DNA from: Pedobacter westerhofensis
Lineage (GTDB): Bacteria; Bacteroidota; Bacteroidia; Sphingobacteriales; Sphingobacteriaceae
Direction: 5' to 3'
DNA: 64,000 nucleotides
Assembly (NCBI RefSeq): GCF_900182595.1
Contig: NZ_FXTN01000007.1
Coordinates: 310,001-374,000, forward strand
Shown here: positions 1 through 64,000 of the stretch, piece after piece
Layout of the letters: each line of letters opens with the position of its first letter
Numbering within the stretch: position 1 is the first letter of the stretch
Program-made: the position numbers and the translations under genes
The notes under the pieces: model-generated
Database searches by the model: none
What the model was told of the DNA's origin: nothing
What the model saw: the letters and a program-made list of their open reading frames with translations, nothing else

Positions 1-286
1 TCTGCTGCCCAAGGAAGCTGGCTTTCGACTGAATATTATTGAATTCAGGAGTTACACTAAATTCAGAACGGGTAAACATACCCAAACCTGCAGGGTTACC
101 GCCGATAGAGCTGATGTCGCCACCTAAACTGATCTGTGCACCGCCTAATCCTTTAAAACGTGAGGAAGTTCCGTAATCAGTACGTGAAAATCTGAGTGCA
201 TCGCCCGCGTATACTCCGTTTTGGGCATATATATTACCTGTAGTACCTACTATAGCTACTACTAATAGTTGAATGAATTTTTTCAT
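1..286 (-). CDS. Outer-membrane transport protein, FadL/OMPP1-like (N-terminal part)
   Basis: Only the first 95 codons lie in the window; the gene runs off the left edge. The reading begins MKKFIQLLVVAIVGTTG and has a clear Sec signal peptide ending near IYA-QNG. The mature start contains DALRFSRTDYGTSSRFKGLG and the GGDISSIGGNPAGLGMF stretch, which is typical of Bacteroidota outer-membrane proteins of the FadL/TodX type that carry hydrophobic compounds across the outer membrane. It is followed in the same direction by the lipoprotein gene whose 3' end is 17 bases upstream. The family call is from the N-terminus alone, so the substrate is unknown. Confidence 0.6.
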   Translation of the reverse strand, partial: MKKFIQLLVVAIVGTTGNIYAQNGVYAGDALRFSRTDYGTSSRFKGLGGAQISLGGDISSIGGNPAGLGMFTRSEFSVTPEFNNIQSKASFLGQQ

Positions 287-302
287 TTAGATTTTTAGAT
301 TA

Positions 303-1196
303 TTAATTACCTCTGCCTCCGCGACCGCCGCCTGATGATCTGCCGCCACCGCCACCATAGCCACCGCCGCCACTATAGCCGCCTGATGTTCTGCCATTGG
401 ATTGCTGCTGGTAATTGCTTCTGTCCGGAGTGTAACTTTGACGTCCGTTTGATCTGGTGTTAGAGCTTCCATTGTTATAGACTGGTCCGCTGCCTCTTCC
501 GCCCCTGCCACCATAACCTGATGAATAAGCTCTTGATCCGTTGCCATTGTAGCCCGATCTGCCACCGTTGTAGATCGCATTTTCGCTGCCTCTGCCGCCT
601 CTTGGTCTGTAAGTACTGTTGCGGTAACCGCCGCCATAGTATCCACCGCCCCAAAGTCCGCCGTAGTAACCGCCATAATAGCCACCATATCCGCCCCAAA
701 GGCCACCATAGTAACCTCCGTAGCCCCATGGAGAGAAGGGATCATAGAAACCTCCGTAACCCCAGCCACCGTAGCCGCCCCAGCCCAGGCCAAAGCCTCC
801 GCCATAATAACCGCCGTATCCGCCGTACCATGGGCTGCCGTAGCCAAATCCTAGGCCAAAGCCTATACCGGAATAATATGGCGAATAACCTCCGTAATAT
901 GAATCATAATAACCTCTGTACGGGCTACCGTAATAAAATCTGTTAATTCTTGAAGAATAGCTCATGTCTGCATACTCATCGTTGCTGCTATAATAATCAT
1001 CCTGATCATTATAACCGTTATCAACCGTTTGTGAATATTGCGCAGGAACAGGCGCTGTATACTCTACAGCCTGTGCTTTTGTACCATAAACGTCATCGTC
1101 ATTGCGCGCTTGCTGGGCCATCTGCTGAGTACCGCAGGATGACAGGGCAATCGCCCCAATCACCAGCATACTGGATAATAAATGGTTAGGTTTCAT
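303..1196 (-). CDS. Gly/Tyr-rich low-complexity lipoprotein
   Basis: A 297-residue product starting MKPNHLLSSMLVIGAIALSSC, a lipoprotein signal with lipobox LSSC, so the mature protein should be lipid-anchored. After an acidic linker (about residues 30-90) most of the protein is a Gly/Tyr/Trp-rich repeat region (GGYGGYYGG-type), ending in a Gly/Arg/Ser-rich tail. The frame remains open upstream to 1268 and an ATG at 1211 is also possible. I chose 1196 because it places the hydrophobic leader at the N-terminus. It lies upstream of the FadL-like gene and is divergent from proS. No enzymatic domain is visible; a surface or structural role is a guess. Confidence 0.7.
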   Translation of the reverse strand: MKPNHLLSSMLVIGAIALSSCGTQQMAQQARNDDDVYGTKAQAVEYTAPVPAQYSQTVDNGYNDQDDYYSSNDEYADMSYSSRINRFYYGSPYRGYYDSYYGGYSPYYSGIGFGLGFGYGSPWYGGYGGYYGGGFGLGWGGYGGWGYGGFYDPFSPWGYGGYYGGLWGGYGGYYGGYYGGLWGGGYYGGGYRNSTYRPRGGRGSENAIYNGGRSGYNGNGSRAYSSGYGGRGGRGSGPVYNNGSSNTRSNGRQSYTPDRSNYQQQSNGRTSGGYSGGGGYGGGGGRSSGGGRGGRGN

Positions 1197-1249
1197 AATA
1201 TGTGAGTTCATTGTGTGTGTAAACAATTTTTTTCGTAGGCATAAATTTA

Positions 1250-1257
1250 TAAATTTG
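1250..1257 (+). promoter_or_regulatory. Candidate -7 promoter element for proS
   Basis: TAAATTTG matches the Bacteroidota -7 consensus TAnnTTTG exactly and lies 48 bases before the proS start codon. A T-rich run about 20 bases upstream takes the place of a clear -33 TTG, so the call rests mainly on the -7 match and its position in the divergent intergenic gap. Confidence 0.4.
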
Positions 1258-1304
1258 CAACCTATCATGCAAGTTATTTAACACAAAAAGCATTCCAATC
1301 ATTT

Positions 1305-2777
1305 ATGAGCAAAGGTATTACAAGTAAGAACGAGGATTATTCCCAGTGGTATAACGACATTGTTATAAAGGCCGACCTGGCGGAACATTCAGCAGTGAAG
1401 GGGTGTATGGTGATAAAACCCTATGGCTATTCGATTTGGGAAAAAATGCAAGCCGTTTTAGACCAGAAATTTAAAGATACAGGCCATAGTAATGCCTACT
1501 TTCCGTTATTCATCCCGAAGTCATTTTTCTCGAAGGAAGCGGCGCACGTGGAAGGCTTTGCGACAGAATGTGCTGTTGTGACACATTATCGTCTTAAAAA
1601 TGACGGAGAAGGCAACATTATTGTTGACCCTGATGCCAAACTTGAAGAAGAACTGATCGTAAGGCCCACGTCTGAAACTATTATATGGAACACTTTCAGA
1701 GGCTGGGTACAGTCTTACCGTGACCTGCCTCTGCTGATCAACCAGTGGGCTAACGTGGTAAGGTGGGAAATGCGCACGCGCTTATTCCTGCGTACGGCAG
1801 AATTCCTGTGGCAGGAAGGACATACCGCGCATGCAACCTCTGAAGAAGCTGTAGCAGAAACAGAAAAAATGCTGGATGTGTATGCAGATTTCGCAGAAAA
1901 CTGGATGGCCCTGCCGGTAGTAAAAGGTAAGAAAACTGCTAATGAGCGTTTTGCGGGCGCATTGGATACTTACTGTATTGAAGCACTGATGCAGGATGGA
2001 AAAGCCCTTCAGGCCGGAACATCACACTTCCTGGGACAAAATTTCGCTAAAGCCTTTGATGTTAAGTTCACCAGCAAAGAGGGAAAACAGGAACATGTTT
2101 GGGCCAGCTCATGGGGTGTGTCTACACGTATGATCGGTGCGCTGATCATGGCGCATAGTGACGACCAGGGACTTGTACTTCCGCCGATGCTTGCGCCAAT
2201 ACAGGTAGTGATCGTGCCGATCTATAAAAATGATGAGGACCTCAAAAACATCTCTTCATTTGTTCATGAACTAATGCCTAAATTGAGGAAACTTGGTATT
2301 TCGGTGAAATACGATGACAGGGACACACAACGTCCCGGATTTAAATTTGCTGAGTATGAACTGAAAGGTGTACCGGTACGTTTAGCTATAGGTGGCCGTG
2401 ATTTGGAAAATAAAACGGTTGAACTGGCAAGAAGGGACACCAGAGAAAAAAGCACAGTGGGCCAGGAAGGCCTTGATATGTATATCGCGCAACTACTGGG
2501 CGACATACAGACCAATATCTATAACAAGGCTGCGGATTTCAGGGCAGAACATATTACGCCTGCCAATTCGTATGAGGAATTTAAAGAGCTGCTGGATACA
2601 AAGGCTGGATTTATTACTGCGCACTGGGATGGTACGCCGGAAACTGAGCAAAAAATAAAAGAAGAAACGAAAGCTACGATCAGATGTATTCCTCTGGATA
2701 ACAAACTGGAAGACGGAGTTTGTATCTATTCAGGAAAACCATCGGTTCAGCGCGTTTTATTTGCGCGTGCTTACTAA
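1305..2777 (+). CDS. proS: Prolyl-tRNA synthetase, archaeal/eukaryotic-type
   Basis: A class II aminoacyl-tRNA synthetase of 490 residues that charges tRNA-Pro with proline in the cytoplasm. The N-terminal half carries the class II core, with motif 2-like segments ([12 protein letters not shown] near 120-131; [24 protein letters not shown] near 150-173) and TSHFLGQNF before motif 3. The anticodon-binding domain begins near residue 295 with [11 protein letters not shown]. Length and sequence fit the shorter archaeal/eukaryotic-type ProRS without the editing insertion of the bacterial form, which is usual in Bacteroidota. The start ATG follows the candidate promoter at 1250, and the gene appears to stand alone. 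Confidence 0.95.
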
Positions 2778-2929
2778 GTAAGACCTGCTGTTTTTTGCGG
2801 GACGAGCTTGCCAAAATGGCACAGGCCCTTGCCGGTATTTTGGTGTACAGAACCGGCCTGATATGAAGCGGGGCCGGTAATTGAGGGCTGCGCTATGCAT
2901 AAATGCGATAACAATTAAAAAGAAAAAAC

Positions 2930-4069
2930 ATGAAATTTGCAACTAAAGCGATACATGCAGGTCAGGAACCTGATCCTTCAACAGGAGCAGTCATGACCCC
3001 GATCTATCAAACCTCTACATACTGGCAAAAAGCTCCGGGCGATAATCAGGGTTTTGAATATTCAAGAGGTACAAACCCTACGCGCCAGGCGCTGGAAAAG
3101 TGTCTTGCAGCATTGGAAAACGGTAAACATGGGCTGGCCTTTTCTTCGGGAATGGGCGCAACTGATGCGGTGATGAAATTACTGCAGCCGGGCGATGAGG
3201 TGATTACTGGCAACGACCTCTATGGTGGTTCTTACCGGATCTTCACCAAGGTTTATGCAAAATATGGTATTAAATTCCATTTCCTCGATCTTTCAAAACC
3301 TGAAAATATCCTTCCCTATATCAACGAAAATACCAAACAGGTTTGGATAGAAACACCTACCAATCCTACGATGCAAATCGTTGACATTGAAGGAATAGCC
3401 AGGATTACGAAAGAGAAAGGTTTGATCTTAACGGTTGACAATACCTTTGCTTCGCCCTACCTGCAAAACCCGCTTGATCTGGGCGCTGATATCGTGATGC
3501 ATTCTGTTACAAAATATATTGGCGGCCACTCTGATGTAGTGATGGGTGCCCTGGTTACAAACAACGACAGCTTATACAAAGACCTGTGGTTTATCTATAA
3601 CGCCTGTGGTGCTACTCCTGGACCGCAGGATGCGTTCCTGGTACTAAGAGGAATTAAAACTTTGCACCTGAGGATGAAAGCGCATTGCGAAAACGGTGAA
3701 AAGGTAGCTCAATTTCTTAAAACTCATCCAAAGATTGACAAGATCTACTGGCCGGGTTTTGAGGATCACCCTAACCATGATATCGCTAAAAAGCAGATGC
3801 GTGGTTTTGGTGGAATGGTTTCTATTACACTGAAAGGCGCTGACCTGGCCGAAACGTACAGGATCGCCTCGTCATTCAAGGTATTCACACTGGCAGAATC
3901 GCTGGGTGGGGTAGAGTCGCTGATCAATCACCCGGTATCGATGACCCATGGTTCTATCCCAAAGGAAGAACGCGAGAAGGTAGGGGTAACTGACAATCTT
4001 CTTCGCCTCAGCGTTGGTGTAGAGGATATTGATGATTTGCTAGCTGATTTGGAACAAGCACTTAAATAA
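2930..4069 (+). CDS. Cystathionine gamma-synthase / trans-sulfuration PLP enzyme
   Basis: A 379-residue PLP-dependent Cys/Met metabolism enzyme. The N-terminus [17 protein letters not shown] is characteristic; YSRGTNPTR (44-52) is the active-site loop and [11 protein letters not shown] holds the PLP lysine, Lys195. The family joins O-activated homoserine to cysteine (gamma-synthase) or cleaves cystathionine (lyase). Sequence alone cannot separate metB-type synthase from lyase, so no symbol is given. The next gene starts only 5 bases downstream, so the two are probably co-transcribed. Confidence 0.9.
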
Positions 4070-4074
4070 AGAAA

Positions 4075-4854
4075 TTGGAATTTTTAGAATTAAAAGATTT
4101 TCTGGATCTCAAAGTTGTCCAGTATAACAGGCCTGCTTTTATTGCCAATGATCCGATTTGTATTCCCCACAGGTTTTCTAAAAAACAGGATATCGAAATT
4201 GCCGCATTTTTTGCGGCAATTTTGGCTTGGGGGCAGCGCAAAACGATTATTAACAAATGCACAGAGCTGTTTCAGCGTATGGATAATGATCCATATAATT
4301 TTATGCTGCAGCATGAAGATGAGGATCTGAAGCGGCTGCTGAATTTTAAGCACAGGACCTTTAACGATACAGACCTGCTCTATTTCATTGCTTTCTTTAA
4401 ACACCATTACAGCGTATCAGACAGTCTGGAAACAGCTTTCCTGCCGGACGATTTTGGAAGCCATGAAAATTTTACCGCAGAACATGCGCTCAATCATTTC
4501 AGGTCTTACTTTTTCAGCCTGCCGGATTCCCCGCGCAGAACGGTAAAGCACATTTCTTCGCCGCTGCAAAAATCAACCTGCAAACGGCTCAATATGTTTC
4601 TTCGCTGGATGGTGCGCAAAGACAAAATGGGCGTGGATTTTGGGGTTTGGAATACCATTCATCCTGCAGACCTGATTTGTCCCTGTGATGTGCACGTGGA
4701 TAGGGTAGCAAGGCGGCTGGATCTGATCACGCGGAAGCAGACCGACTGGAGAACTGCCGTGGAGCTGACAGAAGAGCTGCGGAAGTTTGATCCGCAGGAC
4801 CCGGTAAAATATGATTTTGCTTTATTCGGACTGGGAGTGGAAGAAAAATTTTAA
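4075..4854 (+). CDS. TIGR02757/DUF2400 family protein
   Basis: A 259-residue protein, the usual length of the TIGR02757 (DUF2400) family, whose function is not established. Family-like segments are NRPAFIANDPICIPHRFSKK at 18-37, IEIAAFFAAILAWGQRKTII and, near the C-terminus, HPADLICPCDVHVDRVARRL followed by PVKYDFALFGLGV. The HVDRVARRL/PVKYDFALFGLG portion resembles helix-hairpin-helix-type DNA glycosylase folds. The only suitable start is a TTG at 4075, 5 bases after the previous stop; no in-frame ATG would keep the conserved N-terminus. It is probably translated from the same message as the preceding gene. Confidence 0.8.
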   Translation: MEFLELKDFLDLKVVQYNRPAFIANDPICIPHRFSKKQDIEIAAFFAAILAWGQRKTIINKCTELFQRMDNDPYNFMLQHEDEDLKRLLNFKHRTFNDTDLLYFIAFFKHHYSVSDSLETAFLPDDFGSHENFTAEHALNHFRSYFFSLPDSPRRTVKHISSPLQKSTCKRLNMFLRWMVRKDKMGVDFGVWNTIHPADLICPCDVHVDRVARRLDLITRKQTDWRTAVELTEELRKFDPQDPVKYDFALFGLGVEEKF

Positions 4855-4890
4855 GCATATATCCCTGAAAAATTTATAAATTAGTTTTGT

Positions 4891-5397
4891 ATGGTCGTAT
4901 TTGAAGCAGAAATAGAGCGTTACGAAAAAATGGGCGAGAAAACCGGCTGGACTTTCGTATTTATTCCTGCGGCTGTAGCAAACCAGATCAAGGCCGGCTG
5001 CAAAAAGAGCTACCGGGTAAAGGGGCGATTGGATGCTGTAGAAATCAGGGGGCTTGCTTTAACTCCAATGGGCGAGGGTAACTTTATCATTGCCCTCAAA
5101 GCCAGCCTGCGCAAAGAACTAAAAAAAGAAGAAGGTGCGGTACTGCATCTTGAGCTGGAGGAAGACAAAGAATTCAAGGTAGAGATGCCCGCAGATCTGG
5201 AAATGTGCCTGCTGGAAGAGCGGCATTGCATGGAAAACTTTATGAAACTGCCCAAGGGACATCAAAACTATTATATCAACTGGCTCAATACGGCTAAAAC
5301 AGAACCTACCCGTATCAAGCGCCTTACACAGATCGTTGTGGCTATGGATAAACAGATGGATTTTGGCACGATGATCAGAAGCAACAGGGAGAGCTGA
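4891..5397 (+). CDS. DUF1905 / YdeI-OmpD-associated family protein
   Basis: A 168-residue cytoplasmic protein with two recognisable parts. The first is a DUF1905 beta-barrel-like domain (VVFEAEIERYEKMGEKTGWTFVFIP to about residue 90). The second is a C-terminal bacteriocin-protection/YdeI-OmpD-associated helical domain (MENFMKLPKGHQNYYINWLNTAKTEPTRIKRL, about 112-145). The biochemical role of the family is unclear. The ATG at 4891 is needed to keep the first DUF1905 strand. The gene stands 36 bases after the TIGR02757 gene and converges on the glycosyltransferase. Confidence 0.8.
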   Translation: MVVFEAEIERYEKMGEKTGWTFVFIPAAVANQIKAGCKKSYRVKGRLDAVEIRGLALTPMGEGNFIIALKASLRKELKKEEGAVLHLELEEDKEFKVEMPADLEMCLLEERHCMENFMKLPKGHQNYYINWLNTAKTEPTRIKRLTQIVVAMDKQMDFGTMIRSNRES

Positions 5398-5401
5398 AAA
5401 T

Positions 5402-6130
5402 CTACTTTCTGTCGTACTTTCTAAACCAGCTCCAGATCTTCATCTGGATAACGCCCAGAAAGGCTTCCCTGAAAATTTTGGTACTCATTTTGGATGTCCC
5501 CTCTGTACGGTCGGTAAAAATAATGGGTACTTCCACCACCTTAAAACCATATTTGATCGCCGTGAACTTCATCTCAATCTGAAAGGCATAACCCACAAAT
5601 TTGATCTTGTCTAAAGGAATAGTCTCCAGCACTATTCTTTTGTAACATTTAAAACCGGCAGTAGCATCCTGAATTTCGATCCGGGTAATCAAACGCACAT
5701 ACATGGATGCAAAATAAGACATCAGCACCCTGCTCATCGGCCAGTTCACTACGTTCACACCATTGACGTAACGCGAGCCTATAGCTACATGTGCGCCATT
5801 CTTACACGCTGTATAAAGTTTATAGAGATCTTCCGGATTATGTGAAAAATCGGCATCCATCTCAAAAATGTATTCATATGCATTTTTCAGCGCCCACTTA
5901 AATCCATGAATATATGCTGTGCCTAAACCCAGCTTGCCGGTACGCTCTTCCAGGTGCAGCCCCGAATATTCTTTCTGAAGCATTTTAACGATATCTGACG
6001 TACCGTCAGGTGAACCATCATCAATAATCAAAATCTCAAAAGTGAAATTGAGATTAAATACCTTACGGATAATCTTTTCAATATTCTCTTTCTCGTTATA
6101 GGTGGGGATGATGATTAAGCTGTCTGACAC
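5402..6130 (-). CDS. Polyprenol-phosphate mannosyltransferase-like GT2 enzyme
   Basis: A 242-residue family 2 glycosyltransferase closest to dolichol/polyprenol-phosphate mannose synthases. These transfer a sugar from a nucleotide donor to a membrane polyprenyl phosphate. Visible features are the N-terminal SLIIIPTYNEKENIEKII, the IIDDGSPDGTS donor-binding segment (about 35-45), the metal-binding DAD of EMDADFSHNP and the C-terminal FTDRTEGTSKMS segment. There is no C-terminal membrane domain, so it resembles the short soluble DPM1 form. It is divergent from no close gene and converges on the YdeI-like gene with 4 bases between stops. Confidence 0.88.
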   Translation of the reverse strand: MSDSLIIIPTYNEKENIEKIIRKVFNLNFTFEILIIDDGSPDGTSDIVKMLQKEYSGLHLEERTGKLGLGTAYIHGFKWALKNAYEYIFEMDADFSHNPEDLYKLYTACKNGAHVAIGSRYVNGVNVVNWPMSRVLMSYFASMYVRLITRIEIQDATAGFKCYKRIVLETIPLDKIKFVGYAFQIEMKFTAIKYGFKVVEVPIIFTDRTEGTSKMSTKIFREAFLGVIQMKIWSWFRKYDRK

Positions 6131-6243
6131 TTTAAAAATAATTCTGATAATACTTCCGCGAAAGTATTGAATATAAATGAAAGGTTATAAGTTATAAAAG
6201 ATTTTAACAGATTTTTAATCCTTGCTGCACATCGTTTTTATAC

Positions 6244-6282
6244 AAAAGAACCCGCGGTAAACAGGTTAACGCGGGTTCTTTT
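6244..6282 (-). terminator. Intrinsic terminator downstream of the POT transporter
   Basis: A perfect 13-bp inverted repeat (6244-6256 pairing with 6270-6282, stem core AGAACCCGCG) with a 13-base loop lies 17 bases past the transporter stop. The four A bases at the left end give a T-run on the minus strand, as expected for a rho-independent terminator. Confidence 0.75.
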
Positions 6283-6298
6283 GAATTGGATAATATGA

Positions 6299-7834
6299 TT
6301 ACGACGTTGCGTTCATCGTTTTCTGTAACCACCTGGTTAAGCAGAAAAGAATAATTGAAGCGGTGCCCGCCATAAAGACGAACAGCATGAAAAACTCGTG
6401 CAGGTTGTGCATCTGATAGCCTAAAAAGCTGGTGGTTTTTGAACCATCGGGATATAAAGCGCTTAATTTCCCGCTCAGTACATTGGCACCCGCATTGGCA
6501 AGAAACCATACGGCCATCAGCAGCGAAGCAAATTTTAAGGGTGCCAGTTTATTTACCAGCGATAAGCCAATCGGCGACAAACAAAGTTCACCCCAGGTAT
6601 GGAAAGCATACATTCCGATCAGCCACATCATGCTCACTTTGATGCCAGAACCTACATTGTCTACACCCATGGCAATTACATAGTAACCCACTGCCAGCAG
6701 CATTAAACCTATAGCCATTTTAGTAGGTGCAGAAGGCTCTCTTCTGCCCAGCTTAATCCATAACCAGGCTAATACAGGTGCAAACGTGACAACAAATACA
6801 GAATTTAGTGAAGAGAACCAGCTTGCTGGTACTGTAAAAAAGCCCAGGTCCCTTTTGGTAGATTCTTCGGCAAAGAAAGTAAGTGAGGCGCCGGCCTGTT
6901 CAAAGGCACTCCAGAAAAATACTACAAAGAATGCAACGATAAAGATCACCAGGATTCTCTTTTTCTCTACTCCGGTCAGCTTTGCATCACTGAAAATCAT
7001 GTAAGCAATGCCGATTACGCATGCCAGCATTAAGTAACTCAGGTAACTGTAAACCCTTGCATCGATATAAAGCAGGCCTACACACACACCGGAAAATACC
7101 AGCAGCGCAAGGTAAACCAAAACAGGAGATACTTCTTTACCAGTTTGCTCAGGCTTCATGCCCAGCAGCTTGCCGTCCGGATCTTTTACATATTTGTCTC
7201 TCAGATTGATAAAAACGACCACACCCAGCACCATGGCAATTGCAGCGGCAAGAAAAGCCCATTTAAAATCAACAGGATTGCCCGTATCGCCTACATAACC
7301 GCAGATGAACGGACCCAGTGCACCGCCCACATTGATACCCATATAGAATATCGTGTAAGCAGCATCCAGTCTTTTATCGCCGGGGCGATATAACTGACCA
7401 ACCATAGAGGAGATGTTTGGTTTAAAAAATCCGTTACCGGCAATCATGAAACCTAATCCTGAAAAGAAAAGGAAGGCAGAAACATCCGCATTGCTGTGAT
7501 AAACCGAGGCACAGCAGAACATAAGAAGTTCTCCAAGGGCCATCAAAAGTCCGCCTGTAACGATAGATCGCCGGTTTCCCCAGTACCTGTCGGCCACAAA
7601 ACCACCAATTAATGGCGTCAGAAAGACAAGGCCGGTATAACTTCCGTAAAGGTTTGAGGCAAAGGCTTTATCAAACAGCAGTGCTTTAGTCATGAAAAGT
7701 ACCAGGATAGCCCGCATGCCATAGTAGTTGAAACGTTCCCACATCTCGGTAGCGAATAGTACATATAATCCTTTAGGATGGCCTTTTGGAGTGTCGTGTA
7801 TCAACTCCGGCTTCAGGATTTCAGATTGATCCAT
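6299..7834 (-). CDS. Proton-dependent oligopeptide (POT/PTR2) transporter
   Basis: A 511-residue inner-membrane transporter of the major facilitator superfamily, POT/PTR2 branch, which imports di- and tripeptides with protons. The N-terminus has the signature HPKGLYVLFATEMWERFNYYGMR (the ExxER-like EMWERF motif in TM1). It is followed by a typical FFKPNISSMVGQLY segment and the second POT signature IFYMGINVGGALGPFICG near residues 160-180. About twelve to fourteen hydrophobic segments are visible. It appears monocistronic, ending in the terminator at 6244-6282. Confidence 0.92.
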   Translation of the reverse strand: MDQSEILKPELIHDTPKGHPKGLYVLFATEMWERFNYYGMRAILVLFMTKALLFDKAFASNLYGSYTGLVFLTPLIGGFVADRYWGNRRSIVTGGLLMALGELLMFCCASVYHSNADVSAFLFFSGLGFMIAGNGFFKPNISSMVGQLYRPGDKRLDAAYTIFYMGINVGGALGPFICGYVGDTGNPVDFKWAFLAAAIAMVLGVVVFINLRDKYVKDPDGKLLGMKPEQTGKEVSPVLVYLALLVFSGVCVGLLYIDARVYSYLSYLMLACVIGIAYMIFSDAKLTGVEKKRILVIFIVAFFVVFFWSAFEQAGASLTFFAEESTKRDLGFFTVPASWFSSLNSVFVVTFAPVLAWLWIKLGRREPSAPTKMAIGLMLLAVGYYVIAMGVDNVGSGIKVSMMWLIGMYAFHTWGELCLSPIGLSLVNKLAPLKFASLLMAVWFLANAGANVLSGKLSALYPDGSKTTSFLGYQMHNLHEFFMLFVFMAGTASIILFCLTRWLQKTMNATS

Positions 7835-7935
7835 AGTGTTGTATTATAGGTTTTATTTTTAATAAGTTCAGTGTTCTAACAGGTAATCTGCGCAAAATAA
7901 TTTAATTTATTTGTTTATCCAGACAATAGAGGAAA

Positions 7936-8853
7936 TTAGAATTTTTTAGTAACGGGTATATCCTTCCTTTTTGGATCGATATACAGCTCGTCCAGATCGT
8001 TGGGATCGTTGTTCAGTTCGATATTCTCAATCAGTTTCAGTTTATTCCCTACCAGTCGGTAAGCATCAAAACTTGAATCAGAAGCATAGTATTCAAAATT
8101 GCCTGTCATGGTAGAATCAATCGGTGCCAGATGATCAAAGGCAATCAGTTGTTCTTTCTTGTCCAGCCTCAGCGTCATCGTGTTCTGCCTGTTGTATTCA
8201 AATACGATCCTGTTTTTTACAGGCGTATTTTTTGGGCCTTCAAATATCGGTTTGCCAAAAGTCGCGGCATTTTCATCAAATGATAAAATATCAATTACCT
8301 TTTTGGATGTCTTGATATTATTTCCTTTCCAGCCAAGCAGGGCATAACATGTTTTCTGCCCGCCCGCCATGAGGGGGATAATTTCGTAATAACGTGCTCC
8401 GTACCACTGTCTGTTAGTCGTGATCTGGTTATTATCGGTAAAATGTTCCGTATCGTCAATCAGTGGGTAGAGCTTCAGCTTTCCATCTGCCGTCGCCATC
8501 TGGATGGTGCCAAAGAAACGGTAGGTTCCTTCTTCTGTGGGGATATACCAGCTAAAGATCCTGAAGCTGCGGTCGGGAGAAGAAATTATGGAGATGGTCC
8601 TCAGGGAGTCGAAACCATAAGTGTATGATCCCGGGGTTTTTAATGCCGTAACCAGCATTTTGATAAACTTTGCATTTTGTTCAAAACGCTGGATATTGCC
8701 TGTTGCGGTAAACATCGTTTGCGTATACCGGAACAGAGAATCCTGGTATTTGTTCAGTGCAGGATTGCCCGCAGGTTTTACCTGTGCAAAACCAGTGGAT
8801 GCCGCAGCACCCCATATCAAAGTTATTAAAAAGGATAGGTATACCTTCTTCAT
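7936..8853 (-). CDS. Secreted protein of unknown function
   Basis: A 305-residue protein with a Sec signal peptide (MKKVYLSFLITLIWGAAASTGFA-Q). I do not recognise the mature domain. It is mostly beta-rich, with LKLYPLIDDTEHFTDN and QWYGARYYEIIPL near the middle and an acidic tail NDPNDLDELYIDPKRKD. The start codon overlaps the stop of the thiolase gene by one base (TAATG), so its translation is probably coupled to that gene. A functional link to acetoacetyl-CoA metabolism is not implied by the sequence. Confidence 0.75.
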   Translation of the reverse strand: MKKVYLSFLITLIWGAAASTGFAQVKPAGNPALNKYQDSLFRYTQTMFTATGNIQRFEQNAKFIKMLVTALKTPGSYTYGFDSLRTISIISSPDRSFRIFSWYIPTEEGTYRFFGTIQMATADGKLKLYPLIDDTEHFTDNNQITTNRQWYGARYYEIIPLMAGGQKTCYALLGWKGNNIKTSKKVIDILSFDENAATFGKPIFEGPKNTPVKNRIVFEYNRQNTMTLRLDKKEQLIAFDHLAPIDSTMTGNFEYYASDSSFDAYRLVGNKLKLIENIELNNDPNDLDELYIDPKRKDIPVTKKF

Positions 8854-10031
8854 TAATTTAAGTTTTCAATCACCACAGCACTTGCGCCACCGCCGCCATT
8901 GCAGATACCGGCAACTCCAATTTTTCCTTTGTTCTGGTACAGTACCGAAATCAGGGTCACTACGATCCTGGCTCCCGAAGCACCCAGGGGATGACCCATG
9001 GCTACAGCACCACCATTTACGTTGACCACATCTTCAGATAAGCCCAATTCTTTATTATTAGCCAGTGAAACTACAGAAAAAGCCTCATTAATCTCAAAAA
9101 AATCTACCTCATCCAGGTTTTTGCCAGCTCTTTTTAAGGCCAGGGGGATAGCTTTTGAGGGCGCAGTTGTAAACCATTCCGGCGCCTGCTGTGCATCGGC
9201 ATAGCCGATAACGCGTGCCAAAGGTTTTAATCCCATGGCTACCGCCTTTTCTGCGCTCATCAGGATCAGCGCTGCCGCGCCATCATTCAGTGCCGAAGCA
9301 TTGGCCGCGGTAACTGTTCCGTCTTTTTTAAATACGGGTTTTAAACCCGGCATTTTATCAAAATTAACAGTATACGGATCTTCATCCTGATCTACTATGG
9401 TAGTATTGCCTTTACGGTCGGTTACTTCTAGAGGGATAATTTCTGTACTGAATTTGCCAGACTCCTGTGCGGATTGTGCACGTTTATACGAACCTGCTGC
9501 ATATCTGTCCTGTTCTTCGCGACTGATTTCGCATGTAGCTGCGCAGAGCTCTGCGGCAGCGCCCATATGATAATCGTTGTAAACATCCCAGAGGCCGTCT
9601 TTAACCAATCCGTCTGTCATTTGGCCATGGCCTAGTCTGTAGCCTGTTCTGGCTTTGTCCAGGTAATAAGGAACATTGCTCATGCTCTCCATTCCGCCAG
9701 CCACAACAATATCATTTTGGCCGAGGGCGATACTTTGCGCAGCCAGCATAATAGCTTTGGTGCCTGAGGCACAAACTTTATTGATTGTAGTTGCGGGTAC
9801 ATCGGGTAATCCGGCAAATTTGGCGGCCTGTGTTGCGGGGGCCTGACCTAAGCTGGCCGATAAAACATTGCCCATAAATACTTCCTGTACATCTTCCGGG
9901 CTGATGCCTGCCTGCGCAACTGCAGCCTTAATCGCAAGGCCTCCCAACTGAGTGGCAGTAAAGCCTGAAAGTGAACCTCCGAAACTCCCGATTGGGGTTC
10001 TCAGTGCTGATACAATAACTACTTCTCTCAT
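8853..10031 (-). CDS. Acetyl-CoA C-acetyltransferase (thiolase)
   Basis: A 392-residue biosynthetic-type thiolase that condenses two acetyl-CoA to acetoacetyl-CoA or runs the reverse reaction. The catalytic residues are visible. Cys87 lies in NKVCASGTKA, His347 in AMGHPLGASGAR and Cys377 in GICNGGGGAS; the NEAF motif precedes the histidine. The N-terminus REVVIVSALRTPIGSFGGSLS is standard. It is the first gene of a two-gene unit with the coupled secreted protein. Both the atoB-type and phaA-type reactions are possible. Confidence 0.93.
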   Translation of the reverse strand: MREVVIVSALRTPIGSFGGSLSGFTATQLGGLAIKAAVAQAGISPEDVQEVFMGNVLSASLGQAPATQAAKFAGLPDVPATTINKVCASGTKAIMLAAQSIALGQNDIVVAGGMESMSNVPYYLDKARTGYRLGHGQMTDGLVKDGLWDVYNDYHMGAAAELCAATCEISREEQDRYAAGSYKRAQSAQESGKFSTEIIPLEVTDRKGNTTIVDQDEDPYTVNFDKMPGLKPVFKKDGTVTAANASALNDGAAALILMSAEKAVAMGLKPLARVIGYADAQQAPEWFTTAPSKAIPLALKRAGKNLDEVDFFEINEAFSVVSLANNKELGLSEDVVNVNGGAVAMGHPLGASGARIVVTLISVLYQNKGKIGVAGICNGGGGASAVVIENLN

Positions 10032-10057
10032 TGATCTCTATTAAATTTGGTCGGGAG

Positions 10058-10065
10058 CAAAGCTA
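10058..10065 (-). promoter_or_regulatory. Candidate -7 element for the thiolase operon
   Basis: On the minus strand the sequence reads TAGCTTTG, an exact match to TAnnTTTG, 26 bases before the thiolase ATG. No good TTG lies at the expected -33 distance, so this is a moderate call. Confidence 0.42.
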
Positions 10066-10312
10066 ATAATTTTTAATTCGCCCGGCAGGTAATTTTTTTG
10101 TTCTGGCATTTGCCGGCTTAAACACCCGCATAATATTTTCATATATACGTGTGATTTTTGAAAAAATAATCAGCCAAACTGATGTTGAAAAATCGTTTTT
10201 ATTCCTGTAAAGAATATATTGAGCTTTCGACACTATTGTTGAATAATAAAAAACTTTTTATCATTGACGAATAATTGAAACAATATAATCATCTGATAAC
10301 CATATCATAGTC

Positions 10313-10426
10313 ATGCAGGAAGTTGAAAAAGAAGTCAGACAGTTTATTAAAAGTTCCCTTGTTTTGATATTGTTCGTTCCCTTCTGGATTGAGAGTGTTC
10401 ATGAGATGCTGAAGCGGATCATTTAA
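10313..10426 (+). CDS. Possible 37-residue single-span membrane protein
   Basis: An ATG-initiated frame of 37 codons and a stop. The product begins MQEVEKEVRQFIK (charged, amphipathic), continues into a hydrophobic segment SSLVLILFVPFWI and ends in a basic tail EMLKRII. This is the layout of a small one-pass membrane protein. It sits alone in an 860-base gap between the thiolase and the Oar-like receptor and is followed by an RNA-like element with a strong terminator. I do not recognise a family. The coherent charge and hydrophobicity pattern argues for coding, but chance cannot be excluded at this length. Confidence 0.45.
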   Translation: MQEVEKEVRQFIKSSLVLILFVPFWIESVHEMLKRII

Positions 10427-10489
10427 AAATATTTTAGCAGGAAGAGAGTAAAATGAAGGATAATGCGTTATTGAAGTATAAAATGAATA

Positions 10490-10590
10490 AAGATCTTGTC
10501 AAATGGGCGTTCGTCCGGCAGACATGTTTAGGTAAATAATAGTTAATTAGAATAGCCGGTGTGTGTGGATGCAACACCGGCTATTTGTTT
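10490..10590 (+). ncRNA. Candidate small RNA element (copy A)
   Basis: A short non-coding stretch contains a small stem (TGTC 10497-10500 with GACA 10521-10524), then TAGGTAAATAATAGTTAAT at 10529-10547, then a strong intrinsic terminator. The same 19 bases in the same arrangement occur at 39917-39935. Conservation of an unpaired A/T-rich segment between a variable stem and a terminator is typical of small RNAs. The 5' end is not defined. It may belong to a known Bacteroidota RNA family, which I cannot verify here. Confidence 0.5.
10551..10590 (+). terminator. Intrinsic terminator of the RNA-like element
   Basis: AATAGCCGGTGT at 10551-10562 pairs perfectly with ACACCGGCTATT at 10574-10585 over an 11-base loop and is followed by TGTTTTTATTT. 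The T-run fixes the direction as plus strand. Confidence 0.8.
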
Positions 10591-10594
10591 TTAT

Positions 10595-10744
10595 TTACTG
10601 AAAATCTTTCCGGTTCCAATATCCCGGGTTTTGTGTCTGGCTATTATTCAATTGAATTTTCCTGGTTGGGATAGGGTATAAGGACAGCGTAGGAATGATA
10701 TTCCCGATCGTGTGTAAATTCAAGGGCAATAAACATTTACATTT
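10595..10744 (-). pseudogene. Relic of a SusD/RagB gene (C-terminal end only)
   Basis: On the minus strand an open frame of 49 codons bounded by TGA and TAA reads, toward its end, IIPTLSLYPIPTRKIQLNN and SQTQNPGYWNRKDFQ. The LYPIP...QNPGY pattern is the hallmark C-terminus of SusD-family glycan-binding lipoproteins; the intact SusD at 53054-54418 in this window ends LLYPIPYDEMSRNPNMIQNPGY. Nothing else of a SusD gene is present upstream. I therefore read it as the remaining tail of a deleted SusD gene. Confidence 0.7.
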
Positions 10745-10811
10745 TCATAGTTTTATAAGGTCTAATGTGTGTCATATAGAAGCAGACAGGGCTAACCGGA
10801 AAGACGAAAAT

Positions 10812-10847
10812 AAAAAACCGCCTTCATAATTTCTTACGCGGCGGTTT
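10812..10847 (-). terminator. Intrinsic terminator of the Oar-like receptor gene
   Basis: AAACCGCC at 10815-10822 pairs with GGCGGTTT at 10840-10847. On the minus strand the stem is followed by a T-run from the A bases at 10812-10817. It lies 44 bases past the receptor stop codon. Confidence 0.7.
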
Positions 10848-10890
10848 ATGGTTAGAATTGGATGGTTGAGAACTGATTAGAATAGCTGGC

Positions 10891-13800
10891 TTAAAATCCG
10901 TATCTCAGTCCGATCTGGAACTGGTAAGGTGTACCTGTAGGAACAGGAATACCAGAGTTGTTCACGCGGTAGTTGAACGATTTAGTTGCAGCGTCATAAT
11001 TATTAACTAAAGGAACTGCAGGTGTGGTAGATGTCGCAGGTATAGCTGCACTACCGTTCAAAGCATATAATGCTGAAGTGCTCAAACTTCTGTTTACGCC
11101 CCAGTCTTTGTTCAACAAGTTAGTGAAGTTGAAAATATCCGCTGAGACTTCAAAAGAATGTGTTTTGTAAAGCTTGAATTTTTTTGATACTCTGATATCA
11201 ACAACGCCAAAGTAATCGTTTACACCACCATTACGCTGCGCAATTTGTCCGGAATATTTAATGATATAATCTTTCAAGCTCTGACTTGCAGCAGGATTAT
11301 CCAGCAAAGCCTGTAAACCTGTACGTACGTTCTGAGGAACATTTGCACTGCTTCTGTCAAATATATAGGCAAGGTCATTTGTTGCAACAAAATCACCATT
11401 ATTATTAGCACCCGAGATCAGGCTGTAACGTGTTCCGCCAATTCCTGAATAACGTACGGCTACAGTTACGCCGTAAAATGATGGAAATGTACCATAAACC
11501 ACAATCTTGTTTCTGAACTGGTTATCTGAATAAGTCATATTGCTCAGGTTTCTCGGATCATCTTTCACAGGAAGCGATAATGTTGCTGAGTTGGCTACGT
11601 TACCATTGAACGAAGTATTATCTTTTGTATCATTCCAGGTATAACTTGCGGAGATCTCACCGTCCCTGAAATATTTCCAGGTTGCATCAAGTACTACAGC
11701 AAACTGGTTTACCCTACCTTTACTGTTTAGCTCAAGTACACGGCCAAAGCTATTGCTGATACGGCCGGTTTTCCAGTCAGAAGAACCATTAGCCGCGATT
11801 TGTGGTACAAATACTCCGCGGTTATCTTCATTAGGCAGCGTGAAATAAGCATTAGCTGCCATGTTTCTGTCTACATACATATAGTTATTTCTGCCCAAAG
11901 TTGCGTATCCTGTAACACCTACCTTTAATGATGTGGTGATTAATCTACTGTATGACAGGTTGGCCTTGTATACTACGGGAATTTTTGCATCTTCTGCATA
12001 AGTATTGATCGTAGGTAACTGCAGGGCAGCCAGGGTAGGGGCAGTAGCGGTACCATTTCTGTATCCGGTAAAGTTAGGCGTAGGAACGTCAGTATTGATT
12101 ACATCTACCGTAGCAAGGTGTTTACCGTCAAACGTTAAGTTGTTGATGGTTACATAATTGTTAACGTCAGATCCAAAGATACCCGCTCCAAAACGTACAA
12201 AATCGGTTCTGTTTTCGTTGATATCCCAGTCGAACTGAATTCTAGGCTGAACCAGGAATTGTTTCAGCTTATTATCAGTACGCACACCAACCTCATCCAG
12301 TAATTTCTGGTTCAGTGGTGATGTTGGATAGGCACTATAGTCTACACGCAATCCTCCTGTGAAATCCAGGCCCGGAGCCAGCTTTGTTTGCAACTGACCA
12401 TACAGGGCAGCATTCCAGATTCCGGCTTTAACTGTAGGATCTGCCACCAGAGGAACCTCGCGGTAGTACCTGTTGGGGATCAGGTTATTAAAGTTATCCA
12501 GAGATGAGCCTGCTGCAGAGTTTGTAAACTCAAAACGTCCGTTTACTTCACTTCCATACAACGATTTAGCGCGTGTATACATTACATCGGCACCAAAAGT
12601 AAAATTGATCTTATCTGTATTATAATATAAGTTATCAACCAACTGGAATACATTATTGGTAAAACCTTCCTGACCAAAACGGTGGCCACCAATCTGTATG
12701 GCAGTGGCCGCAGAAGTACCGTCAGATAATGTAGACTGAACGTTGTTTACAATTGCCCTTGGAATAGAAATTCCGAGCTCATCATTTTGTGTGCTGGCCT
12801 GGAAAGTATAAAGATGCTGTACCTTCAGCTCATTCGTGATTTTGGGGCTGATTGTAGAGCGTAGTGTTGCCAGTAAGCTGTTATCAACGTTTTTATCATT
12901 ACCATAACTTTCGTAGAGATTGATCGCTGTATTATCTTGCAGTCCAAGAGGATTTCTGTCATTTGTATAGTTATCACGTACCGTTAATAAGTTACGGTCG
13001 TTAATTTGCCAGTCGATACGCGCAAATGCGGCATCACTGCTACGGTTTTTGTCAAATGTACCGTACTGCGGCGTATTTGCTACTCCATATTTAGCGCGGG
13101 CGATGTCAAGAAATCTGTTTAAAGTACTATTGGTTACCCTAAATCTTGCTTCATCTTCAGCTCCGTTGATATCCGCAATAATCAATGGACGTGATTCTTT
13201 CTGGTGGTCCAGGCCGATGAAATAGTGCAGTTTATCTTTGATAATCGGGCCGCCTAAAGTAAACCCGTACTGATAAGTAGAGAAGTCGTTATCACGTTTG
13301 ATACCCCTGATATCGTAAGGGCTGGATAACCAATCTGCTCTTCCGTACATAAATGCACTACCGCTAACAGTGTTGGTTCCTGATTTGGTAACAGCTGTTA
13401 CTGAACCACCACCAGCTCTTCCGTAAGTCACATCGTACTGGTTGGTGACCACTTTAAACTCACGAACTGCCTCTATTGAGATTGAATAAGGTGCACCGCT
13501 GCGACTGGTTGTACTGCCACCTGCTGTTGGGTTTTTAGCGTTCATACCATCAATGGTATAATTGGTAGAAGAAGCCAGCTGACCTGAGATTCCCTGACCA
13601 CGGCTCAATGGTGATAAATCCATCAGGTTGGAAAAGTTACGGCCGTTGATCGGCAACTGGTTCATCGTTTTAGCAGAAATCTCAGTTGATGCCCCAAAGT
13701 TTTTCACCTTGTTCTGCAGCCCTGTTCCCACTACTTCTACTGCTTTAAGATTTTGCGAAGCTTCCTGCATTTCTGCATTGGCTCTCACCGCATCACCAAA

Positions 13801-14094
13801 GTTGAGCATTAACACAGACATCGTCTGTTCAGCATATCCCATATAGATTACTTTTACCGAGTATGGCCCACCTAAGGGAAGTTCCTTAAAAGTGTATTTA
13901 CCTTCTTTATCAGTTACTGTTCTGGTTGTAAAACCAGTAGCACTGTTTCTTGCCTGAACAGAAGCGCCGGGGATTGGCTTCTTGTCCTGTCCGGTGATCA
14001 CACCGAAAATGGATGCTTGTGTCGTTTGTGCATACGCAGTGTTATTTGCACAAAAGCAAAGCAATAGTACTACAAAAAGTAGATTTCGTATCAT
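10891..14094 (-). CDS. TonB-dependent receptor, Oar-like, with carboxypeptidase-regulatory domain
   Basis: A 1067-residue outer-membrane protein. It has a signal peptide (MIRNLLFVVLLLCFCANNTAYA), a carboxypeptidase-regulatory-like beta domain at about 27-115 (SIFGVITGQDKKPIPGASV), then a plug domain. The plug contains LPINGRNFSNLMDLSPLSRG and YTIDGMNAKNPTAGGS, with the Oar-type EFKVVTNQYDVTYGRAGGGSV segment. The remainder is a large beta-barrel ending YQFQIGLRYGF with the terminal aromatic residue needed for insertion. Substrate unknown. It has its own terminator and is preceded by a short gap containing a run of eight G bases at 14144-14151. Confidence 0.9.
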   Translation of the reverse strand: MIRNLLFVVLLLCFCANNTAYAQTTQASIFGVITGQDKKPIPGASVQARNSATGFTTRTVTDKEGKYTFKELPLGGPYSVKVIYMGYAEQTMSVLMLNFGDAVRANAEMQEASQNLKAVEVVGTGLQNKVKNFGASTEISAKTMNQLPINGRNFSNLMDLSPLSRGQGISGQLASSTNYTIDGMNAKNPTAGGSTTSRSGAPYSISIEAVREFKVVTNQYDVTYGRAGGGSVTAVTKSGTNTVSGSAFMYGRADWLSSPYDIRGIKRDNDFSTYQYGFTLGGPIIKDKLHYFIGLDHQKESRPLIIADINGAEDEARFRVTNSTLNRFLDIARAKYGVANTPQYGTFDKNRSSDAAFARIDWQINDRNLLTVRDNYTNDRNPLGLQDNTAINLYESYGNDKNVDNSLLATLRSTISPKITNELKVQHLYTFQASTQNDELGISIPRAIVNNVQSTLSDGTSAATAIQIGGHRFGQEGFTNNVFQLVDNLYYNTDKINFTFGADVMYTRAKSLYGSEVNGRFEFTNSAAGSSLDNFNNLIPNRYYREVPLVADPTVKAGIWNAALYGQLQTKLAPGLDFTGGLRVDYSAYPTSPLNQKLLDEVGVRTDNKLKQFLVQPRIQFDWDINENRTDFVRFGAGIFGSDVNNYVTINNLTFDGKHLATVDVINTDVPTPNFTGYRNGTATAPTLAALQLPTINTYAEDAKIPVVYKANLSYSRLITTSLKVGVTGYATLGRNNYMYVDRNMAANAYFTLPNEDNRGVFVPQIAANGSSDWKTGRISNSFGRVLELNSKGRVNQFAVVLDATWKYFRDGEISASYTWNDTKDNTSFNGNVANSATLSLPVKDDPRNLSNMTYSDNQFRNKIVVYGTFPSFYGVTVAVRYSGIGGTRYSLISGANNNGDFVATNDLAYIFDRSSANVPQNVRTGLQALLDNPAASQSLKDYIIKYSGQIAQRNGGVNDYFGVVDIRVSKKFKLYKTHSFEVSADIFNFTNLLNKDWGVNRSLSTSALYALNGSAAIPATSTTPAVPLVNNYDAATKSFNYRVNNSGIPVPTGTPYQFQIGLRYGF

Positions 14095-14303
14095 AATAAT
14101 TTGTTTGATTGGTTACGGTGCGAAGATGTTGCTTTAGTGTTAAGGGGGGGGTGAGTTTATATTAAGAAATGAATTCGTCTCATAATACTTCTGTTTGGTC
14201 TCATGTACTAAGTTGTTGGTGGCTGTTTTGAGCGGGCCATGAATACTGGTGTTTGTACTTCCGTAAGTTATAACCCTGCTAAAAATCGCTCAGTAAAAGA
14301 GCG

Positions 14304-14774
14304 ATGAGCAGGTTTGCCGATCTGAAACTTGCAACGGAATATGCGAAGGCTATCCAGCTGTCTATCGGCAAAACCTTAGATTTTACCCAAACAGATGATA
14401 AGGGAAATGAGTTTAAGCTCTCTTCGCTGAAAGGCAAATACGTACTCGTAGATTTTTGGGCCAGCTGGTGTGTGCCCTGTCGTGCAGAAAACCCCAATTT
14501 GCTTAAGGCTTATCATGCGCTGAAAGATAAAAAATTTGAAATCGTTGGGATCTCACTGGACGAAACTAAAGCGAGCTGGTTAAAAGCAGTGGCATATGAC
14601 GGAATGCCCTGGGTACAGGTAAGCGACCTTAAGGGCTTTAAGAATGATGTGGCGGTTAAATTTGGCATTACGGCCATCCCGCAGAATGTTCTCATCAATC
14701 CTGAAGGTGTAATCATCGCGAAGAACCTTCGCGGAGAAGATGTGCTGAACCAGCTTTCCGCTTCTGTAAAATAA
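14304..14774 (+). pseudogene. Headless TlpA-like thioredoxin (5'-truncated gene)
   Basis: The 156-residue frame encodes a complete AhpC/TSA-TlpA-type thioredoxin domain: IGKTLDFTQTDDKGNEF, YVLVDFWASWCVPCRAENP with Cys56 and Cys59, and FGITAIPQNVLINPEG with the cis-proline. It lacks any signal peptide. Related Bacteroidota proteins usually carry an export signal and an N-terminal DUF4369-like domain of about 200 residues, and residues 3-20 here look like the end of that linker. The frame is closed upstream by TAA at 14280. A perfect 7-bp hairpin (14285-14305) overlaps the start codon. Either a cytoplasmic thioredoxin or, more likely, a relic. Confidence 0.6.
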
Positions 14775-14787
14775 TTATTCGTTTTAT

Positions 14788-16746
14788 TTAATCAGGAATG
14801 ATCACTGCGGCGTATCCACCATTTCTCACCATTTTTATATTGATCTTGTCTCCGCCTTTCACTTTAAAAGTTTTTTTTCTGTAATCCATTGCCTGGCGGC
14901 CGGCATTAATCCCATCTTCAAAACAGGTTATCGTGTAGCTGGATCCCTTTTCCAGGAAATCAAGATCCAGCTGCAGGTTCCTTACCGGTTCTGCTCCGTT
15001 GGTGATGCCGCCGATAAACCACTTTTTGTCCTTGCGCTTTGCAACAACGGCCAGCTCGCCCACCTTTGCGGCCAATGCCCTGGTTTCATCCCAGGTAGTA
15101 GGTACAGCGGTAATAAACTCCGTACAGTCCAGGTTACGGTAATACAGGGTAGGGTTGTCGGCAAGCATCTGTATGCCGCTTTCAAATACCACGAACAGTG
15201 CCATCTGATAGGCACGCGTGCCAATGCTTGCTGCATTTGGCCTTTCCGCACTGTAAGATTCCGGCTGCATGCTGATCATTGCCCCCGGCGTGTAATCCAT
15301 TGGCCCTACGGCATTGCGCATAAAGGGCAGGAAAAGACTGTTTTTCGGTTGTGTACCGCCCATTTGCTCCATGCCTCTGACGCCTTCATAAGAAATCACG
15401 TTTGGATATTTGTATTCTAGTCCCGCAGGCTTGAAAGCCCCGTGGAAGTCGACCATTAATTCATTTTCTGCCGCTGTCTTTGCCACCCGCTCATAATAGT
15501 TCACCATCCACTGGTCGCTGCGGTCCATAAAATCAATTTTAAGACCTTTCACTCCCCAGTCTTTAAACGTTTTGAACAGGTCCATATGGTTCTGTACCGT
15601 CAGCCAGGTGAGCCATAGCACTATACCTACATTTTTTTCTTTACCATAGCGGATCAGCTCATGTACATCTACCTTTGGGTTAGGCGTATAGGGATCAGTT
15701 GTGCTGTTTGCCCATCCTTCATCCATGATGATGTATTTTAGGCCAAATTTGGCAGCGAAATCAATATAATATTTATAGGTTTCCAGGTTATATCCGGATT
15801 CAAAGTTAACATCAGATCCGTATGGCGCAGCATCATTCCACCATTCCCAGCTGGCCTGACCGGGTTTTATCCATGCCGGATTTTTGATCACACTTGCTGA
15901 AGCCAGCTGTAAGGTCATCGTATTTTCTATCAGTTGTTTGTCTGATGTAGTGATCACGAAATATCTCCATGGAAAGCTGCGCTTACCGCTTGTTTTGGCG
16001 ATATAATCTGCCTCTTTTGTGATTTTCAGGCTGCGGTCGCCATCCTCTCCAAATGCCAGCGGTACTTTCGGAAAAGTTGAGCGTACCGCATTCTGACCGT
16101 TTCCCTTAAGAAAGAGACAAGGGTAATCGGAAAGATCAGATTCGCTGACGAGGATTTTGTATTGTTTTTTTGTGTCGATCAGCAGCGGTAAAGTGCTCAT
16201 TTTGGTATCCCATCCGGCAGAACTTACTGTGGAGTAATTTTCCTCATAACTTGTTTTGAACCCGGCGGGCTGCTGCACATGTAGATCGTACGCAGAGGGG
16301 AAGTTCAGTCCCACCTCTTCGTCCAGCACTTCAATATTACCTTTTTTGGATGTGATAAAACGGTAAGCAAGCCCATTGTCGAATGCTCTGAATTCCACGG
16401 CATAGCCGCCCTTAAATGTCAGCAGCAATTGATTGTACCTGGACTGCACTGTAGCATATTTCAATGCAACGTATGGTTTAATGGCAGTGGTCACTGATGA
16501 TGTTTTTGAACTGATCAGCTGAGGGGCCATGGCCAGGTTTTCATTTTTCAACATCAATGCCAGGCTGTTATTGACCATCAGTGGATCCGAATTGCAGGAA
16601 ACAGAATAGCGGATTTTATCTGTAATGGCAATGGCTATTTTGATATGGCCATCAGGCGATACAAGCGCGGCATTATTTTGTGCCTGTGCGCCGCCGAAAA
16701 TAGCGCACAGTAAAAAGATCATCAGGTAATTTGGTTTCAAATTCAT
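14788..16746 (-). CDS. Glycoside hydrolase family 97, retaining alpha-galactosidase-type
   Basis: A 652-residue secreted GH97 enzyme with a signal peptide (MNLKPNYLMIFLLCAIFGGAQA). The N-terminal beta-sandwich spans about 25-285. The catalytic barrel follows with WEWWNDAAPYGSDVNF (300-315), YIIMDEGWA (338-346) and KIDFMDRSDQ (403-412). GH97 has inverting members (SusB, bases are Glu) and retaining members in which an Asp in the KIDFMDR segment is the nucleophile. Asp405 here puts it in the retaining group, with Glu454 of ISYEGVRG a candidate acid/base. It likely releases alpha-linked galactose or a similar sugar. Confidence 0.9.
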   Translation of the reverse strand: MNLKPNYLMIFLLCAIFGGAQAQNNAALVSPDGHIKIAIAITDKIRYSVSCNSDPLMVNNSLALMLKNENLAMAPQLISSKTSSVTTAIKPYVALKYATVQSRYNQLLLTFKGGYAVEFRAFDNGLAYRFITSKKGNIEVLDEEVGLNFPSAYDLHVQQPAGFKTSYEENYSTVSSAGWDTKMSTLPLLIDTKKQYKILVSESDLSDYPCLFLKGNGQNAVRSTFPKVPLAFGEDGDRSLKITKEADYIAKTSGKRSFPWRYFVITTSDKQLIENTMTLQLASASVIKNPAWIKPGQASWEWWNDAAPYGSDVNFESGYNLETYKYYIDFAAKFGLKYIIMDEGWANSTTDPYTPNPKVDVHELIRYGKEKNVGIVLWLTWLTVQNHMDLFKTFKDWGVKGLKIDFMDRSDQWMVNYYERVAKTAAENELMVDFHGAFKPAGLEYKYPNVISYEGVRGMEQMGGTQPKNSLFLPFMRNAVGPMDYTPGAMISMQPESYSAERPNAASIGTRAYQMALFVVFESGIQMLADNPTLYYRNLDCTEFITAVPTTWDETRALAAKVGELAVVAKRKDKKWFIGGITNGAEPVRNLQLDLDFLEKGSSYTITCFEDGINAGRQAMDYRKKTFKVKGGDKINIKMVRNGGYAAVIIPD

Positions 16747-16955
16747 TTTTTGATACTGCTGGTGAACTAAAGTAGAAAAAATTAATCATACTACTTGCAC
16801 TCCGGTAGATTGAATCTGCTCAAATCACCCGGTTTTTTTGCAAGGCGTGACCATAATCACAACGCTATAAAATGATCAATAATCACTATTGACCGGTGAA
16901 TTCCAAATTCTTAAATTTAGTAAAGTGTTAAAATGTAGACCTTAAACCATTAATT

Positions 16956-17399
16956 ATGAGAGTATTTAGAAATATTGGGCTTTATTCAGGCCTGTTGGTT
17001 TGTCTTTGTTATGCTGCATGTTCTTCCCCCGAAGGATTGAAGAAAAGCCTTGTTGGCAAGTATGCTTCGGAGGGTGAGGATGAATATGACAACTTCAGGG
17101 ATACTTTGGAAATAAGATTGCTCGACAACGGCAATTTTGATGTTCAGACCATCGCACACTGGTCGGCCGCCAAAATGGATAATCCCCTGCGTCCGAATGA
17201 AAACAAAAAGGCAGGGGAATGGCATAGCTATGGGCAGGACCGTACAGAAGTGGCTACCCTGCAGGCAAGCGATACCACATTGCGGATAACTGATCCGCTG
17301 ACGGGCCAGGTGAAAAGGATTTTCGTAAAATCTCAGGGGAAAACTTTAGAAAAAACGAGCAGGAGCGGTGTGAAGAAGGTTTATCATAAAGTCTCCTAG
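16956..17399 (+). CDS. Small lipoprotein of unknown function
   Basis: A 147-residue protein with a lipoprotein signal peptide ending in LCYAAC (Cys22). The mature part contains GKYASEGEDEYDNFRDTLEIRLL and a repeated short-strand pattern resembling lipocalin-like or META-type small beta domains, but no family is certain. It is flanked by the divergent GH97 gene and the convergent DUF3052-like gene. Confidence 0.65.
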   Translation: MRVFRNIGLYSGLLVCLCYAACSSPEGLKKSLVGKYASEGEDEYDNFRDTLEIRLLDNGNFDVQTIAHWSAAKMDNPLRPNENKKAGEWHSYGQDRTEVATLQASDTTLRITDPLTGQVKRIFVKSQGKTLEKTSRSGVKKVYHKVS

Positions 17400-17567
17400 T
17401 ACAGCTGACAAGCTAAGCTCAGTTATAGATCACGTCACTATATGCGAGCCTGGTCATCCCTGATCAGGCTTTTTCAGTTTAATACGAAAAGCGGGAAAGG
17501 GTGACTGTGCAGGGTAATAGATGCTCGAAGTAGCCAATAGATATATAAAAAGTAGGCTCAGATAGCA

Positions 17568-17948
17568 TTATTTTCCTATGTTTTCAAGCGGCCTGAAACG
17601 CAATGCGCTCCATGTATCGTCTATAGAGATGGCCGTCACAGTTTTTATACCGTATTGTTCTGCGGTTTCGCGGATGAGGTCTCTGTTCAGGTCGGTTTTA
17701 ATTTTGGAAGTTCCTTTCTGATAGGCAAACCATAATATGCTATCTGGGAGTATCCGGGATAGTTGATTTTCAAGAAATTCAAGCAGTTCCTTTTTGGAAT
17801 AGAGAAAAACAAGCGTGTTTTCATTGGGAAGACCGGGAGTAAAAGCAGTCTTGTAACCAAGTTCGCTGATGTCTGACTGAAATACCTCAGGGGCATTTAA
17901 CACTGTTGCAGTATCCCTGAATTTGAATTTGTGAAGAGCAGTTTTCAT
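17568..17948 (-). CDS. DUF3052-like protein
   Basis: A 126-residue cytoplasmic protein. The segment DSILWFAYQKGTSKIKTDLNRD followed by IRETAEQYGIKTVTAISIDDTWSALRF matches the pattern of DUF3052-type proteins (GGxxWxxxPK-KTDL...D..WS.L..). The function of that family is unknown. The gene is isolated, with about 170 and 240 bases of non-coding sequence on either side. Confidence 0.6.
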   Translation of the reverse strand: MKTALHKFKFRDTATVLNAPEVFQSDISELGYKTAFTPGLPNENTLVFLYSKKELLEFLENQLSRILPDSILWFAYQKGTSKIKTDLNRDLIRETAEQYGIKTVTAISIDDTWSALRFRPLENIGK

Positions 17949-18131
17949 ATTTTTTTCAATTAAGCTGAGCCATTCTTGGATTACAGGTTTTAATGCTTCT
18001 GATTTGAGTTCCGCAAATGACGATCTGATCTGCTAACCAGATGAGTGATTTGTGCAGCCGATGCCGCAGGATTGTTCTTACATGTCAACAAGATATACAT
18101 CTGAACTGAATCCGAGCGCTGTTTAAATTTA

Positions 18132-18161
18132 AGCCGGGCTGGCAGGATGCGTTGCCCGGCT
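18132..18161 (-). terminator. Terminator-like hairpin after the DUF4142 gene
   Basis: AGCCGGGC at 18132-18139 pairs perfectly with GCCCGGCT at 18154-18161. On the minus strand it is followed by TAAATTTAAA, a weak T-tract. It lies 28 bases beyond the DUF4142 stop. Confidence 0.5.
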
Positions 18162-18188
18162 CTCAATATAATCATTAAGTAAGCAAAA

Positions 18189-18686
18189 TTATTTCATTTG
18201 TTTCTCAAGCGCCTTCACATGCTCCAGATGCATTTTAAGTTTGGGTAACATCTGCTGTGCCCAGGCTTTTACTGAAGGATCTTTTCCTGTCGTCCCATAA
18301 TTCTCGAACACCTGTACTGTATTTCCATGTCCTGCAGACATGGCATGGACAAATGCCGAATCAAAATCCGGGGCATGATCCAACAGTGGATCAGGTTTGA
18401 TCCCGCCTGTTGCGGCAGGTGGTAAATCTATATGCCGGCTTTTGGCCAGTTGCAGCAGTTGCTTTTCCGCTGCGCCGTGATCTGTAACCATCATTTTTCC
18501 GAAGGACTTCACTTCAGGGTTTTTCCCTTTTTTCACCGCCTGTTCACCGGCGCTTACTTCCTGCAGGTTTTTAATACTGGCCACAATGAGGAAATGCCTT
18601 GTGGTTGTATCCGGATCTGGTTGGGGGATCTGTGCATGTGCAGCGAAAGCGCCGCTCAGTGCGATCATAAACAATAATTTTTTCAT
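18189..18686 (-). CDS. DUF4142 domain protein (predicted periplasmic/outer-membrane)
   Basis: A 165-residue exported protein with a short signal peptide (MKKLLFMIALSGAFAAHA). The mature part has the DUF4142 pattern: an all-helical, ferritin-like bundle with FLIVASIKNLQEVSAGEQAV, VKSFGKMMVTDHGAAEKQL and a C-terminal KMHLEHVKALEKQMK. The function is unknown, and the family is common in stress-related loci. It begins 11 bases after the stop of the Tat-type dehydrogenase gene, so the two likely form an operon. Confidence 0.85.
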   Translation of the reverse strand: MKKLLFMIALSGAFAAHAQIPQPDPDTTTRHFLIVASIKNLQEVSAGEQAVKKGKNPEVKSFGKMMVTDHGAAEKQLLQLAKSRHIDLPPAATGGIKPDPLLDHAPDFDSAFVHAMSAGHGNTVQVFENYGTTGKDPSVKAWAQQMLPKLKMHLEHVKALEKQMK

Positions 18687-18697
18687 ATCTGTGCTGA

Positions 18698-19705
18698 TTA
18701 AGGTTGACCTACGCCACCTGATGAACCATAAACCTGCCCTGTCGCAAAGCTGGCATCCGCTGCGGCTAACTGTACAAAAATAGAAGCCAGTTCTGCGGGC
18801 TGTCCCGGCCTGTTCAGCATGGTCCAGCTACCGAACATCTGCTGTTTTTCAGGCTGTGCACCACCGCTGACCTGCAGTGCGGTCCAGATCGGTCCCGGTG
18901 CCACTCCGTTTACACGGATACCTTTTGGTCCAAGCTGTTTGGCCAGTGATTTTACATAATTCATCGTTGCAGCTTTAGTTTGCGCATACGCGTACAGGTC
19001 AGGTGAGGGATCATATGCCTGTTCAGAGGTGGTACCGATAATCGCAGAACCTGCAGGTAAATGCGGCAATGCTTCGCGGATGATCCAGAAAGGTGCATAA
19101 ATATTTGTCTTCATTGTGGCATCAAACTCCTCTGTAGTGAGGTCGACGATAGAATTTACCGACTGCTGGCGACCGGCATTATTCACGATAATGTCCAGTC
19201 CACCCAGGCCCGTCATCGCCTGCTGAACCAATTTTTTACAGAAGTCCTCGCTGCGCAGGTCGCCCGGAATAGCAATCGCCTTGCGGCCTTCTTTTTTGAT
19301 CAGAGCAATCACTTCCTGCGCATCCTGTTCCTCGCTGGGATAGTAATTAATAGCCACATCTGCACCTTCGCGGGCATAGGCAATTGCTGCTGCACGACCC
19401 AATCCTGAGTCGCCCCCAGTGATCAGTGCTTTACGTCCCATCAACCTGCCGGAGCCCTTGTAGCTGGATTCACCACAGTCGGGCACAGGGTTCATTTTGC
19501 TTTGCAGGCCTGGCCATGGCTGTGGCTGGCTTACAAAAGGAGGTTTAGGATACAGCGTGGTAGGGTCGCTGATTTTTGCCGGGCCATCATAATGGGTTTC
19601 CGTAACATTGGCTCTTGCCAGCACCGGTGATACCGCAACGGCAGCCAGGGTAGTTCCCAAACCGGCAACTACCTGCCTCCTGGTCATTTTGTCTTGCTCT
19701 TTCAT
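18698..19705 (-). CDS. Exported SDR oxidoreductase (GSP39/YdaD-like) with Tat-like leader
   Basis: A 335-residue short-chain dehydrogenase. Residues 8-32 (TRRQVVAGLGTTLAAVAVSPVLARA) form a leader with a twin arginine, suggesting export of the folded, cofactor-loaded enzyme. The Rossmann motif is TGGDSGLGRA. NNAG lies in DIIVNNAGRQQ, and the active-site Tyr/Lys pair is in YAYAQTKAA. The general-stress SDR group (GSP39-like) has the same PPFxSQxQPWPG-like N-terminal extension seen here. Substrate unknown. First gene of a pair with the DUF4142 protein. Confidence 0.88.
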   Translation of the reverse strand: MKEQDKMTRRQVVAGLGTTLAAVAVSPVLARANVTETHYDGPAKISDPTTLYPKPPFVSQPQPWPGLQSKMNPVPDCGESSYKGSGRLMGRKALITGGDSGLGRAAAIAYAREGADVAINYYPSEEQDAQEVIALIKKEGRKAIAIPGDLRSEDFCKKLVQQAMTGLGGLDIIVNNAGRQQSVNSIVDLTTEEFDATMKTNIYAPFWIIREALPHLPAGSAIIGTTSEQAYDPSPDLYAYAQTKAATMNYVKSLAKQLGPKGIRVNGVAPGPIWTALQVSGGAQPEKQQMFGSWTMLNRPGQPAELASIFVQLAAADASFATGQVYGSSGGVGQP

Positions 19706-19941
19706 GTATGTTTTTCTTTTTAGGTATATGGGTAGTATGATGTTCTGTTTACAACTGTTCTGATCTGCTATTTCAATATTTCAGTTTTAACTCATGAGTC
19801 AATCATTTGTTTAGAATTTATGAAATTTTGAAGAAACTGGCCCGGGAAATTTACCCTGACCTGAATTGTCCGCTTAGCTATAACTGATCACAATCACCTG
19901 ATCATATGACGGCTGTCACAATCCCTGCAGTGTTCGTTGTG

Positions 19942-19949
19942 TAGCTTTG
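19942..19949 (+). promoter_or_regulatory. Candidate -7 element for the L,D-transpeptidase-like gene
   Basis: TAGCTTTG matches TAnnTTTG and lies 46 bases upstream of the ATG at 19995. No matching -33 TTG is obvious. Confidence 0.42.
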
Positions 19950-19994
19950 AGTAGAGTACTAATGATCGTTTTAGTAATCTTTAACCAATAGATT

Positions 19995-21110
19995 ATGAAA
20001 GCTTTATTCTACATCACTATCCTTGCGCTTTCCAGCACATGTCTGCAAGCCCAGGATAAAGGAATTTCAAACCAGATCTCTGCTCAACTGGCCGGCGATA
20101 CCAATGCGGAAGGCCTGTTTTACCCTGCCTCAGTACAGCGTTTTTATCTTGCAAACGACTTCCAGCCGGCCTGGATCAAACCCCAGGCGGAGATGGGCAA
20201 AACCTGGCAGGCCATGTTGTTGCTGGACTGTGTATTACAGTTTGGCCTGGCACATGCAGATTATCATCCATATGAACTATCATATGATAGTTTACGTACC
20301 ATGCTGCAGCAACCCGAAAAATGGGATGCTCAGGTAAAAGCAAGGTTTGATATCGTGCTAACAGATGCAATGATCAGCCTGATGAACCATCTTCATTATG
20401 GTAAGCTCAATCCAGAATATCCTGCACACAGAATTGACAGGGGAACTAATTTACCCTTCCTGACAGAACATAAGCTCTGCGAAGCATTGTCGCGGGACAA
20501 TTTTATGGAGTGTATCCTGGGCGTCCAGCCGCAGGATCAGAACTATGTTCATCTACAGCACTATATGCAGCTTGTAAAAGGCCAGTATCAGGGCGATTGC
20601 TATGAAATTCCCGAAGCTGATGTCAGGCTCGTAGCTATAAACATGGAACGACTGCGATGGGCAAATTTTCCAAAGCGCCCCTTCATTCATGTGAATATTC
20701 CATCTTATACACTTAAATTATGTGAACCTGATTCTGTCTACAGCTTCAAAATAGCAGTAGGGCAAGCTAAACACAACCGTGCTGCAACGAACTGCGCAGC
20801 AGCATATCTTACTGCCGCTCCAATCCGTTCACTGGCCCACAGCGCTATACGCGTGCAGAAAGTTACTGCACTCGCCAGTCTGCTTTTGCGTTACGATGGC
20901 CAGGCTGATCGAATATCACTGCTGCGAAAAGATGCAAGTTATGACCTTAACATGATGCCCATGCTTAAAAAGGCCGTTCCTTTAAGGCTTACTTATCTTA
21001 CCTGTGTGATCAGGGGAGGGCTGCTGGAACGGTACCCGGATATTTATGGATTTGACCTCCTACTGCAAAACAAGCTATACAACATTCCGCAGAAACTGGC
21101 TGTAAACTGA
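19995..21110 (+). CDS. L,D-transpeptidase-like pseudoenzyme (YcbB scaffold, catalytic Cys lost)
   Basis: A 371-residue exported protein (signal MKALFYITILALSSTCLQA). Residues 40-200 look like the scaffold domain of YcbB-type murein L,D-transpeptidases, and NMERLRWANFPKRPFIHVNIPSYTLKL (216-242) is the standard entry into the YkuD catalytic domain. The domain core is then almost absent. About 20 residues after VGQAKH comes LAHSAIRVQKVTALASLLL, aligned with the catalytic SHGCIRV region, with the Gly-Cys replaced by Ser-Ala. It therefore cannot act as a cysteine transpeptidase. It may bind peptidoglycan or be degenerating. The USP gene starts 17 bases downstream. Confidence 0.75.
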   Translation: MKALFYITILALSSTCLQAQDKGISNQISAQLAGDTNAEGLFYPASVQRFYLANDFQPAWIKPQAEMGKTWQAMLLLDCVLQFGLAHADYHPYELSYDSLRTMLQQPEKWDAQVKARFDIVLTDAMISLMNHLHYGKLNPEYPAHRIDRGTNLPFLTEHKLCEALSRDNFMECILGVQPQDQNYVHLQHYMQLVKGQYQGDCYEIPEADVRLVAINMERLRWANFPKRPFIHVNIPSYTLKLCEPDSVYSFKIAVGQAKHNRAATNCAAAYLTAAPIRSLAHSAIRVQKVTALASLLLRYDGQADRISLLRKDASYDLNMMPMLKKAVPLRLTYLTCVIRGGLLERYPDIYGFDLLLQNKLYNIPQKLAVN

Positions 21111-21127
21111 ATCTTTAGTAATTTTTG

Positions 21128-21970
21128 ATGATGAAATCAATACTCGTACCGATAGATTTTTCAAGGCCTGCAGTGAATGCGGCGAGGTATGCCATGCACC
21201 TTTGTGAGATCGTTCATTCCAATCTATTCCTGGTCAATATTATACCGGCTGGCAGCTCAGCACCGTCCTTTGGCAGGGACCCGGGGCCGCTTTATGGGAA
21301 TTCAGCCATCAGTGAGACCAGCAAGAGACAGCTGGAAAGTTTTGCTGAGGAACTTACAATGCAGGATGCATTAATGACGGTTCCTAAATCATTTCATCCG
21401 GCAATCTCCTGTCTGGTACGCGAAGGGAATATAAAAGATGTGCTGGCCAGGCTCGTCCGGGAAAATAAGATCGGTCTGACTATCATGGCCAGCTCTGCTA
21501 AAGATCCGCTGCAATACACTGATTGCCCTGTATTACTCATTCCACCAGCGTACAAATTCAGGAGTGTAAGAAAAATTGCGATGGCAACCAGCCTCAGCAA
21601 TCCCGATCTTGAAGTCATCCATTCCATGGCAGGACTGGCATCCTGGTTTGGCGCTGATCTCGTGGTTACACATATTACTGATTCAGCACATGACAGCCCG
21701 GCTGATCACAGGAAGGCAGCCGGCTTCCTCAGAGATGTAACCAACAATATCAATTATGACCGCATCTACTACCGTCACATAAAAAATTCAGATATTGATG
21801 ATGGTCTGCACTGGTTAGCAGAAAATGGTGAAATCGATATCCTGGTAATGGTTCATCACCAGAAAGGATGGTTTTCAAATATTTATAGCAGCAGTCATAC
21901 CAAAAGAATATCCCGCCATAATGTTCTCCCGCTGCTGGTGTTTCCGGCAGACAAAAGGTTTACTTTTTAG
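21128..21970 (+). CDS. Universal stress protein with two USP domains
   Basis: A 280-residue cytoplasmic protein. The first UspA-like domain begins MKSILVPIDFSRPAVNAARYAMHLC. The second begins near residue 143 with VRKIAMATSLSNPDLEVIHSM and ends HNVLPLLVFPA. Tandem USP proteins of this size are common in Bacteroidota and respond to stress or starvation. ATGs at 21128 and 21131 are both possible starts. It follows the L,D-transpeptidase-like gene closely, suggesting co-transcription. Confidence 0.85.
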   Translation: MMKSILVPIDFSRPAVNAARYAMHLCEIVHSNLFLVNIIPAGSSAPSFGRDPGPLYGNSAISETSKRQLESFAEELTMQDALMTVPKSFHPAISCLVREGNIKDVLARLVRENKIGLTIMASSAKDPLQYTDCPVLLIPPAYKFRSVRKIAMATSLSNPDLEVIHSMAGLASWFGADLVVTHITDSAHDSPADHRKAAGFLRDVTNNINYDRIYYRHIKNSDIDDGLHWLAENGEIDILVMVHHQKGWFSNIYSSSHTKRISRHNVLPLLVFPADKRFTF

Positions 21971-22071
21971 AGGCGCCCGCGGAGCTGGAAACCTCAGGGA
22001 GATCCCTTGCTTAAGGTAATGAGTACTCTTTTAACTTCAATTATATGGGTTAAATGAGAAAACAAGAATGA

Positions 22072-22533
22072 TCAGAGCTGGCTTGGACGTTCAAACCGGC
22101 CTGTTTTTTCGTCAATACTGATTTTATACAGAATCAAATCAATACTGGTGCCGATGTCGCTTTCACTTTCTGTGAAGCCATGGGATGGATGGCTATCTTC
22201 AGATTCTATTGCGGGCATCACATGTTTAATGATAGCCTGCATCGCCTGGCGCATTTCTTCCCCCTCGGTAATCTCCTGAAATTTTCCCCATAATATCGCG
22301 CTTTTCCAATCAGTGATGTTTTTGATCACATCTACCTGAAAGCAGACCTGTGGATTGATACGTAACATGTCAATTTTTTTTCCTGCTGCAGAATGTCCAT
22401 AGATCACACCATCCTGATACACATAATTGATAGGTACAATATAGGTTTTACCCTCATTGCAGCAGCCTATCCTGCCTGTAACCTGTTCTTTTAACAGGTC
22501 GTCTATTTCGGTAATGGTAAGTGATCCTAGCAT
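22072..22533 (-). CDS. Pyridoxamine 5'-phosphate oxidase-like flavin-binding protein
   Basis: A 153-residue split-barrel protein. The pattern MLGSLTITEIDDLLKEQVTGRIGCC, then YIVPINYVYQDGVIYGHSAAGKKIDML and CFQVDVIKNITDWKSAILWGKF, is that of PPOX/NimA-related FMN-binding proteins. The substrate is unknown. The frame extends to an ATG at 22551; 22533 is preferred because family members begin MLGxL. It has no close operon partner. Confidence 0.83.
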   Translation of the reverse strand: MLGSLTITEIDDLLKEQVTGRIGCCNEGKTYIVPINYVYQDGVIYGHSAAGKKIDMLRINPQVCFQVDVIKNITDWKSAILWGKFQEITEGEEMRQAMQAIIKHVMPAIESEDSHPSHGFTESESDIGTSIDLILYKISIDEKTGRFERPSQL

Positions 22534-22723
22534 AATTCTAAAGATCTGCATATCATTTTTGGATATGAATGATGCAGTTCACTGATAACCATGATGTTCA
22601 TCATTTTTGATTACCCCCCCTGGTGATTTTCCGCAAGTTGTGCCTCCAGGCTGTGTTTTGCAGCAGTTGATTGTCAGCATTGCTTCCACGTATTGACGTC
22701 CTGCGGGATTTTACACTTTGGCC

Positions 22724-23104
22724 TTACAGGTAATTGCTGACTTCTATAAGATTCAGATCGGGATCCCGGAAATAAATGGATTTGATTTTCCCGCAGGCCC
22801 CTGTACGCGTTACATTGCTGGAAATGACAGCTATGTTTTTCTGTTTCAGTTCTATCTCAATTTCTGATATTGGCGTGGAGGAGATAAAACACAGATCTGC
22901 CGAACCAGGGGTTGCACTATGTGCTTTGGGTTCTATTTCATGCCCAAGTTGATGAAGGTTGATCTTTTGATTTCCAAAGAAAAGAGCCTGGCGGCCTTCC
23001 TGAAAGGTATCTGCCCTCATGCCCATCACATCGCGGTAGAACGCTATCGTTGCATCCGGATCTTTTACTGTTAACACAAGGTGGTCTATATGATTGATTT
23101 GCAT
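22724..23104 (-). CDS. VOC-family (glyoxalase-fold) protein
   Basis: A 126-residue metal-binding-fold protein. It begins MQINHIDHLVLTVKDPDATIAFY, with His7 of HLVLTV as the first likely metal ligand. It contains QALFFGNQKINLHQLG and ends IYFRDPDLNLIEVSNYL, the last strand with the Glu ligand. Such single-module VOC proteins include lyases, dioxygenases and drug-resistance proteins; this one cannot be assigned. The frame runs open to 23146, but the ATG at 23104 fits the fold start. Confidence 0.83.
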   Translation of the reverse strand: MQINHIDHLVLTVKDPDATIAFYRDVMGMRADTFQEGRQALFFGNQKINLHQLGHEIEPKAHSATPGSADLCFISSTPISEIEIELKQKNIAVISSNVTRTGACGKIKSIYFRDPDLNLIEVSNYL

Positions 23105-23377
23105 GATTGACAAAGGCTGGTCATGAATTAACGTGATACGGTCCAACTTAATATTAAATAATGACGATATATTTTCTTATTCCTGGCGCTGTCCGTCAAT
23201 AGCTGCCTTCTGCAATGGTTGAGATCATCGCCTTTTAAAGAATGTAAAAACTTCTTCGTAGTAATGTCCAGCAAGGGTAGTTGCTATTTTGGCTGATGTA
23301 CGAGCCAGGCGGAATGTACAGCTCTAAAGCATAGAACAAATCCTGCTTCTTATTGGTTTAAATATTAAAATATCGAA

Positions 23378-24496
23378 ATGGAATCAAGAAGATCATTCAT
23401 CGCCAATGCATCACTGGCAACAGCAGCACTGGCAGCTAGTCAGGTGCCCGGCATGGCCATCGCTGGTGATAACATACAGGAACAAAATACCTTATCAGCT
23501 GTAAAAGGATTCAATCTCCCCGGTAAAATTGGAGCGGGCGGCGTTGCCCTCGGTAACGGTTTCCACGAAAATTCAGATGAGCTGATCCAGCAAACCCTTA
23601 TGGCAGAATGGGATGCTGGTATCCGTTATTATGATACCTCACCTTTTTATGGATTCGGATTAAGCGAGCGCCGTTTGGGCCACTTTCTCTTCAGTAAAGA
23701 CAGAAAAGACTTCGTGCTGTCTACCAAAGTTGGGCGTGTATTTGAAGCCGACCGCAATTTTAAGAAAGATCCCGCAAGCTTATGGCATGGCAATCTCAAT
23801 TTCAAATATAAATTTGATTACACAGCTTCGGGTGTGAGGCGCTCTATAGAAGACAGCTTACAGCGTTTAGGCTTATCCTCTATTGATATGGTCTTTGTAC
23901 ACGATTTGTCACCTGATACTGGAGAGTTGGGTGCCCGCTGGGTAGAATATTTTGACATTGCTGCCAAAGGTGCATTCCCCGAACTTATAAAAATGCGTGA
24001 GGAGGGAATTATCAAGGGCTGGGGACTCGGCGTAAACACTCCCGAACCTATCATGAAGGCGATGGAGGTCTCAGACCCGGATATCAATCTGGTAGCTATA
24101 CAATACTCATTGTTAGAACATGAAAATGCACTGAATAAATTATTCCCGGCGATGCAGAAAAAAGGAGCACAAGCCGTTATTGGAGGTCCTTTGAATGCAG
24201 GCTTTCTGGCTGGCAAAGACAGATATAACTACGGGCCAACCATCCCGCCGGAAATGCTGGCCAAAAGGGATAAACTGCAGGCTATTGTACAAAAGTACAA
24301 TATACCATTAAGGACGGTGGCTTTACAGTTTTCTGCGGCCCATCCCGTAGTCTATGCTGTTATACCGGGTGCCAGTACTCCGGAACAGGCTATCCAAAAC
24401 GCCGTGTCTATGACACAAAGGATCCCTGATGCTTTGTGGAAAGAGCTAAAAGATCAGAAACTGATTGAAAAGAATGCTCCTGTACCAAAGGCTTAA
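23378..24496 (+). CDS. Aldo/keto reductase with Tat-like leader (L-fucose/aldose dehydrogenase type)
   Basis: A 372-residue member of the aldo/keto reductases, most like D-threo-aldose/L-fucose 1-dehydrogenases. The N-terminus ESRRSFIANASLATAALAA is a twin-arginine-type leader. The catalytic tetrad is visible: Asp86 and Tyr91 in YYDTSPFYGFGLSERRLG, Lys117 in LSTKVGR and His175 in MVFVHDLSPD. NADP-type binding residues lie in the C-terminal VIPGASTPEQ. It is a lone gene between the VOC gene and an SDR gene. Confidence 0.88.
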   Translation: MESRRSFIANASLATAALAASQVPGMAIAGDNIQEQNTLSAVKGFNLPGKIGAGGVALGNGFHENSDELIQQTLMAEWDAGIRYYDTSPFYGFGLSERRLGHFLFSKDRKDFVLSTKVGRVFEADRNFKKDPASLWHGNLNFKYKFDYTASGVRRSIEDSLQRLGLSSIDMVFVHDLSPDTGELGARWVEYFDIAAKGAFPELIKMREEGIIKGWGLGVNTPEPIMKAMEVSDPDINLVAIQYSLLEHENALNKLFPAMQKKGAQAVIGGPLNAGFLAGKDRYNYGPTIPPEMLAKRDKLQAIVQKYNIPLRTVALQFSAAHPVVYAVIPGASTPEQAIQNAVSMTQRIPDALWKELKDQKLIEKNAPVPKA

Positions 24497-24634
24497 GCGC
24501 AGAATTTTATCGAAAGGAAAACAGGGCTGCCTGCCGCAGTTTGATTTTAATTCTGCAAGGCAGTCCCATCGAAACTGAACTTTTCAGGATAGCGGTTTGA
24601 CCGTTTCAGGAAACCTTTGCTGAGGCTAAGCAGC

Positions 24635-24642
24635 TAATTTTG
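24635..24642 (+). promoter_or_regulatory. Candidate -7 element for the SDR-AraC pair
   Basis: TAATTTTG matches TAnnTTTG and lies 23 bases upstream of the SDR start codon. A TTG at 24617-24619 is nearer than the usual spacing, so the match is partial. Confidence 0.4.
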
Positions 24643-24664
24643 TCTCCTAATCATTGAGATAATT

Positions 24665-25477
24665 ATGGCAAAGACAGTATTAGTGACCGGGGCTTCCGCA
24701 GGAATCGGTAAAGCAACAGCAATTTTATTAGCACAAAACGGGTATCATGTTTACGGCGCGGCACGGAGGACAGAAAAGATGGAGGGCCTGAAAGCATACG
24801 GCATCACGCCGGTCACATTGGATGTTACCAACGATGACAGCATTAGTGCATGTATTGAACAGATTTTCCGTGAAGCAGGAAGCATTGATATATTGGTCAA
24901 CAATGCGGGGTTCGGCTCCTATGGTGCGATTGAAGATGTTACGATGCAGGACGCAAAATATCAGCTGGAAGTAAACGTTTTTGGTGCAATGCGGCTAAGT
25001 CAATTGGTGCTGCCTAAAATGCGGCAAAACAGCTACGGTAAGATTATAAACATCTCTTCTGTTGGGGGTAAAATTGCATTTCCGTTTGGCGGCTGGTACC
25101 ACGCCAGCAAATTTGCCATCGAAGCCCTGAGCGACGCCATGCGGCAGGAAGTAAAGCAATTTGGTATAGATGTAATGGTGATTGAACCGGGCGGCACAAA
25201 GTCAGAATGGGGCAACATTGCTGTAGAAAGTTTAATGCGTGTTTCGGGCGGGACAGCGTATCAAAAAATGGCAACGGCTGTTCAGAAAACATTTACAAAT
25301 ATGGCCGGTAACCTTCCTGAGCCGGTTGTGATCGCTGAACTGATCAAAGAAAGTATTGAGGCGGAAAGTCCGAAAACAAGATACACCGGCGGTTATATGG
25401 CAAAGCCGATGTTGTTTTTACGGAATATTCTGTCTGACAGGATGATGGAAAGGCTAATTATGAGTCAGCTAAAATAA
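24665..25477 (+). CDS. Cytoplasmic SDR-family oxidoreductase
   Basis: A 270-residue classical short-chain dehydrogenase. It has TGASAGIGKA (cofactor loop, 8-17), NNAGFGSYG, the catalytic Ser in NISSVGG and Tyr/Lys in YHASKFAIE. PGGTKSEW follows the active site, as in SDRs annotated as ketoacyl-type or retinol-type reductases. There is no signal peptide. The AraC regulator gene starts 10 bases after its stop, so the regulator probably controls this enzyme. Confidence 0.9.
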   Translation: MAKTVLVTGASAGIGKATAILLAQNGYHVYGAARRTEKMEGLKAYGITPVTLDVTNDDSISACIEQIFREAGSIDILVNNAGFGSYGAIEDVTMQDAKYQLEVNVFGAMRLSQLVLPKMRQNSYGKIINISSVGGKIAFPFGGWYHASKFAIEALSDAMRQEVKQFGIDVMVIEPGGTKSEWGNIAVESLMRVSGGTAYQKMATAVQKTFTNMAGNLPEPVVIAELIKESIEAESPKTRYTGGYMAKPMLFLRNILSDRMMERLIMSQLK

Positions 25478-25486
25478 TGTATCTTT

Positions 25487-26305
25487 ATGATCATGCAACC
25501 GGAGAAAATCAGCAGTAACATCATCTTGTATGCCTGTGAAGGCGAAACACATTTTGATCACGACCCTTTTGTGTATGAGCATTATTTTGGCATCATCACT
25601 TCCGGAAGTGCCGATCATTATACAGATCATGGTGTGGTCAATTATCCTACGGGATCTTTATGCCTGATCCGGAGGAACCAGTTACTGAAAGTCATCAAGA
25701 AACCAGACGGAGAAAAACCATTTGCGACTATTACTATCTTCCTGGAGCAGGAAACACTGAAAAAATACAGTGCGGAACATGATGTGAAAGCTGATGGGGT
25801 TTATGCTGGCGAAACCATTCTGATATTAGAAAACGACGCTTTTATGAAAGGGTATTTTGATTCGCTCATGCCGTATTTTGCCCAGCCCGAAAAGCTGACG
25901 CCAATCCTGGCACAGGCAAAAACTACCGAGGTGATTGCCTTATTGCTGCGTAATCCCGCGTTGAAAAATTTCCTGTATGATTTCAGCGAGCCACACAAAA
26001 TAGATCTGGAAGCATTTATGAAAAGACACTATTCATATAATGTTCCCCTGGCACAATTTGCGAAACTAACGGGCAGAAGCCTCTCTACCTTTAAACGTGA
26101 TTTTGTGAAAATTTTCGGTACAACGCCTGAAAAATGGCTACAAACCCAACGTCTGGAAAGGGCATATTTTCTGATCACACAAAAGAATAAACGCCCTTCG
26201 GAAATTTATCTCGAACTGGGTTTTGAAAGTTTGTCGCACTTTTCATACACTTTCAAAAAGCTGTTTGGACAGACCGCGACAGAAAGCAAAATACATCAGG
26301 AGTAA
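25487..26305 (+). CDS. AraC-family transcriptional regulator
   Basis: A 272-residue regulator. An N-terminal cupin-like sensor domain (TSGSADHYTDHGVVNYPTGSLCLIRRNQ) is followed by a C-terminal double helix-turn-helix. The HTH shows VPLAQFAKLTGRSLSTFKRDFVK (first helices) and IYLELGFESLSHFSYTFKKLFG (second). It is organised like the AraC protein at 62428-63294 and both carry the SLSTFKR recognition helix. It lies directly downstream of the SDR gene in a likely operon. Confidence 0.9.
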   Translation: MIMQPEKISSNIILYACEGETHFDHDPFVYEHYFGIITSGSADHYTDHGVVNYPTGSLCLIRRNQLLKVIKKPDGEKPFATITIFLEQETLKKYSAEHDVKADGVYAGETILILENDAFMKGYFDSLMPYFAQPEKLTPILAQAKTTEVIALLLRNPALKNFLYDFSEPHKIDLEAFMKRHYSYNVPLAQFAKLTGRSLSTFKRDFVKIFGTTPEKWLQTQRLERAYFLITQKNKRPSEIYLELGFESLSHFSYTFKKLFGQTATESKIHQE

Positions 26306-26464
26306 ACGCTTAAGACGCGTTTAAACTTTGGGGGAGAGTTCAATGCAATGTGACGGTCCAGTGCCCTGCCTGTTTTTAGGGCAACCCACCTTAGCATAGC
26401 AGCTCCATACTCGCCGGTATTTTAGAGGAAATCCCGTTCCAATGCAATTTTTCCCGGATCTTCC

Positions 26465-26483
26465 TCTACTGGTTTTCTGGTAT
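26465..26483 (+). promoter_or_regulatory. Putative operator: TCTACTGGTTTTCTGGTAT
   Basis: This 19-base motif lies 95 bases upstream of the histidine kinase start. The same motif, with 18 of 19 bases identical, occurs at 30724-30742, where GGTTTTCTGGTAT is also present in inverted orientation. The shared position upstream of two genes suggests a common regulator site, possibly for the adjacent response regulator. Confidence 0.45.
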
Positions 26484-26577
26484 ATTTACTATTCGTGGCA
26501 AAAAAAATGCAAAATTTCTTAATTTAACGGCCTGTTTGTTAGAAAAATTAAGCATTACGTAATTGAGCCGCTGCCCT

Positions 26578-28599
26578 ATGTTAAAACTGATCACTATCAA
26601 TCAGAAAATCCTGATCCTCCTGTTTTGTTTAGTCATGGCTACCAGTGGCTTTGCCAAAGCGCAGCTGCCAATCAATGAAAAAGCATATGCGGATAGTTTA
26701 AACCAGGCGTACTTGCGGCTGAATAACGATAGTGCCCGGGCCAGGACAAGCTTCCTCTTATCGCATTACTGGTCTGTTAAAAATGATACTGAACAAGCGA
26801 CGAAGTATTTTATGCAGGGCAGGAAGCTGGCAAAAGATCATCCTTATGTACAGGCTATTTCTTATTTTTTTGAGGCCGATTTATATCTGACCCTCGATAC
26901 GGTGAAAAGCTGGAAAGCAATCCATACCGGAAACCGTTTGTTGTCGGCCTATAAAATCAAAGAGGCTTATACGTTCCGGTCAAAACTGTGGTATAATGCT
27001 GCAATCATGGAGCAAGATGCTGATCACGTCAAAACGGTGGTAAATATCTTGTTAAACAAAGTGATCCCACTGGTTAAAAAGAGCAGCGACAAGTCTGCAC
27101 TGGCCAAATATTACTCGCAGACGGGGGTCATTTTTATGAATACGGGGCAATACGAGAGGGCTGCAATATATTATAATTTGTGCATTGGCCTTCAACAATA
27201 CATTTCTGCAAAATCCACCATACTGCTGCGTACCTATGTGCTGGCGGCGTCAAACTATCTTTATTTACATCATGTCGCTCAGGCGAAAAAATTGCTGGAT
27301 AAGGCTAAAGCAATTTTGGCACCTTTCCCAAAATCCAGAAGCCTCCCGGATTATTATTTCACTGAAGGCAATTATTATGAAGAGACATCGCGCTATGAGC
27401 TGGCCCTCCAGAGTTATGAAAAGGGCATCACCCTCAGCAGGGAGCTGAAACAGGATTATATGCTCGAAACCCTGGTGATGCAAAAATACTCTGCGCTTTC
27501 CCATCTTAAAAAGTACCCTGAGGCTAAAGCCTTACTGGATAGTATGGCCAAAGCAACGGAATATATGGCCATATCCAACAACCGTCTGCAGTTGTATAAT
27601 GAAATGGCAAAAACAAATGAGCATTTGGGATTGATGAAAGATGCTTACCAATGGCTGCGGCGCTATAGTGCCTTAAATGATAGTCTTCAAAAAAGCAAAT
27701 TAGATACTGACATCGGGGAGATGGAGCTGAAATTCAGAAATGCGGAAAACAAACAAAAGATTTCAGAACTCAGCTCGGCCAATGAGAAAGTGAAACTGAC
27801 GGCCAAAAACAGTAGGCTGGCCAGCTGGCTCCTTGGTGCTATAGCTTTATTTCTGCTGTTTGCCCTGTTAGCGGGATATTATATTTATAGTGCCAAGCAA
27901 AAACTGAGCATCCAGAAAGACCTGAATGTACAGCAGGAACTGAAAAACATCCATCAGGAGCAGCAGATCAGGATCGCGCAGGCGATGATGCAGGGGCAGG
28001 AAGAGGAGCGGGCAAGAGTTGCCCGGGATCTGCATGATGGTTTAGGCGGTACGCTGGCGGTCGTAAAAATGAACCTCTCGGGCTATGGCCTTAAACACAA
28101 GATCGGCCAGACGCCGGACTTCAATGCAATCATCACACAACTGGACCATTCGGTAAATGAGTTACGCGGCATTGCAAGGAACATGATGCCTGCATCGCTG
28201 CTGCGGTTTGGATTGGAGACTTCGATCAAAGATCTGTGTGAATCATTTTTGTCGGATCACCTGCAGATAGATTTTCAATTTTTTGGTTCCAGCAAAGACA
28301 TTTTGATCCAGGAACAAATCGCAATTTACAGGATTGTGCAGGAACTGCTGAGCAATACCCTGCGGCATGCGAGGGCAACAAGTGTACTGCTCCAGTGCAG
28401 CCGGAATGAAGACACTTTTTTGATTACCATTGAAGATAATGGTATAGGGTTTAATCCAAATGTGCCTGCAGAGAAACCAGGTATGGGTTTCCAGAATATC
28501 AAAACACGGGTGGACTATCTGAACGGCAGAATGGAGATCATCTCTGCTGAGAATGACAAGGGAACTACTATCAACATCGAAATTAATGTCACAGTATAA
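26578..28599 (+). CDS. Sensor histidine kinase (NarL/HisKA_3 type) with TPR-like sensor
   Basis: A 673-residue membrane kinase. A signal-like N-terminal segment is followed by an extracytoplasmic helical region of TPR-type repeats (about 30-400). One transmembrane helix (LLGAIALFLLFALLAGYYIY) precedes a coiled stretch, then HisKA_3 with the phospho-acceptor His486 in ARDLHDGLGG and the HATPase_c domain (EDNGIGFNP, GMGFQNIKTRV). It phosphorylates the LuxR-type regulator encoded immediately downstream. The ATG at 26578 is preferred over a TTG at 26563. A putative operator lies 95 bases upstream. Confidence 0.9.
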   Translation: MLKLITINQKILILLFCLVMATSGFAKAQLPINEKAYADSLNQAYLRLNNDSARARTSFLLSHYWSVKNDTEQATKYFMQGRKLAKDHPYVQAISYFFEADLYLTLDTVKSWKAIHTGNRLLSAYKIKEAYTFRSKLWYNAAIMEQDADHVKTVVNILLNKVIPLVKKSSDKSALAKYYSQTGVIFMNTGQYERAAIYYNLCIGLQQYISAKSTILLRTYVLAASNYLYLHHVAQAKKLLDKAKAILAPFPKSRSLPDYYFTEGNYYEETSRYELALQSYEKGITLSRELKQDYMLETLVMQKYSALSHLKKYPEAKALLDSMAKATEYMAISNNRLQLYNEMAKTNEHLGLMKDAYQWLRRYSALNDSLQKSKLDTDIGEMELKFRNAENKQKISELSSANEKVKLTAKNSRLASWLLGAIALFLLFALLAGYYIYSAKQKLSIQKDLNVQQELKNIHQEQQIRIAQAMMQGQEEERARVARDLHDGLGGTLAVVKMNLSGYGLKHKIGQTPDFNAIITQLDHSVNELRGIARNMMPASLLRFGLETSIKDLCESFLSDHLQIDFQFFGSSKDILIQEQIAIYRIVQELLSNTLRHARATSVLLQCSRNEDTFLITIEDNGIGFNPNVPAEKPGMGFQNIKTRVDYLNGRMEIISAENDKGTTINIEINVTV

Positions 28600-29224
28600 G
28601 TATAAAATGGCCATCGTAGACGACCATCCGATTGTAATCGAGGGTTTAAAAAACTTACTGGCAGCACAGCCGGATCTGGAAATAACCGGTAGCTTTACCA
28701 CTGGGACAGAATTCCTGGTTTTCCTGAAAGATCATGTGGTTGACGTGGTATTGCTGGACATTACATTACCGGATATCAGTGGGATTGAGCTGTGTAAAGA
28801 GATCAGAATGATGGCACCACAGACATTTGTTTTGGCATTAAGCAACCATAATGAGAGAAGTATGATCTTCCAGATGCTGCATAATGGTGCAAGCGGATAC
28901 CTGCTTAAAAATGCCTCTGCCAACGAGCTGATCAACAGTATCCATGAAGCGCTGGAGGGGAAGGTCACATTTAGCAACAGCATCCGGGAAATCATGTCCA
29001 TGCCGCATTTAACAGAATTCAGGGAAAAACCGGCAATTACAAAAAGGGAACTGGAGATTTTAAAACTTATTGCTCAGGGTGAAACTACAGCAGGTATGGC
29101 AGAATCTCTATTTTTAAGCAAGCTGACAATAGAAACACACCGCAGAAATCTGTTGCAAAAGTTTGCGGTAAAGAATGTTGCACAGTTGATCAGTATCGCT
29201 ACCCAGCAAGGAATAGTGCCCTAG
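28586..29224 (+). CDS. LuxR/NarL-type response regulator
   Basis: A 212-residue regulator with a receiver domain (MAIVDDHPIVIEG with the acidic pair; phospho-acceptor Asp58 in VVLLDITLPDISG). A C-terminal LuxR helix-turn-helix begins ITKRELEILKLIAQGETTAGMAE and continues SKLTIETHRRNLLQKF. The ATG at 28586 overlaps the kinase stop codon by 14 bases, indicating translational coupling. Together the two genes form a complete two-component system; the stimulus is unknown. Confidence 0.92.
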   Translation: MSQYKYKMAIVDDHPIVIEGLKNLLAAQPDLEITGSFTTGTEFLVFLKDHVVDVVLLDITLPDISGIELCKEIRMMAPQTFVLALSNHNERSMIFQMLHNGASGYLLKNASANELINSIHEALEGKVTFSNSIREIMSMPHLTEFREKPAITKRELEILKLIAQGETTAGMAESLFLSKLTIETHRRNLLQKFAVKNVAQLISIATQQGIVP

Positions 29225-29245
29225 CCGGTAAGTCAACCAGGGCAC
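29216..29245 (+). terminator. Hairpin at the end of the two-component operon
   Basis: GTGCCCT (29216-29222, overlapping the stop codon) pairs with AGGGCAC (29239-29245). There is no strong T-run, so termination here is plausible but not certain. Confidence 0.4.
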
Positions 29246-29356
29246 ATATCTTAATCAACAAGGATCATCCTCTACACCATCTCAATGTAAACTGGACTGT
29301 TGGGCCTTTGATACGGATGTTTGCCCTCGCTCCATCATCGTTTGAACACTGTCCTA

Positions 29357-29407
29357 AAGAACTACTATTACTGAAGAACTACAATTACTTAAGAACTACA
29401 ATTACTG
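29357..29407. repeat. Three tandem 17-bp repeats
   Basis: AAGAACTACTATTACTG, AAGAACTACAATTACTT and AAGAACTACAATTACTG follow one another without spacing. The third copy overlaps the stop codon of the convergent secreted-protein gene. This looks like a short minisatellite that could extend or alter the 3' end of that gene. Confidence 0.9.
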
Positions 29408-29974
29408 AAGATAGATCTCATGTTCAAGCAGCGCCTTTGTAAATACAATGTTGTATTTTTTCGAGCCGCTTTTGGCTGTTGCCAATACTTCTTTAACGCC
29501 TTCTCCGTAGTCTTTTTCCCTGAATTCTGTGATGAGCAGCTTTTTGCCCATTAATAATTTGGCTTTATTAGAATAGCTTACGTTTGGCTTTTCTTTTAAG
29601 CCATCAACATGCCTCTGTATATCCTTTGCTTTATATGTTGTGTTGTTGTATTGAGCTGCGCGAACTGGTTTACCTGCACTGGGTACAACATCTTCTACCA
29701 GATAATTGAGCTTGTTGATCTTGTCAAGCGATAACATCCCTTTCTTTTCTGTGAGGTAAAAAAAGTCAGAACCGCTTGGTACTCCCGCCAATATGGAATC
29801 ACCTACCTTAACGCGTGTTTCTTTATCAAACTCGTATGTATCCTTGTCGACAAGGTGCCCCTGTAAATTTTCTGTTCTGTATCCCGCTTCCTTTGGCTTA
29901 GCGAATTTTTTACTTTGGGAATATCCATTGCATGCTAAAATGGAGAGGAGAGTGATTATTATAAAATTTTTCAT
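29402..29974 (-). CDS. Exported protein of unknown function
   Basis: A 190-residue protein with a signal sequence (MKNFIIITLLSILACNGYS). The Cys15 context ILAC could be a lipobox, or cleavage may follow GYSQ. The mature part is rich in Lys and Asp, with SILAGVPSGSDFFYLTEKKGMLSL in the middle and SGSKKYNIVFTKALLEHEIYLQ at the end. I do not recognise the family. The final codons lie within the 17-bp tandem repeat array. It is one of several small exported proteins in this accessory stretch. Confidence 0.65.
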   Translation of the reverse strand: MKNFIIITLLSILACNGYSQSKKFAKPKEAGYRTENLQGHLVDKDTYEFDKETRVKVGDSILAGVPSGSDFFYLTEKKGMLSLDKINKLNYLVEDVVPSAGKPVRAAQYNNTTYKAKDIQRHVDGLKEKPNVSYSNKAKLLMGKKLLITEFREKDYGEGVKEVLATAKSGSKKYNIVFTKALLEHEIYLQ

Positions 29975-30072
29975 GAATATCTATTTAAGAGTGTTGAATA
30001 CCGTTTTTAAGAATGTAGAATATGTTCTTAACAAGAGAAAATCTGTTCAGTAAGATGGAAGGAGATGTGATG

Positions 30073-30128
30073 AGCTTTGAGTAGCTGAAATAATTTCATG
30101 CTGAACATTATCTCAGCTACACAAAGCT
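30073..30128. terminator. Long inverted repeat after the lipoprotein gene
   Basis: AGCTTTGAGTAGCTGA at 30073-30088 pairs at 15 of 16 positions with TCAGCTACACAAAGCT at 30113-30128. It lies 19 bases past the stop of the minus-strand lipoprotein gene and is the likely transcript end, although no long T-run is present. Confidence 0.5.
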
Positions 30129-30146
30129 ACTATGCCGGCCTTCAGC

Positions 30147-30650
30147 CTAAAACTGGTATTGCTTTGTAAAATCGCTTCCCTCGCCTGTTAAGGTTTTATC
30201 GGATTCGGATACAGAAACTTTTCCGTCTACTTCAACTTTAAGAGAAAACTTAAGGTCCTGACCAAAATTGATGAACTGCACTCCAATAGAACAGGCATCC
30301 AATTTTTTGATGGATTCGATCACATAAGTCTTTGTACTGCCAGTAAAATCGTTCCTGGCCAGGCTTATGGCCTGCTGGCTGTTCTGAGTTACGCCATTGG
30401 TTTTCCAGATCGTATTGTCACCCGGGGTGAGTGTTCCTCCTGAAGATACCAGAGATATATAGTCAGACTGATCTACAGCCGAACTGACAGTGATGGTAAT
30501 CTTGATGTTTTTACCGGTGCCGCCATTTCCATTTTCAGGGGTATTATCGTCATCCTTGCCGCAGCCTGTTGAAAATACAGCTGTAGCCATCAGAAGAGAA
30601 CAGAAGGAAATGGATGTCCATTTTTTTAAATTAAAGCGCTTTGTTTTCAT
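30147..30650 (-). CDS. Lipoprotein of unknown function
   Basis: A 167-residue lipoprotein starting MKTKRFNLKKWTSISFCSLL with lipobox FSTGC. An acidic Asn/Gly-rich linker (KDDDNTPENGNGGTG) precedes a single beta-rich domain (KITITVSSAVDQSDYISLVSS, GDNTIWKTNGVTQNSQQAIS). The frame extends to 30701, but the lipoprotein leader fixes the start at 30650 (or the adjacent ATG at 30653). A well-formed promoter and an operator-like repeat lie immediately upstream. No family recognised. Confidence 0.75.
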   Translation of the reverse strand: MKTKRFNLKKWTSISFCSLLMATAVFSTGCGKDDDNTPENGNGGTGKNIKITITVSSAVDQSDYISLVSSGGTLTPGDNTIWKTNGVTQNSQQAISLARNDFTGSTKTYVIESIKKLDACSIGVQFINFGQDLKFSLKVEVDGKVSVSESDKTLTGEGSDFTKQYQF

Positions 30651-30670
30651 CATAAGTATATTTTTTCCAT

Positions 30671-30701
30671 CAAAGGTAATTTTTAGTCTTTTTGGCGACA
30701 A
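30671..30701 (-). promoter_or_regulatory. Bacteroidota-type promoter of the lipoprotein gene
   Basis: On the minus strand TTG (30701-30699) is separated by 20 bases from TACCTTTG (30678-30671), matching the TTG-N19/20-TAnnTTTG arrangement. The -7 element is about 20 bases upstream of the start codon. Confidence 0.65.
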
Positions 30702-30742
30702 TACCAGAAAACCATGGTTTTCATCTACCGGTTTTCTGGTAT
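30701..30742. promoter_or_regulatory. Operator-like repeat array upstream of the lipoprotein promoter
   Basis: ATACCAGAAAACC (30701-30713) and GGTTTTCTGGTAT (30730-30742) form a perfect 13-bp inverted repeat. A perfect 16-bp palindrome, GAAAACCATGGTTTTC (30707-30722), is nested at the left, so three GGTTTTC half-sites lie within 42 bases. The right arm with its flank repeats the motif at 26465-26483. The array abuts the -33 element of the promoter at 30671. Confidence 0.55.
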
Positions 30743-30873
30743 GTACTATACTTAATGAATGATGATAGTCGATTATATATCCTCATGTGATTTCAATGAG
30801 ATCACAGATGCCGATGGGCGGAATATTTTGTTATTGACGTGCTGAGCTGTTTTTTATGCCACTGCTGCTGAAA

Positions 30874-31197
30874 CTATTCAGAAATTTTATGTGTTCCAAA
30901 ATGCGCGAAGGGACTGTACGCTGCGGGTTCTCTTACAATTTTCAAAGCATCCAGTGTACTTTCAAATTGTACGGCATAGGGCTTTTTCATCTGGATGGAC
31001 AGGAAGTCTCCTAAGTTATCATTCCAGGTCTCATACACTAAGAATTCGTTAATATTTTGAATCCCTTCATGTATTGTTGCATTAACAAAATTCTTCTCAT
31101 TACTAATGGTAATGAAAAGATCTGTCAGGATCTGTTTAAATTCTTCCCTTTTCTCTGCCGGAGCTGTAAACTTGATGGCTAATGTCAACTGTTGCAT
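30874..31197 (-). CDS. Antibiotic biosynthesis monooxygenase-type (quinol monooxygenase-like) protein
   Basis: A 107-residue ABM-domain protein of the ferredoxin-like dimeric alpha/beta barrel type. Features are LTLAIKFTAPAEKREEFKQIL at the N-terminus and FVNATIHEGIQNINEFLVYETWND in the centre, followed by an FxSIQMKKPYA helix. Members include YgiN-type quinol monooxygenases; the substrate is not predictable. The ATG at 31197 fits the family start better than 31221. It is divergent from the truncated Crp gene. Confidence 0.83.
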   Translation of the reverse strand: MQQLTLAIKFTAPAEKREEFKQILTDLFITISNEKNFVNATIHEGIQNINEFLVYETWNDNLGDFLSIQMKKPYAVQFESTLDALKIVREPAAYSPFAHFGTHKISE

Positions 31198-31327
31198 AAT
31201 GTTGTGTTCTTTTATTCTCAATTAATACATGCAAAGATAGTTTTAGATACAATTGTGGCGCTTGATATATCATAAGAAAACACTTACCATAGATCAAGTA
31301 TTAAGCTCAAATGGCTAAATTTGCCAG

Positions 31328-31747
31328 ATGTTCGATGCGCTTTATACGTATTTAAATGAAAAGATAGATCTGTCAACTGAAGATACAGAACTTATTGGAG
31401 CTTCCGTATCCCTGAGGAAACTGCGGCGAAATCAGTATTTATTGCAGGAGGGCGATGTGTGTCAGTTTGTGGCATTTGTATCTAAGGGATGTTTACGTAC
31501 GTACCGGGTGGACCCCAAAGGCAAAGAACATATCATTTATTTCGCCGTGGAAAACTGGTGGGCGGGGGACAGGGAGAGCTATTTGAATGAAAAACCTTCA
31601 AGTTTTTATGTTGACGCTGTAGAAGCCTCAGAAGTGATTATGTTTCATAAAAGTAATTTTGAAATGTTATGCACTGAGATCCCGGAGTTCGGGGGAGTGA
31701 TGAAAATAATTCTGCCAGAGCCGACATGTCGGCTATTACCAGTTTAG
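31328..31747 (+). pseudogene. Truncated Crp/Fnr-family regulator (sensor domain only)
   Basis: The frame encodes a normal Crp-type cyclic-nucleotide-binding-like domain (LRRNQYLLQEGDVCQFVAFVSKGCLRTY, about 34-61) up to CTEIPEFGGVMK near residue 127. It then runs into a short unrelated tail and stops. Crp/Fnr proteins of Bacteroidota are usually about 190 residues, and the DNA-binding domain is missing here. An exact TAnnTTTG element (31316-31323) ends 4 bases before the ATG. The break coincides with the 3' fragment of the next gene, so a deletion appears to have joined two genes. Confidence 0.8.
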
Positions 31748-32550
31748 TTCCTGATATTAAAAGGGATATTGCCGGGATAGATATCGAATGGCCGGAAATT
31801 ACTTTATCCTTCAGCTGGTGCAGGGTTAATGTGAATTCTCAGCAAAGGGATGACCTGCAGAACCAGACTGCACTCCTGTTAACAGGGAAAGTAGAAGCGA
31901 AGCCCTTAATTGGTTTGTCGGCCTATCTGGATTTTCTTGCTTTAATTCAGCGTGTTCATCCTATAGCCCTTGCGGTAATTGCGGTAGCAGATCTTACCAT
32001 GGCCCTGATTGGTGATGGCAGTAAAATTACCTGTGAATTAAGAGCTAAAGGAACATTAGGCGGAAAAGTGGAGGGGTTTTTGAACACCCTAACCAAAGAG
32101 AATTCCTTTAATAAGGCTGACAGGGACACAAACGGAAAACCTATAGCAACAATTACCGGGGACCTTGAATTTACAGTGAAAATTGAGATAAAGATAGAGG
32201 TTAGAAAAGACTATGTTTTTGTTGCCGTAGAAGGATCGGCCGAAGCAAGTATTGAAGCTAAAGCCAAATGGTGGGCCAGAGGTGTTGTAGATTTTGATCT
32301 AAAGGGATATTACACCATGTATTATGGAACATTTGAAGGCCTGGAGATTGTTGGAAAAGCAAAGATAGAGGGTAAGGTCAGTGGTGAAAGAGACATTGCG
32401 CAGGCTCCTTCTGCTGCCGGGGCAGCGGTTGCCCCGAAAAAGGAATCTAATTCTTTATTTAGTGGAAATGCAGAGAAGTCTTTGAAATTCCAGGCGATCG
32501 ATAAGCAAGAGGAGAAAGAATTAGGAAAATTATATTTTAGCATAGGATAG
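31726..32550 (+). pseudogene. 3' fragment of a large unknown gene
   Basis: The frame is open from 31651 and encodes about 274 residues from the first ATG, without a signal peptide. The sequence is rich in KxEIKIEVRKDY and AEASIEAKAKWWARGVVDFDLK beta repeats. It reads as the C-terminal part of a longer secreted or contact-delivered protein. No catalytic motif is visible. It overlaps the truncated Crp frame and ends 13 bases before a lipoprotein gene. I suspect the remains of an effector-immunity arrangement, but this is inference; the family is not recognised with certainty. Confidence 0.55.
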
Positions 32551-32563
32551 GATTTAATAAATT

Positions 32564-33517
32564 ATGATGAGGAAAACAATTTTATATTTACTAATTAGCT
32601 GCTCGCTAATGGCTTGCGCACAAAATAAAAAGAAAATGAATACAACACCAATCTCTGAATTATACAAAGAAGTAAAATTTAAAGAACAGAAAATCAGTTA
32701 CCGTGCCGGAATAGAGATTGGGGCCTGCAATTTTGAGTTGTTTATTAATGATGTTCCTGTGGCTCAGTATTTTGAAGATGTAAACGGTACATTTAATACC
32801 AGTTCCCCAATAAACGATGTGATTCTTAAATCAGGTAAACAGACCTTTAAGCTGATCCTGTACCCTGGATTTAAAAACGGTGTACCGATAAAGGCTTTAT
32901 CCGAAAGTATAATTGCCAAAATTACTGTTGAAGGATTGAAGTATGAAGGTGAAGGTGTAAAAACCATAGTATCTCCTTTTACGATCTTTGAGCTGCCTAC
33001 TCAGGCCAGGCCTTTTACTGAAGCAGGAAAACAAACTGCTGTATATGAAGGTACTTTTGATGCGCATGTTCCCTATGAGCTTGAAGGCTGGTCGAAAAGT
33101 AGAGACCTGCGGAAAGAAGACCCTGATGTACTCTTAAAAGAGGTTTTGACAGCTTACCAGCATTTTATCAATGTGGTTAAAAATAAAGATGAAGATCAGC
33201 TTTCTAAACTGATCTATAAAAAAGAAAAGAATTATGCCCAGGCCCTATTTCTTGATAAGGAGGGAACTGAAAATCAATGGGCGACTTACTTAAAGACCTT
33301 GCATGACCCCACATTAGTGATGCAGCCGATAGAACATTATAAAATGAAATTCTATGGTAACGGGCGTTTAGTTGCACTTGAACGGACTGATTATCCAAAT
33401 ATAGGCGAACCTGCACTGAGAGCTATCTTTAAAAAAGATGACAGAAGCAAACTGCGGTATTTTTTCTATGAGCTGCACAAACCTGAAGGAAGTAACACAC
33501 TTGAGTTAATCCATTAA
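32564..33517 (+). CDS. Lipoprotein of unknown function downstream of the truncated gene
   Basis: A 317-residue lipoprotein with lipobox SLMAC (Cys18). The N-terminal half is a beta-domain (KISYRAGIEIGACNFELFINDV ... FKLILYPGFKNG). The C-terminal half is helical with DQLSKLIYKKEKNYAQALFLDKEG and ends FYELHKPEGSNTLELIH. It starts 13 bases after the truncated upstream gene and 19 bases before the TPM gene, suggesting one operon. A role as partner or immunity protein for the upstream product is possible but unproven. Confidence 0.7.
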   Translation: MMRKTILYLLISCSLMACAQNKKKMNTTPISELYKEVKFKEQKISYRAGIEIGACNFELFINDVPVAQYFEDVNGTFNTSSPINDVILKSGKQTFKLILYPGFKNGVPIKALSESIIAKITVEGLKYEGEGVKTIVSPFTIFELPTQARPFTEAGKQTAVYEGTFDAHVPYELEGWSKSRDLRKEDPDVLLKEVLTAYQHFINVVKNKDEDQLSKLIYKKEKNYAQALFLDKEGTENQWATYLKTLHDPTLVMQPIEHYKMKFYGNGRLVALERTDYPNIGEPALRAIFKKDDRSKLRYFFYELHKPEGSNTLELIH

Positions 33518-33536
33518 TTCATAATTATCGTAAGCT

Positions 33537-35066
33537 TTGTTTAAAAATCTAATCTTAACCACAACTTTGCTATTTGCAGTGTTGTGGTGTTTTTCTGTTC
33601 AGGCAGCTATTCCTGTGGATAGTATTGTCGATCCAAGGACTGCAGGCACTGGTTATATCAGTGATGTAAATCATGCACTGGATAACAGTACTGCAGGTAA
33701 AGTAAATGAGATATTAAAAAGGCTGGACGAGGAAAAAAAAGCCCAGGTTGCGGTAGTGATAATCAACACTATCGGAGATGGGGTACCGAAGGACTTCGCT
33801 ACGGAACTGTTCCGCGACTGGAAAATAGGCTACAAAGGATTAAATAACGGTCTGCTGGTATTGATTATAAAAGATCAGCGACGGGTAGAGATAGAAGTAG
33901 GATATGGGTTAGAGGGGAGCATACCGGATATTATTTCCAATCACATACAGCAGCAGGCTATGATTCCCAATTTAAAAAAGGGAGACTATGATGCTGCGGT
34001 TTTGGAAGGTGTTAAAATGATTTCCGGAATTTTGACGGATGGTGCAACACATCAGGATAGTAAGCCAGTTTACAACAATGAGAAGGAACAAAACAGGCAA
34101 ATGTTATCATTAATTTTTTGTGCATTATATGTCGTTTTCACATTTGTATTTGTTATCCTGGCAAGAAAACCAAAATTAAGAAGATCTTCTTTACTTGTGA
34201 TTATCAGCGTAATTGCAGGTCCTGTTATCTTTGTGATCCTGTTAGGCACCCTAAGTCCGTTGAAAATTAACTTTGTATTTGTATTGCTTGCCATATATTT
34301 TTGCTGGGCGATTTTTTATGGTTTTTATTTTAACAATATCCAGGTGCTGGATCCAAGAGAAGAGACCCATAATCCACGGCAGATACAATATTCTAAATGG
34401 AATACAGCAATGCAGGGGTTAAAAACTTATACGATCTTTTTTCCTTTTCCCATCTTAATATTTTTCTACAGGAAAGTTCAAAAGAAGATGAAAGATCTTC
34501 GTTACTCACCTTACCTATGTGAACAATGCAAAAAGGAAATGCAGTTGGTAACAATGGACAGTGCATCATATCTTACAGACGGAGAGAAAATGGCAGAGCA
34601 ATTAGGTACTGTGACTTATGATATCTGGAAATGTGAAAATGGCCATGCGCCGTTAAAAGTTCCTTTTATTAAGGAGGGATCTGAATTCTGTGAATGTCAG
34701 AAATGCAAAAATCTCACTGCACATATAGTTAGCCATACGATAGAGAACGAAGCAGATTATCTACATAAAGGCTCAGGGATTTATCACTACGCTTGTCAGT
34801 ATTGTAAAGCAGAATTTAATGTCAGCTTTGTTATTCCTCAAATGATAGCTGGCTATTCAGGGAACTCTTCTTCTGACAGCGATTCTGATAGCGGCAGTTC
34901 AGGTTCTTCTGATAGCTGGGGCGGCGGGTCATCCGGGGGCGGTGGTTCTGGAAGTAATTGGGAAAAGTTAACAAAGGCCAAGACGAGCACATTAAGGATA
35001 AAGAACCTTATCCCGTTGAGCATGAACAATGGATCGGCTTACCGGGGTTCACGACAGAGAATTTAA
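33537..35066 (+). CDS. TPM-domain membrane protein with zinc-ribbon-like cysteines
   Basis: A 509-residue protein starting from a TTG (MFKNLILTTTLLFAVLWCFSVQA). The TPM (TLP18.3/Psb32/MOLO-1) domain spans about 30-165 (YISDVNHALDNSTAGKVNEIL, VAVVIINTIGDG, NNGLLVLIIKDQRRVEIEVGYGLEG). Several transmembrane segments follow at about 185-310. A Cys-rich part (CEQC, CECQKC, CQYC) looks zinc-binding. TPM proteins normally end in a Gly/Ser-rich GGGGSGSxW tail. Here that tail (GGGGSGSNW) is followed by 34 extra residues, suggesting a lost stop codon or frameshift. Confidence 0.82.
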   Translation: MFKNLILTTTLLFAVLWCFSVQAAIPVDSIVDPRTAGTGYISDVNHALDNSTAGKVNEILKRLDEEKKAQVAVVIINTIGDGVPKDFATELFRDWKIGYKGLNNGLLVLIIKDQRRVEIEVGYGLEGSIPDIISNHIQQQAMIPNLKKGDYDAAVLEGVKMISGILTDGATHQDSKPVYNNEKEQNRQMLSLIFCALYVVFTFVFVILARKPKLRRSSLLVIISVIAGPVIFVILLGTLSPLKINFVFVLLAIYFCWAIFYGFYFNNIQVLDPREETHNPRQIQYSKWNTAMQGLKTYTIFFPFPILIFFYRKVQKKMKDLRYSPYLCEQCKKEMQLVTMDSASYLTDGEKMAEQLGTVTYDIWKCENGHAPLKVPFIKEGSEFCECQKCKNLTAHIVSHTIENEADYLHKGSGIYHYACQYCKAEFNVSFVIPQMIAGYSGNSSSDSDSDSGSSGSSDSWGGGSSGGGGSGSNWEKLTKAKTSTLRIKNLIPLSMNNGSAYRGSRQRI

Positions 35067-35295
35067 AGCCTTTTAGGTTTGGTACAGCTGGCGCCCATTC
35101 CGGAAAATGATAATTATGGAAGATAGGGATTTCAACAACAGCATTAAAAGTAAACACAATATTGCTTTGTGCAGGTATAAAGTTGGATTCTGATATTATT
35201 TCATATCTAACATTTACCAAGGTTGGTGATGTTATTTGATGCCTGTTTTCTTCCTTACTGCAGGCAGAGAATATGAACAGCAGTGCTGAGAGGGC
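35008..35295 (-). pseudogene. Decayed lipoprotein gene relic
   Basis: On the minus strand an open frame reads ALSALLFIFSACSKEENRHQ, a lipoprotein signal and lipobox, then ITSPTLVNVRYEIISESNF and a beta-rich segment to NPGKP. No ATG, GTG or TTG exists in frame upstream of the signal before a stop, so the start is missing. The C-terminus ends abruptly inside the antisense overlap with the TPM gene. It appears to be a 5'- and 3'-truncated lipoprotein gene beside tRNA-Pro. Confidence 0.5.
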
Positions 35296-35340
35296 ACATT
35301 TTCCTTGATTTTGATCGATATGGATCGGTTAAGAAAAACA

Positions 35341-35373
35341 AAAAACCCCTTAAAATCAAATTTTAAGGGGTTT
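35341..35373 (-). terminator. Intrinsic terminator of tRNA-Pro
   Basis: AAACCCCTTAAAA at 35343-35355 pairs perfectly with TTTTAAGGGGTTT at 35361-35373 over a 5-base loop. The minus strand continues into a T-rich run, as expected for the tRNA transcript. Confidence 0.75.
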
Positions 35374-35397
35374 CGGTGCGTTTTAGCACTTTTTAAG

Positions 35398-35471
35398 TCG
35401 GGGTGGCAGGATTCGAACCTACGACCTCCTGCTCCCAAAGCAGGCGCGATACCGGGCTACGCTACACCCCG
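35398..35471 (-). tRNA. tRNA-Pro (anticodon TGG)
   Basis: The minus strand folds as a tRNA. The acceptor CGGGGTG/CACCCCG has discriminator A. The anticodon arm CCTGC-TTTGGGA-GCAGG gives anticodon TGG, and a T-arm contains GGTTCGAATCC. It is 74 bases long and CCA is not encoded. It reads UGG-family proline codons and matches the proS gene in this window. It has its own promoter and terminator. Confidence 0.97.
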
Positions 35472-35522
35472 AACTTGACCAACAAGTCTGGTTATAAATA
35501 ACCTTCGTTGTTGTTGGGATTG

Positions 35523-35553
35523 CAAAAGTACAACATTATATTTAGTACGCAAA
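35523..35553 (-). promoter_or_regulatory. Promoter of tRNA-Pro
   Basis: On the minus strand TTTG (35553-35550) is followed after 19 bases by TACTTTTG (35530-35523), an exact Bacteroidota -33/-7 pair. It lies about 50 bases upstream of the mature tRNA 5' end. Confidence 0.7.
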
Positions 35554-35638
35554 TTTATTTTCATTTTTCGCTCATAAAATCTTCGCGGCAAATCAGAAAA
35601 TGAAACTTTGTCTAAAAGTTGTATTGTTGTTCAGTGTG

Positions 35639-36664
35639 TTACAGAGAATTCCTCAGCGTCACTTTAAATGGAATTGCAATCCGCTCAGCAGAATTTTTAA
35701 GCACAAGCTCCGCCGTTTTCTCGCCCATCAATGCAAAATCTGTCGAAATCGTGGTAATACCATCAAGGATAATCTTTTTGATGGGCACCTCATTGTAAGA
35801 AATTACTCCCACATCCTTGCCCACTCTAAACTTTCCTTCGATCATCTTTTCTATCAGGATCACCAGATCGTCCTCAACGAGGTTGATATATACACAGCCG
35901 GGCTCAATCTTTTCATTATGGACACAGCTGAGGATCTGATGGTTAAAGCTGTACTGCTGGCAAAAGCGGCGGAATCCACGGATGATCTTTGTAGAGTGGT
36001 AGGTATCCCGCGGAAAGACCAGTTTTATTGTATGGTATTTATCCAGCCTGTCTTTCAGCTGTACAAGTGCAGAGTAAATGTCATTTTCAAAATCCTCATA
36101 CACTGCACCAAAATTACCGGAAATCCCCTGCGCCAGCTTATCCATCAGGATCAGCTTTTTCTTCGGGAGGGAGTCTATCAGTTCATAACCCATTTCTTTG
36201 TCTTCATTAAAATTGGGGATGATCACGCATTTTTCGTAGTAACCATTTTTCTCATCCAGTATTTTCCTGAGTACCTGATAATCATTGTTGTAAATATAAA
36301 AATCAATGGCACCTTCAGTTCCCAGGGTGGCAGCGAAGGCATCATAAATCATCTTTTTATGGATACTCAGTTTATTAAAGAGCAGGAGCACTTTGGCAGG
36401 TTTGTGAAAGCAGGTCTGTACAATAAAATAGCCTTTTCCTGCCACAGAAGTAACCAGCCCCATCCGTTTTAACTCATTATACGCACGTTCAATCGTACTT
36501 CTTGCTGTTTCCAGTGTACAGCTCAGCTCATTGATCGAGGGAAGAAGGTCGTTCTTTTTAATTTCCCCGGACTGAATGCCCTCCAGGATCGAATTGATCA
36601 GCTGCAGGTACTTGGGAGTCATGGCGCACTCGTCGATCCTAACAATATTCTGGATGTTGTTCAT
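35639..36664 (-). CDS. GntR-family regulator with periplasmic-binding-protein-like effector domain
   Basis: A 341-residue transcriptional regulator. The N-terminal GntR winged helix (KYLQLINSILEGIQSGEIKK, LLPSINELSCTLETARSTIERAYNEL) is followed by a LacI/PBP1-like ligand-binding domain (KVLLLFNKLSIHKKMIYDAF ... GVISYNEVPIKKIILDGITTISTDF). Bacteroidota regulators of this type often control sugar use, such as L-fucose regulons, but no such genes are adjacent here. A long plus-strand frame at the same place is a shadow of this gene. Confidence 0.88.
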   Translation of the reverse strand: MNNIQNIVRIDECAMTPKYLQLINSILEGIQSGEIKKNDLLPSINELSCTLETARSTIERAYNELKRMGLVTSVAGKGYFIVQTCFHKPAKVLLLFNKLSIHKKMIYDAFAATLGTEGAIDFYIYNNDYQVLRKILDEKNGYYEKCVIIPNFNEDKEMGYELIDSLPKKKLILMDKLAQGISGNFGAVYEDFENDIYSALVQLKDRLDKYHTIKLVFPRDTYHSTKIIRGFRRFCQQYSFNHQILSCVHNEKIEPGCVYINLVEDDLVILIEKMIEGKFRVGKDVGVISYNEVPIKKIILDGITTISTDFALMGEKTAELVLKNSAERIAIPFKVTLRNSL

Positions 36665-36912
36665 GGTAAGCGTAATGCTAATTGGTTGTTTAAAGTACCG
36701 AATGCCACAACCTTATGGAATTTTAGAAAAAATATTTATATTCTTGAACGTGCTTGTCTGCAATGGGTTAAAACGTTTTCAGTATCTATTATTTGATATT
36801 TAAGGCCGATAACCCGAGCCCTTCACATTATAATTTTAATGTTGTTTTAATCCTTTCATAATTGGTATAGTCTATGTAGTAGAAGTTAGGTAAACATTTA
36901 AAAAACACGCAA

Positions 36913-37047
36913 ATGAAAACATTTAGAAATTTAATGCTGCTGTTGGTGACAGCATCATTGTTAAGCTCATGCTACGTACAAGATGGAGGTAGAGGTCGCG
37001 GTGGTCACGGACACGGACATGGTCACGGGCATCACCGGGGCTGGTAA
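36913..37047 (+). CDS. Tiny His/Gly-rich lipoprotein (44 residues)
   Basis: An ATG-initiated frame with a perfect lipoprotein signal (MKTFRNLMLLLVTASLLSSC). The mature part is only 25 residues and is dominated by GRGRGGHGHGHGHGHHRG. The His/Gly run is a likely metal-binding tail (nickel, zinc or copper) on a lipid anchor. It is followed 20 bases later by an intrinsic terminator, so it is a self-contained gene. It lies between the GntR regulator and an outer-membrane receptor. Confidence 0.75.
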   Translation: MKTFRNLMLLLVTASLLSSCYVQDGGRGRGGHGHGHGHGHHRGW

Positions 37048-37066
37048 CCTTTTTTCTACTTATTTT

Positions 37067-37095
37067 AAGAGCCGCAGTCAAATGTGGCTCTTTTT
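37067..37095 (+). terminator. Intrinsic terminator of the His-rich lipoprotein gene
   Basis: AAGAGCC at 37067-37073 pairs with GGCTCTT at 37086-37092 and is followed by TTTTTG. It is located 20 bases after the stop codon. Confidence 0.75.
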
Positions 37096-37199
37096 GTTTA
37101 AGGGCAACTGTTTCATTATCAGTTGATCATAATTTAATTCGTTGTCAGCTGTAACGTTTTAACACCAATCTGCATCTTAAAGGTATAAATGCTTTGAAG

Positions 37200-39650
37200 A
37201 TGAAAAAATTAATTCCCCGTTTACTGATATTCGTTATATGTCTTTTTATGTTGTCTGCTGCGAAGGCCCAAACAGGTTCCGGAAAGCTATCCGGTAAAGT
37301 TCTGGACGAGAAACACGCTAATCTTTCCTATGCTTCAGTAAGCCTGCTCAAAGCAAAAGATTCCACTTTGATCAAAGGATCAATCACCGAAGATAACGGA
37401 ACTTATATATTTTCTAACCTTGCAGACGGGCAGTATATCATCGCCATCAATATGGTAGGGTATGCCAAAGTGCTCAGAGGCCCGTACCTGATCAATGATA
37501 CCCGCAAAACTTATACAGTAGACCAGGTAGAGCTGGTACCTACTTCAAAACAGCTGAACAGCGTCAATATTGTGAGCCGTAAGCCACTGGTAGAAAGACA
37601 AGTTGATAAAACCGTGCTAAACATTGAAAACAGTGTCTTGGCAGCCGGTAATACGGCGCTGGAGATCTTACAAAAGGCGCCCGGTGTAACGGTAGACAAA
37701 GATGGCAACATCAGTTTGAGAGGAAAGAAAGGCGTAATGGTGATGATAGATGGCAAACCAACCTACATGTCAAGCGAACAGCTTGCCAACCTGCTGCGCT
37801 CCACAGAAGGCAACGCAGTACAGTCCATCGAGCTGATTACCAACCCTTCGGCAAAATATGATGCAGCGGGTAACTCGGGGATCATCAATATCAAATTAAA
37901 GAAAAACAAGAATTATGGTACCAATGGCTCTGTAAATGCAGGGGCGGGGTATGGCAGGTATTACAAAGCCAGCACAGGCTTATCGCTGAACCACAGGGAA
38001 AAGAAGTTCAATGTCTTTGGAGATTTCAATTATTCACGCCGCAAGCAGTACCATAATCTGGATATTATGCGGGTAAACAATACAACTTCTGATCAAACCT
38101 ATTTCAATCAGACCAGCGAAGGAGTGGGGCCAAGGCGCAACTACAATTTTAAAGGAGGACTGGATTACTTTATCGATAGTGTGAATACGATAGGCGTAGC
38201 CATCAACGGTTATAATGGCGGGGGAAATAACGATACCAAAGTATTAACACTGATCGGAAGCCAGCCGCTGCGCACAGATTCTTCTGTAAATGCAACCACT
38301 CCCAATGATTTCAAGTATACCGGGATCACTTATAATTTGAACTATAAAGGTACTATTGACACCGCTGGACAGGAAATCAGTGCAGATATAGATTATTCTA
38401 AATATAAGAACTCGAACGATAACTTGTATAACAATAACTATCTTGATATCAACGGGCAACCTTATAAAACGCCATATATATTCAGAAGCTTTGCTCCATC
38501 TGAGGTGACTGTGTTTGCAGTTAAGGCAGATTATACCTATCCTTTCAGTAAAAAGATGAAGTTGGATGCGGGAGTAAAGAGCAGTGTGGTAAGCACAGAC
38601 AACAACATCACCTTTGAGAATTTCCTGTCTGGCAACTGGCAGAACGACGCAGGGCGAAGTAACCAGTTTAAATATGATGAAAATATCAATGCAGCATACC
38701 TGAACTTAAAGCGCGAGTTTACCGGTACAACGGTACAGCTAGGCCTGAGGGCAGAACAAACCAACTCTAAAGGTAATTCGGTTACAGAACAGATTGTTTC
38801 CAAACGCCATTATTTAAACCTGTTCCCCAGCCTTTTCGTAAACCATGTTTTATCAAAAAACAATGAGATCGGTTTCTCCTACAGCAGACGGATCGACAGG
38901 CCGGATTATGGAGATCTGAACCCTTTCATCTCATTTGTAGATCTGTATACCTATGGTATAGGAAACCCATTCCTCAATCCGCAGTATACCAACTCCTTTG
39001 AGGTATCTTATTCCTGGAAAAAAACGGTGAATGCCACGCTGGGCTATAGCCATACCAGTGATGCCATTACGAGAGTGCTTTTATCAGATACCCTTCAAAA
39101 AACATTGTTTATCACCTCCCGGAACCTTGCGGTAAAGAAATCATATAACCTGAATATCAACTCGCCGATAAACATATCAAAATGGTGGACAACCAATAAT
39201 AACCTGACGGTGTATTACAATAAGTTCAGCACGCCTAACTTATTGGGAGTACCTTACAGCAGCGGTAAGCTATCTTTTAATGCCAATACCAATCATACCA
39301 TTGCCCTCAATACAAACACAAACCTGGAGATGTCTGGTTTCTACCAGTCGAGCATGGTAGAAGGAACCCTGGCCATGAAACCGCAGTACGGTATAGACCT
39401 GGGCGCAAGCAGATCGTTCGCCAATAAAAAGTTTAATGTGAAATTTGCTGCAAATGATGTATTTAACCTGCAGAAGTGGCGTATAACAAGTGCTTTGCCT
39501 GGGCAAAATTATTCGGTAAATGAAAAAGAAGAAAGCCGCATCTTCAGGCTTACCTGTACTTACCGCTTTGGAAGCAACGACATTAAAGGTGCCCGTCAGC
39601 GCAGCAAAGGTTCGGCAGCAGAACAAAACCGCGTAAAATCGGGAGGATAA
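37200..39650 (+). CDS. Outer-membrane beta-barrel (TonB-dependent receptor-like) protein
   Basis: An 816-residue outer-membrane protein with signal peptide (MKKLIPRLLIFVICLFMLSAAKA). It has a carboxypeptidase-regulatory-like domain at about 30-105 (SGKVLDEKHANLSYASVSLL) and a plug (ALEILQKAPGVTVDKDGNISLRG, VMVMIDGKPTYMSSEQLANLL, SIELITNPSAKYDAAGNSGIINIKL). A barrel of the OMP_b-brl_3 type ends RIFRLTCTYRFG, followed by a short polar tail. A TTG at 37194 could add two residues, but the ATG at 37200 is preferred. The substrate is unknown. Confidence 0.88.
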   Translation: MKKLIPRLLIFVICLFMLSAAKAQTGSGKLSGKVLDEKHANLSYASVSLLKAKDSTLIKGSITEDNGTYIFSNLADGQYIIAINMVGYAKVLRGPYLINDTRKTYTVDQVELVPTSKQLNSVNIVSRKPLVERQVDKTVLNIENSVLAAGNTALEILQKAPGVTVDKDGNISLRGKKGVMVMIDGKPTYMSSEQLANLLRSTEGNAVQSIELITNPSAKYDAAGNSGIINIKLKKNKNYGTNGSVNAGAGYGRYYKASTGLSLNHREKKFNVFGDFNYSRRKQYHNLDIMRVNNTTSDQTYFNQTSEGVGPRRNYNFKGGLDYFIDSVNTIGVAINGYNGGGNNDTKVLTLIGSQPLRTDSSVNATTPNDFKYTGITYNLNYKGTIDTAGQEISADIDYSKYKNSNDNLYNNNYLDINGQPYKTPYIFRSFAPSEVTVFAVKADYTYPFSKKMKLDAGVKSSVVSTDNNITFENFLSGNWQNDAGRSNQFKYDENINAAYLNLKREFTGTTVQLGLRAEQTNSKGNSVTEQIVSKRHYLNLFPSLFVNHVLSKNNEIGFSYSRRIDRPDYGDLNPFISFVDLYTYGIGNPFLNPQYTNSFEVSYSWKKTVNATLGYSHTSDAITRVLLSDTLQKTLFITSRNLAVKKSYNLNINSPINISKWWTTNNNLTVYYNKFSTPNLLGVPYSSGKLSFNANTNHTIALNTNTNLEMSGFYQSSMVEGTLAMKPQYGIDLGASRSFANKKFNVKFAANDVFNLQKWRITSALPGQNYSVNEKEESRIFRLTCTYRFGSNDIKGARQRSKGSAAEQNRVKSGG

Positions 39651-39875
39651 GCGATAAAGTCTATCTAAAAGGAGGATTTACCAATATTATTTTGGTTTCT
39701 CCTGCTTTGAAAGCCTGATGACCCATGATTTGCTTATGAATTGATTAAAAGCAGCAAATTTTACTTATTTCAATCAATCGCTGGAAATTTATAATTTCTC
39801 TTACCAACTTTACGTTTATATCAATAAACAAATGTTACTGATAATGCCCGGTTAAACAACTAAGTAACAATAAAA

Positions 39876-39967
39876 TAGATCAAAAACTTTGCCCGAGGGT
39901 GGATGCCAGAGGCAAATAGGTAAATAATAGTTAATAATCTTAAAGGCCGGTTTTAGCCGGCCTTTAA
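39876..39967 (+). ncRNA. Candidate small RNA element (copy B)
   Basis: A stem TTTGCC (39888-39893)/GGCAAA (39911-39916) directly precedes TAGGTAAATAATAGTTAAT (39917-39935). A hairpin TTAAAGGCCGG/CCGGCCTTTAA (39940-39950, 39957-39967) follows. The 19-base core is identical to that at 10529-10547, and the stems before it differ in sequence but keep pairing. The remainder of the gap from 39651 to 39983 contains no gene that I can support. Confidence 0.5.
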
Positions 39968-39983
39968 AGTATAGCTGGGCCAA

Positions 39984-40451
39984 TTAAAGTATAGGCAAGC
40001 CAATCTCGGCCTTTGCCTGCGAGATGACCAGTGAACTGTGTACATTTCCCACATTTTCCAGCGGAGCGATCTTCTGCCTAAGAAAAGCGTTGTACGCGTG
40101 CATATCAGGAATGATAATCTTTAACATAAAATCATAATTCCCGGTGATATGGTAGCATTCCAGTACTTCAGGAAATGCAATCACACTTCTTTGAAACGAT
40201 GCCAGTGCATCTTCACTATGATTGTTTAATACGATTTGCGGAAAGGCGACCATACATGCGGTGATCTTTTCCCTGTCGAGCACTGCTACATATTTTTTGA
40301 TATATCCTAACTCTTCCAGCCGTTTTCTCCTGTCAAAAATCGGAGAAATTGTCCTGTTAAGATTATAAGCAAGTTCTTTATTGGTCAGCCTTCCATTTTC
40401 CTGCAGCAGATTTAATATGCCCAAATCTGTAGGGTCTAAATGCGGGTTCAT
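39984..40451 (-). CDS. Lrp/AsnC-family transcriptional regulator
   Basis: A 155-residue feast/famine-type regulator. The N-terminal helix-turn-helix is LDPTDLGILNLLQENGRLTNKELAYNLNRTISPIFDRRKRLEELGYI. The C-terminal RAM ligand-binding domain contains FPEVLECYHITGNYDFMLKIIIPD. It typically senses an amino acid. It is separated by about 180 bases from the divergent HEAT-repeat gene and converges on the RNA-like element. Confidence 0.92.
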   Translation of the reverse strand: MNPHLDPTDLGILNLLQENGRLTNKELAYNLNRTISPIFDRRKRLEELGYIKKYVAVLDREKITACMVAFPQIVLNNHSEDALASFQRSVIAFPEVLECYHITGNYDFMLKIIIPDMHAYNAFLRQKIAPLENVGNVHSSLVISQAKAEIGLPIL

Positions 40452-40609
40452 ACTTCAAAGCGATTTAACGTAGTATAGGTTTATTGATATTTGGTGGTTG
40501 GTTAGAGATTATTCAAATATAGGATATTTGACTGTCTGCTTGCAACCCCCACCCTGAAAAAATATTCGGCATATGATTTTTTGCTGGCAGTATAATGTGG
40601 CAAATAAGA

Positions 40610-40617
40610 TAACTTTG
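40610..40617 (+). promoter_or_regulatory. Candidate -7 element for the AlkD-like gene
   Basis: TAACTTTG matches TAnnTTTG and is 16 bases before the preferred ATG at 40633. A TTG at 40581 is too far for an ideal -33 site. Confidence 0.42.
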
Positions 40618-40632
40618 TTCTCAAATGATCTT

Positions 40633-41733
40633 ATGGGCTTAATTAAAGATATCTATTCTCCGGCATTCTATAATAAATTTACAGAGGCAGTCAAATCTAT
40701 TCATCATTCATTTGATAAAGAAGGGTTTATGACTGCTGTTTTAGGCAACGGCTTTGAACAGATGGAGTGGAAAGACCGAATGAAACATACTACCCGGTGC
40801 TTTCATCAGTTCCTTGCTGCTGACTTTCCGGAGGCCGTGCAACTGATCAAAAACATCATAGATAGACTGAGAGCGGATGGGCAGGATCAGGGCGGACTAG
40901 CACATATCTTTTTAGCTGATTATATTGAAACATACGGACTTGATGATCTGGAAAACGCAGTCAGCGCGTTTGAATTTATCACGCAGTTTATCAGCTGCGA
41001 GTTTGCAGTACGCCCCTTTATTATCAAATACGGTGACCAGATGATCAAAGAAATGGTTTCCTGGTCGAAACATAAAAATCATCATGTAAGGCGACTTTCC
41101 AGTGAGGGCAGCCGGCCAAGGTTGCCATGGGCGATGGCGATCCCTGCACTTAAACGCAATCCGGAACCAATCCTGCCAATTCTGGAAAACCTTAAAACAG
41201 ACCCTTCTGAATATGTGAGGAGGAGCGTGGCCAACAGCATCAACGATATCGCAAAAGACCACCCTGATGTAGTGATTGCACTGGCCGCCCGCTGGCAGGG
41301 GATCAGTAAGGAAACAGATGCGATCATCAAACACGGAAGCCGTACCTTACTCAAACAGGGACATGCAGAGATACTTAAACAGTACGGACTGGAAAGCGAA
41401 AATATTGCCGTACAGGATTTCAGGATACTCACGCCCGAAGTAAAGATCGGCGATAGTGTAGAGTTTGCTTTTTCTATTACAAACCAGAATCCTGCCAGTC
41501 ATACTGTTCGCCTGGAATATGGTATCTATTATAAAAAATCAAAAGGGCATCTGGCCCGGAAGGTATTTAAGATCAGTGAAAAGGTATATGAGCCCAACGT
41601 CACCGTGAACATCAACAGGAAGCAATCTTTCAGGCTGATTACTACCCGCGTTTTTCATGTGGGGGAACACCAGGTTTCCATCATTGTAAATGGAGAAGAG
41701 AAAGGATTACTGGATTTCATCCTTTCAGAATAA
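40633..41733 (+). CDS. DNA alkylation repair (AlkD-like) HEAT-repeat protein
   Basis: A 366-residue HEAT-repeat protein. The pattern VSWSKHKNHHVRRLSSEGSRPRLPWAMAIPALKRNPEPILPILENL and EYVRRSVANSINDIAKDHPDVV is that of AlkC/AlkD-type DNA alkylation repair proteins, which bind DNA with helical repeats. The C-terminal 120 residues (GDSVEFAFSITNQNPASHTVRLEYGIYYKK) form a beta domain fused to the repeat part, as in AlkC-type members. I prefer the ATG at 40633 over 40573 because the family begins near MGLIKDIY. It converges on exbD with 5 bases between stops. Confidence 0.85.
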   Translation: MGLIKDIYSPAFYNKFTEAVKSIHHSFDKEGFMTAVLGNGFEQMEWKDRMKHTTRCFHQFLAADFPEAVQLIKNIIDRLRADGQDQGGLAHIFLADYIETYGLDDLENAVSAFEFITQFISCEFAVRPFIIKYGDQMIKEMVSWSKHKNHHVRRLSSEGSRPRLPWAMAIPALKRNPEPILPILENLKTDPSEYVRRSVANSINDIAKDHPDVVIALAARWQGISKETDAIIKHGSRTLLKQGHAEILKQYGLESENIAVQDFRILTPEVKIGDSVEFAFSITNQNPASHTVRLEYGIYYKKSKGHLARKVFKISEKVYEPNVTVNINRKQSFRLITTRVFHVGEHQVSIIVNGEEKGLLDFILSE

Positions 41734-41738
41734 GAAAC

Positions 41739-42254
41739 TTACAGGATCTGCCTTTCTTTCATAAATGCTTTTTCTGCCTCAGTGATATGATCGTCGTCAA
41801 TGGAAGGTGCTGTAGTGATTTTTGCAATGCTCAGTTCATCCATGATGTCGACAAAGTTTTTATAAGTGGCACCGGAGGTGGGCTTAATCACCACGATCAA
41901 TGATTTCTTATCAGTGATTTTTCCAGAAACCAGTTTCATCTTGTTAATCAGGATCGACTTCCTGATCTGTTTGTAGTCGTCAATATAAGGCCTGCTTTTT
42001 CCTGCTTCGCCCATATACCAGGCTACCTTATTATTTTTTCCCAATAGAATTGTCATCGTCCTTGACGCCGGAAGCTCGTTAAAATCGCTTTCATCATTTT
42101 CATCTGGTTTCACAATATCCATCGCATTTTGTTTGGCGAGCGAAGTGGTGAGCATAAAGAAAGTGATCAGCAGAAATGCCAGGTCTACCATTGCTGTCAG
42201 ATCTACTTTTGGTGTTTCTTTTCTGTTTCTGGAAGTGGTGTTTAATTCAGCCAT
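41739..42254 (-). CDS. exbD: ExbD/TolR-family biopolymer transport protein
   Basis: A 171-residue inner-membrane protein with one N-terminal transmembrane helix (VDLTAMVDLAFLLITFFMLTTSL) containing the conserved Asp of ExbD/TolR. A periplasmic domain follows (MTILLGKNNKVAWYMGEAG). ExbD works with ExbB and TonB to energise outer-membrane receptors. No exbB gene is adjacent. The gene follows the DUF4153 gene by 64 bases in the same direction, so they may share a transcript. Confidence 0.88.
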   Translation of the reverse strand: MAELNTTSRNRKETPKVDLTAMVDLAFLLITFFMLTTSLAKQNAMDIVKPDENDESDFNELPASRTMTILLGKNNKVAWYMGEAGKSRPYIDDYKQIRKSILINKMKLVSGKITDKKSLIVVIKPTSGATYKNFVDIMDELSIAKITTAPSIDDDHITEAEKAFMKERQIL

Positions 42255-42318
42255 GATCGTGAAGATTAGTTTAAGTCATGATGCCGGATTTTTACTTATT
42301 CCATATCAAAATTTCTGA

Positions 42319-44211
42319 TCATTTTACTTTGATCAGAAATACGCCGTAGCTGTAGATGTAATCTTTTAATACTTTGTTTTCCCCTCTCGAATAGCTGATG
42401 GAGTTTACCTGATAAACGATCCTGAAATTTTTTGTTTCCTGCACAATGCTCAACGCGCCGGATGGAAGATTATATTCATGCGCTACGCCATTAAATTTAT
42501 AACCGTCTTGTTTTGCGGGATCTTTCGGCAGGGTGCCGATCAGCGCTTTTAAATCAAAGAGCGCACTGTCGTTATTGATTTTGACTGATACCCATCCCTT
42601 ATTTTTTATGGTTTTTGTGATGCTGAGATTGCCGCTAACCGTGACGTCGCTATTATCAGCAGAATGGTCCTGCATTACGTAATCATAGCCAGCAACATTT
42701 GTCAGGTCCGGCTGTTTGTTTTTTACCACATAAGCATCCTCTATCATCCGCTTTTCGTTCGATTCATAGTCCCCATAAGCAGAGCTGCTGAATTTACCAA
42801 GTCCCAGCTGCGACTGTACCCAGCTGACTTTAGCTTCTCTCAGGAAATACTTTCTACTATACTTATTGGCTTTAGTCGCTTCTTTTGTATGCTCCAGTGA
42901 ATCTGAAACATGATCCAGGTTTGCATTGGTATAAGGTTGCAGGGCTTGATAATCATAATGTTCAATGATATATCTTAAAGTCCTGGCAGCCCGGTTTCCA
43001 TCTTTTGCGGATATGCTTTTCAACCTGGTCATTTTGTGATCCTTAAAAGCATTGTTCCTCTTAAAAATATCAGTGAGGATTTTTTTCTGTGAATACTCAG
43101 ATACCGAAAATGCACTCTGCGGCCCATAGATAGACAACAGCGTAAAAATACAAAGCGAAATCGGTATCACCTTGATATTCTGCTTACGCGAGAGGAGGGA
43201 ATAGATCGTCACCCCGAGCAACCAGATGGCAAGCATGATCAGGAAGTACCGGTTCTCGGTGATCCCATATCGAAACACCCTGGTACCTACGGCAAGGAAT
43301 AACAGCACGATCAATGGCAGCATTAAAAAGTAAAAGCTGCGTGCATAAGTCTTTATCCATTTATTTTCCTCCTGCTCGCGGATCGGGAAGATCATCAGGA
43401 TCGCAAGAATCCCAAATACCGCGTATCCCAGGATCAGGTTGGATACCAGTCCTTTCGGAAGGTTCCATTCTATTATAATTTTGGCTTCATAGGCCAGCAG
43501 TATTATCACATAAATTGTTGCCAGTGGGATCAGCACATATTGCGTAAATATTTTTAGTGCTTTTGGATAAGTGAAATCTTCGTTTAATGTATCCAGATCT
43601 TTAGGGATGCCTGCAAGAAAAAACAAGGTATTGAATATCCCTGCGATCAGTACAAATAATATGGAATAGGAGTTGCTCCCCAGATCAACATTAAACAGGA
43701 ATTTGGTGGCGCCAATCGCTGCGGCTAATCCCAGGTAAAGTACACCGCTGTTCAGCACGCTCGTGAGGAAACGGAGGAAGATCGTTTTATTAAACTGCCA
43801 GAAGCCCTGTACCGAATCTGCATGAACATAAGCTGCAAAGGAAACCAGCAGGTGCCCTGCTAGGCTCAATAAGAAGAACCTCTGGTAATCATCTTCCTGC
43901 AGCGCAGGGTTCAGCAAAAATATCAGGCCGGATGCCAGCAATGCAACAATGATCTTAAACAGATAAAGCCGCGGCCCTTTTACAGCCCTGCTTTCCAGGT
44001 ATAAACTTGCCGAAAGGCTAAACAGCAATCCCAGGTTGGCCGTCATGATTACCCGCGTGAACCAGTATGATTGATCAGTATCAGGGTAACCTGTTCTGAT
44101 ATTGATGATCGCGGCTATTGAGCCAATGATTGCAAAAGCTATTTCCAGCGGAAAACGCATGATGACATACCTGATATCCTGTATCAAATTCTGAATCGAA
44201 GGGAGCGCCAT
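42319..44211 (-). CDS. DUF4153 polytopic membrane protein
   Basis: A 630-residue membrane protein with about 11 to 12 hydrophobic segments in residues 20-390 and a C-terminal soluble part of about 230 residues. Residues FPLEIAFAIIGSIAAI, FFLLSLAGHLLVSFAAY and TVSGNLSITKTIKNKG mark the start, middle and tail. The arrangement fits the DUF4153 family, whose function is unknown. It is divergent from the cobalamin-riboswitch operon and upstream of exbD. Confidence 0.82.
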   Translation of the reverse strand: MALPSIQNLIQDIRYVIMRFPLEIAFAIIGSIAAIINIRTGYPDTDQSYWFTRVIMTANLGLLFSLSASLYLESRAVKGPRLYLFKIIVALLASGLIFLLNPALQEDDYQRFFLLSLAGHLLVSFAAYVHADSVQGFWQFNKTIFLRFLTSVLNSGVLYLGLAAAIGATKFLFNVDLGSNSYSILFVLIAGIFNTLFFLAGIPKDLDTLNEDFTYPKALKIFTQYVLIPLATIYVIILLAYEAKIIIEWNLPKGLVSNLILGYAVFGILAILMIFPIREQEENKWIKTYARSFYFLMLPLIVLLFLAVGTRVFRYGITENRYFLIMLAIWLLGVTIYSLLSRKQNIKVIPISLCIFTLLSIYGPQSAFSVSEYSQKKILTDIFKRNNAFKDHKMTRLKSISAKDGNRAARTLRYIIEHYDYQALQPYTNANLDHVSDSLEHTKEATKANKYSRKYFLREAKVSWVQSQLGLGKFSSSAYGDYESNEKRMIEDAYVVKNKQPDLTNVAGYDYVMQDHSADNSDVTVSGNLSITKTIKNKGWVSVKINNDSALFDLKALIGTLPKDPAKQDGYKFNGVAHEYNLPSGALSIVQETKNFRIVYQVNSISYSRGENKVLKDYIYSYGVFLIKVK

Positions 44212-44289
44212 AGTTTCTTATTTTCAGGTAATTTACTTGATAGATCCGATAATTTAAAATCAATAAACTAAAGCACTGGAATTTTTGCC

Positions 44290-44297
44290 TAAGTTTG
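44290..44297 (+). promoter_or_regulatory. Candidate -7 element of the riboswitch operon
   Basis: TAAGTTTG matches TAnnTTTG and lies about 35 bases before the cobalamin riboswitch. No clear -33 TTG is present. Confidence 0.5.
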
Positions 44298-44329
44298 CCG
44301 CATTATAGTTCTTTAATTATTTCTTCATC

Positions 44330-44436
44330 AACCGGTATAGGTTCTGCTTAATTGCAGATGAATAGGGAATCGTGTTAGAATCACGAGCTGTCGCGCAACT
44401 GTGTATAACGTAAGTTATTAGCCAGATACCTGCCTT
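44330..44436 (+). promoter_or_regulatory. Cobalamin (B12) riboswitch
   Basis: The leader contains the conserved series of the cobalamin riboswitch. These are GGTATAGGTT near 44334, AATAGGGAATCGTG at 44371-44384, AATCACGAGCTGTCGCGCAACTG near 44389-44411 and the B12 box AGCCAGATACCTGCC near 44420-44434. The core GCTGTCGCGCAACTGT is unmistakable. It lies 185 bases upstream of the receptor ATG and should repress it when cobalamin is plentiful. Between it and 44621 I see no further gene. Confidence 0.92.
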
Positions 44437-44620
44437 TACTGTATTGACAATGCTTTCGCGAAAAAAGGCAATTGGTCAGATTTGATTTGTGTTATCATTG
44501 CTGTGGCGGCCGCTGCAGTGGTGTACCCGGATTTCTCTATTCCAATTTTCTTTGAAGCATTGCGAAGTTTTAGCCTTTGAGAGCTTTTAACCGATTTATT
44601 CATTTAATCCTTTAAAAGAA

Positions 44621-46768
44621 ATGCTAATGCAAAACTATGGCTTGCCGCTGATGGTCAGCCACATTAAAAAAATTACGATCATGGTATGTTTGCTCGGTAC
44701 TGCTTTCTGCACGCAGGCCGATGCACAGGAAAAGAAACCTAAAATCTCAAAAGATTCGGTAACCAACGATCTCGACGAAGTAAATATCAATTCGAACAAG
44801 CAGGGCAGGAGCACCCTCAAACTGAATGCTCCCTTAAAACAGATTCCTATCACTTTCAATTCAATCGGAAAAACTATCCTTGATGATCAGGGGGTAGATG
44901 ATTTTCAATCCGCACTCAAAAATGTCAGCGGTGTAAATCCGGTAGAAACTTACGGTGGTTTTCAGCAGTTTGTGATCAGGGGATTCACGGATTACCTGAT
45001 GCTGGTAGATGGCTTCAGGGATGAGCGCCAGAACATCTCACAGAGTGCACCGATAAGCAGCACGGCTTCTGTAGATCATATCGAAGTAGTAAAAGGCCCG
45101 GCATCAGTGCTGTTTGGGCATTCTGCACTGGGAGGGATCATCAATGTGATCAGAAAACAGCCTACCACAACTCCTACATACGATTTCTCCCTGGCCTATG
45201 GAAGTTACAATACCAGGAGGATGACGGCAGGTGCCGGAGGAGCCATTACCAGTAAACTGAGTTACCGTGCTGATTTCGGGATCTCTGATCAGGACGGATG
45301 GAGAAAGGCAGGATTTAGCAAAGCCAATGGTTACCTAGCATTAAATTACGCTTTAACTGCGAATGATCAGTTCCAGTTTCAGATCGGCGCTGCCAAAGAT
45401 GATTATCAGCTGGATGCGGGTATTCCTACGATCAATGGGGCAATTCCTGCAGGTGTTGCGCTTTCTACGCGTTACAATACGCCGCAGGACAGGATGACGT
45501 ACAGCCGCAACGATTTCCAGCTGAGGTACAACCACAGTTTTTCTGCGGATACCAAGCTGACGGAAACCATTGCCTATGCCAGTGATTCTTACCATTACTT
45601 TTCTTCAGAAACCTTGTACTTAAATACATCGCAGGATTCTGTAAACAGGGAGTTCTTTAACTTCAATACCAGTTTAAAGCCCCTCCAAAATACACTGGAA
45701 CTCAGTTCTGTGCTTAAAATAGGAGCGATTGAGCAGCGCTTTACTTTTGGGAACTCTTTAAATTACCTGAACTGGAAACAATTCAGGGATTCCGGACTGC
45801 CGCCTGTAACTACCGTTGGGCTGATCAATCCGGTAGAAACGCAGCCTAACATCGTGGTTACCAATGATACCCGGAGGATACTCAATGAGTTTTCAACTTC
45901 CTTCTATTTGCAGGACTGGATCAACTTTACTGCAAAGCTGAAAGCACTGGTAGGTTTGCGTTATGATTATTTTAAAGGAGAATACCGCACGGATAAGCTA
46001 ACAGGGAGCGACTTCCTAAAAGGTATCGCGACAGACAGAAAATCTGATGCGCTTACTTATCGGTTCGGACTGGTTTACGAGCCTGTTACTGCGGTAAGTA
46101 TCTATGGTTCGTATTCCAATTATTTTAAACCGGGGAGACAGCTTCCGGTAAATGATATTGTATTGAAACCAGAAACAGGGGCAATGGCCGAACTTGGTGT
46201 AAAGCTTCAGATCAATGACCAGCTGAGTTCTACTACCAGTGTATATCACATCAGAAAGTCTGATATTATCATTGGCAAGGGTGCGGGGGTATTTGAACAG
46301 GCAGGTAAAGCTGTTTCTAAAGGTATAGAAGAAGATTTGACCTATACGCCAAATGCCCATATATCTGTTACCGCCGGATATAGCTATACCGACGCGCGGT
46401 TTAAAGACTATGTGCAGTCTGCTACAGTGAATTTAAGTGGCAAGCGTTTATATTATGCTCCTGACCATCAGGCTAATCTCTGGGCAACTTACCGCTTTGC
46501 CAGACGGATTGAAGACAATGGTTTCAGGATTTCCGCAGGGGGTAACTTTACCGGCACCAGCTTCGCCGATAACGATAATGCAGTAAAGCTACCTGCATAT
46601 ACGGTGATCAATGCCGCTGTACATTATCAATTTAAACATGTGGATATCGGCTTAAACGTAAATAATGTGTTTAATAAAACGCAGTATTTTATTTCTGCTA
46701 TTAATGATAACCAGCTTTATCCAGGCAAGCCGGCTAATTACCTGGCTTCTTTAAGATATAAGTTTTAA
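44621..46768 (+). CDS. TonB-dependent receptor under cobalamin riboswitch
   Basis: A 715-residue outer-membrane receptor. The signal region ends TQADAQ. The plug domain (NAPLKQIPITFNSIGKTILDDQGVDD, VNPVETYGGFQQFVIRGFTDY, VEVVKGPASVLFGHSALGGIINVI-like segment) and a barrel ending YLASLRYKF are of the FhuA/FoxA siderophore-receptor type. The upstream cobalamin riboswitch indicates that the physiological cargo is B12, a corrinoid or a cobalt chelate rather than an iron siderophore. ATGs at 44621 and 44627 are both possible starts. The PepSY gene follows 50 bases later. Confidence 0.88.
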   Translation: MLMQNYGLPLMVSHIKKITIMVCLLGTAFCTQADAQEKKPKISKDSVTNDLDEVNINSNKQGRSTLKLNAPLKQIPITFNSIGKTILDDQGVDDFQSALKNVSGVNPVETYGGFQQFVIRGFTDYLMLVDGFRDERQNISQSAPISSTASVDHIEVVKGPASVLFGHSALGGIINVIRKQPTTTPTYDFSLAYGSYNTRRMTAGAGGAITSKLSYRADFGISDQDGWRKAGFSKANGYLALNYALTANDQFQFQIGAAKDDYQLDAGIPTINGAIPAGVALSTRYNTPQDRMTYSRNDFQLRYNHSFSADTKLTETIAYASDSYHYFSSETLYLNTSQDSVNREFFNFNTSLKPLQNTLELSSVLKIGAIEQRFTFGNSLNYLNWKQFRDSGLPPVTTVGLINPVETQPNIVVTNDTRRILNEFSTSFYLQDWINFTAKLKALVGLRYDYFKGEYRTDKLTGSDFLKGIATDRKSDALTYRFGLVYEPVTAVSIYGSYSNYFKPGRQLPVNDIVLKPETGAMAELGVKLQINDQLSSTTSVYHIRKSDIIIGKGAGVFEQAGKAVSKGIEEDLTYTPNAHISVTAGYSYTDARFKDYVQSATVNLSGKRLYYAPDHQANLWATYRFARRIEDNGFRISAGGNFTGTSFADNDNAVKLPAYTVINAAVHYQFKHVDIGLNVNNVFNKTQYFISAINDNQLYPGKPANYLASLRYKF

Positions 46769-46817
46769 TTACTCATTCCCCCGGGTGTTGATCCGCGGGG
46801 ATTTTCATTTTTTCATA

Positions 46818-48308
46818 ATGACGATAAAGAACCAAATTGTAAGACTGCACCGCTGGTTCGGACTGATTATGTGCGTGTTTTTTGCAGCCTGGTTTCTTTC
46901 AGGATTTGTGATGATGTATGTGGATTTTCCGCAGTACAGCAAGAAGCACCGTCTGGCGCATCTGGCGCGATTATCTTTAGGTGCATCTAAATATATACCT
47001 GCCCGATTGAGTTCTTCGCTGTCGCAGGATACATCCTGGAAACGGATCCGGCTAAATATGTTGCTGAACAGGCCAGTTCTGAGATTGGAAAATAACGAAG
47101 GGGAATTGTATTCGTTTTATGCAGATAATGGCAGCCCGGTTAAAATGTTATCAGCTGCACAGGCCAGTGCTATTGCGGTGAATTACCTTTCCGGAGGTTA
47201 TTCGCCTGTGCTTCTTGAAAAAATCACAGAGTTGGATCAGTGGATACCGCGTTCTGCATTTCTATTACATATGCCTGTTTACAGGATCAGGATGAATGAC
47301 CCTGCTGAAACGGTGACCTATATTTCATCCAAAAGCGGGGAGATCCTGCAGGTACATACGTTTTCGCAGCGGATACTGGCATGGTGCGGGCCGATTATCC
47401 ATTGGATCTATCCTAAGGAACTGATCCTGCGGAGGCCGTTGTGGAGGTTTGTGGTTATTCTTTTTTCTTCGCTGGGTATTTTTGCCAGTATTGCCGGGAT
47501 CGTTGTGGGGTTTATCAGGGTAAAGAAAAAGAAGAGGAGCTATACCAGTCCTTACCGCGAGAGATGGTTCAGGTGGCATCATTATACAGGTTTTATCTTT
47601 GGCCTGTTTACGTTCACCTGGGTGTTCAGCGGTTTGTTAACGATGTCTCCTTTTGACTGGAGCCCGGAAGTTGATATCACAGCTCGGGAGAATCGGTTAT
47701 TGCAAGGCGGTAACCTGATGGTCAGATCTTTTACCAAATTACCTGGTCAGGCATTTTCTGCTTTGAATGAAGGATTTTTGCCAGTTGAAATTGAACTGAA
47801 GCGCTTTCAGGGCAAGAGTTATTATATCGCTTATAATTCAAAAGGACAAACGCAGATTACCCTTGCAGAATTGTCTGGTTTAAAGGGAGGGAGGGCAGTG
47901 GCTCCTTTCCCGTATTTTTCGCAAGGGCTGATGATGCGTGCAATCCAGTTGGTTCATCCTGATGGTATTCCTTCCAAAGTCAATCTGATCCATCAGGAGG
48001 ATCATTACTATTATTCTAAACACAATGACAATGTTCTTCCTGTGCTGCGGGTACAATATAATGATGCGGAAAATACCTGGTATTACGCAGATCCTTCAAC
48101 GGGGTCAATTCTTTTGAAGAATACTTCTTCTGCAAGGATGAGCAGATGGCTGTATCATGGTTTGCATAGCCTTGATTTTTTTAATCTGCAGCATTACCGG
48201 CCGGTATGGGATGTGTTGATGATCATACTGTTAACAGGTGGAACTGCTGTAAGTCTAACAGGACTCCTCCTGGCTCTGAAATATCTTCGCAAAAAAGTAA
48301 AACTATAA
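46818..48308 (+). CDS. PepSY-associated TM-helix protein (reductase-like)
   Basis: A 496-residue inner-membrane protein. It begins RLHRWFGLIMCVFFAAWFLSGFVMMYVDFP (PepSY_TM helix with the paired HRWFG motif). It contains further membrane helices near 217-240 (WRFVVILFSSLGIFASIAGIVVGFI), 260-285 (WHHYTGFIFGLFTFTWVFSGLLTM) and at the C-terminus. Family members act as heme-binding reductases of imported metal complexes. Downstream of a B12-controlled receptor, it may reduce or process a corrinoid. The start at 46818 is preferred over a TTG at 46785. Confidence 0.85.
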   Translation: MTIKNQIVRLHRWFGLIMCVFFAAWFLSGFVMMYVDFPQYSKKHRLAHLARLSLGASKYIPARLSSSLSQDTSWKRIRLNMLLNRPVLRLENNEGELYSFYADNGSPVKMLSAAQASAIAVNYLSGGYSPVLLEKITELDQWIPRSAFLLHMPVYRIRMNDPAETVTYISSKSGEILQVHTFSQRILAWCGPIIHWIYPKELILRRPLWRFVVILFSSLGIFASIAGIVVGFIRVKKKKRSYTSPYRERWFRWHHYTGFIFGLFTFTWVFSGLLTMSPFDWSPEVDITARENRLLQGGNLMVRSFTKLPGQAFSALNEGFLPVEIELKRFQGKSYYIAYNSKGQTQITLAELSGLKGGRAVAPFPYFSQGLMMRAIQLVHPDGIPSKVNLIHQEDHYYYSKHNDNVLPVLRVQYNDAENTWYYADPSTGSILLKNTSSARMSRWLYHGLHSLDFFNLQHYRPVWDVLMIILLTGGTAVSLTGLLLALKYLRKKVKL

Positions 48309-48336
48309 AATCATTTTAGTAGCGTTTAAATTAGGT

Positions 48337-48356
48337 TTTTCGTATTTATACGAAAA
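48337..48356. repeat. Palindrome in the gap after the PepSY gene
   Basis: TTTTCGTAT (48337-48345) and ATACGAAAA (48348-48356) form a perfect 9-bp inverted repeat around TT. It could be a protein-binding site or a weak terminator. The remaining gap, 48309-48611, is A/T-rich and contains no other gene I can support. Confidence 0.6.
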
Positions 48357-48611
48357 TAAATTCAAAAAGTACTTGCATAATTGGATGAATACCCGTAATT
48401 TAATTACACAAATTGGTGGGATTGTAAATGTGAATTCTCCTGTTAATTATAAGTGGTAACTTATATTTAAAGCCTTCCTTTTGTGTTTTATTATTACTGT
48501 CAATTCCTAAACAGATATATTTCACATTCCTCTTTATTCAGGATAGCTCCTCCATCTGTGTTATAGCTATTGATAATTGTCTATTTCTAAAAACAAGAGA
48601 GTAAACATGGT

Positions 48612-49208
48612 ATGATGAATCATAAACTATATGATGTCCTTTTTGGTGTGAACAATTTGCCAGATGAATTAAAAGATGTAAAAAAGCGCGAAGCGCTCAT
48701 GGAAATTATTGACGAGAATCTGTTGCTGTCGAGACGTCATAAAAACGAACTGCTCCTCACTCCAGGGAATGTCTCAGATCAGATCTTTTTTCTGGAAAGT
48801 GGTGCCGCACGGGGATTTTTGTATGATGATATGGGAGACGAGAAACTATTATATATGTGGGATGAACATCAGGTGATTTGCGACTGCTCCAGCTATTTCT
48901 TTGCAAAACCAAGCAATATGTTTATTCAGCTGACGCAGGATAGTACGTTGCTGTCTTTAACGCGCAGTAATATCGCACAGATCACGGAAAAGTATCCGTA
49001 TGTGGAAATCGCTATTAATGTTATTTTATTGAATGATATAGAGTACAATCGTACAAGGGTAATTGATTTTATGACGCTGACGCCAGCGGCTAGGTATCAG
49101 AAGCTGCTGCAGATTATGCCGAAGGCGGATCAGAAGTTTTCACAGCGGGATATCGCATCTTATACTGGGACTACCAGGCAGACTATATATAGGTCTAAGA
49201 AAGCTTAG
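48612..49208 (+). CDS. Crp/Fnr-family transcriptional regulator
   Basis: A 198-residue regulator. The cNMP-binding-like domain contains LLLTPGNVSDQIFFLESGAARGFLYDD, and the C-terminal helix-turn-helix reads FSQRDIASYTGTTRQTIYRSKK. It ends directly after the recognition helix, so the HTH wing is short. A second ATG lies 3 bases in. It is followed by its own terminator and immediately precedes the AT-rich MauE gene cluster, but regulation of that cluster is not shown. Confidence 0.82.
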   Translation: MMNHKLYDVLFGVNNLPDELKDVKKREALMEIIDENLLLSRRHKNELLLTPGNVSDQIFFLESGAARGFLYDDMGDEKLLYMWDEHQVICDCSSYFFAKPSNMFIQLTQDSTLLSLTRSNIAQITEKYPYVEIAINVILLNDIEYNRTRVIDFMTLTPAARYQKLLQIMPKADQKFSQRDIASYTGTTRQTIYRSKKA

Positions 49209-49244
49209 GGAAATTTGCAAGAACAATTTATGTTTTAGGGTTGG

Positions 49245-49275
49245 AGGGAAGCTTTTAGGAGCTTCCTTTATTTTT
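49245..49275 (+). terminator. Intrinsic terminator of the Crp/Fnr gene
   Basis: GGAAGCT (49247-49253) pairs with AGCTTCC (49260-49266) and is followed by TTTATTTTTG. It is 40 bases past the stop codon. Confidence 0.7.
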
Positions 49276-49473
49276 GATTTTTTGTTCAAAGAGGGCTTAG
49301 GTGGTTCCGATACAAATTCTAACTTTAATAGGTGTTCTTCGTAACGTGTTAATGTAATGTGTGTTACGTTAGATTGCATCATGTGTTTCACAACCTGTAG
49401 GACTATTGATGGTATATTAGTATTGTCAATGTCGGTGCAATTTTCAAATTGATTAATTCAAAGATTATAATAT

Positions 49474-49950
49474 ATGAAAACTATAAATATATTTCATCGC
49501 GTAAGGGCGTTTTTAGTTGACAGATTCACCTATATCAATCTAATCAGTTCTTTATATATCTTACTATTCATATACGCGGGTGCAATAAAGCTTTTTGATT
49601 TTAAAAATTTTAATCTACAACTGCAAAAGTCTCCGATTTTATCAAGTTTCGCTGACGTACTGTCTTTATTGATTCCTCTAGTTGAAATTGCTATATCAAT
49701 TTTACTTATAATTCCTGGCACACTAAAAATCGGGTTATATGCAGCTTTTACTCTAATGTCACTTTTTACTGTTTACATAATTTCAATTTTAAAATTTACC
49801 AGCTCAATACCTTGCAGTTGCGGAGGAATAATACAATCCTTGAGTTGGAACCAGCATTTAATATTTAACGGTGTATTTCTATTTATGGCAGTATTGGCAA
49901 TACAGTTGGAAGCTTATAGCAATCGAATTGATTTCCGAAGAAAAATATGA
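49474..49950 (+). CDS. MauE/DoxX-like redox membrane protein
   Basis: A 158-residue protein with four hydrophobic helices at about 21-40, 60-80, 87-107 and 129-146. The third and fourth flank a CSCGG motif (Cys114, Cys116) in SSIPCSCGGIIQSLSW. The MauE/DoxX group passes electrons or disulfides across the membrane to periplasmic partners. It is first of three plus-strand genes, followed 29 bases later by the 353-residue protein. The region is markedly A/T-rich compared with the genes to its left. Confidence 0.8.
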   Translation: MKTINIFHRVRAFLVDRFTYINLISSLYILLFIYAGAIKLFDFKNFNLQLQKSPILSSFADVLSLLIPLVEIAISILLIIPGTLKIGLYAAFTLMSLFTVYIISILKFTSSIPCSCGGIIQSLSWNQHLIFNGVFLFMAVLAIQLEAYSNRIDFRRKI

Positions 49951-49979
49951 TTTACAATAAAATATAAAATATTATCACT

Positions 49980-51041
49980 ATGAGAAGAAGTATGGTCGTT
50001 TTGTTAATAATATCATTTTGCTCTATTTTTATTTTCGCTTTTATTTTAATGAGTAGAGAGGATAAGAAAAAAAACGGATTTAGTAGAAAATTTATAGATT
50101 CAAACATTATCCTGGACAAGTATTACGAATTTAGTGATTATAATTTTGGGTTTCTTTCGGATCCTGATAATAATATCTGGATTTCAGATTTAACCAAAAG
50201 CTTCGTTGCAAAAAAGATAGACTATTCTCTTCAAAATATAAGAGACTTACATATAAATGTCCCGAAGGATTTTCCAATTGGTAATCGTCCCCTTGAAATG
50301 CATAGAATGGGTTCGACGATATTTAGTATTAATAAAACTGGTGATTTGGCTGTGATATTTAAAAATTCCAGTTTAATCTATAAGTTACCTCCGGTTTCAA
50401 TTCATGCGATTATACCTATTTCTAAAAATACAATAATTGGCAGCGTTTTTACAAATGCAAATGGCAAGTATAGTACAAAATTGATTAAAATAAAGTTATC
50501 GAAAAATTCCAGGATAATAAATGAATTCTCAATACCTAAACAGGTAGATGGATTATTTTGTTCGGATGGCAGTATGGAGTATGATATAAAACATTCCAAA
50601 ATATTTTACATGTTTTATAATCGTGGACAGTTTCTATGTTTAGATACAAATCTAAAAATTCTATACAAAGCAAACACAATTGATACGAATCGGCTAGCCA
50701 AAATTAAGATTATTACTAGACCATTTCGGTATAGTAGCGGAAAGATTAGCAACAAAACGTTTTTGGAGGCATCAAATCAGATTGTAAATAGATATCTAGT
50801 TACTGATTCTGCTAATGTATACGTTAATTCTAATTTAGTCGCAGACAACGAAAAGAAAGAAGATTTATGGAAATCTGATCCCATTGATGTGTACTCAATT
50901 TACAATGGTAGATACCTGTATAGTTTCTATGTTCCAAAATATAGGGGGTACAAAATTCGTCAATTTAAATTTAATAGAAATAAAATAGTCGCTTGCTACA
51001 GGAACTATCTTGTTGCTTTAATAATTAAGCGAAAAACTTAA
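49980..51041 (+). CDS. Membrane-anchored protein of unknown function (propeller-like)
   Basis: A 353-residue protein with one N-terminal membrane anchor (MRRSMVVLLIISFCSIFIFAFILM) and no lipobox, so the bulk should lie outside the inner membrane. The body shows repeated short-strand blocks (NNIWISDLTKSF, TIFSINKTGDLAVIF, HSKIFYMFYNRGQFLCLDTNLKILYK) resembling six-bladed propeller proteins found next to small secreted peptides in Bacteroidota. That likeness is an inference from pattern, not a match. Its coding DNA is very A/T-rich; the 60 bases from 50041 contain only 13 G or C. Confidence 0.7.
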   Translation: MRRSMVVLLIISFCSIFIFAFILMSREDKKKNGFSRKFIDSNIILDKYYEFSDYNFGFLSDPDNNIWISDLTKSFVAKKIDYSLQNIRDLHINVPKDFPIGNRPLEMHRMGSTIFSINKTGDLAVIFKNSSLIYKLPPVSIHAIIPISKNTIIGSVFTNANGKYSTKLIKIKLSKNSRIINEFSIPKQVDGLFCSDGSMEYDIKHSKIFYMFYNRGQFLCLDTNLKILYKANTIDTNRLAKIKIITRPFRYSSGKISNKTFLEASNQIVNRYLVTDSANVYVNSNLVADNEKKEDLWKSDPIDVYSIYNGRYLYSFYVPKYRGYKIRQFKFNRNKIVACYRNYLVALIIKRKT

Positions 51042-51172
51042 TGTCTGTATAAATAAGATGTAGTACGAAACTCATTCGTTTTACTACAATTTGTAAAATA
51101 TTCATTGGCCAATTGAATCAGGAGAAACCGAAAACCTGTAAGATAGTAGGTACTTAAACAAATATTATAATT

Positions 51173-51403
51173 ATGAAAAGAGTAATTTTTAGCGCTTTAT
51201 TAGCAACAGTTGCTATAGGCGGAGCAATCACATCTTATGCTCAACAATACCAATCGCCAACAAATAAGGTTTATACTTGCCCTGCTTCAACAGGTCCCTT
51301 ATGTATTAACATTCCTGAGAATATAAGACCAGTAGGTAGTAGTGGGTCTTACTTGCCACCTAGTTCCTATAATTTTGAAGAGGAACAATATACAGTTCAA
51401 TAA
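51173..51403 (+). CDS. Small secreted two-cysteine peptide
   Basis: A 76-residue product with a clear signal peptide (MKRVIFSALLATVAIGGAITSYA) and a mature peptide of about 53 residues. The mature part has exactly two cysteines, Cys36 and Cys44, in VYTCPASTGPLCINIPENI, then a Ser/Gly/Pro-rich stretch and an acidic tail NFEEEQYTVQ. Peptides of this shape recur in Bacteroidota beside MauE and propeller genes, but their job is unknown. It ends six bases before the stem of a bidirectional terminator shared with the convergent TlpA gene. Confidence 0.75.
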   Translation: MKRVIFSALLATVAIGGAITSYAQQYQSPTNKVYTCPASTGPLCINIPENIRPVGSSGSYLPPSSYNFEEEQYTVQ

Positions 51404-51408
51404 CATTC

Positions 51409-51442
51409 ATTGGGCCTAGTCGAGATATCGGCTAGGCCCAAT
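51409..51442. terminator. Bidirectional intrinsic terminator
   Basis: ATTGGGCCTAG (51409-51419) pairs perfectly with CTAGGCCCAAT (51432-51442). It lies between the convergent peptide gene and TlpA gene, ending each transcript. Confidence 0.78.
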
Positions 51443-51445
51443 TGT

Positions 51446-52987
51446 CTATTTGGAATAACTATGCTTTTCTGATAAAGCATTATCTATCAAAGCCAGTAAC
51501 TCTTTGGATTGAATATCTGTTTTTATTTGAGCGACAATTTTCCCTTCTTTGTCTACCAAAAGCATAAATGGCGCCCCATAAACTGCATAATATTTGAAAA
51601 ATGGGTGGTTAAATGATGAATATGGCAAATTTGAAACGTTGATGTAATCCTTAGAGGTATATAATTTACTATCTATACCACGTAGCCACCAATCTTTTGT
51701 TTTTCCATCATTTATTGACAGCATTTTAAAATCTTTTTTATTTTTAAGTATTGGCCATAATTCCTGTTCAAATTTAGCATGATACCCCGCACAAGCCGTG
51801 CATCCAACACCCCACATTTCAAGCAAAAAAACCTTTCCTTTCAATGAAGCGGTGGTGAATTTTTTGTCATCCAAGGTTATAAATTCCCCGTTATATAATG
51901 GTGCACCTTTTTTAAATTTCATCTTTTCGGAAATTATTAATCTTCCAATTCGCGATTGAAGGTATTTGCGTGCATCTGCTAATAGAGAGTCGCTAACTTC
52001 ATAAATATTCGAAAGACGTTCGGTTCCATATGTTCCCATAAATAGTTCAATAATCATTCGCTCTCTGATCTTTTGACTATATGTATTTGTTATAGCCTTA
52101 TAAAAACCTGCTAAGTCAATATTTCCCTCATTATTCAAAAATTCTTTAGTCTTGATGATTGAACTGATCCATTGGAAATAGTGAGGATTATAAAGAACTA
52201 TATCTTCAACTTTTACATCGATTACTTCTGATTCATATTGATTGAAATTTTCAATAATCCTTTTTTGAAGATTATGGAAACCACTACACTTTTTATAAGC
52301 TAATTCATGATAGCTGGCCCATAGTAAATTAAATTGAGTAGAATAGCTATATGTCAAAAGTTTATGTATTTGTGAGCTGGTTTTTGAAGATGAATTAATC
52401 GTGGTTTCGATTTTGTTAATGTACTGCTTTCTAAGCTGGTTGAAATTGTGCAGAAATGAATCTAGACTATCTAAGTTTTGACCAGGTTCTTTAGGAATAA
52501 GTGAAAAATAATGATAAAATATTCTATTTAAACTGAAGATGAGATTATATTTTTCAGCGCCCATACCCGAAAAACGAAGCGAATCTTCTTTCGCACCATA
52601 TAAAGACTCTATTTGTCGATCAAAGATATCAATATGTACTTTATCTGTGGGTTCGGCATAATAAGTACCCCAGCTTTTTGCCTCGCCCGATCCGTTCACT
52701 CCAGTATTTCTAATGGCCACCGGCTTAAATAATATTAATTTATTAGCTTTATTAAACTCAAAACTAAATTCGTGGTTAACATTCATTTTGATGATATTAC
52801 GGTCCGCCGGCTCCCAATAGTTAAGCTTGGAGACTACTGTAATCATAATGCTATCAGGTAGATTTTTCTTGGTATATTGGATCTTTCCAGTTAGAATAGG
52901 CTTGCCCATTAGATGTTCTTGAGCCGAGGCATTATTCATGAAGCAGATGTATATGATCGATAACAGGCTTATTAATAGAATTTTCAT
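51446..52987 (-). CDS. TlpA-family thiol-disulfide oxidoreductase with long N-terminal domain
   Basis: A 513-residue exported protein (signal MKILLISLLSIIYICFMNNASA). The first 370 residues are a helix-rich domain with a DUF4369-like beginning. The C-terminal thioredoxin domain has GKVFLLEMWGVGCTACAGYH with redox Cys396 and Cys399, and cis-proline in VYGAPFMLLVDKEG. It is the last gene of the SusC-SusD-TlpA unit, 66 bases after SusD. The CTAC active site differs from the usual CxPC. It probably works on periplasmic disulfides, possibly of the convergent peptide. Confidence 0.85.
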   Translation of the reverse strand: MKILLISLLSIIYICFMNNASAQEHLMGKPILTGKIQYTKKNLPDSIMITVVSKLNYWEPADRNIIKMNVNHEFSFEFNKANKLILFKPVAIRNTGVNGSGEAKSWGTYYAEPTDKVHIDIFDRQIESLYGAKEDSLRFSGMGAEKYNLIFSLNRIFYHYFSLIPKEPGQNLDSLDSFLHNFNQLRKQYINKIETTINSSSKTSSQIHKLLTYSYSTQFNLLWASYHELAYKKCSGFHNLQKRIIENFNQYESEVIDVKVEDIVLYNPHYFQWISSIIKTKEFLNNEGNIDLAGFYKAITNTYSQKIRERMIIELFMGTYGTERLSNIYEVSDSLLADARKYLQSRIGRLIISEKMKFKKGAPLYNGEFITLDDKKFTTASLKGKVFLLEMWGVGCTACAGYHAKFEQELWPILKNKKDFKMLSINDGKTKDWWLRGIDSKLYTSKDYINVSNLPYSSFNHPFFKYYAVYGAPFMLLVDKEGKIVAQIKTDIQSKELLALIDNALSEKHSYSK

Positions 52988-53053
52988 GATTGTGGTTTAT
53001 AAGGAAATTTGCTTGTCAAACATTTTATCAAATAATATTAAAAATTAAAAGAA

Positions 53054-54418
53054 TCAATAACCAGGATTTTGTATCATATTAGGATTACGACTCATCTCGT
53101 CATAGGGAATAGGATATAGTAAATCAGTCGATAGCCAAGTACTTTTGATTGCTCCTAAAACGACATTCGCTCTATTAGTCCTTTTAAGATCTAACCATCT
53201 ATGTCCCCATTCCGTGAAAAGCTCAGCCCTTCTCTCCTTGAGGATTAGATCCAACAAATCTGTTTTCGTGATAGTTGCATTGGTATTTTTCACCAACGTT
53301 ACTCCCGCCCTATTCCTTAGTTTATCAATATCGTCAATCGAGCCAGCCAAATTGTTTAATTGCGCCCTTGCTTCAGATCTAATCAAATACAGTTCTGCTA
53401 GTCTTAATACTGTTGAATATTCAGTAATAGTCGTCGATGATCTAATTTTATATTTAAAAGGATAATAATATGTAGTGGTAGCAATTGTCAAACTTTTCAA
53501 CCAATTGGATTTTCTTTTATCACCAAGCTCAAAAGCATCGTTTATAAGTCGATTATCTACAGCAACGTTAGTCGGTGAAGTTGTTAATATAAAGAATTGT
53601 CCTTCAGTAGTATTAGTATTGACAGGCGGAACTAGTTGCCATACTGCTTCTGAACTGTTTTTTAAAAAAACGTTTTCAAGATCAACGAGGGAATAAATGT
53701 TTCCTTTGTCAATTACAGCTGTAGCATACTTTTCTGCGTTAGTCCAGTCTTGAAGAAAAAGATAAGTTCTTGCCATCAATGCCTGTGCTGCTCCTAAATT
53801 TGGTCGAACTCTTTCGGTCGTAACATATTTGTCTGTTAATGACACTTCGGCAATTTTTAGATCAGCAACGATTTGTCGGTATACTTTATCGATACTTGAT
53901 CTTGGTAATGTTCTATTCTCTTTATAATCTGTGATGACCTGAACTGGTATCGATCCATATAAATTAACCAGGTAGAAATAACAGAATGCCCTAATGAAAT
54001 GTGCTTCGCCTTGTAGTTGTAATTTGACGGCCGGTGTTAAATTGTTAGATTTCTCTAATCCTTCAATAATAGAGTTTGCAGTATAGATATATGCATAATT
54101 ATCTAAAAATAATGTGTTGTTTGAGGTATTTAGATCGGTCAATTGATTGTCATAGAATGCTGCAACGCCCGGCCCACTGTTATAATTTGTTAATTCATCA
54201 GCAGAAAGGCCACATAGGTGATTAATGCTGTTTACTTCTTGAGTGGAAGACATTCTACTATAAATACCCCCGATAGCTGATATTGCTAGGTCATCATTTT
54301 GAAATAATGTTTCCTGTCCTAGGTAAGATACCGGGGGATTAATTTCTGTAAATTTCTTGCAGCTGAAATTCAAAACAGCGAAAATCAAAAAAATATATTT
54401 TATCAACTTCTTTTTCAT
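53054..54418 (-). CDS. SusD/RagB-family outer-membrane lipoprotein
   Basis: A 454-residue lipoprotein with leader MKKKLIKYIFLIFAVLNFSC (lipobox NFSC). It has the SusD hallmarks: an N-terminal SusD-like_3 helical part (EAHFIRAFCYFYLVNLYGSIPV), YLIRSEARAQLNN and ELFTEWGHRWLDLKRTNRANVVLG, ending LLYPIPYDEMSRNPNMIQNPGY. It binds the cargo that its partner SusC imports. The 8-base gap to the SusC stop shows they are one operon. Confidence 0.92.
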   Translation of the reverse strand: MKKKLIKYIFLIFAVLNFSCKKFTEINPPVSYLGQETLFQNDDLAISAIGGIYSRMSSTQEVNSINHLCGLSADELTNYNSGPGVAAFYDNQLTDLNTSNNTLFLDNYAYIYTANSIIEGLEKSNNLTPAVKLQLQGEAHFIRAFCYFYLVNLYGSIPVQVITDYKENRTLPRSSIDKVYRQIVADLKIAEVSLTDKYVTTERVRPNLGAAQALMARTYLFLQDWTNAEKYATAVIDKGNIYSLVDLENVFLKNSSEAVWQLVPPVNTNTTEGQFFILTTSPTNVAVDNRLINDAFELGDKRKSNWLKSLTIATTTYYYPFKYKIRSSTTITEYSTVLRLAELYLIRSEARAQLNNLAGSIDDIDKLRNRAGVTLVKNTNATITKTDLLDLILKERRAELFTEWGHRWLDLKRTNRANVVLGAIKSTWLSTDLLYPIPYDEMSRNPNMIQNPGY

Positions 54419-54427
54419 AATAATATT

Positions 54428-57400
54428 TTAAAGTGTAAGGTTTAACCCTAGTGTCATACTTCGTAACGGGGGCAAATAAGATATAGCTTGATTTTCAGGA
54501 TCTAATCCGATATAGTTTGTGTAAGTAAGCAGATTTTGTCCTTGTAAGGTAAATTTTGCATTACTTAAATTGATTCTTTGTAACCAGGCTTTTGGTACAT
54601 TATAAGATATCGAGACATTCTTTAACCTAACAAATGAGCTATTAGTAATAGATTCGCCTCCATTATCTCTAGCATTCGAATAGTTTGTATAATTTGATCC
54701 TAATGTTGCACTCACTTTTGGAATTGAACTTACATCTCCTATCTGCTGCCATCTTTGAAGTACTATTGTTGGGTAGTTACTTGTTGGAAGAGTACGTGAC
54801 AAATAACCTGGTAGTAGGCCGATGTTCATATAATTCAGGCTGGACCTTTGTTTTGTAAATGCAATAAGAAAATCTAAGCTTACGCTTTTGAAACTTATAC
54901 TATTTTGAAATCCTCCATAAAAGTATATTCCCGTAAATTTATTTAAATAGCGATCATTATTATTTATGATTCCATTGTTGTCATAATCTTCAATGTCGTA
55001 GAGGCCAGTCTGGCTATTTATTCCTCTAACATTATATATTCGTTTTGTTGATAGTGGCTTGCCCACGACATAATTATAAGCGTCACTAGAATTCTCAATA
55101 TCTGGATATGATATCAATTTATTCTTCGGTACCGTCATATTAATTCCTGTAAACCATTGCCAGGATTCCGAATTTATAAGTTTATAGTTTGTCTCCATTT
55201 CCCAACCAATGTTTTGAACAGTTGCTGGTCGGTTAGCTACGATGAGTGAATTCCCAGTGCTGGGAGGTAAAGGGTCACCAATGAGTTGATTAGACGACCT
55301 ATTTCTATACCATGAAATCTCTATGTTTAATCTGTTTTTTACAAAGCCAAGTTGTAATGCTGCTTCTAATTTACGGTTGGTTTCCCATGAGAAGTCTTTG
55401 TTACCCAAGTTATTAGGGATATTAGTAGGTAAACTTTGATAGATTTGGCCAGGTGCCCATAGTTGAAGATATTGATAGTCAGGTATTTGGTCATTTCCTG
55501 TTATTCCATAGCTACCTCTAAGTTTTCCGAAGCTTAAAAATGCAAAATGTTTTTTAAACATATTCTCCTCAGAAAATATCCAGGCAGCTCCGATGGCACC
55601 AAAGTTTGCAAAACGTTTATCATCGCCAAACCTACTTGAGCCATCTCTTCTAGCTGTAAGATTAAAAACATATTTATCATATAAATTATAATTGAATCTC
55701 GCAAAAACTGCAATATAACGATATTGTGCGGCGGATAATCTAGAAATTAAAGTCGAAGCTGAACTTATATTGTCCATTAAACCATCACTATTAAAACCGT
55801 TGGCAATTAAATTTCGTGATTCATTATTGTTACTTTGGATACTCATTCCAAGTAGAGTATCAAAGTTTCCTGGTCCAAATTTATTTTTGTACGTAAGTTG
55901 GGGTTCAACCATCAGAGTGTTATTGAATGTATTACTGAAAGTTGCCTCTCTCGCTGTGGCTGTTAAAGAAAGTGCCGGGGAAAAGCTTGACAACGGAACT
56001 ATGCTGTGATCATCGCGTTTTATCATGTTATATCCTATAGAAGCTTTCAAAAATAAATGATTTAGAAGTCTATATTTTAAGGCAATGTTGGCAATGAGGT
56101 TATCGGATCCACTATTAGCCAATTTTTGTAAGCTAGCAAGTGGATTGACAAATAGAGTATTGTTACTCCAATTTAATTGTCCATCTTTATCTAACAAATC
56201 TGGATAATTTGGAGGAAGATATATGTTATAAGTAATGTCTTCCTTCATTAAACTACTTTGGACATGATTATAGTTGGCAATAAAGCTTATATTTAATCTG
56301 TCCTTTTCTGTTCCAACATTTAAACTGGAAGTCATTCCACCACGCTTATAGCCAAAATTACCCGGAAATACAGAGCCCTCTTGATAATAATTTGCACCTA
56401 AGAGGTAATTGATTTTGTCACTTCCCCCACTAATATTTAAAGATGAAGTTGTAGTGTTTGCTGTGCGACCGATTAGCTCTTTTTGCCAATCTGTATATTT
56501 GCTTTGGTCGTAATTGCCATTTATGTCATTTTGATTTATATAGGTAGGAGAACTTGTTGTTAGTTTACCATTTATGAAGTATGCTTCCTTACGTAATTCT
56601 AAGTACTGTTGCGTGTTTAAAAGATCTAGTCTCTTATCAACTTGGCTGATTCCCTGATTGATTGAAGCATTGATTCTTAATGAGCCAATACTACCCCTTT
56701 TCGTTTTTATTAATATGACACCATTTGCTCCCCTTGATCCGTATATTGAAGTAGCATCTGCATCTTTAAGTATTTCTATACTTTCGATGTCATTTGGATT
56801 TACCATACTTAATGGACTAGCTCCATCTAGTCCAAGTATTGGTAATGAAGGTGAAACTTTATTAGAAGGATAAACTACTCCATCAATGATATAAAGTGGA
56901 TCGTTTCCAACAGCCGTGTTGATGCTATTCCTTCCTCGAATTTGTACTGATACGCCACCACCTGGCATTCCTGTTTGCTGAGTGATCAATAACCCCGGAA
57001 CTCGATTTTGTAAAGCAAGTACTGGGTTGTTAACTGGTTGTTGAGCAATAGTTTCCGATGTGACCCTCGAAATATTTCCTGTTCGATTTTTATTACTTAC
57101 AGTATAATACCCTGCATTGACAGTGACTTCATCGAGATCACTGTTAAGAATTTCCATTGAGATTGTTTCCAGTTGTGATAATGCAGTAACTTCTCGTGTT
57201 TTGTAACCCAAATAAGAGATAATTAAAATGACGTTTTCTTCTACATTATTTAAATAGAACTCTCCCTCACTATTAGACAAAACGGATTTACCCGTTCCTT
57301 TAACTTTAATTGTAGCTCCTGCTAATCCATTCCCATTCTCATCTACAACTCTTCCTCGTACATCAATTGACTGAAAATAAGCGATCACCTTTTCAACTAT

Positions 57401-57769
57401 CGATTTCTCTGAACTCGGTTTAATCAAAACCGTATTATCTTCAATCTCAAAAGAAAGCTGTTTTCCCTGCAGAGTTTTTGAGATAACTTCAGACAGTGGA
57501 GTTTTGGAAAACTTCGCATCGAGGGTGGTTGAACCTTTTAGCTGATCTGATTTCCAAACAACGGTATATCCTGTTTGCTTATATACTTCATCAAAAAGCT
57601 CGGATATCGTTATGTTTTTCTTTGACAGGGTAACCTGCTGTGCAAACGAAGTTGCACTAACCTGCATTATGGTTGCTATTAATAACATGATCGTTAGTTT
57701 CATGACCAGCAAGGTTTTGTGTATGCAGCGCGGAGGCTTGCATAAAAAATTTGTAGAAATTTTATACAT
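54428..57769 (-). CDS. SusC/RagA-family TonB-dependent receptor with STN domain
   Basis: A 1113-residue outer-membrane receptor. A leader (ending VSATSFA) is followed by the STN secretin/TonB domain (VTLSKKNITISELFDEVYKQTGY, 46-110) for sigma/anti-sigma signalling. A carboxypeptidase-regulatory domain (DVRGRVVDENGNGLAGATIKV) and the SusC plug (GVSVQIRGRNSINTAVGNDPLYIIDGV; IESIEILKDADATSIYGSRGANGVILI) follow. The barrel ends SMTLGLNLTL. The STN domain agrees with the adjacent FecR and ECF sigma genes. The cargo is unknown. Confidence 0.95.
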   Translation of the reverse strand: MYKISTNFLCKPPRCIHKTLLVMKLTIMLLIATIMQVSATSFAQQVTLSKKNITISELFDEVYKQTGYTVVWKSDQLKGSTTLDAKFSKTPLSEVISKTLQGKQLSFEIEDNTVLIKPSSEKSIVEKVIAYFQSIDVRGRVVDENGNGLAGATIKVKGTGKSVLSNSEGEFYLNNVEENVILIISYLGYKTREVTALSQLETISMEILNSDLDEVTVNAGYYTVSNKNRTGNISRVTSETIAQQPVNNPVLALQNRVPGLLITQQTGMPGGGVSVQIRGRNSINTAVGNDPLYIIDGVVYPSNKVSPSLPILGLDGASPLSMVNPNDIESIEILKDADATSIYGSRGANGVILIKTKRGSIGSLRINASINQGISQVDKRLDLLNTQQYLELRKEAYFINGKLTTSSPTYINQNDINGNYDQSKYTDWQKELIGRTANTTTSSLNISGGSDKINYLLGANYYQEGSVFPGNFGYKRGGMTSSLNVGTEKDRLNISFIANYNHVQSSLMKEDITYNIYLPPNYPDLLDKDGQLNWSNNTLFVNPLASLQKLANSGSDNLIANIALKYRLLNHLFLKASIGYNMIKRDDHSIVPLSSFSPALSLTATAREATFSNTFNNTLMVEPQLTYKNKFGPGNFDTLLGMSIQSNNNESRNLIANGFNSDGLMDNISSASTLISRLSAAQYRYIAVFARFNYNLYDKYVFNLTARRDGSSRFGDDKRFANFGAIGAAWIFSEENMFKKHFAFLSFGKLRGSYGITGNDQIPDYQYLQLWAPGQIYQSLPTNIPNNLGNKDFSWETNRKLEAALQLGFVKNRLNIEISWYRNRSSNQLIGDPLPPSTGNSLIVANRPATVQNIGWEMETNYKLINSESWQWFTGINMTVPKNKLISYPDIENSSDAYNYVVGKPLSTKRIYNVRGINSQTGLYDIEDYDNNGIINNNDRYLNKFTGIYFYGGFQNSISFKSVSLDFLIAFTKQRSSLNYMNIGLLPGYLSRTLPTSNYPTIVLQRWQQIGDVSSIPKVSATLGSNYTNYSNARDNGGESITNSSFVRLKNVSISYNVPKAWLQRINLSNAKFTLQGQNLLTYTNYIGLDPENQAISYLPPLRSMTLGLNLTL

Positions 57770-57901
57770 TAGTGGTGTGTTTGGTTTGTGGTTGATTTAT
57801 GGTGTTTACTAGGCACTTGTCATTAAGCGAATTCAAACATCTTACAGAGCTCCGATTGCCGTCGGGGCTTTGTTTTTTGTATCTGGTTCGCCTGGATATT
57901 T

Positions 57902-59026
57902 CTACTCTTTTACGATAATCCTCCTTCCTTCAATTTTAAAGTGAACAGATCCAACGATTTCTAATTTTTTCAAGACTTTGCTTATTGTTGTGAATTTTGA
58001 GATGGAGCCACTAAACTTCTGATCTTTCAGAGACTCCTTGTCATAATAGACACTTACATTGTACCATCGCGCTACCTTCACCAGTATACTTTCCAGTCTT
58101 TCGTCATTAAACTTGAAAAGATTATCCTTCCACGCTACGGCTACACCAGAAGCAGCTTTCTGCACGAGAAATGAATTACCAGATAGCACAGTTTCTTCTC
58201 CAGGTTTCAGCAGGAGATCCGCAGTGCCTTTGGCTGCAGCAGAGTGGACCTTAACAGATCCTTCAAGCAAAGTAGTTTTCGTTTCAGCGTCATCAGCATA
58301 GTTACTGATATTGAAATGGGTACCCAATACAGTCACAGATTGAGATGAACTTTTAACCACAAAAGGATGAGCTTTATCTTTAGTAACTTCAAAGTAGGCT
58401 TCGCCGCTCAGTTCAACGTTTCGAGTGACATCAAAAGTTGTTGGAAATGATAGGGTTGAAGCGGCGTTAAGCCATACCTTTGAGCCATCCGGCAAAAGCA
58501 CAATATATTGTCCTCCTTTGGGAGTTTCTATGGTATTATAAGCATCTCTTTTCGAAGAACGTGATGATGAACCTTCCTCCATCTTAAAGACTAACTGACC
58601 ATCGCTGCTCTTGGTGATCTGTAGGCCAGATTCTACAACCAATTGCCCATTTTTTGCATCAGTCAGATTTATCTTTTTTCCGCTTGCGAGCGTCAAAATC
58701 GCCATGTTACCACCTGGGTTAATATCCTGGCGCAGGTTCTTGTTTAAAAGATATAGCCCCGCCAGACAGATTGCAAGAGATGCAGCATAACCAAGCCATC
58801 TGTATTTTTTATATATAGAAACACGTTTTGTTTTGACAGGAAGTTGAGTAGACAGGATCAGTTCACGGCCAGCCTCATGAGAAATGAAAACACTCTCATC
58901 GATAGGAGTGCCAACATTTTTTCGTGCTTCCACATTGAACCACTCTTCCAGGAAGTTTACTTCTTCAGGAGTACATTCCCCATCCTGGTATTTTTGGATC
59001 AACGCAATTACTTCTTCTTTTTTCAT
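57902..59026 (-). CDS. FecR-family anti-sigma factor
   Basis: A 374-residue membrane protein with cytoplasmic N-terminal helices (MKKEEVIALIQKYQDGECTPEEVNFLEEWF) and one transmembrane helix (YRWLGYAASLAICLAGLYLL). The periplasmic FecR domain has YNTIETPKGGQYIVLLPDGSKVWLNAASTLSFP and FVVKSSSQSVTVLGTHFNISNY. A C-terminal STN-like DUF4974 domain ends GRRIIVKE. It transmits the STN signal of the receptor to the sigma factor. The ATG at 59026 is preferred over 59035. Confidence 0.92.
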   Translation of the reverse strand: MKKEEVIALIQKYQDGECTPEEVNFLEEWFNVEARKNVGTPIDESVFISHEAGRELILSTQLPVKTKRVSIYKKYRWLGYAASLAICLAGLYLLNKNLRQDINPGGNMAILTLASGKKINLTDAKNGQLVVESGLQITKSSDGQLVFKMEEGSSSRSSKRDAYNTIETPKGGQYIVLLPDGSKVWLNAASTLSFPTTFDVTRNVELSGEAYFEVTKDKAHPFVVKSSSQSVTVLGTHFNISNYADDAETKTTLLEGSVKVHSAAAKGTADLLLKPGEETVLSGNSFLVQKAASGVAVAWKDNLFKFNDERLESILVKVARWYNVSVYYDKESLKDQKFSGSISKFTTISKVLKKLEIVGSVHFKIEGRRIIVKE

Positions 59027-59132
59027 TATAAACATGTAAAGGTTTACAATATAGAATCAGCTCAACTGGTAACATCCATCATAGGGAAATCAAAGAAAAT
59101 TACAAATACTTCTTAAATCACTGATTATCAGT

Positions 59133-59741
59133 CTAAAAAATACATTTGTATTGCAGTAAATGTAGAGCTATAAGGAGTAGGGAGTTTTGGATCTCTTTAT
59201 TATTGCGAAGTACAAAGAGAGCGCGTTGGATCTGGGTACTTACGGTATTTTCCGTAAGGCTTAACAATTCTGCAATTTCTTTATGAGACAGATGTTGCTT
59301 ACGACTCAGATTAAAGATTTCACGCATGCGTGGTTGCATACTCTGAACAGTGGCTTCGATAATTTCGGCCAGTTCTTTCAGGTGCACATCCTGATCTGCC
59401 TGATTGTAACTTTCTGAGGCAAAATTGGCTATGGATTCTAAATAATTCGTTTTAGTTTGCTCGTGCTTAATAGCATTGAAAACTTTGAACCTGACTGCTC
59501 TGTAAAGGTAGTTGGCCAAATGTTCTGAGGAATTGATCTCCAGGCTCTGCGCACGTTGAAATACAACGGTAAAAACTTCCTGAACAATATCCTGGGCTAT
59601 ATCCTGATCCTTTACCATGCTGTTGACGAACACCACAAGGGGAGTCCTGTGCCTGTCATATATTTTTCCGAAGGCATTTACGTTGCCCGACTTAAAAAGG
59701 TCGAATAACTGGAGATCTGAGAGAGAATTTAAATCAGCCAT
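59133..59741 (-). CDS. ECF-subfamily RNA polymerase sigma factor
   Basis: A 202-residue sigma-70 factor of the FecI-like Bacteroidota group. Region 2 reads SLSDLQLFDLFKSGNVNAFGKIYDRHRTPLVVFVNSMVKDQDIAQDIVQEVF. Region 4 contains MREIFNLSRKQHLSHKEIAELLSLTENTVSTQIQRAL. It likely directs transcription of the SusC-SusD-TlpA operon and is held by the adjacent FecR protein. Its gene precedes fecR by 106 bases. Confidence 0.93.
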   Translation of the reverse strand: MADLNSLSDLQLFDLFKSGNVNAFGKIYDRHRTPLVVFVNSMVKDQDIAQDIVQEVFTVVFQRAQSLEINSSEHLANYLYRAVRFKVFNAIKHEQTKTNYLESIANFASESYNQADQDVHLKELAEIIEATVQSMQPRMREIFNLSRKQHLSHKEIAELLSLTENTVSTQIQRALFVLRNNKEIQNSLLLIALHLLQYKCIF

Positions 59742-59772
59742 TGTATAATAAATGATAGCCTATTTGGTGGAT

Positions 59773-59780
59773 CAAATATA
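59773..59780 (-). promoter_or_regulatory. Candidate -7 element of the ECF sigma gene
   Basis: On the minus strand the sequence reads TATATTTG, an exact TAnnTTTG, 31 bases before the sigma ATG. No matching -33 TTG was found. Confidence 0.48.
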
Positions 59781-60041
59781 ACCTACGGCTTTTAGGTTTA
59801 TACAGTTTTGATAATACAGTCATATATAATTATTCTAAATTATGTGGCTTTATGGCTATAAAATCCGATTTAGCTATTAATAACTAGCTATTTTACAGGA
59901 TTTAAAACTTTTATGTTTCCTGGCTTTTTGAAACTGCTCAGATGTTATCAAAGTATATTTTTATTGATCAGCTTTAAATATTTCAGCGGGGAGATTGGAA
60001 ATCTATGCTGATTAAAAGGATAATTTAATGGTTATAGCCAT

Positions 60042-60099
60042 AAATATTTGGCGGGCATAAAAATAGATTCTGCTACTGCTATTACCCCGCCAAATATTT
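60042..60099. repeat. 14-bp perfect inverted repeat after the ORF at 60121
   Basis: AAATATTTGGCGGG (60042-60055) and CCCGCCAAATATTT (60086-60099) are perfect inverted repeats around a 30-base loop. It lies 22 bases beyond the stop of the minus-strand ORF and may end its transcript. The rest of 59742-60120 is A/T-rich with no gene I can support. Confidence 0.7.
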
Positions 60100-60120
60100 G
60101 TGGAAATGCTTACCTCATAA

Positions 60121-60426
60121 TTATTCAGGACTAATTTTCTTTAACAACTTGTATTCCACAGGAAAGTTCACAGCTAAATTCTCCAAAACATGTTTTTTAA
60201 AACCGTCAAATACACTTTCACAAATCCTGAGTATGAAACCTTCCTGCACAAAGTCATTAATGTCTATTCCAAAGTCGAATGAAGGCAGCATATAATGAAG
60301 CTTCGGATCACTTTTCAGGGTGATAAAAAAAGGATGCCGATGAGGAAACAGATTTGAAATCTCTACGTTTTTGCCATATAGTAAAGCCTTCGTGCGTACA
60401 GTGAAGTACTCCTGATACTCTTTCAC
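60121..60426 (-). CDS. Small hypothetical protein (101 residues)
   Basis: The product begins MKEYQEYFTVRTKALLYGKN, has a mixed hydrophobic and charged pattern (MLPSFDFGIDINDFVQEGFILRICESVF) and ends EYKLLKKISPE. No signal peptide or membrane segment is visible, and I do not recognise a family. The even codon pattern suggests a real gene, but it overlaps a longer alternative frame (60308-60565, minus) and sits in a repeat-rich gap. It could also be a remnant. Confidence 0.4.
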   Translation of the reverse strand: MKEYQEYFTVRTKALLYGKNVEISNLFPHRHPFFITLKSDPKLHYMLPSFDFGIDINDFVQEGFILRICESVFDGFKKHVLENLAVNFPVEYKLLKKISPE

Positions 60427-60796
60427 TGTAACTTAAAATCGACCTTTTCAGTGCTAAAACGGATGGGCCGCATCCTGAATCTGGCCGGCTTTTTATTGTA
60501 TTGAATTTTATGAGTAAATCATTAGTAAGTACTGAGGTAGGTTTTAATCGGGTCAATATCTTCAAGATTTTGACCCCACACCCCCTATAACCTCACTTTG
60601 TTATAAGCTTGCCTGGACTTTGCTCGGAGACATACCTTAGTGAGTCCAGAGTAAGGAGTAAATCGCATGCCATCATTCAGCTAATAAAATGTTTTGCTAA
60701 TATCTGCAAGAGCACCTCTGGGATCGCATAACCGTTACCCACCTAAAGGTTCCTGATCACTGAACGTACACTGTTCGTGTATAGTTCGTACGCTGG
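60427..60796. other. Intergenic stretch without a convincing gene
   Basis: This 370-base stretch contains a 7-bp inverted repeat (CTGGACT at 60613-60619 with AGTCCAG at 60643-60649) and an ORF on the minus strand that does not look like a protein. It is the left flank of the phased inverted-repeat array and may be part of the same element. I see no gene here. Confidence 0.5.
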
Positions 60797-60950
60797 TTGG
60801 TATTGACATCATATTGGGGGCGGATTGACGGCGTGTTGGCACCATGTTGGCAGCACGTTGGAGGCACTAAAAGTGCAGCCAACCTGCTGTCAACATGGTG
60901 TGAACATCGACTCAAATAGCTTCCAATACTGAGCAATACCAAACCAATAC
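60797..60950. repeat. Long imperfect inverted repeat with 11-bp phased TTG/CAA
   Basis: In the left arm TTG occurs at 60803, 60814, 60825, 60836, 60847 and 60858, always 11 bp apart. In the right arm CAA (once GAA) occurs at 60880, 60891, 60902, 60913, 60924, then 60934 and 60945. The arms are inverted copies around GCACTAAAAGTGC at 60864-60876, with about 70-bp pairing that includes CAACATGGTG. Since 11 is not a multiple of 3, the period is not a protein repeat. It could be an RNA duplex or an array of protein-binding sites. Confidence 0.85.
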
Positions 60951-60983
60951 CAAAACAGTAATCAACCATAAACAGAAAATAGA

Positions 60984-61197
60984 ATGTCAACTTCAAAAAA
61001 GAAGAATGTCCCCTTCACTGGAATTGGGCAACACAGTAATCTACCCGATAAATGGGCATCGGGTAAAACGGATCACTGAAAAAAATGATGGGCCACCAAC
61101 CACTCTGCAGCTTGTTACGCGGATGGTATTTTCTGTACCGTCTAATTTGTTTAAATCTGTAAAAGGATTGATCAATCGGGCTTTATACAGTATGTAG
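60984..61197 (+). pseudogene. Frameshifted short gene relic (possibly DUF6266-like)
   Basis: A start MSTSKKKNVPFTGI in one frame continues sensibly only in the next frame, as GNTVIYPINGHRVKRITEK, then PPTTLQLVTRMVFSVPSNLF and KGLINRALYSM before a stop at 61197. The combined reading resembles the N-terminal part of a DUF6266-type protein (KxxxxxPPTxxQLxxR). A frameshift near 61030 and an early stop mean that it is not intact. The family call is tentative. It directly follows the phased inverted repeat. Confidence 0.42.
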
Positions 61198-61202
61198 AAT
61201 TC

Positions 61203-61847
61203 TCATGAAAGCGAATTGCCCCTTTTGTAAATTGAATAAGCTTTGCTAAATCTGCTCCGTGAAATGCCCAGATGCATGGCGATATATTCATTGTTGATCC
61301 TGTTGATCATCGCAGGGTTATCATTAAGAAAAATTCTTACTTTCTCTTCAACGTTTAATTTTAGCAGGTGCTGATAGTATATAAACTGACGCTCTTTTTC
61401 TGCCTGCAGGTGAAGCAGGAATGATACCATATTAGGATAGGTCTTCATCAACTTTTTAAGATTGCGGTAGCTGATTGATAACAACTCTCCGTCTTCAAGC
61501 ATTTGCGTAGACTCCTGCCTGCTTTGGCAATTCAGAAAGTTATCAAGGTCGAAGATAATATCATGTTTTTTCCAAATCCTTGTAATGATCGGTTTATCAT
61601 TAATGTTATCTCTATAAAAGGTATGTGCGATGCCGGTATTTAGGTATAACAGGTTACCGTCGCCACGTGATCCGGCTTCTTCAAGGTACTGGCCTTTATT
61701 GACGGTTCGCAGTTCGCTCATGATGATGAGGGAATCTATAAATTGCAGGGATATGCCCGCGGCAAGCAGTTCTAATTTAGGTAGAAGTTCTCTTCTTATT
61801 ATTCTTTCCAGTCTTACCTGGCCGGTATGGTTTTCAAGGATTTTCAT
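61203..61847 (-). CDS. Crp/Fnr-family transcriptional regulator
   Basis: A 214-residue regulator. It has a cyclic-nucleotide-binding-like domain (ELRTVNKGQYLEEAGSRGDGNLLYLNTGIAHTFYRD) and a helical linker KERQFIYYQHLLKLNVEEKVRIF. The DNA-binding end is NRINNEYIAMHLGISRSRFSKAYSIYKRG. The HTH is intact, unlike that of the truncated gene at 31328. Possible binding motifs occur in its upstream gap (62085-62205). Confidence 0.78.
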   Translation of the reverse strand: MKILENHTGQVRLERIIRRELLPKLELLAAGISLQFIDSLIIMSELRTVNKGQYLEEAGSRGDGNLLYLNTGIAHTFYRDNINDKPIITRIWKKHDIIFDLDNFLNCQSRQESTQMLEDGELLSISYRNLKKLMKTYPNMVSFLLHLQAEKERQFIYYQHLLKLNVEEKVRIFLNDNPAMINRINNEYIAMHLGISRSRFSKAYSIYKRGNSLS

Positions 61848-62221
61848 AGCATTATAATTTAGATGTTAAGAATGGGAGGAGAAGCGACGAAAACTGTAAT
61901 TTTGAGTTATTGATCTGAAAATCAATAATGCTACAAAGCATATGGCTAGCATGTCGTAAACTATCTCCTCCCACTTAGAGTGGATGCCCTCATTTTGATC
62001 ATTGTAAATTGATGTCTTCATGTTCGGTAGTGTATCACTAATTTAATCATGATACTCTTTAAAGTTGTAAACGTGTTTTACAAAAGACAGTTACGCTTGT
62101 TACAAAGTGACGTAACATTTGCTACATAGGTAATTGATGTCAATGGTGAGTTAGATGTAGCATTTGATACATTCAGAGCGACTATTCCACATTTTGTATC
62201 AAATGTTAATAACTAAAATAG
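61848..62221. other. Regulatory gap with repeated TTTGnTACA-like motifs
   Basis: The gap between the Crp/Fnr and AraC genes contains related motifs. These are TTGTTACAAAG near 62097, ACATTTGCTACATA near 62117, and CATTTGATACA (62161-62171) inverted to TGTATCAAATG (62195-62205). The last pair is an 11-bp perfect inverted repeat. They may be operators for the adjacent Crp/Fnr protein. I see no gene in this stretch. Confidence 0.4.
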
Positions 62222-62380
62222 GAAGATGATAAATCAATTTCTTAAATTGGTAATACAAAATCCAGATAAAAAAAAGTCCTGTGAGTGGGTGATCCGCGAA
62301 GGGCAGGCACCACATAATCTGTTCTTTAGGAACAGGAAAATAATGCAAACGCGGATGTCAAATTTGGCATCCGCGTTTTG
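62222..62380 (+). promoter_or_regulatory. Candidate attenuator / structured leader before AraC gene
   Basis: A small hairpin (CTGTTC TTTAG GAACAG near 62319-62335) is followed by a strong terminator-like hairpin. In this hairpin, CGCGGAT (62350-62356) pairs with ATCCGCG (62369-62375), extended by GCAAA/TTTTGC. An identical ATCCGCG at 62292-62298 could instead pair with CGCGGAT and break the terminator. Such mutually exclusive stems are the logic of attenuators and riboswitch platforms. The AraC ATG is at 62428. No known riboswitch class was recognised. Confidence 0.5.
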
Positions 62381-62427
62381 CACCATATCACCTGCTGAGT
62401 TTTAGCGCAATCATTATAACTTTGTTT

Positions 62428-63294
62428 ATGAAGAAGTCTATATTGCCTGCAGATAGCCAAACAGCCCATTCTCAAAATGAAACAGATCATGTTTCAATTA
62501 TGCGGTATAATTCTGATTCAGGGAGTAAAAAAGCCAGAATCGAACTGCGGCAAAATCTGTTTAGCTTTTTGCTGGAAGGACAGAAAAGTGTTCAGTATGC
62601 AGAAACACAGGTAACAATCAACCCTGATCAATTTATGCTGCTTTCAGCTGGTAATTGCCTGATGAGGGAAAAGATAACGGCAGAAGGTGGCCGTTACAGA
62701 AGTATTCTGCTCTTCTTTGACAATAATCTATTAGTGGATTTCTTCCTCCGTCATCCGCACACGCTGGGGGCGTCAAATAAAAAAATCAACGAAGTGCCTT
62801 TCTTATTGTTTGAAAAGGACGCGTTTCTGATCAACTTTATTGATTCGCTTGGATTTATGCTCTCCTCCGGTCAGGCTCCATCCGTTGAAATGCAGAAATT
62901 GAAACTGGAGGAGCTGCTGCTTTATCTAAGTGAGCATTATCCAGAGAAGATCCAGAGCCTGCGCAATTTCAGTTATGAAGCTGATAATGATTTGCTGATC
63001 CGTCAGGCGATCACCGCTAATATTTATAACACGGTGACAGTTGAGGAATTAGCTTTTCTGTGCCATATGAGCCTTTCTACCTTTAAACGCCGCTTCGCCA
63101 GGATCCATGGCACCTCGCCAAACAGATGGCTTCTCGAAAGGAGAATGGAGAAAGCGGCCGAGATGCTTAAACAAGCTGAATGCAAGGTTAGCGAGATCTA
63201 TTTTGAACTTGGCTATGAGAATCTATCAAGCTTTATCCAATCGTTTAAGCAGGTTCATGGTGTAACGCCCAAGCAATACCAATTGTCAAATTGA
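62428..63294 (+). CDS. AraC-family transcriptional regulator
   Basis: A 288-residue regulator with an N-terminal cupin-type sensor (LFSFLLEGQKSVQYAETQVTINPDQFMLLSAGNCLM). The double HTH is VTVEELAFLCHMSLSTFKRRFARIHGTSPNRWLLERR and IYFELGYENLSSFIQSFKQVHGVTPKQYQ. It is a relative of the protein at 25487. A TTG at 62422 is an alternative start. It may regulate the PEBP-family gene 94 bases downstream, and its leader may form an attenuator. Confidence 0.9.
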   Translation: MKKSILPADSQTAHSQNETDHVSIMRYNSDSGSKKARIELRQNLFSFLLEGQKSVQYAETQVTINPDQFMLLSAGNCLMREKITAEGGRYRSILLFFDNNLLVDFFLRHPHTLGASNKKINEVPFLLFEKDAFLINFIDSLGFMLSSGQAPSVEMQKLKLEELLLYLSEHYPEKIQSLRNFSYEADNDLLIRQAITANIYNTVTVEELAFLCHMSLSTFKRRFARIHGTSPNRWLLERRMEKAAEMLKQAECKVSEIYFELGYENLSSFIQSFKQVHGVTPKQYQLSN

Positions 63295-63388
63295 ACGTTT
63301 AACAATACTTTTTGAACGTCAGGCTATCTACCGCTGTTCGTCTTCAGAATACCTTTGAATAACAATTCAAATACTAATTCAGAAGATT

Positions 63389-63910
63389 ATGGAAACATCA
63401 ATAACAGCAGCTGGCTCGGCATTAGAGCCAACTTTCACCCTAAAAAGTAATGAGCTTGGCGGTCAATTGACAAACAAGCAATTCGCTAATGGCATGGGCT
63501 TTTCTGGCGAGAACCAATCCCCACAGCTGTATTGGGAGAATGCCCCAAAAGAAACACAAAGTTTTGCAGTAACGATGTATGATATGGATGCACCAACCGG
63601 AAGTGGATTCTGGCACTGGGTGGTTTTTAATATTCCTACACATATGCAGGAACTTCAATCGGGGGCGGGCGATCCTGCAAGTAACTTGCTTCCTGAAGGT
63701 GCTGTGCAAAGTAATACAGACATGGGAACTCCCGGCTACGCAGGTGCAGCTCCTCCAGATGGCCCTGCGCATCGTTATCTGATTACAGTTTATGCTTTGA
63801 GCAGCAAGTTGGAACTGGATTCAAATGCTACTCCAGCTTTTGTAGGTTTCAATATGCATTTTGCCACGCTGGCCAAAGCGTCGCTATTGGTTTACGGACA
63901 GAAAAAGTAA
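63389..63910 (+). CDS. YbhB/YbcL-family (PEBP, Raf kinase inhibitor-like) protein
   Basis: A 173-residue cytoplasmic PEBP-fold protein. The family motifs are AVTMYDMDAPTGSGFWHWVVFNIP (ligand-pocket DxDAP and W-H-W) and GYAGAAPPDGPAHRYLITVYALSSKL (GPxGxxxxHRY-like). Bacterial members are related to YbhB/YbcL; their biochemical role is unclear. The start ATG is unambiguous. It is followed 21 bases later by the DinB-like gene. Confidence 0.9.
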   Translation: METSITAAGSALEPTFTLKSNELGGQLTNKQFANGMGFSGENQSPQLYWENAPKETQSFAVTMYDMDAPTGSGFWHWVVFNIPTHMQELQSGAGDPASNLLPEGAVQSNTDMGTPGYAGAAPPDGPAHRYLITVYALSSKLELDSNATPAFVGFNMHFATLAKASLLVYGQKK

Positions 63911-63931
63911 GTACGATTTCAATTAGAAAAC

Positions 63932-64000
63932 ATGAACAAGCAATATTTTACAGAACTGGCTGACTATATCATTTGGGCAGATCAAAAAGCTATCGGGTGG
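63932..64000 (+). CDS. DinB-like protein (5' part)
   Basis: Only the first 23 codons are inside the window: MNKQYFTELADYIIWADQKA followed by IGW. The YFTELADYxIWAxxK pattern is like the first helix of DinB-family damage-inducible, metal-dependent helical-bundle proteins. The gene continues past the right edge. It likely shares a transcript with the upstream PEBP gene. Confidence 0.55.
   Translation, partial: MNKQYFTELADYIIWADQKAIGW

Follow-up and report, generated by a model that had tools for sequence, protein, structure and literature searches.

The window analysed here is a stretch of 64,000 nucleotides from a Pedobacter westerhofensis contig (NZ_FXTN01000007.1, positions 310,001 to 374,000), and the coordinates below are counted from its first letter. 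Two gene sets meet head-on within it: a trio encoding a MauE-type membrane protein, a membrane-anchored protein and a short peptide with a Sec-like leader, and a SusCD operon that lies behind a FecR and ECF pair. The features of the locus are as follows.

48612..49208, plus strand: CRP-like regulator upstream of the trio, of doubtful membership
49474..49950, plus strand: MauE-type membrane protein of 158 residues with a PCSCGG (CxC) motif (Pfam MauE, 1.5e-31)
49980..51041, plus strand: membrane-anchored beta-propeller (six-bladed type) of 353 residues, its fold taken from a modelled fused homologue
51173..51403, plus strand: peptide precursor of 76 residues with a Sec-like leader and two cysteines, C36 and C44 (C-x7-C)
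51409..51442, no strand: terminator-like hairpin of 15 pairs between the convergent units
51446..52987, minus strand: TlpA-like thioredoxin-fold protein of 513 residues, weakly matching Redoxin/thioredoxin, in which a CTAC motif is read by eye
53054..54418, minus strand: SusD lid lipoprotein (PF07980, 99.5 bits against a cut-off of 23.1; also placed in the SusD tree)
54428..57769, minus strand: TonB-dependent transporter of the SusC/RagA type, STN-like at its N-terminus (TIGR04056, 672 bits against 368)
57902..59035, minus strand: FecR-type anti-sigma factor (PF04773, 69.7 bits against 24)
59133..59741, minus strand: ECF sigma factor (TIGR02985, 130.2 bits against 126.4)

A check of the open reading frames of the window located all eight genes of the preliminary description at the places it gave, and the convergence it described, of the trio on a TlpA-SusD-SusC operon under FecR and ECF genes, is borne out, with a strong terminator hairpin between the two units (-27.6 kcal/mol, z -7.8). 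CRP-like genes are also found near the trio in L029, L037, L040 and L044, among 20 neighbourhoods compared. Between 49 and 57 kb the GC content stays within 0.29-0.36; the A/T-rich stretch thus includes the SusCD operon, and of the earlier picture of an A/T-rich trio the low GC stands while its restriction to the trio does not. The further suggestion that base composition points to transfer does not generalize: modules of this kind are on average 2 points higher in GC than their flanks and are GC-poorer in only 31 of 99, so that composition is at most a hint for the window locus alone, and transfer inferred from it is rejected as a general account. Plasmid records searched for homologues of the 353-residue protein yielded none.

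The MauE protein of the window belongs to PF07291 by a wide score (109.8 bits, cut-off 27). The cysteines of its CxC motif, C114 and C116, are invariant in 24 homologues, where further invariant columns include K39, E71 and N132. In methylamine utilisation MauE has a putative role in disulfide handling, and the protein described here resembles it in being a multi-helix membrane protein with a CxC motif; we regard it as the putative disulfide-forming membrane partner of the peptide. In contrast to the mau system, no dehydrogenase subunits are seen, and the partners to which MauE is linked or fused are instead a propeller and a peptide that is hypervariable. The small subunit of methylamine dehydrogenase has invariant tryptophans. 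A methylamine-dehydrogenase-like enzyme, composed of the propeller, a small disulfide subunit and MauE, was rejected because the peptides have no invariant tryptophan: no more than 53 of the 116 peptides have one past residue 22, and the window peptide lacks it. In the MauE search from which loci were picked by hand, most matches lie in longer open reading frames of another make (a 416-residue example is L074), and since these were sampled through a few picked cases we make no claim for MauE in general.

The 353-residue protein has a single hydrophobic N-terminal segment, as judged by eye, and gave no Pfam match and no credible NCBIfam match. The model of a homologue fused to MauE predicts a membrane helix and a beta-propeller (mean pLDDT 86.8), for which the closest solved fold is the DUF4221 propeller 3s9j (Z 19.4, rmsd 3.8 over 295), yet at 8% identity; a search of PDB sequences with the propeller profile returned nothing up to E 1. 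From the helix count of the model, we infer that the CxC loop and the propeller would lie on the same side of the membrane, and the propeller probably serves as a platform on which the peptide docks in the periplasm.

Same-family homologues of the 353-residue protein were followed in 20 of their 22 non-self places. MauE adjoins or is fused to the propeller in all 20 neighbourhoods, and SusC and SusD lie within about 6 kb in 19, the exception (L045) being at a contig end. A wider survey drew on these 20 loci, 20 hand-picked MauE or PF20130 matches and the best 80 MauE matches; the loci are related and were chosen non-randomly, and the family models applied to them were built from the surveyed loci themselves. 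Five Bacteroidota families are represented among the loci for which a family is named. MauE is accompanied by a detected peptide in 110 loci, 107 of them distinct (L029/L114, L064/L120 and L121/L133 are the same by MauE), while L049-L051 and L054, being duplicates of longer loci, count among the 125 MauE sites and not among the 110. A peptide was not detected in seven MauE loci beyond the 110 (L036, L055, L059, L070, L071, L105 and L151).

Of the 110 loci, 101 have a SusD gene no more than 8 kb away, and in 97 it is convergent downstream. Among the nine without it, L045, L076 and L093 are at contig ends and L100, L101 and L110 carry an apparent remnant of an S9 gene, whereas L067, L107 and L129 have no such excuse. 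For the 31 loci with a known SusD density, SusD was seen in 30 against 6.15 expected from that density (P 6.5e-22 if the loci are independent; counts known as minimum values were replaced by the higher candidate counts). The neighbourhood of the trio and SusCD is not chance. The preliminary description was to be given up if the trio failed to co-occur with SusCD and TlpA genes elsewhere; with SusCD present in 101 of the 110 loci, and a thioredoxin-like or S9 partner in 90 of these, the association holds well beyond the window.

In the window, the transporter comprises a full SusC/RagA barrel with plug and, together with SusD, scores over the cut-offs of the SusCD/RagAB families. The TlpA-like protein matches Redoxin (3.9e-4) and ResA (2.5e-5) below their curated cut-offs, and thiol-disulfide oxidoreductase chains in the PDB from 4.9e-6. 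Across the 101 loci the partner encoded in the operon is thioredoxin-like in 29 and an S9 peptidase in 61, the latter mostly in Flavobacteriia, and the two never occur together. The module SusDs fall into two groups with few outsiders in a tree of 55 of the 100 module SusDs and 25 others from one genome. The established role of SusCD pairs is nutrient import, and these loci differ from other SusCD/RagAB loci in encoding a secreted peptide and a probable oxidase in place of glycan enzymes. It is conceivable, though quite unlikely in our judgement, that the SusCD pair with its TlpA, S9 or metalloprotease partner imports foreign disulfide peptides as food, and that the trio is a linked helper which provides, for example, an inducer or a cargo competitor. 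This would suit the window's own genome, in which the four nearest SusDs (L223-L226) have neither MauE nor a detected peptide alongside, the neighbouring SusCD type with a Met-zincin protease (L231), and the role in protein uptake in which published abstract text implicates RagAB; it leaves unexplained why a peptide and a probable oxidase converge with SusCD in those 97 loci, and why the peptide leader is better conserved than the mature part (see below).

The regulatory genes are less widely shared. The adjacent ECF and FecR genes give the window the arrangement of Fec-type signalling, and the STN match of its SusC (24.5 bits) falls below the Pfam cut-off of 28.4. An STN segment like that of the window occurs in at least 17 of the 101 loci, a lower bound as the search was for resemblance to the segment in the window itself. 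Counted anywhere in the sequence compared around each locus, FecR is present in 27 of 101; because in 64 of the 101 that sequence continues for under 1.6 kb past SusC, the informative figure is that for sufficiently long stretches, where FecR lies directly beyond SusC in 15 of 37. The proposal of sensing through STN-SusC, FecR and ECF is weak, and is rejected as a universal core of the system.

Cleavage of the window peptide is predicted by eye after SYA, at residue 23. A detector that demands a cysteine pair, of background reading frames alike, and has a limit of 110 residues was positive at 116 of 125 MauE sites as compared with 22 of 250 control windows. The cysteine count is even in all 116 peptides counted, while the background reading frames divide into 47 even and 36 odd; two reading frames, in L130 (five cysteines) and L153 (four cysteines, over the length limit), had been removed by hand beforehand. 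The peptide of L036, missed by the detector and found by eye, has an odd number, with five cysteines after residue 20. That of L055 looks frame-broken and was left out of the parity count. The peptides carry two, four or six cysteines, and the first pair is spaced by 2 to 11 residues. The even counts fit the disulfide proposed for the window peptide, and disulfides in the module peptides are well supported by this sequence pattern.

Beyond their cysteines the peptides diverge quickly. Identity is 0.41 in the leader against 0.28 in the mature part for the four-cysteine loci (n=54), and 0.41 against 0.18 for the two-cysteine loci (n=19); SusD from the same loci has the reverse pattern (0.22 against 0.48 and 0.32 against 0.40, respectively). 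Across 58 four-cysteine peptides the mature part is invariant only at the four cysteines, with G41 and L89 nearly so, and some genomes hold several paralogues. A conserved leader with a variable mature part, paralogues, and a peptidase or reductase within the operon are what one might expect of a bacteriocin-like weapon that attacks relatives through their SusCD, its producer being shielded through the propeller or because the peptide is degraded as it is taken up. We consider this very unlikely, as the supposed receptor is kept beside the peptide gene, where it would endanger the producer, and the nine window proteins include no immunity gene or ABC exporter by Pfam. Double-glycine bacteriocins (bacteroidetocin-like) combine a GG leader with a peptidase-ABC exporter; here the leader is Sec-like by eye, and no ABC exporter occurs among the nine proteins.

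The window peptide has no Pfam match to DUF6520 (PF20130) at E 0.1, while three of ten module peptides scanned exceed the cut-off of that family, to which Pfam gives no function. DUF6520 peptides are likewise short Sec-type peptides of Bacteroidota, and the window peptide is an outlying relative of such DUF6520-matching peptides. As a survey probe PF20130 is poor, with matches in 5 of 149 genomes of the class, and the weak partial matches L072 and L073 have no MauE match nearby. The NVEALA peptides (PF14055) of gut-type Bacteroidota are also small secreted cysteine peptides beside propeller-like lipoproteins (lipoproteins and propellers by eye); their loci L166-L169 differ in having no match to the window MauE and none to SusCD, and PF14055 has no match in the window peptide or the window's genome. 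Plain membership of either family was thus rejected. Signal-peptidase-like genes were seen by eye in two of these four NVEALA loci. Of lanthipeptide systems, no LanM, LanKC or LanL synthetase with a cyclase is present among the nine window proteins (Pfam, NCBIfam); in one relative, L048, a LanL-like kinase is followed by a propeller.

In the methanobactin system a peptide is secreted and returns by way of a dedicated TonB transporter regulated by ECF and FecR, and MbnB/MbnC-type maturation enzymes are encoded beside the peptide. The window likewise brings together a self-made peptide, a TonB-dependent transporter, ECF and FecR, and by analogy the peptide could carry a metal out of the cell and back through SusCD. 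The differences are the disulfides, the SusD lid and a FecR that is not universal. Even cysteine counts point to disulfides rather than free thiol ligands, the mature part of the 58 four-cysteine peptides offers no invariant residue besides those cysteines, and by Pfam the nine window proteins include no thioamide/oxazolone or MbnB/MbnC-type enzyme; we give this possibility little weight.

The covariation of the peptide is strongest with the propeller (r 0.75, and 0.54 controlling for SusC and SusD, in Mantel tests on 85 of the 93 propeller-bearing loci, thinned by SusD distance). Controlling for MauE and the propeller, that with SusC (0.066, p 0.06) and SusD (0.059, p 0.07) is not clear, so covariation of peptide and SusCD beyond shared locus history is not borne out. 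This, with the fusion of MauE and propeller into a single protein in 60 of 110 loci and the thioredoxin-like partner of some operons, would be in keeping with a peptide that stays in the cell, as a small disulfide-bearing subunit of MauE-propeller or as a shuttle that links MauE and the TlpA-like protein by thiol exchange, the SusCD being a client with other cargo. A shuttle should retain its redox motif, however, and here both the number and spacing of the cysteines vary; the mature part is hypervariable, most operons have a peptidase in place of the thioredoxin, and in the window's own genome another SusCD-TlpA operon (L233) converges on a two-cysteine peptide, and the 20 kb around it yield no match to MauE. 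We therefore hold a periplasmic accessory role to be unlikely.

Our preferred account, to which we assign slightly less than an even chance, is a private peptide system, in which MauE and the propeller oxidize a hypervariable secreted peptide that is recognised and imported by a dedicated SusCD pair. In its favour stand the co-occurrence with SusCD, the even cysteine counts, the contrast of leader and mature part, the MauE-propeller fusions and the predicted fold; against it stand the loci that lack a nearby SusD, the peptide-less SusDs L223-L226, the MauE loci in which no peptide was detected, the odd cysteine count in L036 and the lack of clear covariation of peptide and SusCD. The precursor would leave by the Sec route and lose its conserved leader; on the periplasmic side of the inner membrane, the propeller would position the peptide beside MauE, whose CxC loop may relay the oxidising power that closes the disulfide or disulfides. 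The stapled, fast-diverging peptide would then act in or beyond the outer membrane, perhaps as a signal, in kin recognition or to carry a metal or other cargo, where the SusCD pair encoded head-on could take it as ligand or cargo. On entry it may be opened by the TlpA-like thiol protein, in the window and other loci, or cut by the S9 peptidase, and in a subset that includes the window the ECF/FecR pair would tune the SusCD operon.

Among the open-licence papers listed, no title or opening part of an abstract described such a system, in agreement with the earlier remark that no described function is known for this gene combination, and no paper on NVEALA, DUF6520 or 8YPT was found there. The module is apparently a previously undescribed cluster, conserved in many environmental Bacteroidota. 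A broader picture, rather unlikely as it stands, is that of private peptide channels across the phylum: several stapled peptides per genome, each matured by MauE or MauE-propeller and served by its own SusCD, might act as signals or kin tags, and the peptide-less SusCDs of the same groups, of which the window's genome has examples, might be listeners for, or scavengers of, the peptides of other cells. If true, some of the very many SusCD pairs of Bacteroidota would be devoted to self-made peptides, as signals, tags or carriers, and many solo MauE proteins and DUF6520-like peptides would gain a suggested role. Even if the peptide proves to be periplasmic, the locus would represent a module devoted to disulfide formation, whose candidate substrate is small and clear.

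Our analysis found all eight genes of the preliminary description at the positions given there; it set a MauE protein, an anchored propeller-like protein and a 76-residue secreted peptide against a convergent TlpA-SusD-SusC operon under a FecR/ECF pair. MauE (PF07291, 1.5e-31), SusD, SusC/RagA, FecR and ECF each score above the curated cut-off, the TlpA and STN matches both fall below it, and the 353-residue propeller-like protein and the peptide have no credible match in Pfam or NCBIfam. The A/T-richness attributed to the trio is present (GC 0.29-0.36 from 49 to 57 kb of the window) but also takes in the SusCD operon. Where the peptide and tlpA genes converge, their ends are separated by a 15-pair hairpin (z -7.8). 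Just upstream, at 44621-48308, we noted by eye a TonB-dependent receptor and, directly after it, an ORF resembling a PepSY-type membrane protein, possibly an iron-uptake pair.

The proposed co-occurrence of trio and SusCD genes is borne out in other genomes. Homologues of the 353-residue protein occur in 18 of 201 genomes of the family, including that of the window. We fetched 20 neighbourhoods from the 22 non-self places; MauE adjoins the homologue in all 20 (fused as one protein in two), and in 19 both SusC and SusD are no more than about 6 kb away, the sole miss being at a contig end. Every trio has next to it a short peptide of Sec type that contains a Cys pair (19 found by a simple detector, that of locus L036 by eye). 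The window's own genome (6.35 Mb) holds four other solo MauE genes (L055-L058), each head-on to SusD-SusC and lacking a propeller; three are accompanied by an intact two-Cys peptide, and the peptide of L055 looks frame-broken. A fifth, L059, has no SusD and no detected peptide within 8 kb. A wider scan of eight MauE proteins against named genomes yielded 80 loci, the best 80 of 585 relatives, among which are Flavobacterium, Aequorivita, Lutibacter, Galbibacter, Chryseobacterium, Epilithonimonas, Pedobacter, Chitinophaga, Dyadobacter, a Cyclobacteriaceae genome and others.

The pooled set comprises 110 loci that have both MauE and a peptide picked up by the detector (107 distinct by MauE); 60 of them encode MauE and propeller as one protein, 41 have a separate propeller, and in 9 no propeller was found. 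SusD lies within 8 kb in 101 of the 110, convergent and downstream in 97; for the 31 loci in genomes with counted SusD genes, 30 were observed against 6.15 expected. The nine loci without SusD in this range comprise three contig ends, three with a putative S9 peptidase remnant and three unexplained cases. At the Flavobacterium loci L100, L101 and L110, where MauE-propeller and peptide are intact, a short ORF on the opposite strand, bearing a GHSFGGYE motif, seems, by eye, to be the S9 remnant of a decayed SusCD operon. At seven more MauE loci the detector picked up no peptide. The propeller is patchily distributed: it turned up in 6 of 149 genomes of the class and in 22 of 198 of the phylum. 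Of these 22, eight lie outside the class, with weak matches in all but one. One Pedobacter contig (L076:3062-5448) carries three tandem MauE genes followed by a single peptide.

The detector (basic start, hydrophobic core, C-x3..9-C) picked up a peptide at 116 of the 125 MauE sites, compared with 22 of the 250 windows used as controls. After residue 20 the 116 distinct peptides contain four cysteines (82), two (31) or six (3) and never an odd number, against a background of 47 even and 36 odd among other ORFs of these loci that satisfy the detector; the known odd counts outside the 116 are the five-Cys peptide of L036, which the detector missed, and a five-Cys ORF of L130 dropped by hand. Across 58 four-Cys peptides, invariance is confined to the initial Met and the four cysteines. 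The leader is better conserved than the mature part, the reverse of the usual pattern seen in SusD of the same loci, and among the module members the peptide diverges fastest in all distance classes but the smallest (7 pairs). This pattern would fit precursor peptides in which pressure on the mature part is diversifying or relaxed. One Flavobacterium peptide was modelled and shows a small four-stranded mature domain (block pLDDT 86-89 over residues 41-90) and an unsettled leader. Module peptides touch Pfam DUF6520, three of ten scanned lying above its cut-off.

A fused Flavobacterium MauE-propeller was modelled with a mean pLDDT of 86.8 as a MauE part of four helices, one further membrane helix and the propeller, whose best solved structural matches are the six-bladed DUF4221 (3s9j), NHL and Pizza propellers. 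The helix count would place the CxC loop and the propeller on the same side of the membrane. In one relative, L048 (7613-10096, plus strand), an 828-residue protein consists of RamC_N, a LanL/LanKC-like kinase, one membrane helix and then a propeller, which is thus again placed across the membrane; a lanthipeptide synthetase has a cyclase in its place. Peptide distances correlate more closely with those of the propeller (r 0.75, and 0.54 once SusC and SusD are controlled for) than with those of SusCD (r 0.60-0.62; about 0.06, p 0.06-0.07, controlling for MauE and propeller). On this basis we read the propeller as the peptide's putative direct partner, with the caution that neighbouring genes share history too.

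The 101 SusCD operons include an S9 peptidase in 61, a thioredoxin-like protein in 29, neither in 11 and both in none (Pfam identities were checked for nine such proteins); either would suit a disulfide peptide that needs cutting or opening. An STN segment like that of the window occurs at 17 of the 101 loci, and FecR directly past SusC at 15 of the 37 whose fetched stretch could show it. In a tree of 55 module SusDs and 25 other SusDs of the window's genome, with bootstrap incompletely settled, the module SusDs form two groups, 45 with four outsiders and 10 with three. The four have TlpA-like partners and lack the trio. Among the three, L233 has a two-Cys peptide (12112-12600, minus strand) convergent with TlpA-SusD-SusC and no MauE match in its 20-kb neighbourhood, L232 has several leaderless peptides with a Cys pair alongside glycosyltransferases, and L231 has neither kind of peptide, with a Met-zincin instead. 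Thus the peptide-SusCD link may extend past MauE. L232:2851-12796 and L059:13-2083 (window's genome, contig 18) hold five distinct leaderless peptides of 84-95 residues with a C-x6-C-A motif, one with a third Cys. Glycosyltransferase-like genes accompany them, of which one was confirmed as family 2, and a thioredoxin-FKBP protein and SusD-SusC lie next to them. The SusCD operons at L226:6842-9427 and L231:7076-9610 encode a protein of 844-861 residues, in L231 a Met-zincin (DUF4953/5117/5118) and in L226 similar by eye; L231 is another peptidase-SusCD pairing, as L226 appears to be.

The most economical reading of the module is that the cell makes a disulfide peptide of its own and devotes to it an oxidase complex and an outer-membrane receptor or importer. 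Export of the peptide, with disulfides, is predicted with high confidence, and MauE would probably oxidize it; the chances are roughly even that the propeller docks it, and, more tentatively, SusCD may bind or import it. The absence of clear extra covariation between peptide and SusCD sequences is among the strongest evidence against this reading. Outside the cell the peptide may serve as a signal, a kin tag or a carrier.

The enzyme and transporter families of the module are already known; we found no description of their combination in the open-licence papers searched, and no known system considered has all its own defining features at this locus. Four loci (L166-L169), with no match to this MauE or SusCD, have NVEALA peptides adjoining propeller-like lipoproteins, as arrays in L166 and L167; L166 and L169 also have signal-peptidase-like genes, and thioredoxin-like genes are present too (all read by eye). 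They are possibly a parallel system. Of the known systems considered, that of methanobactin is nearest in logic to the module. We rate the module as categorically new as a recurrent system; should the peptide prove to be a metallophore, it would be a form of an already known type of system.
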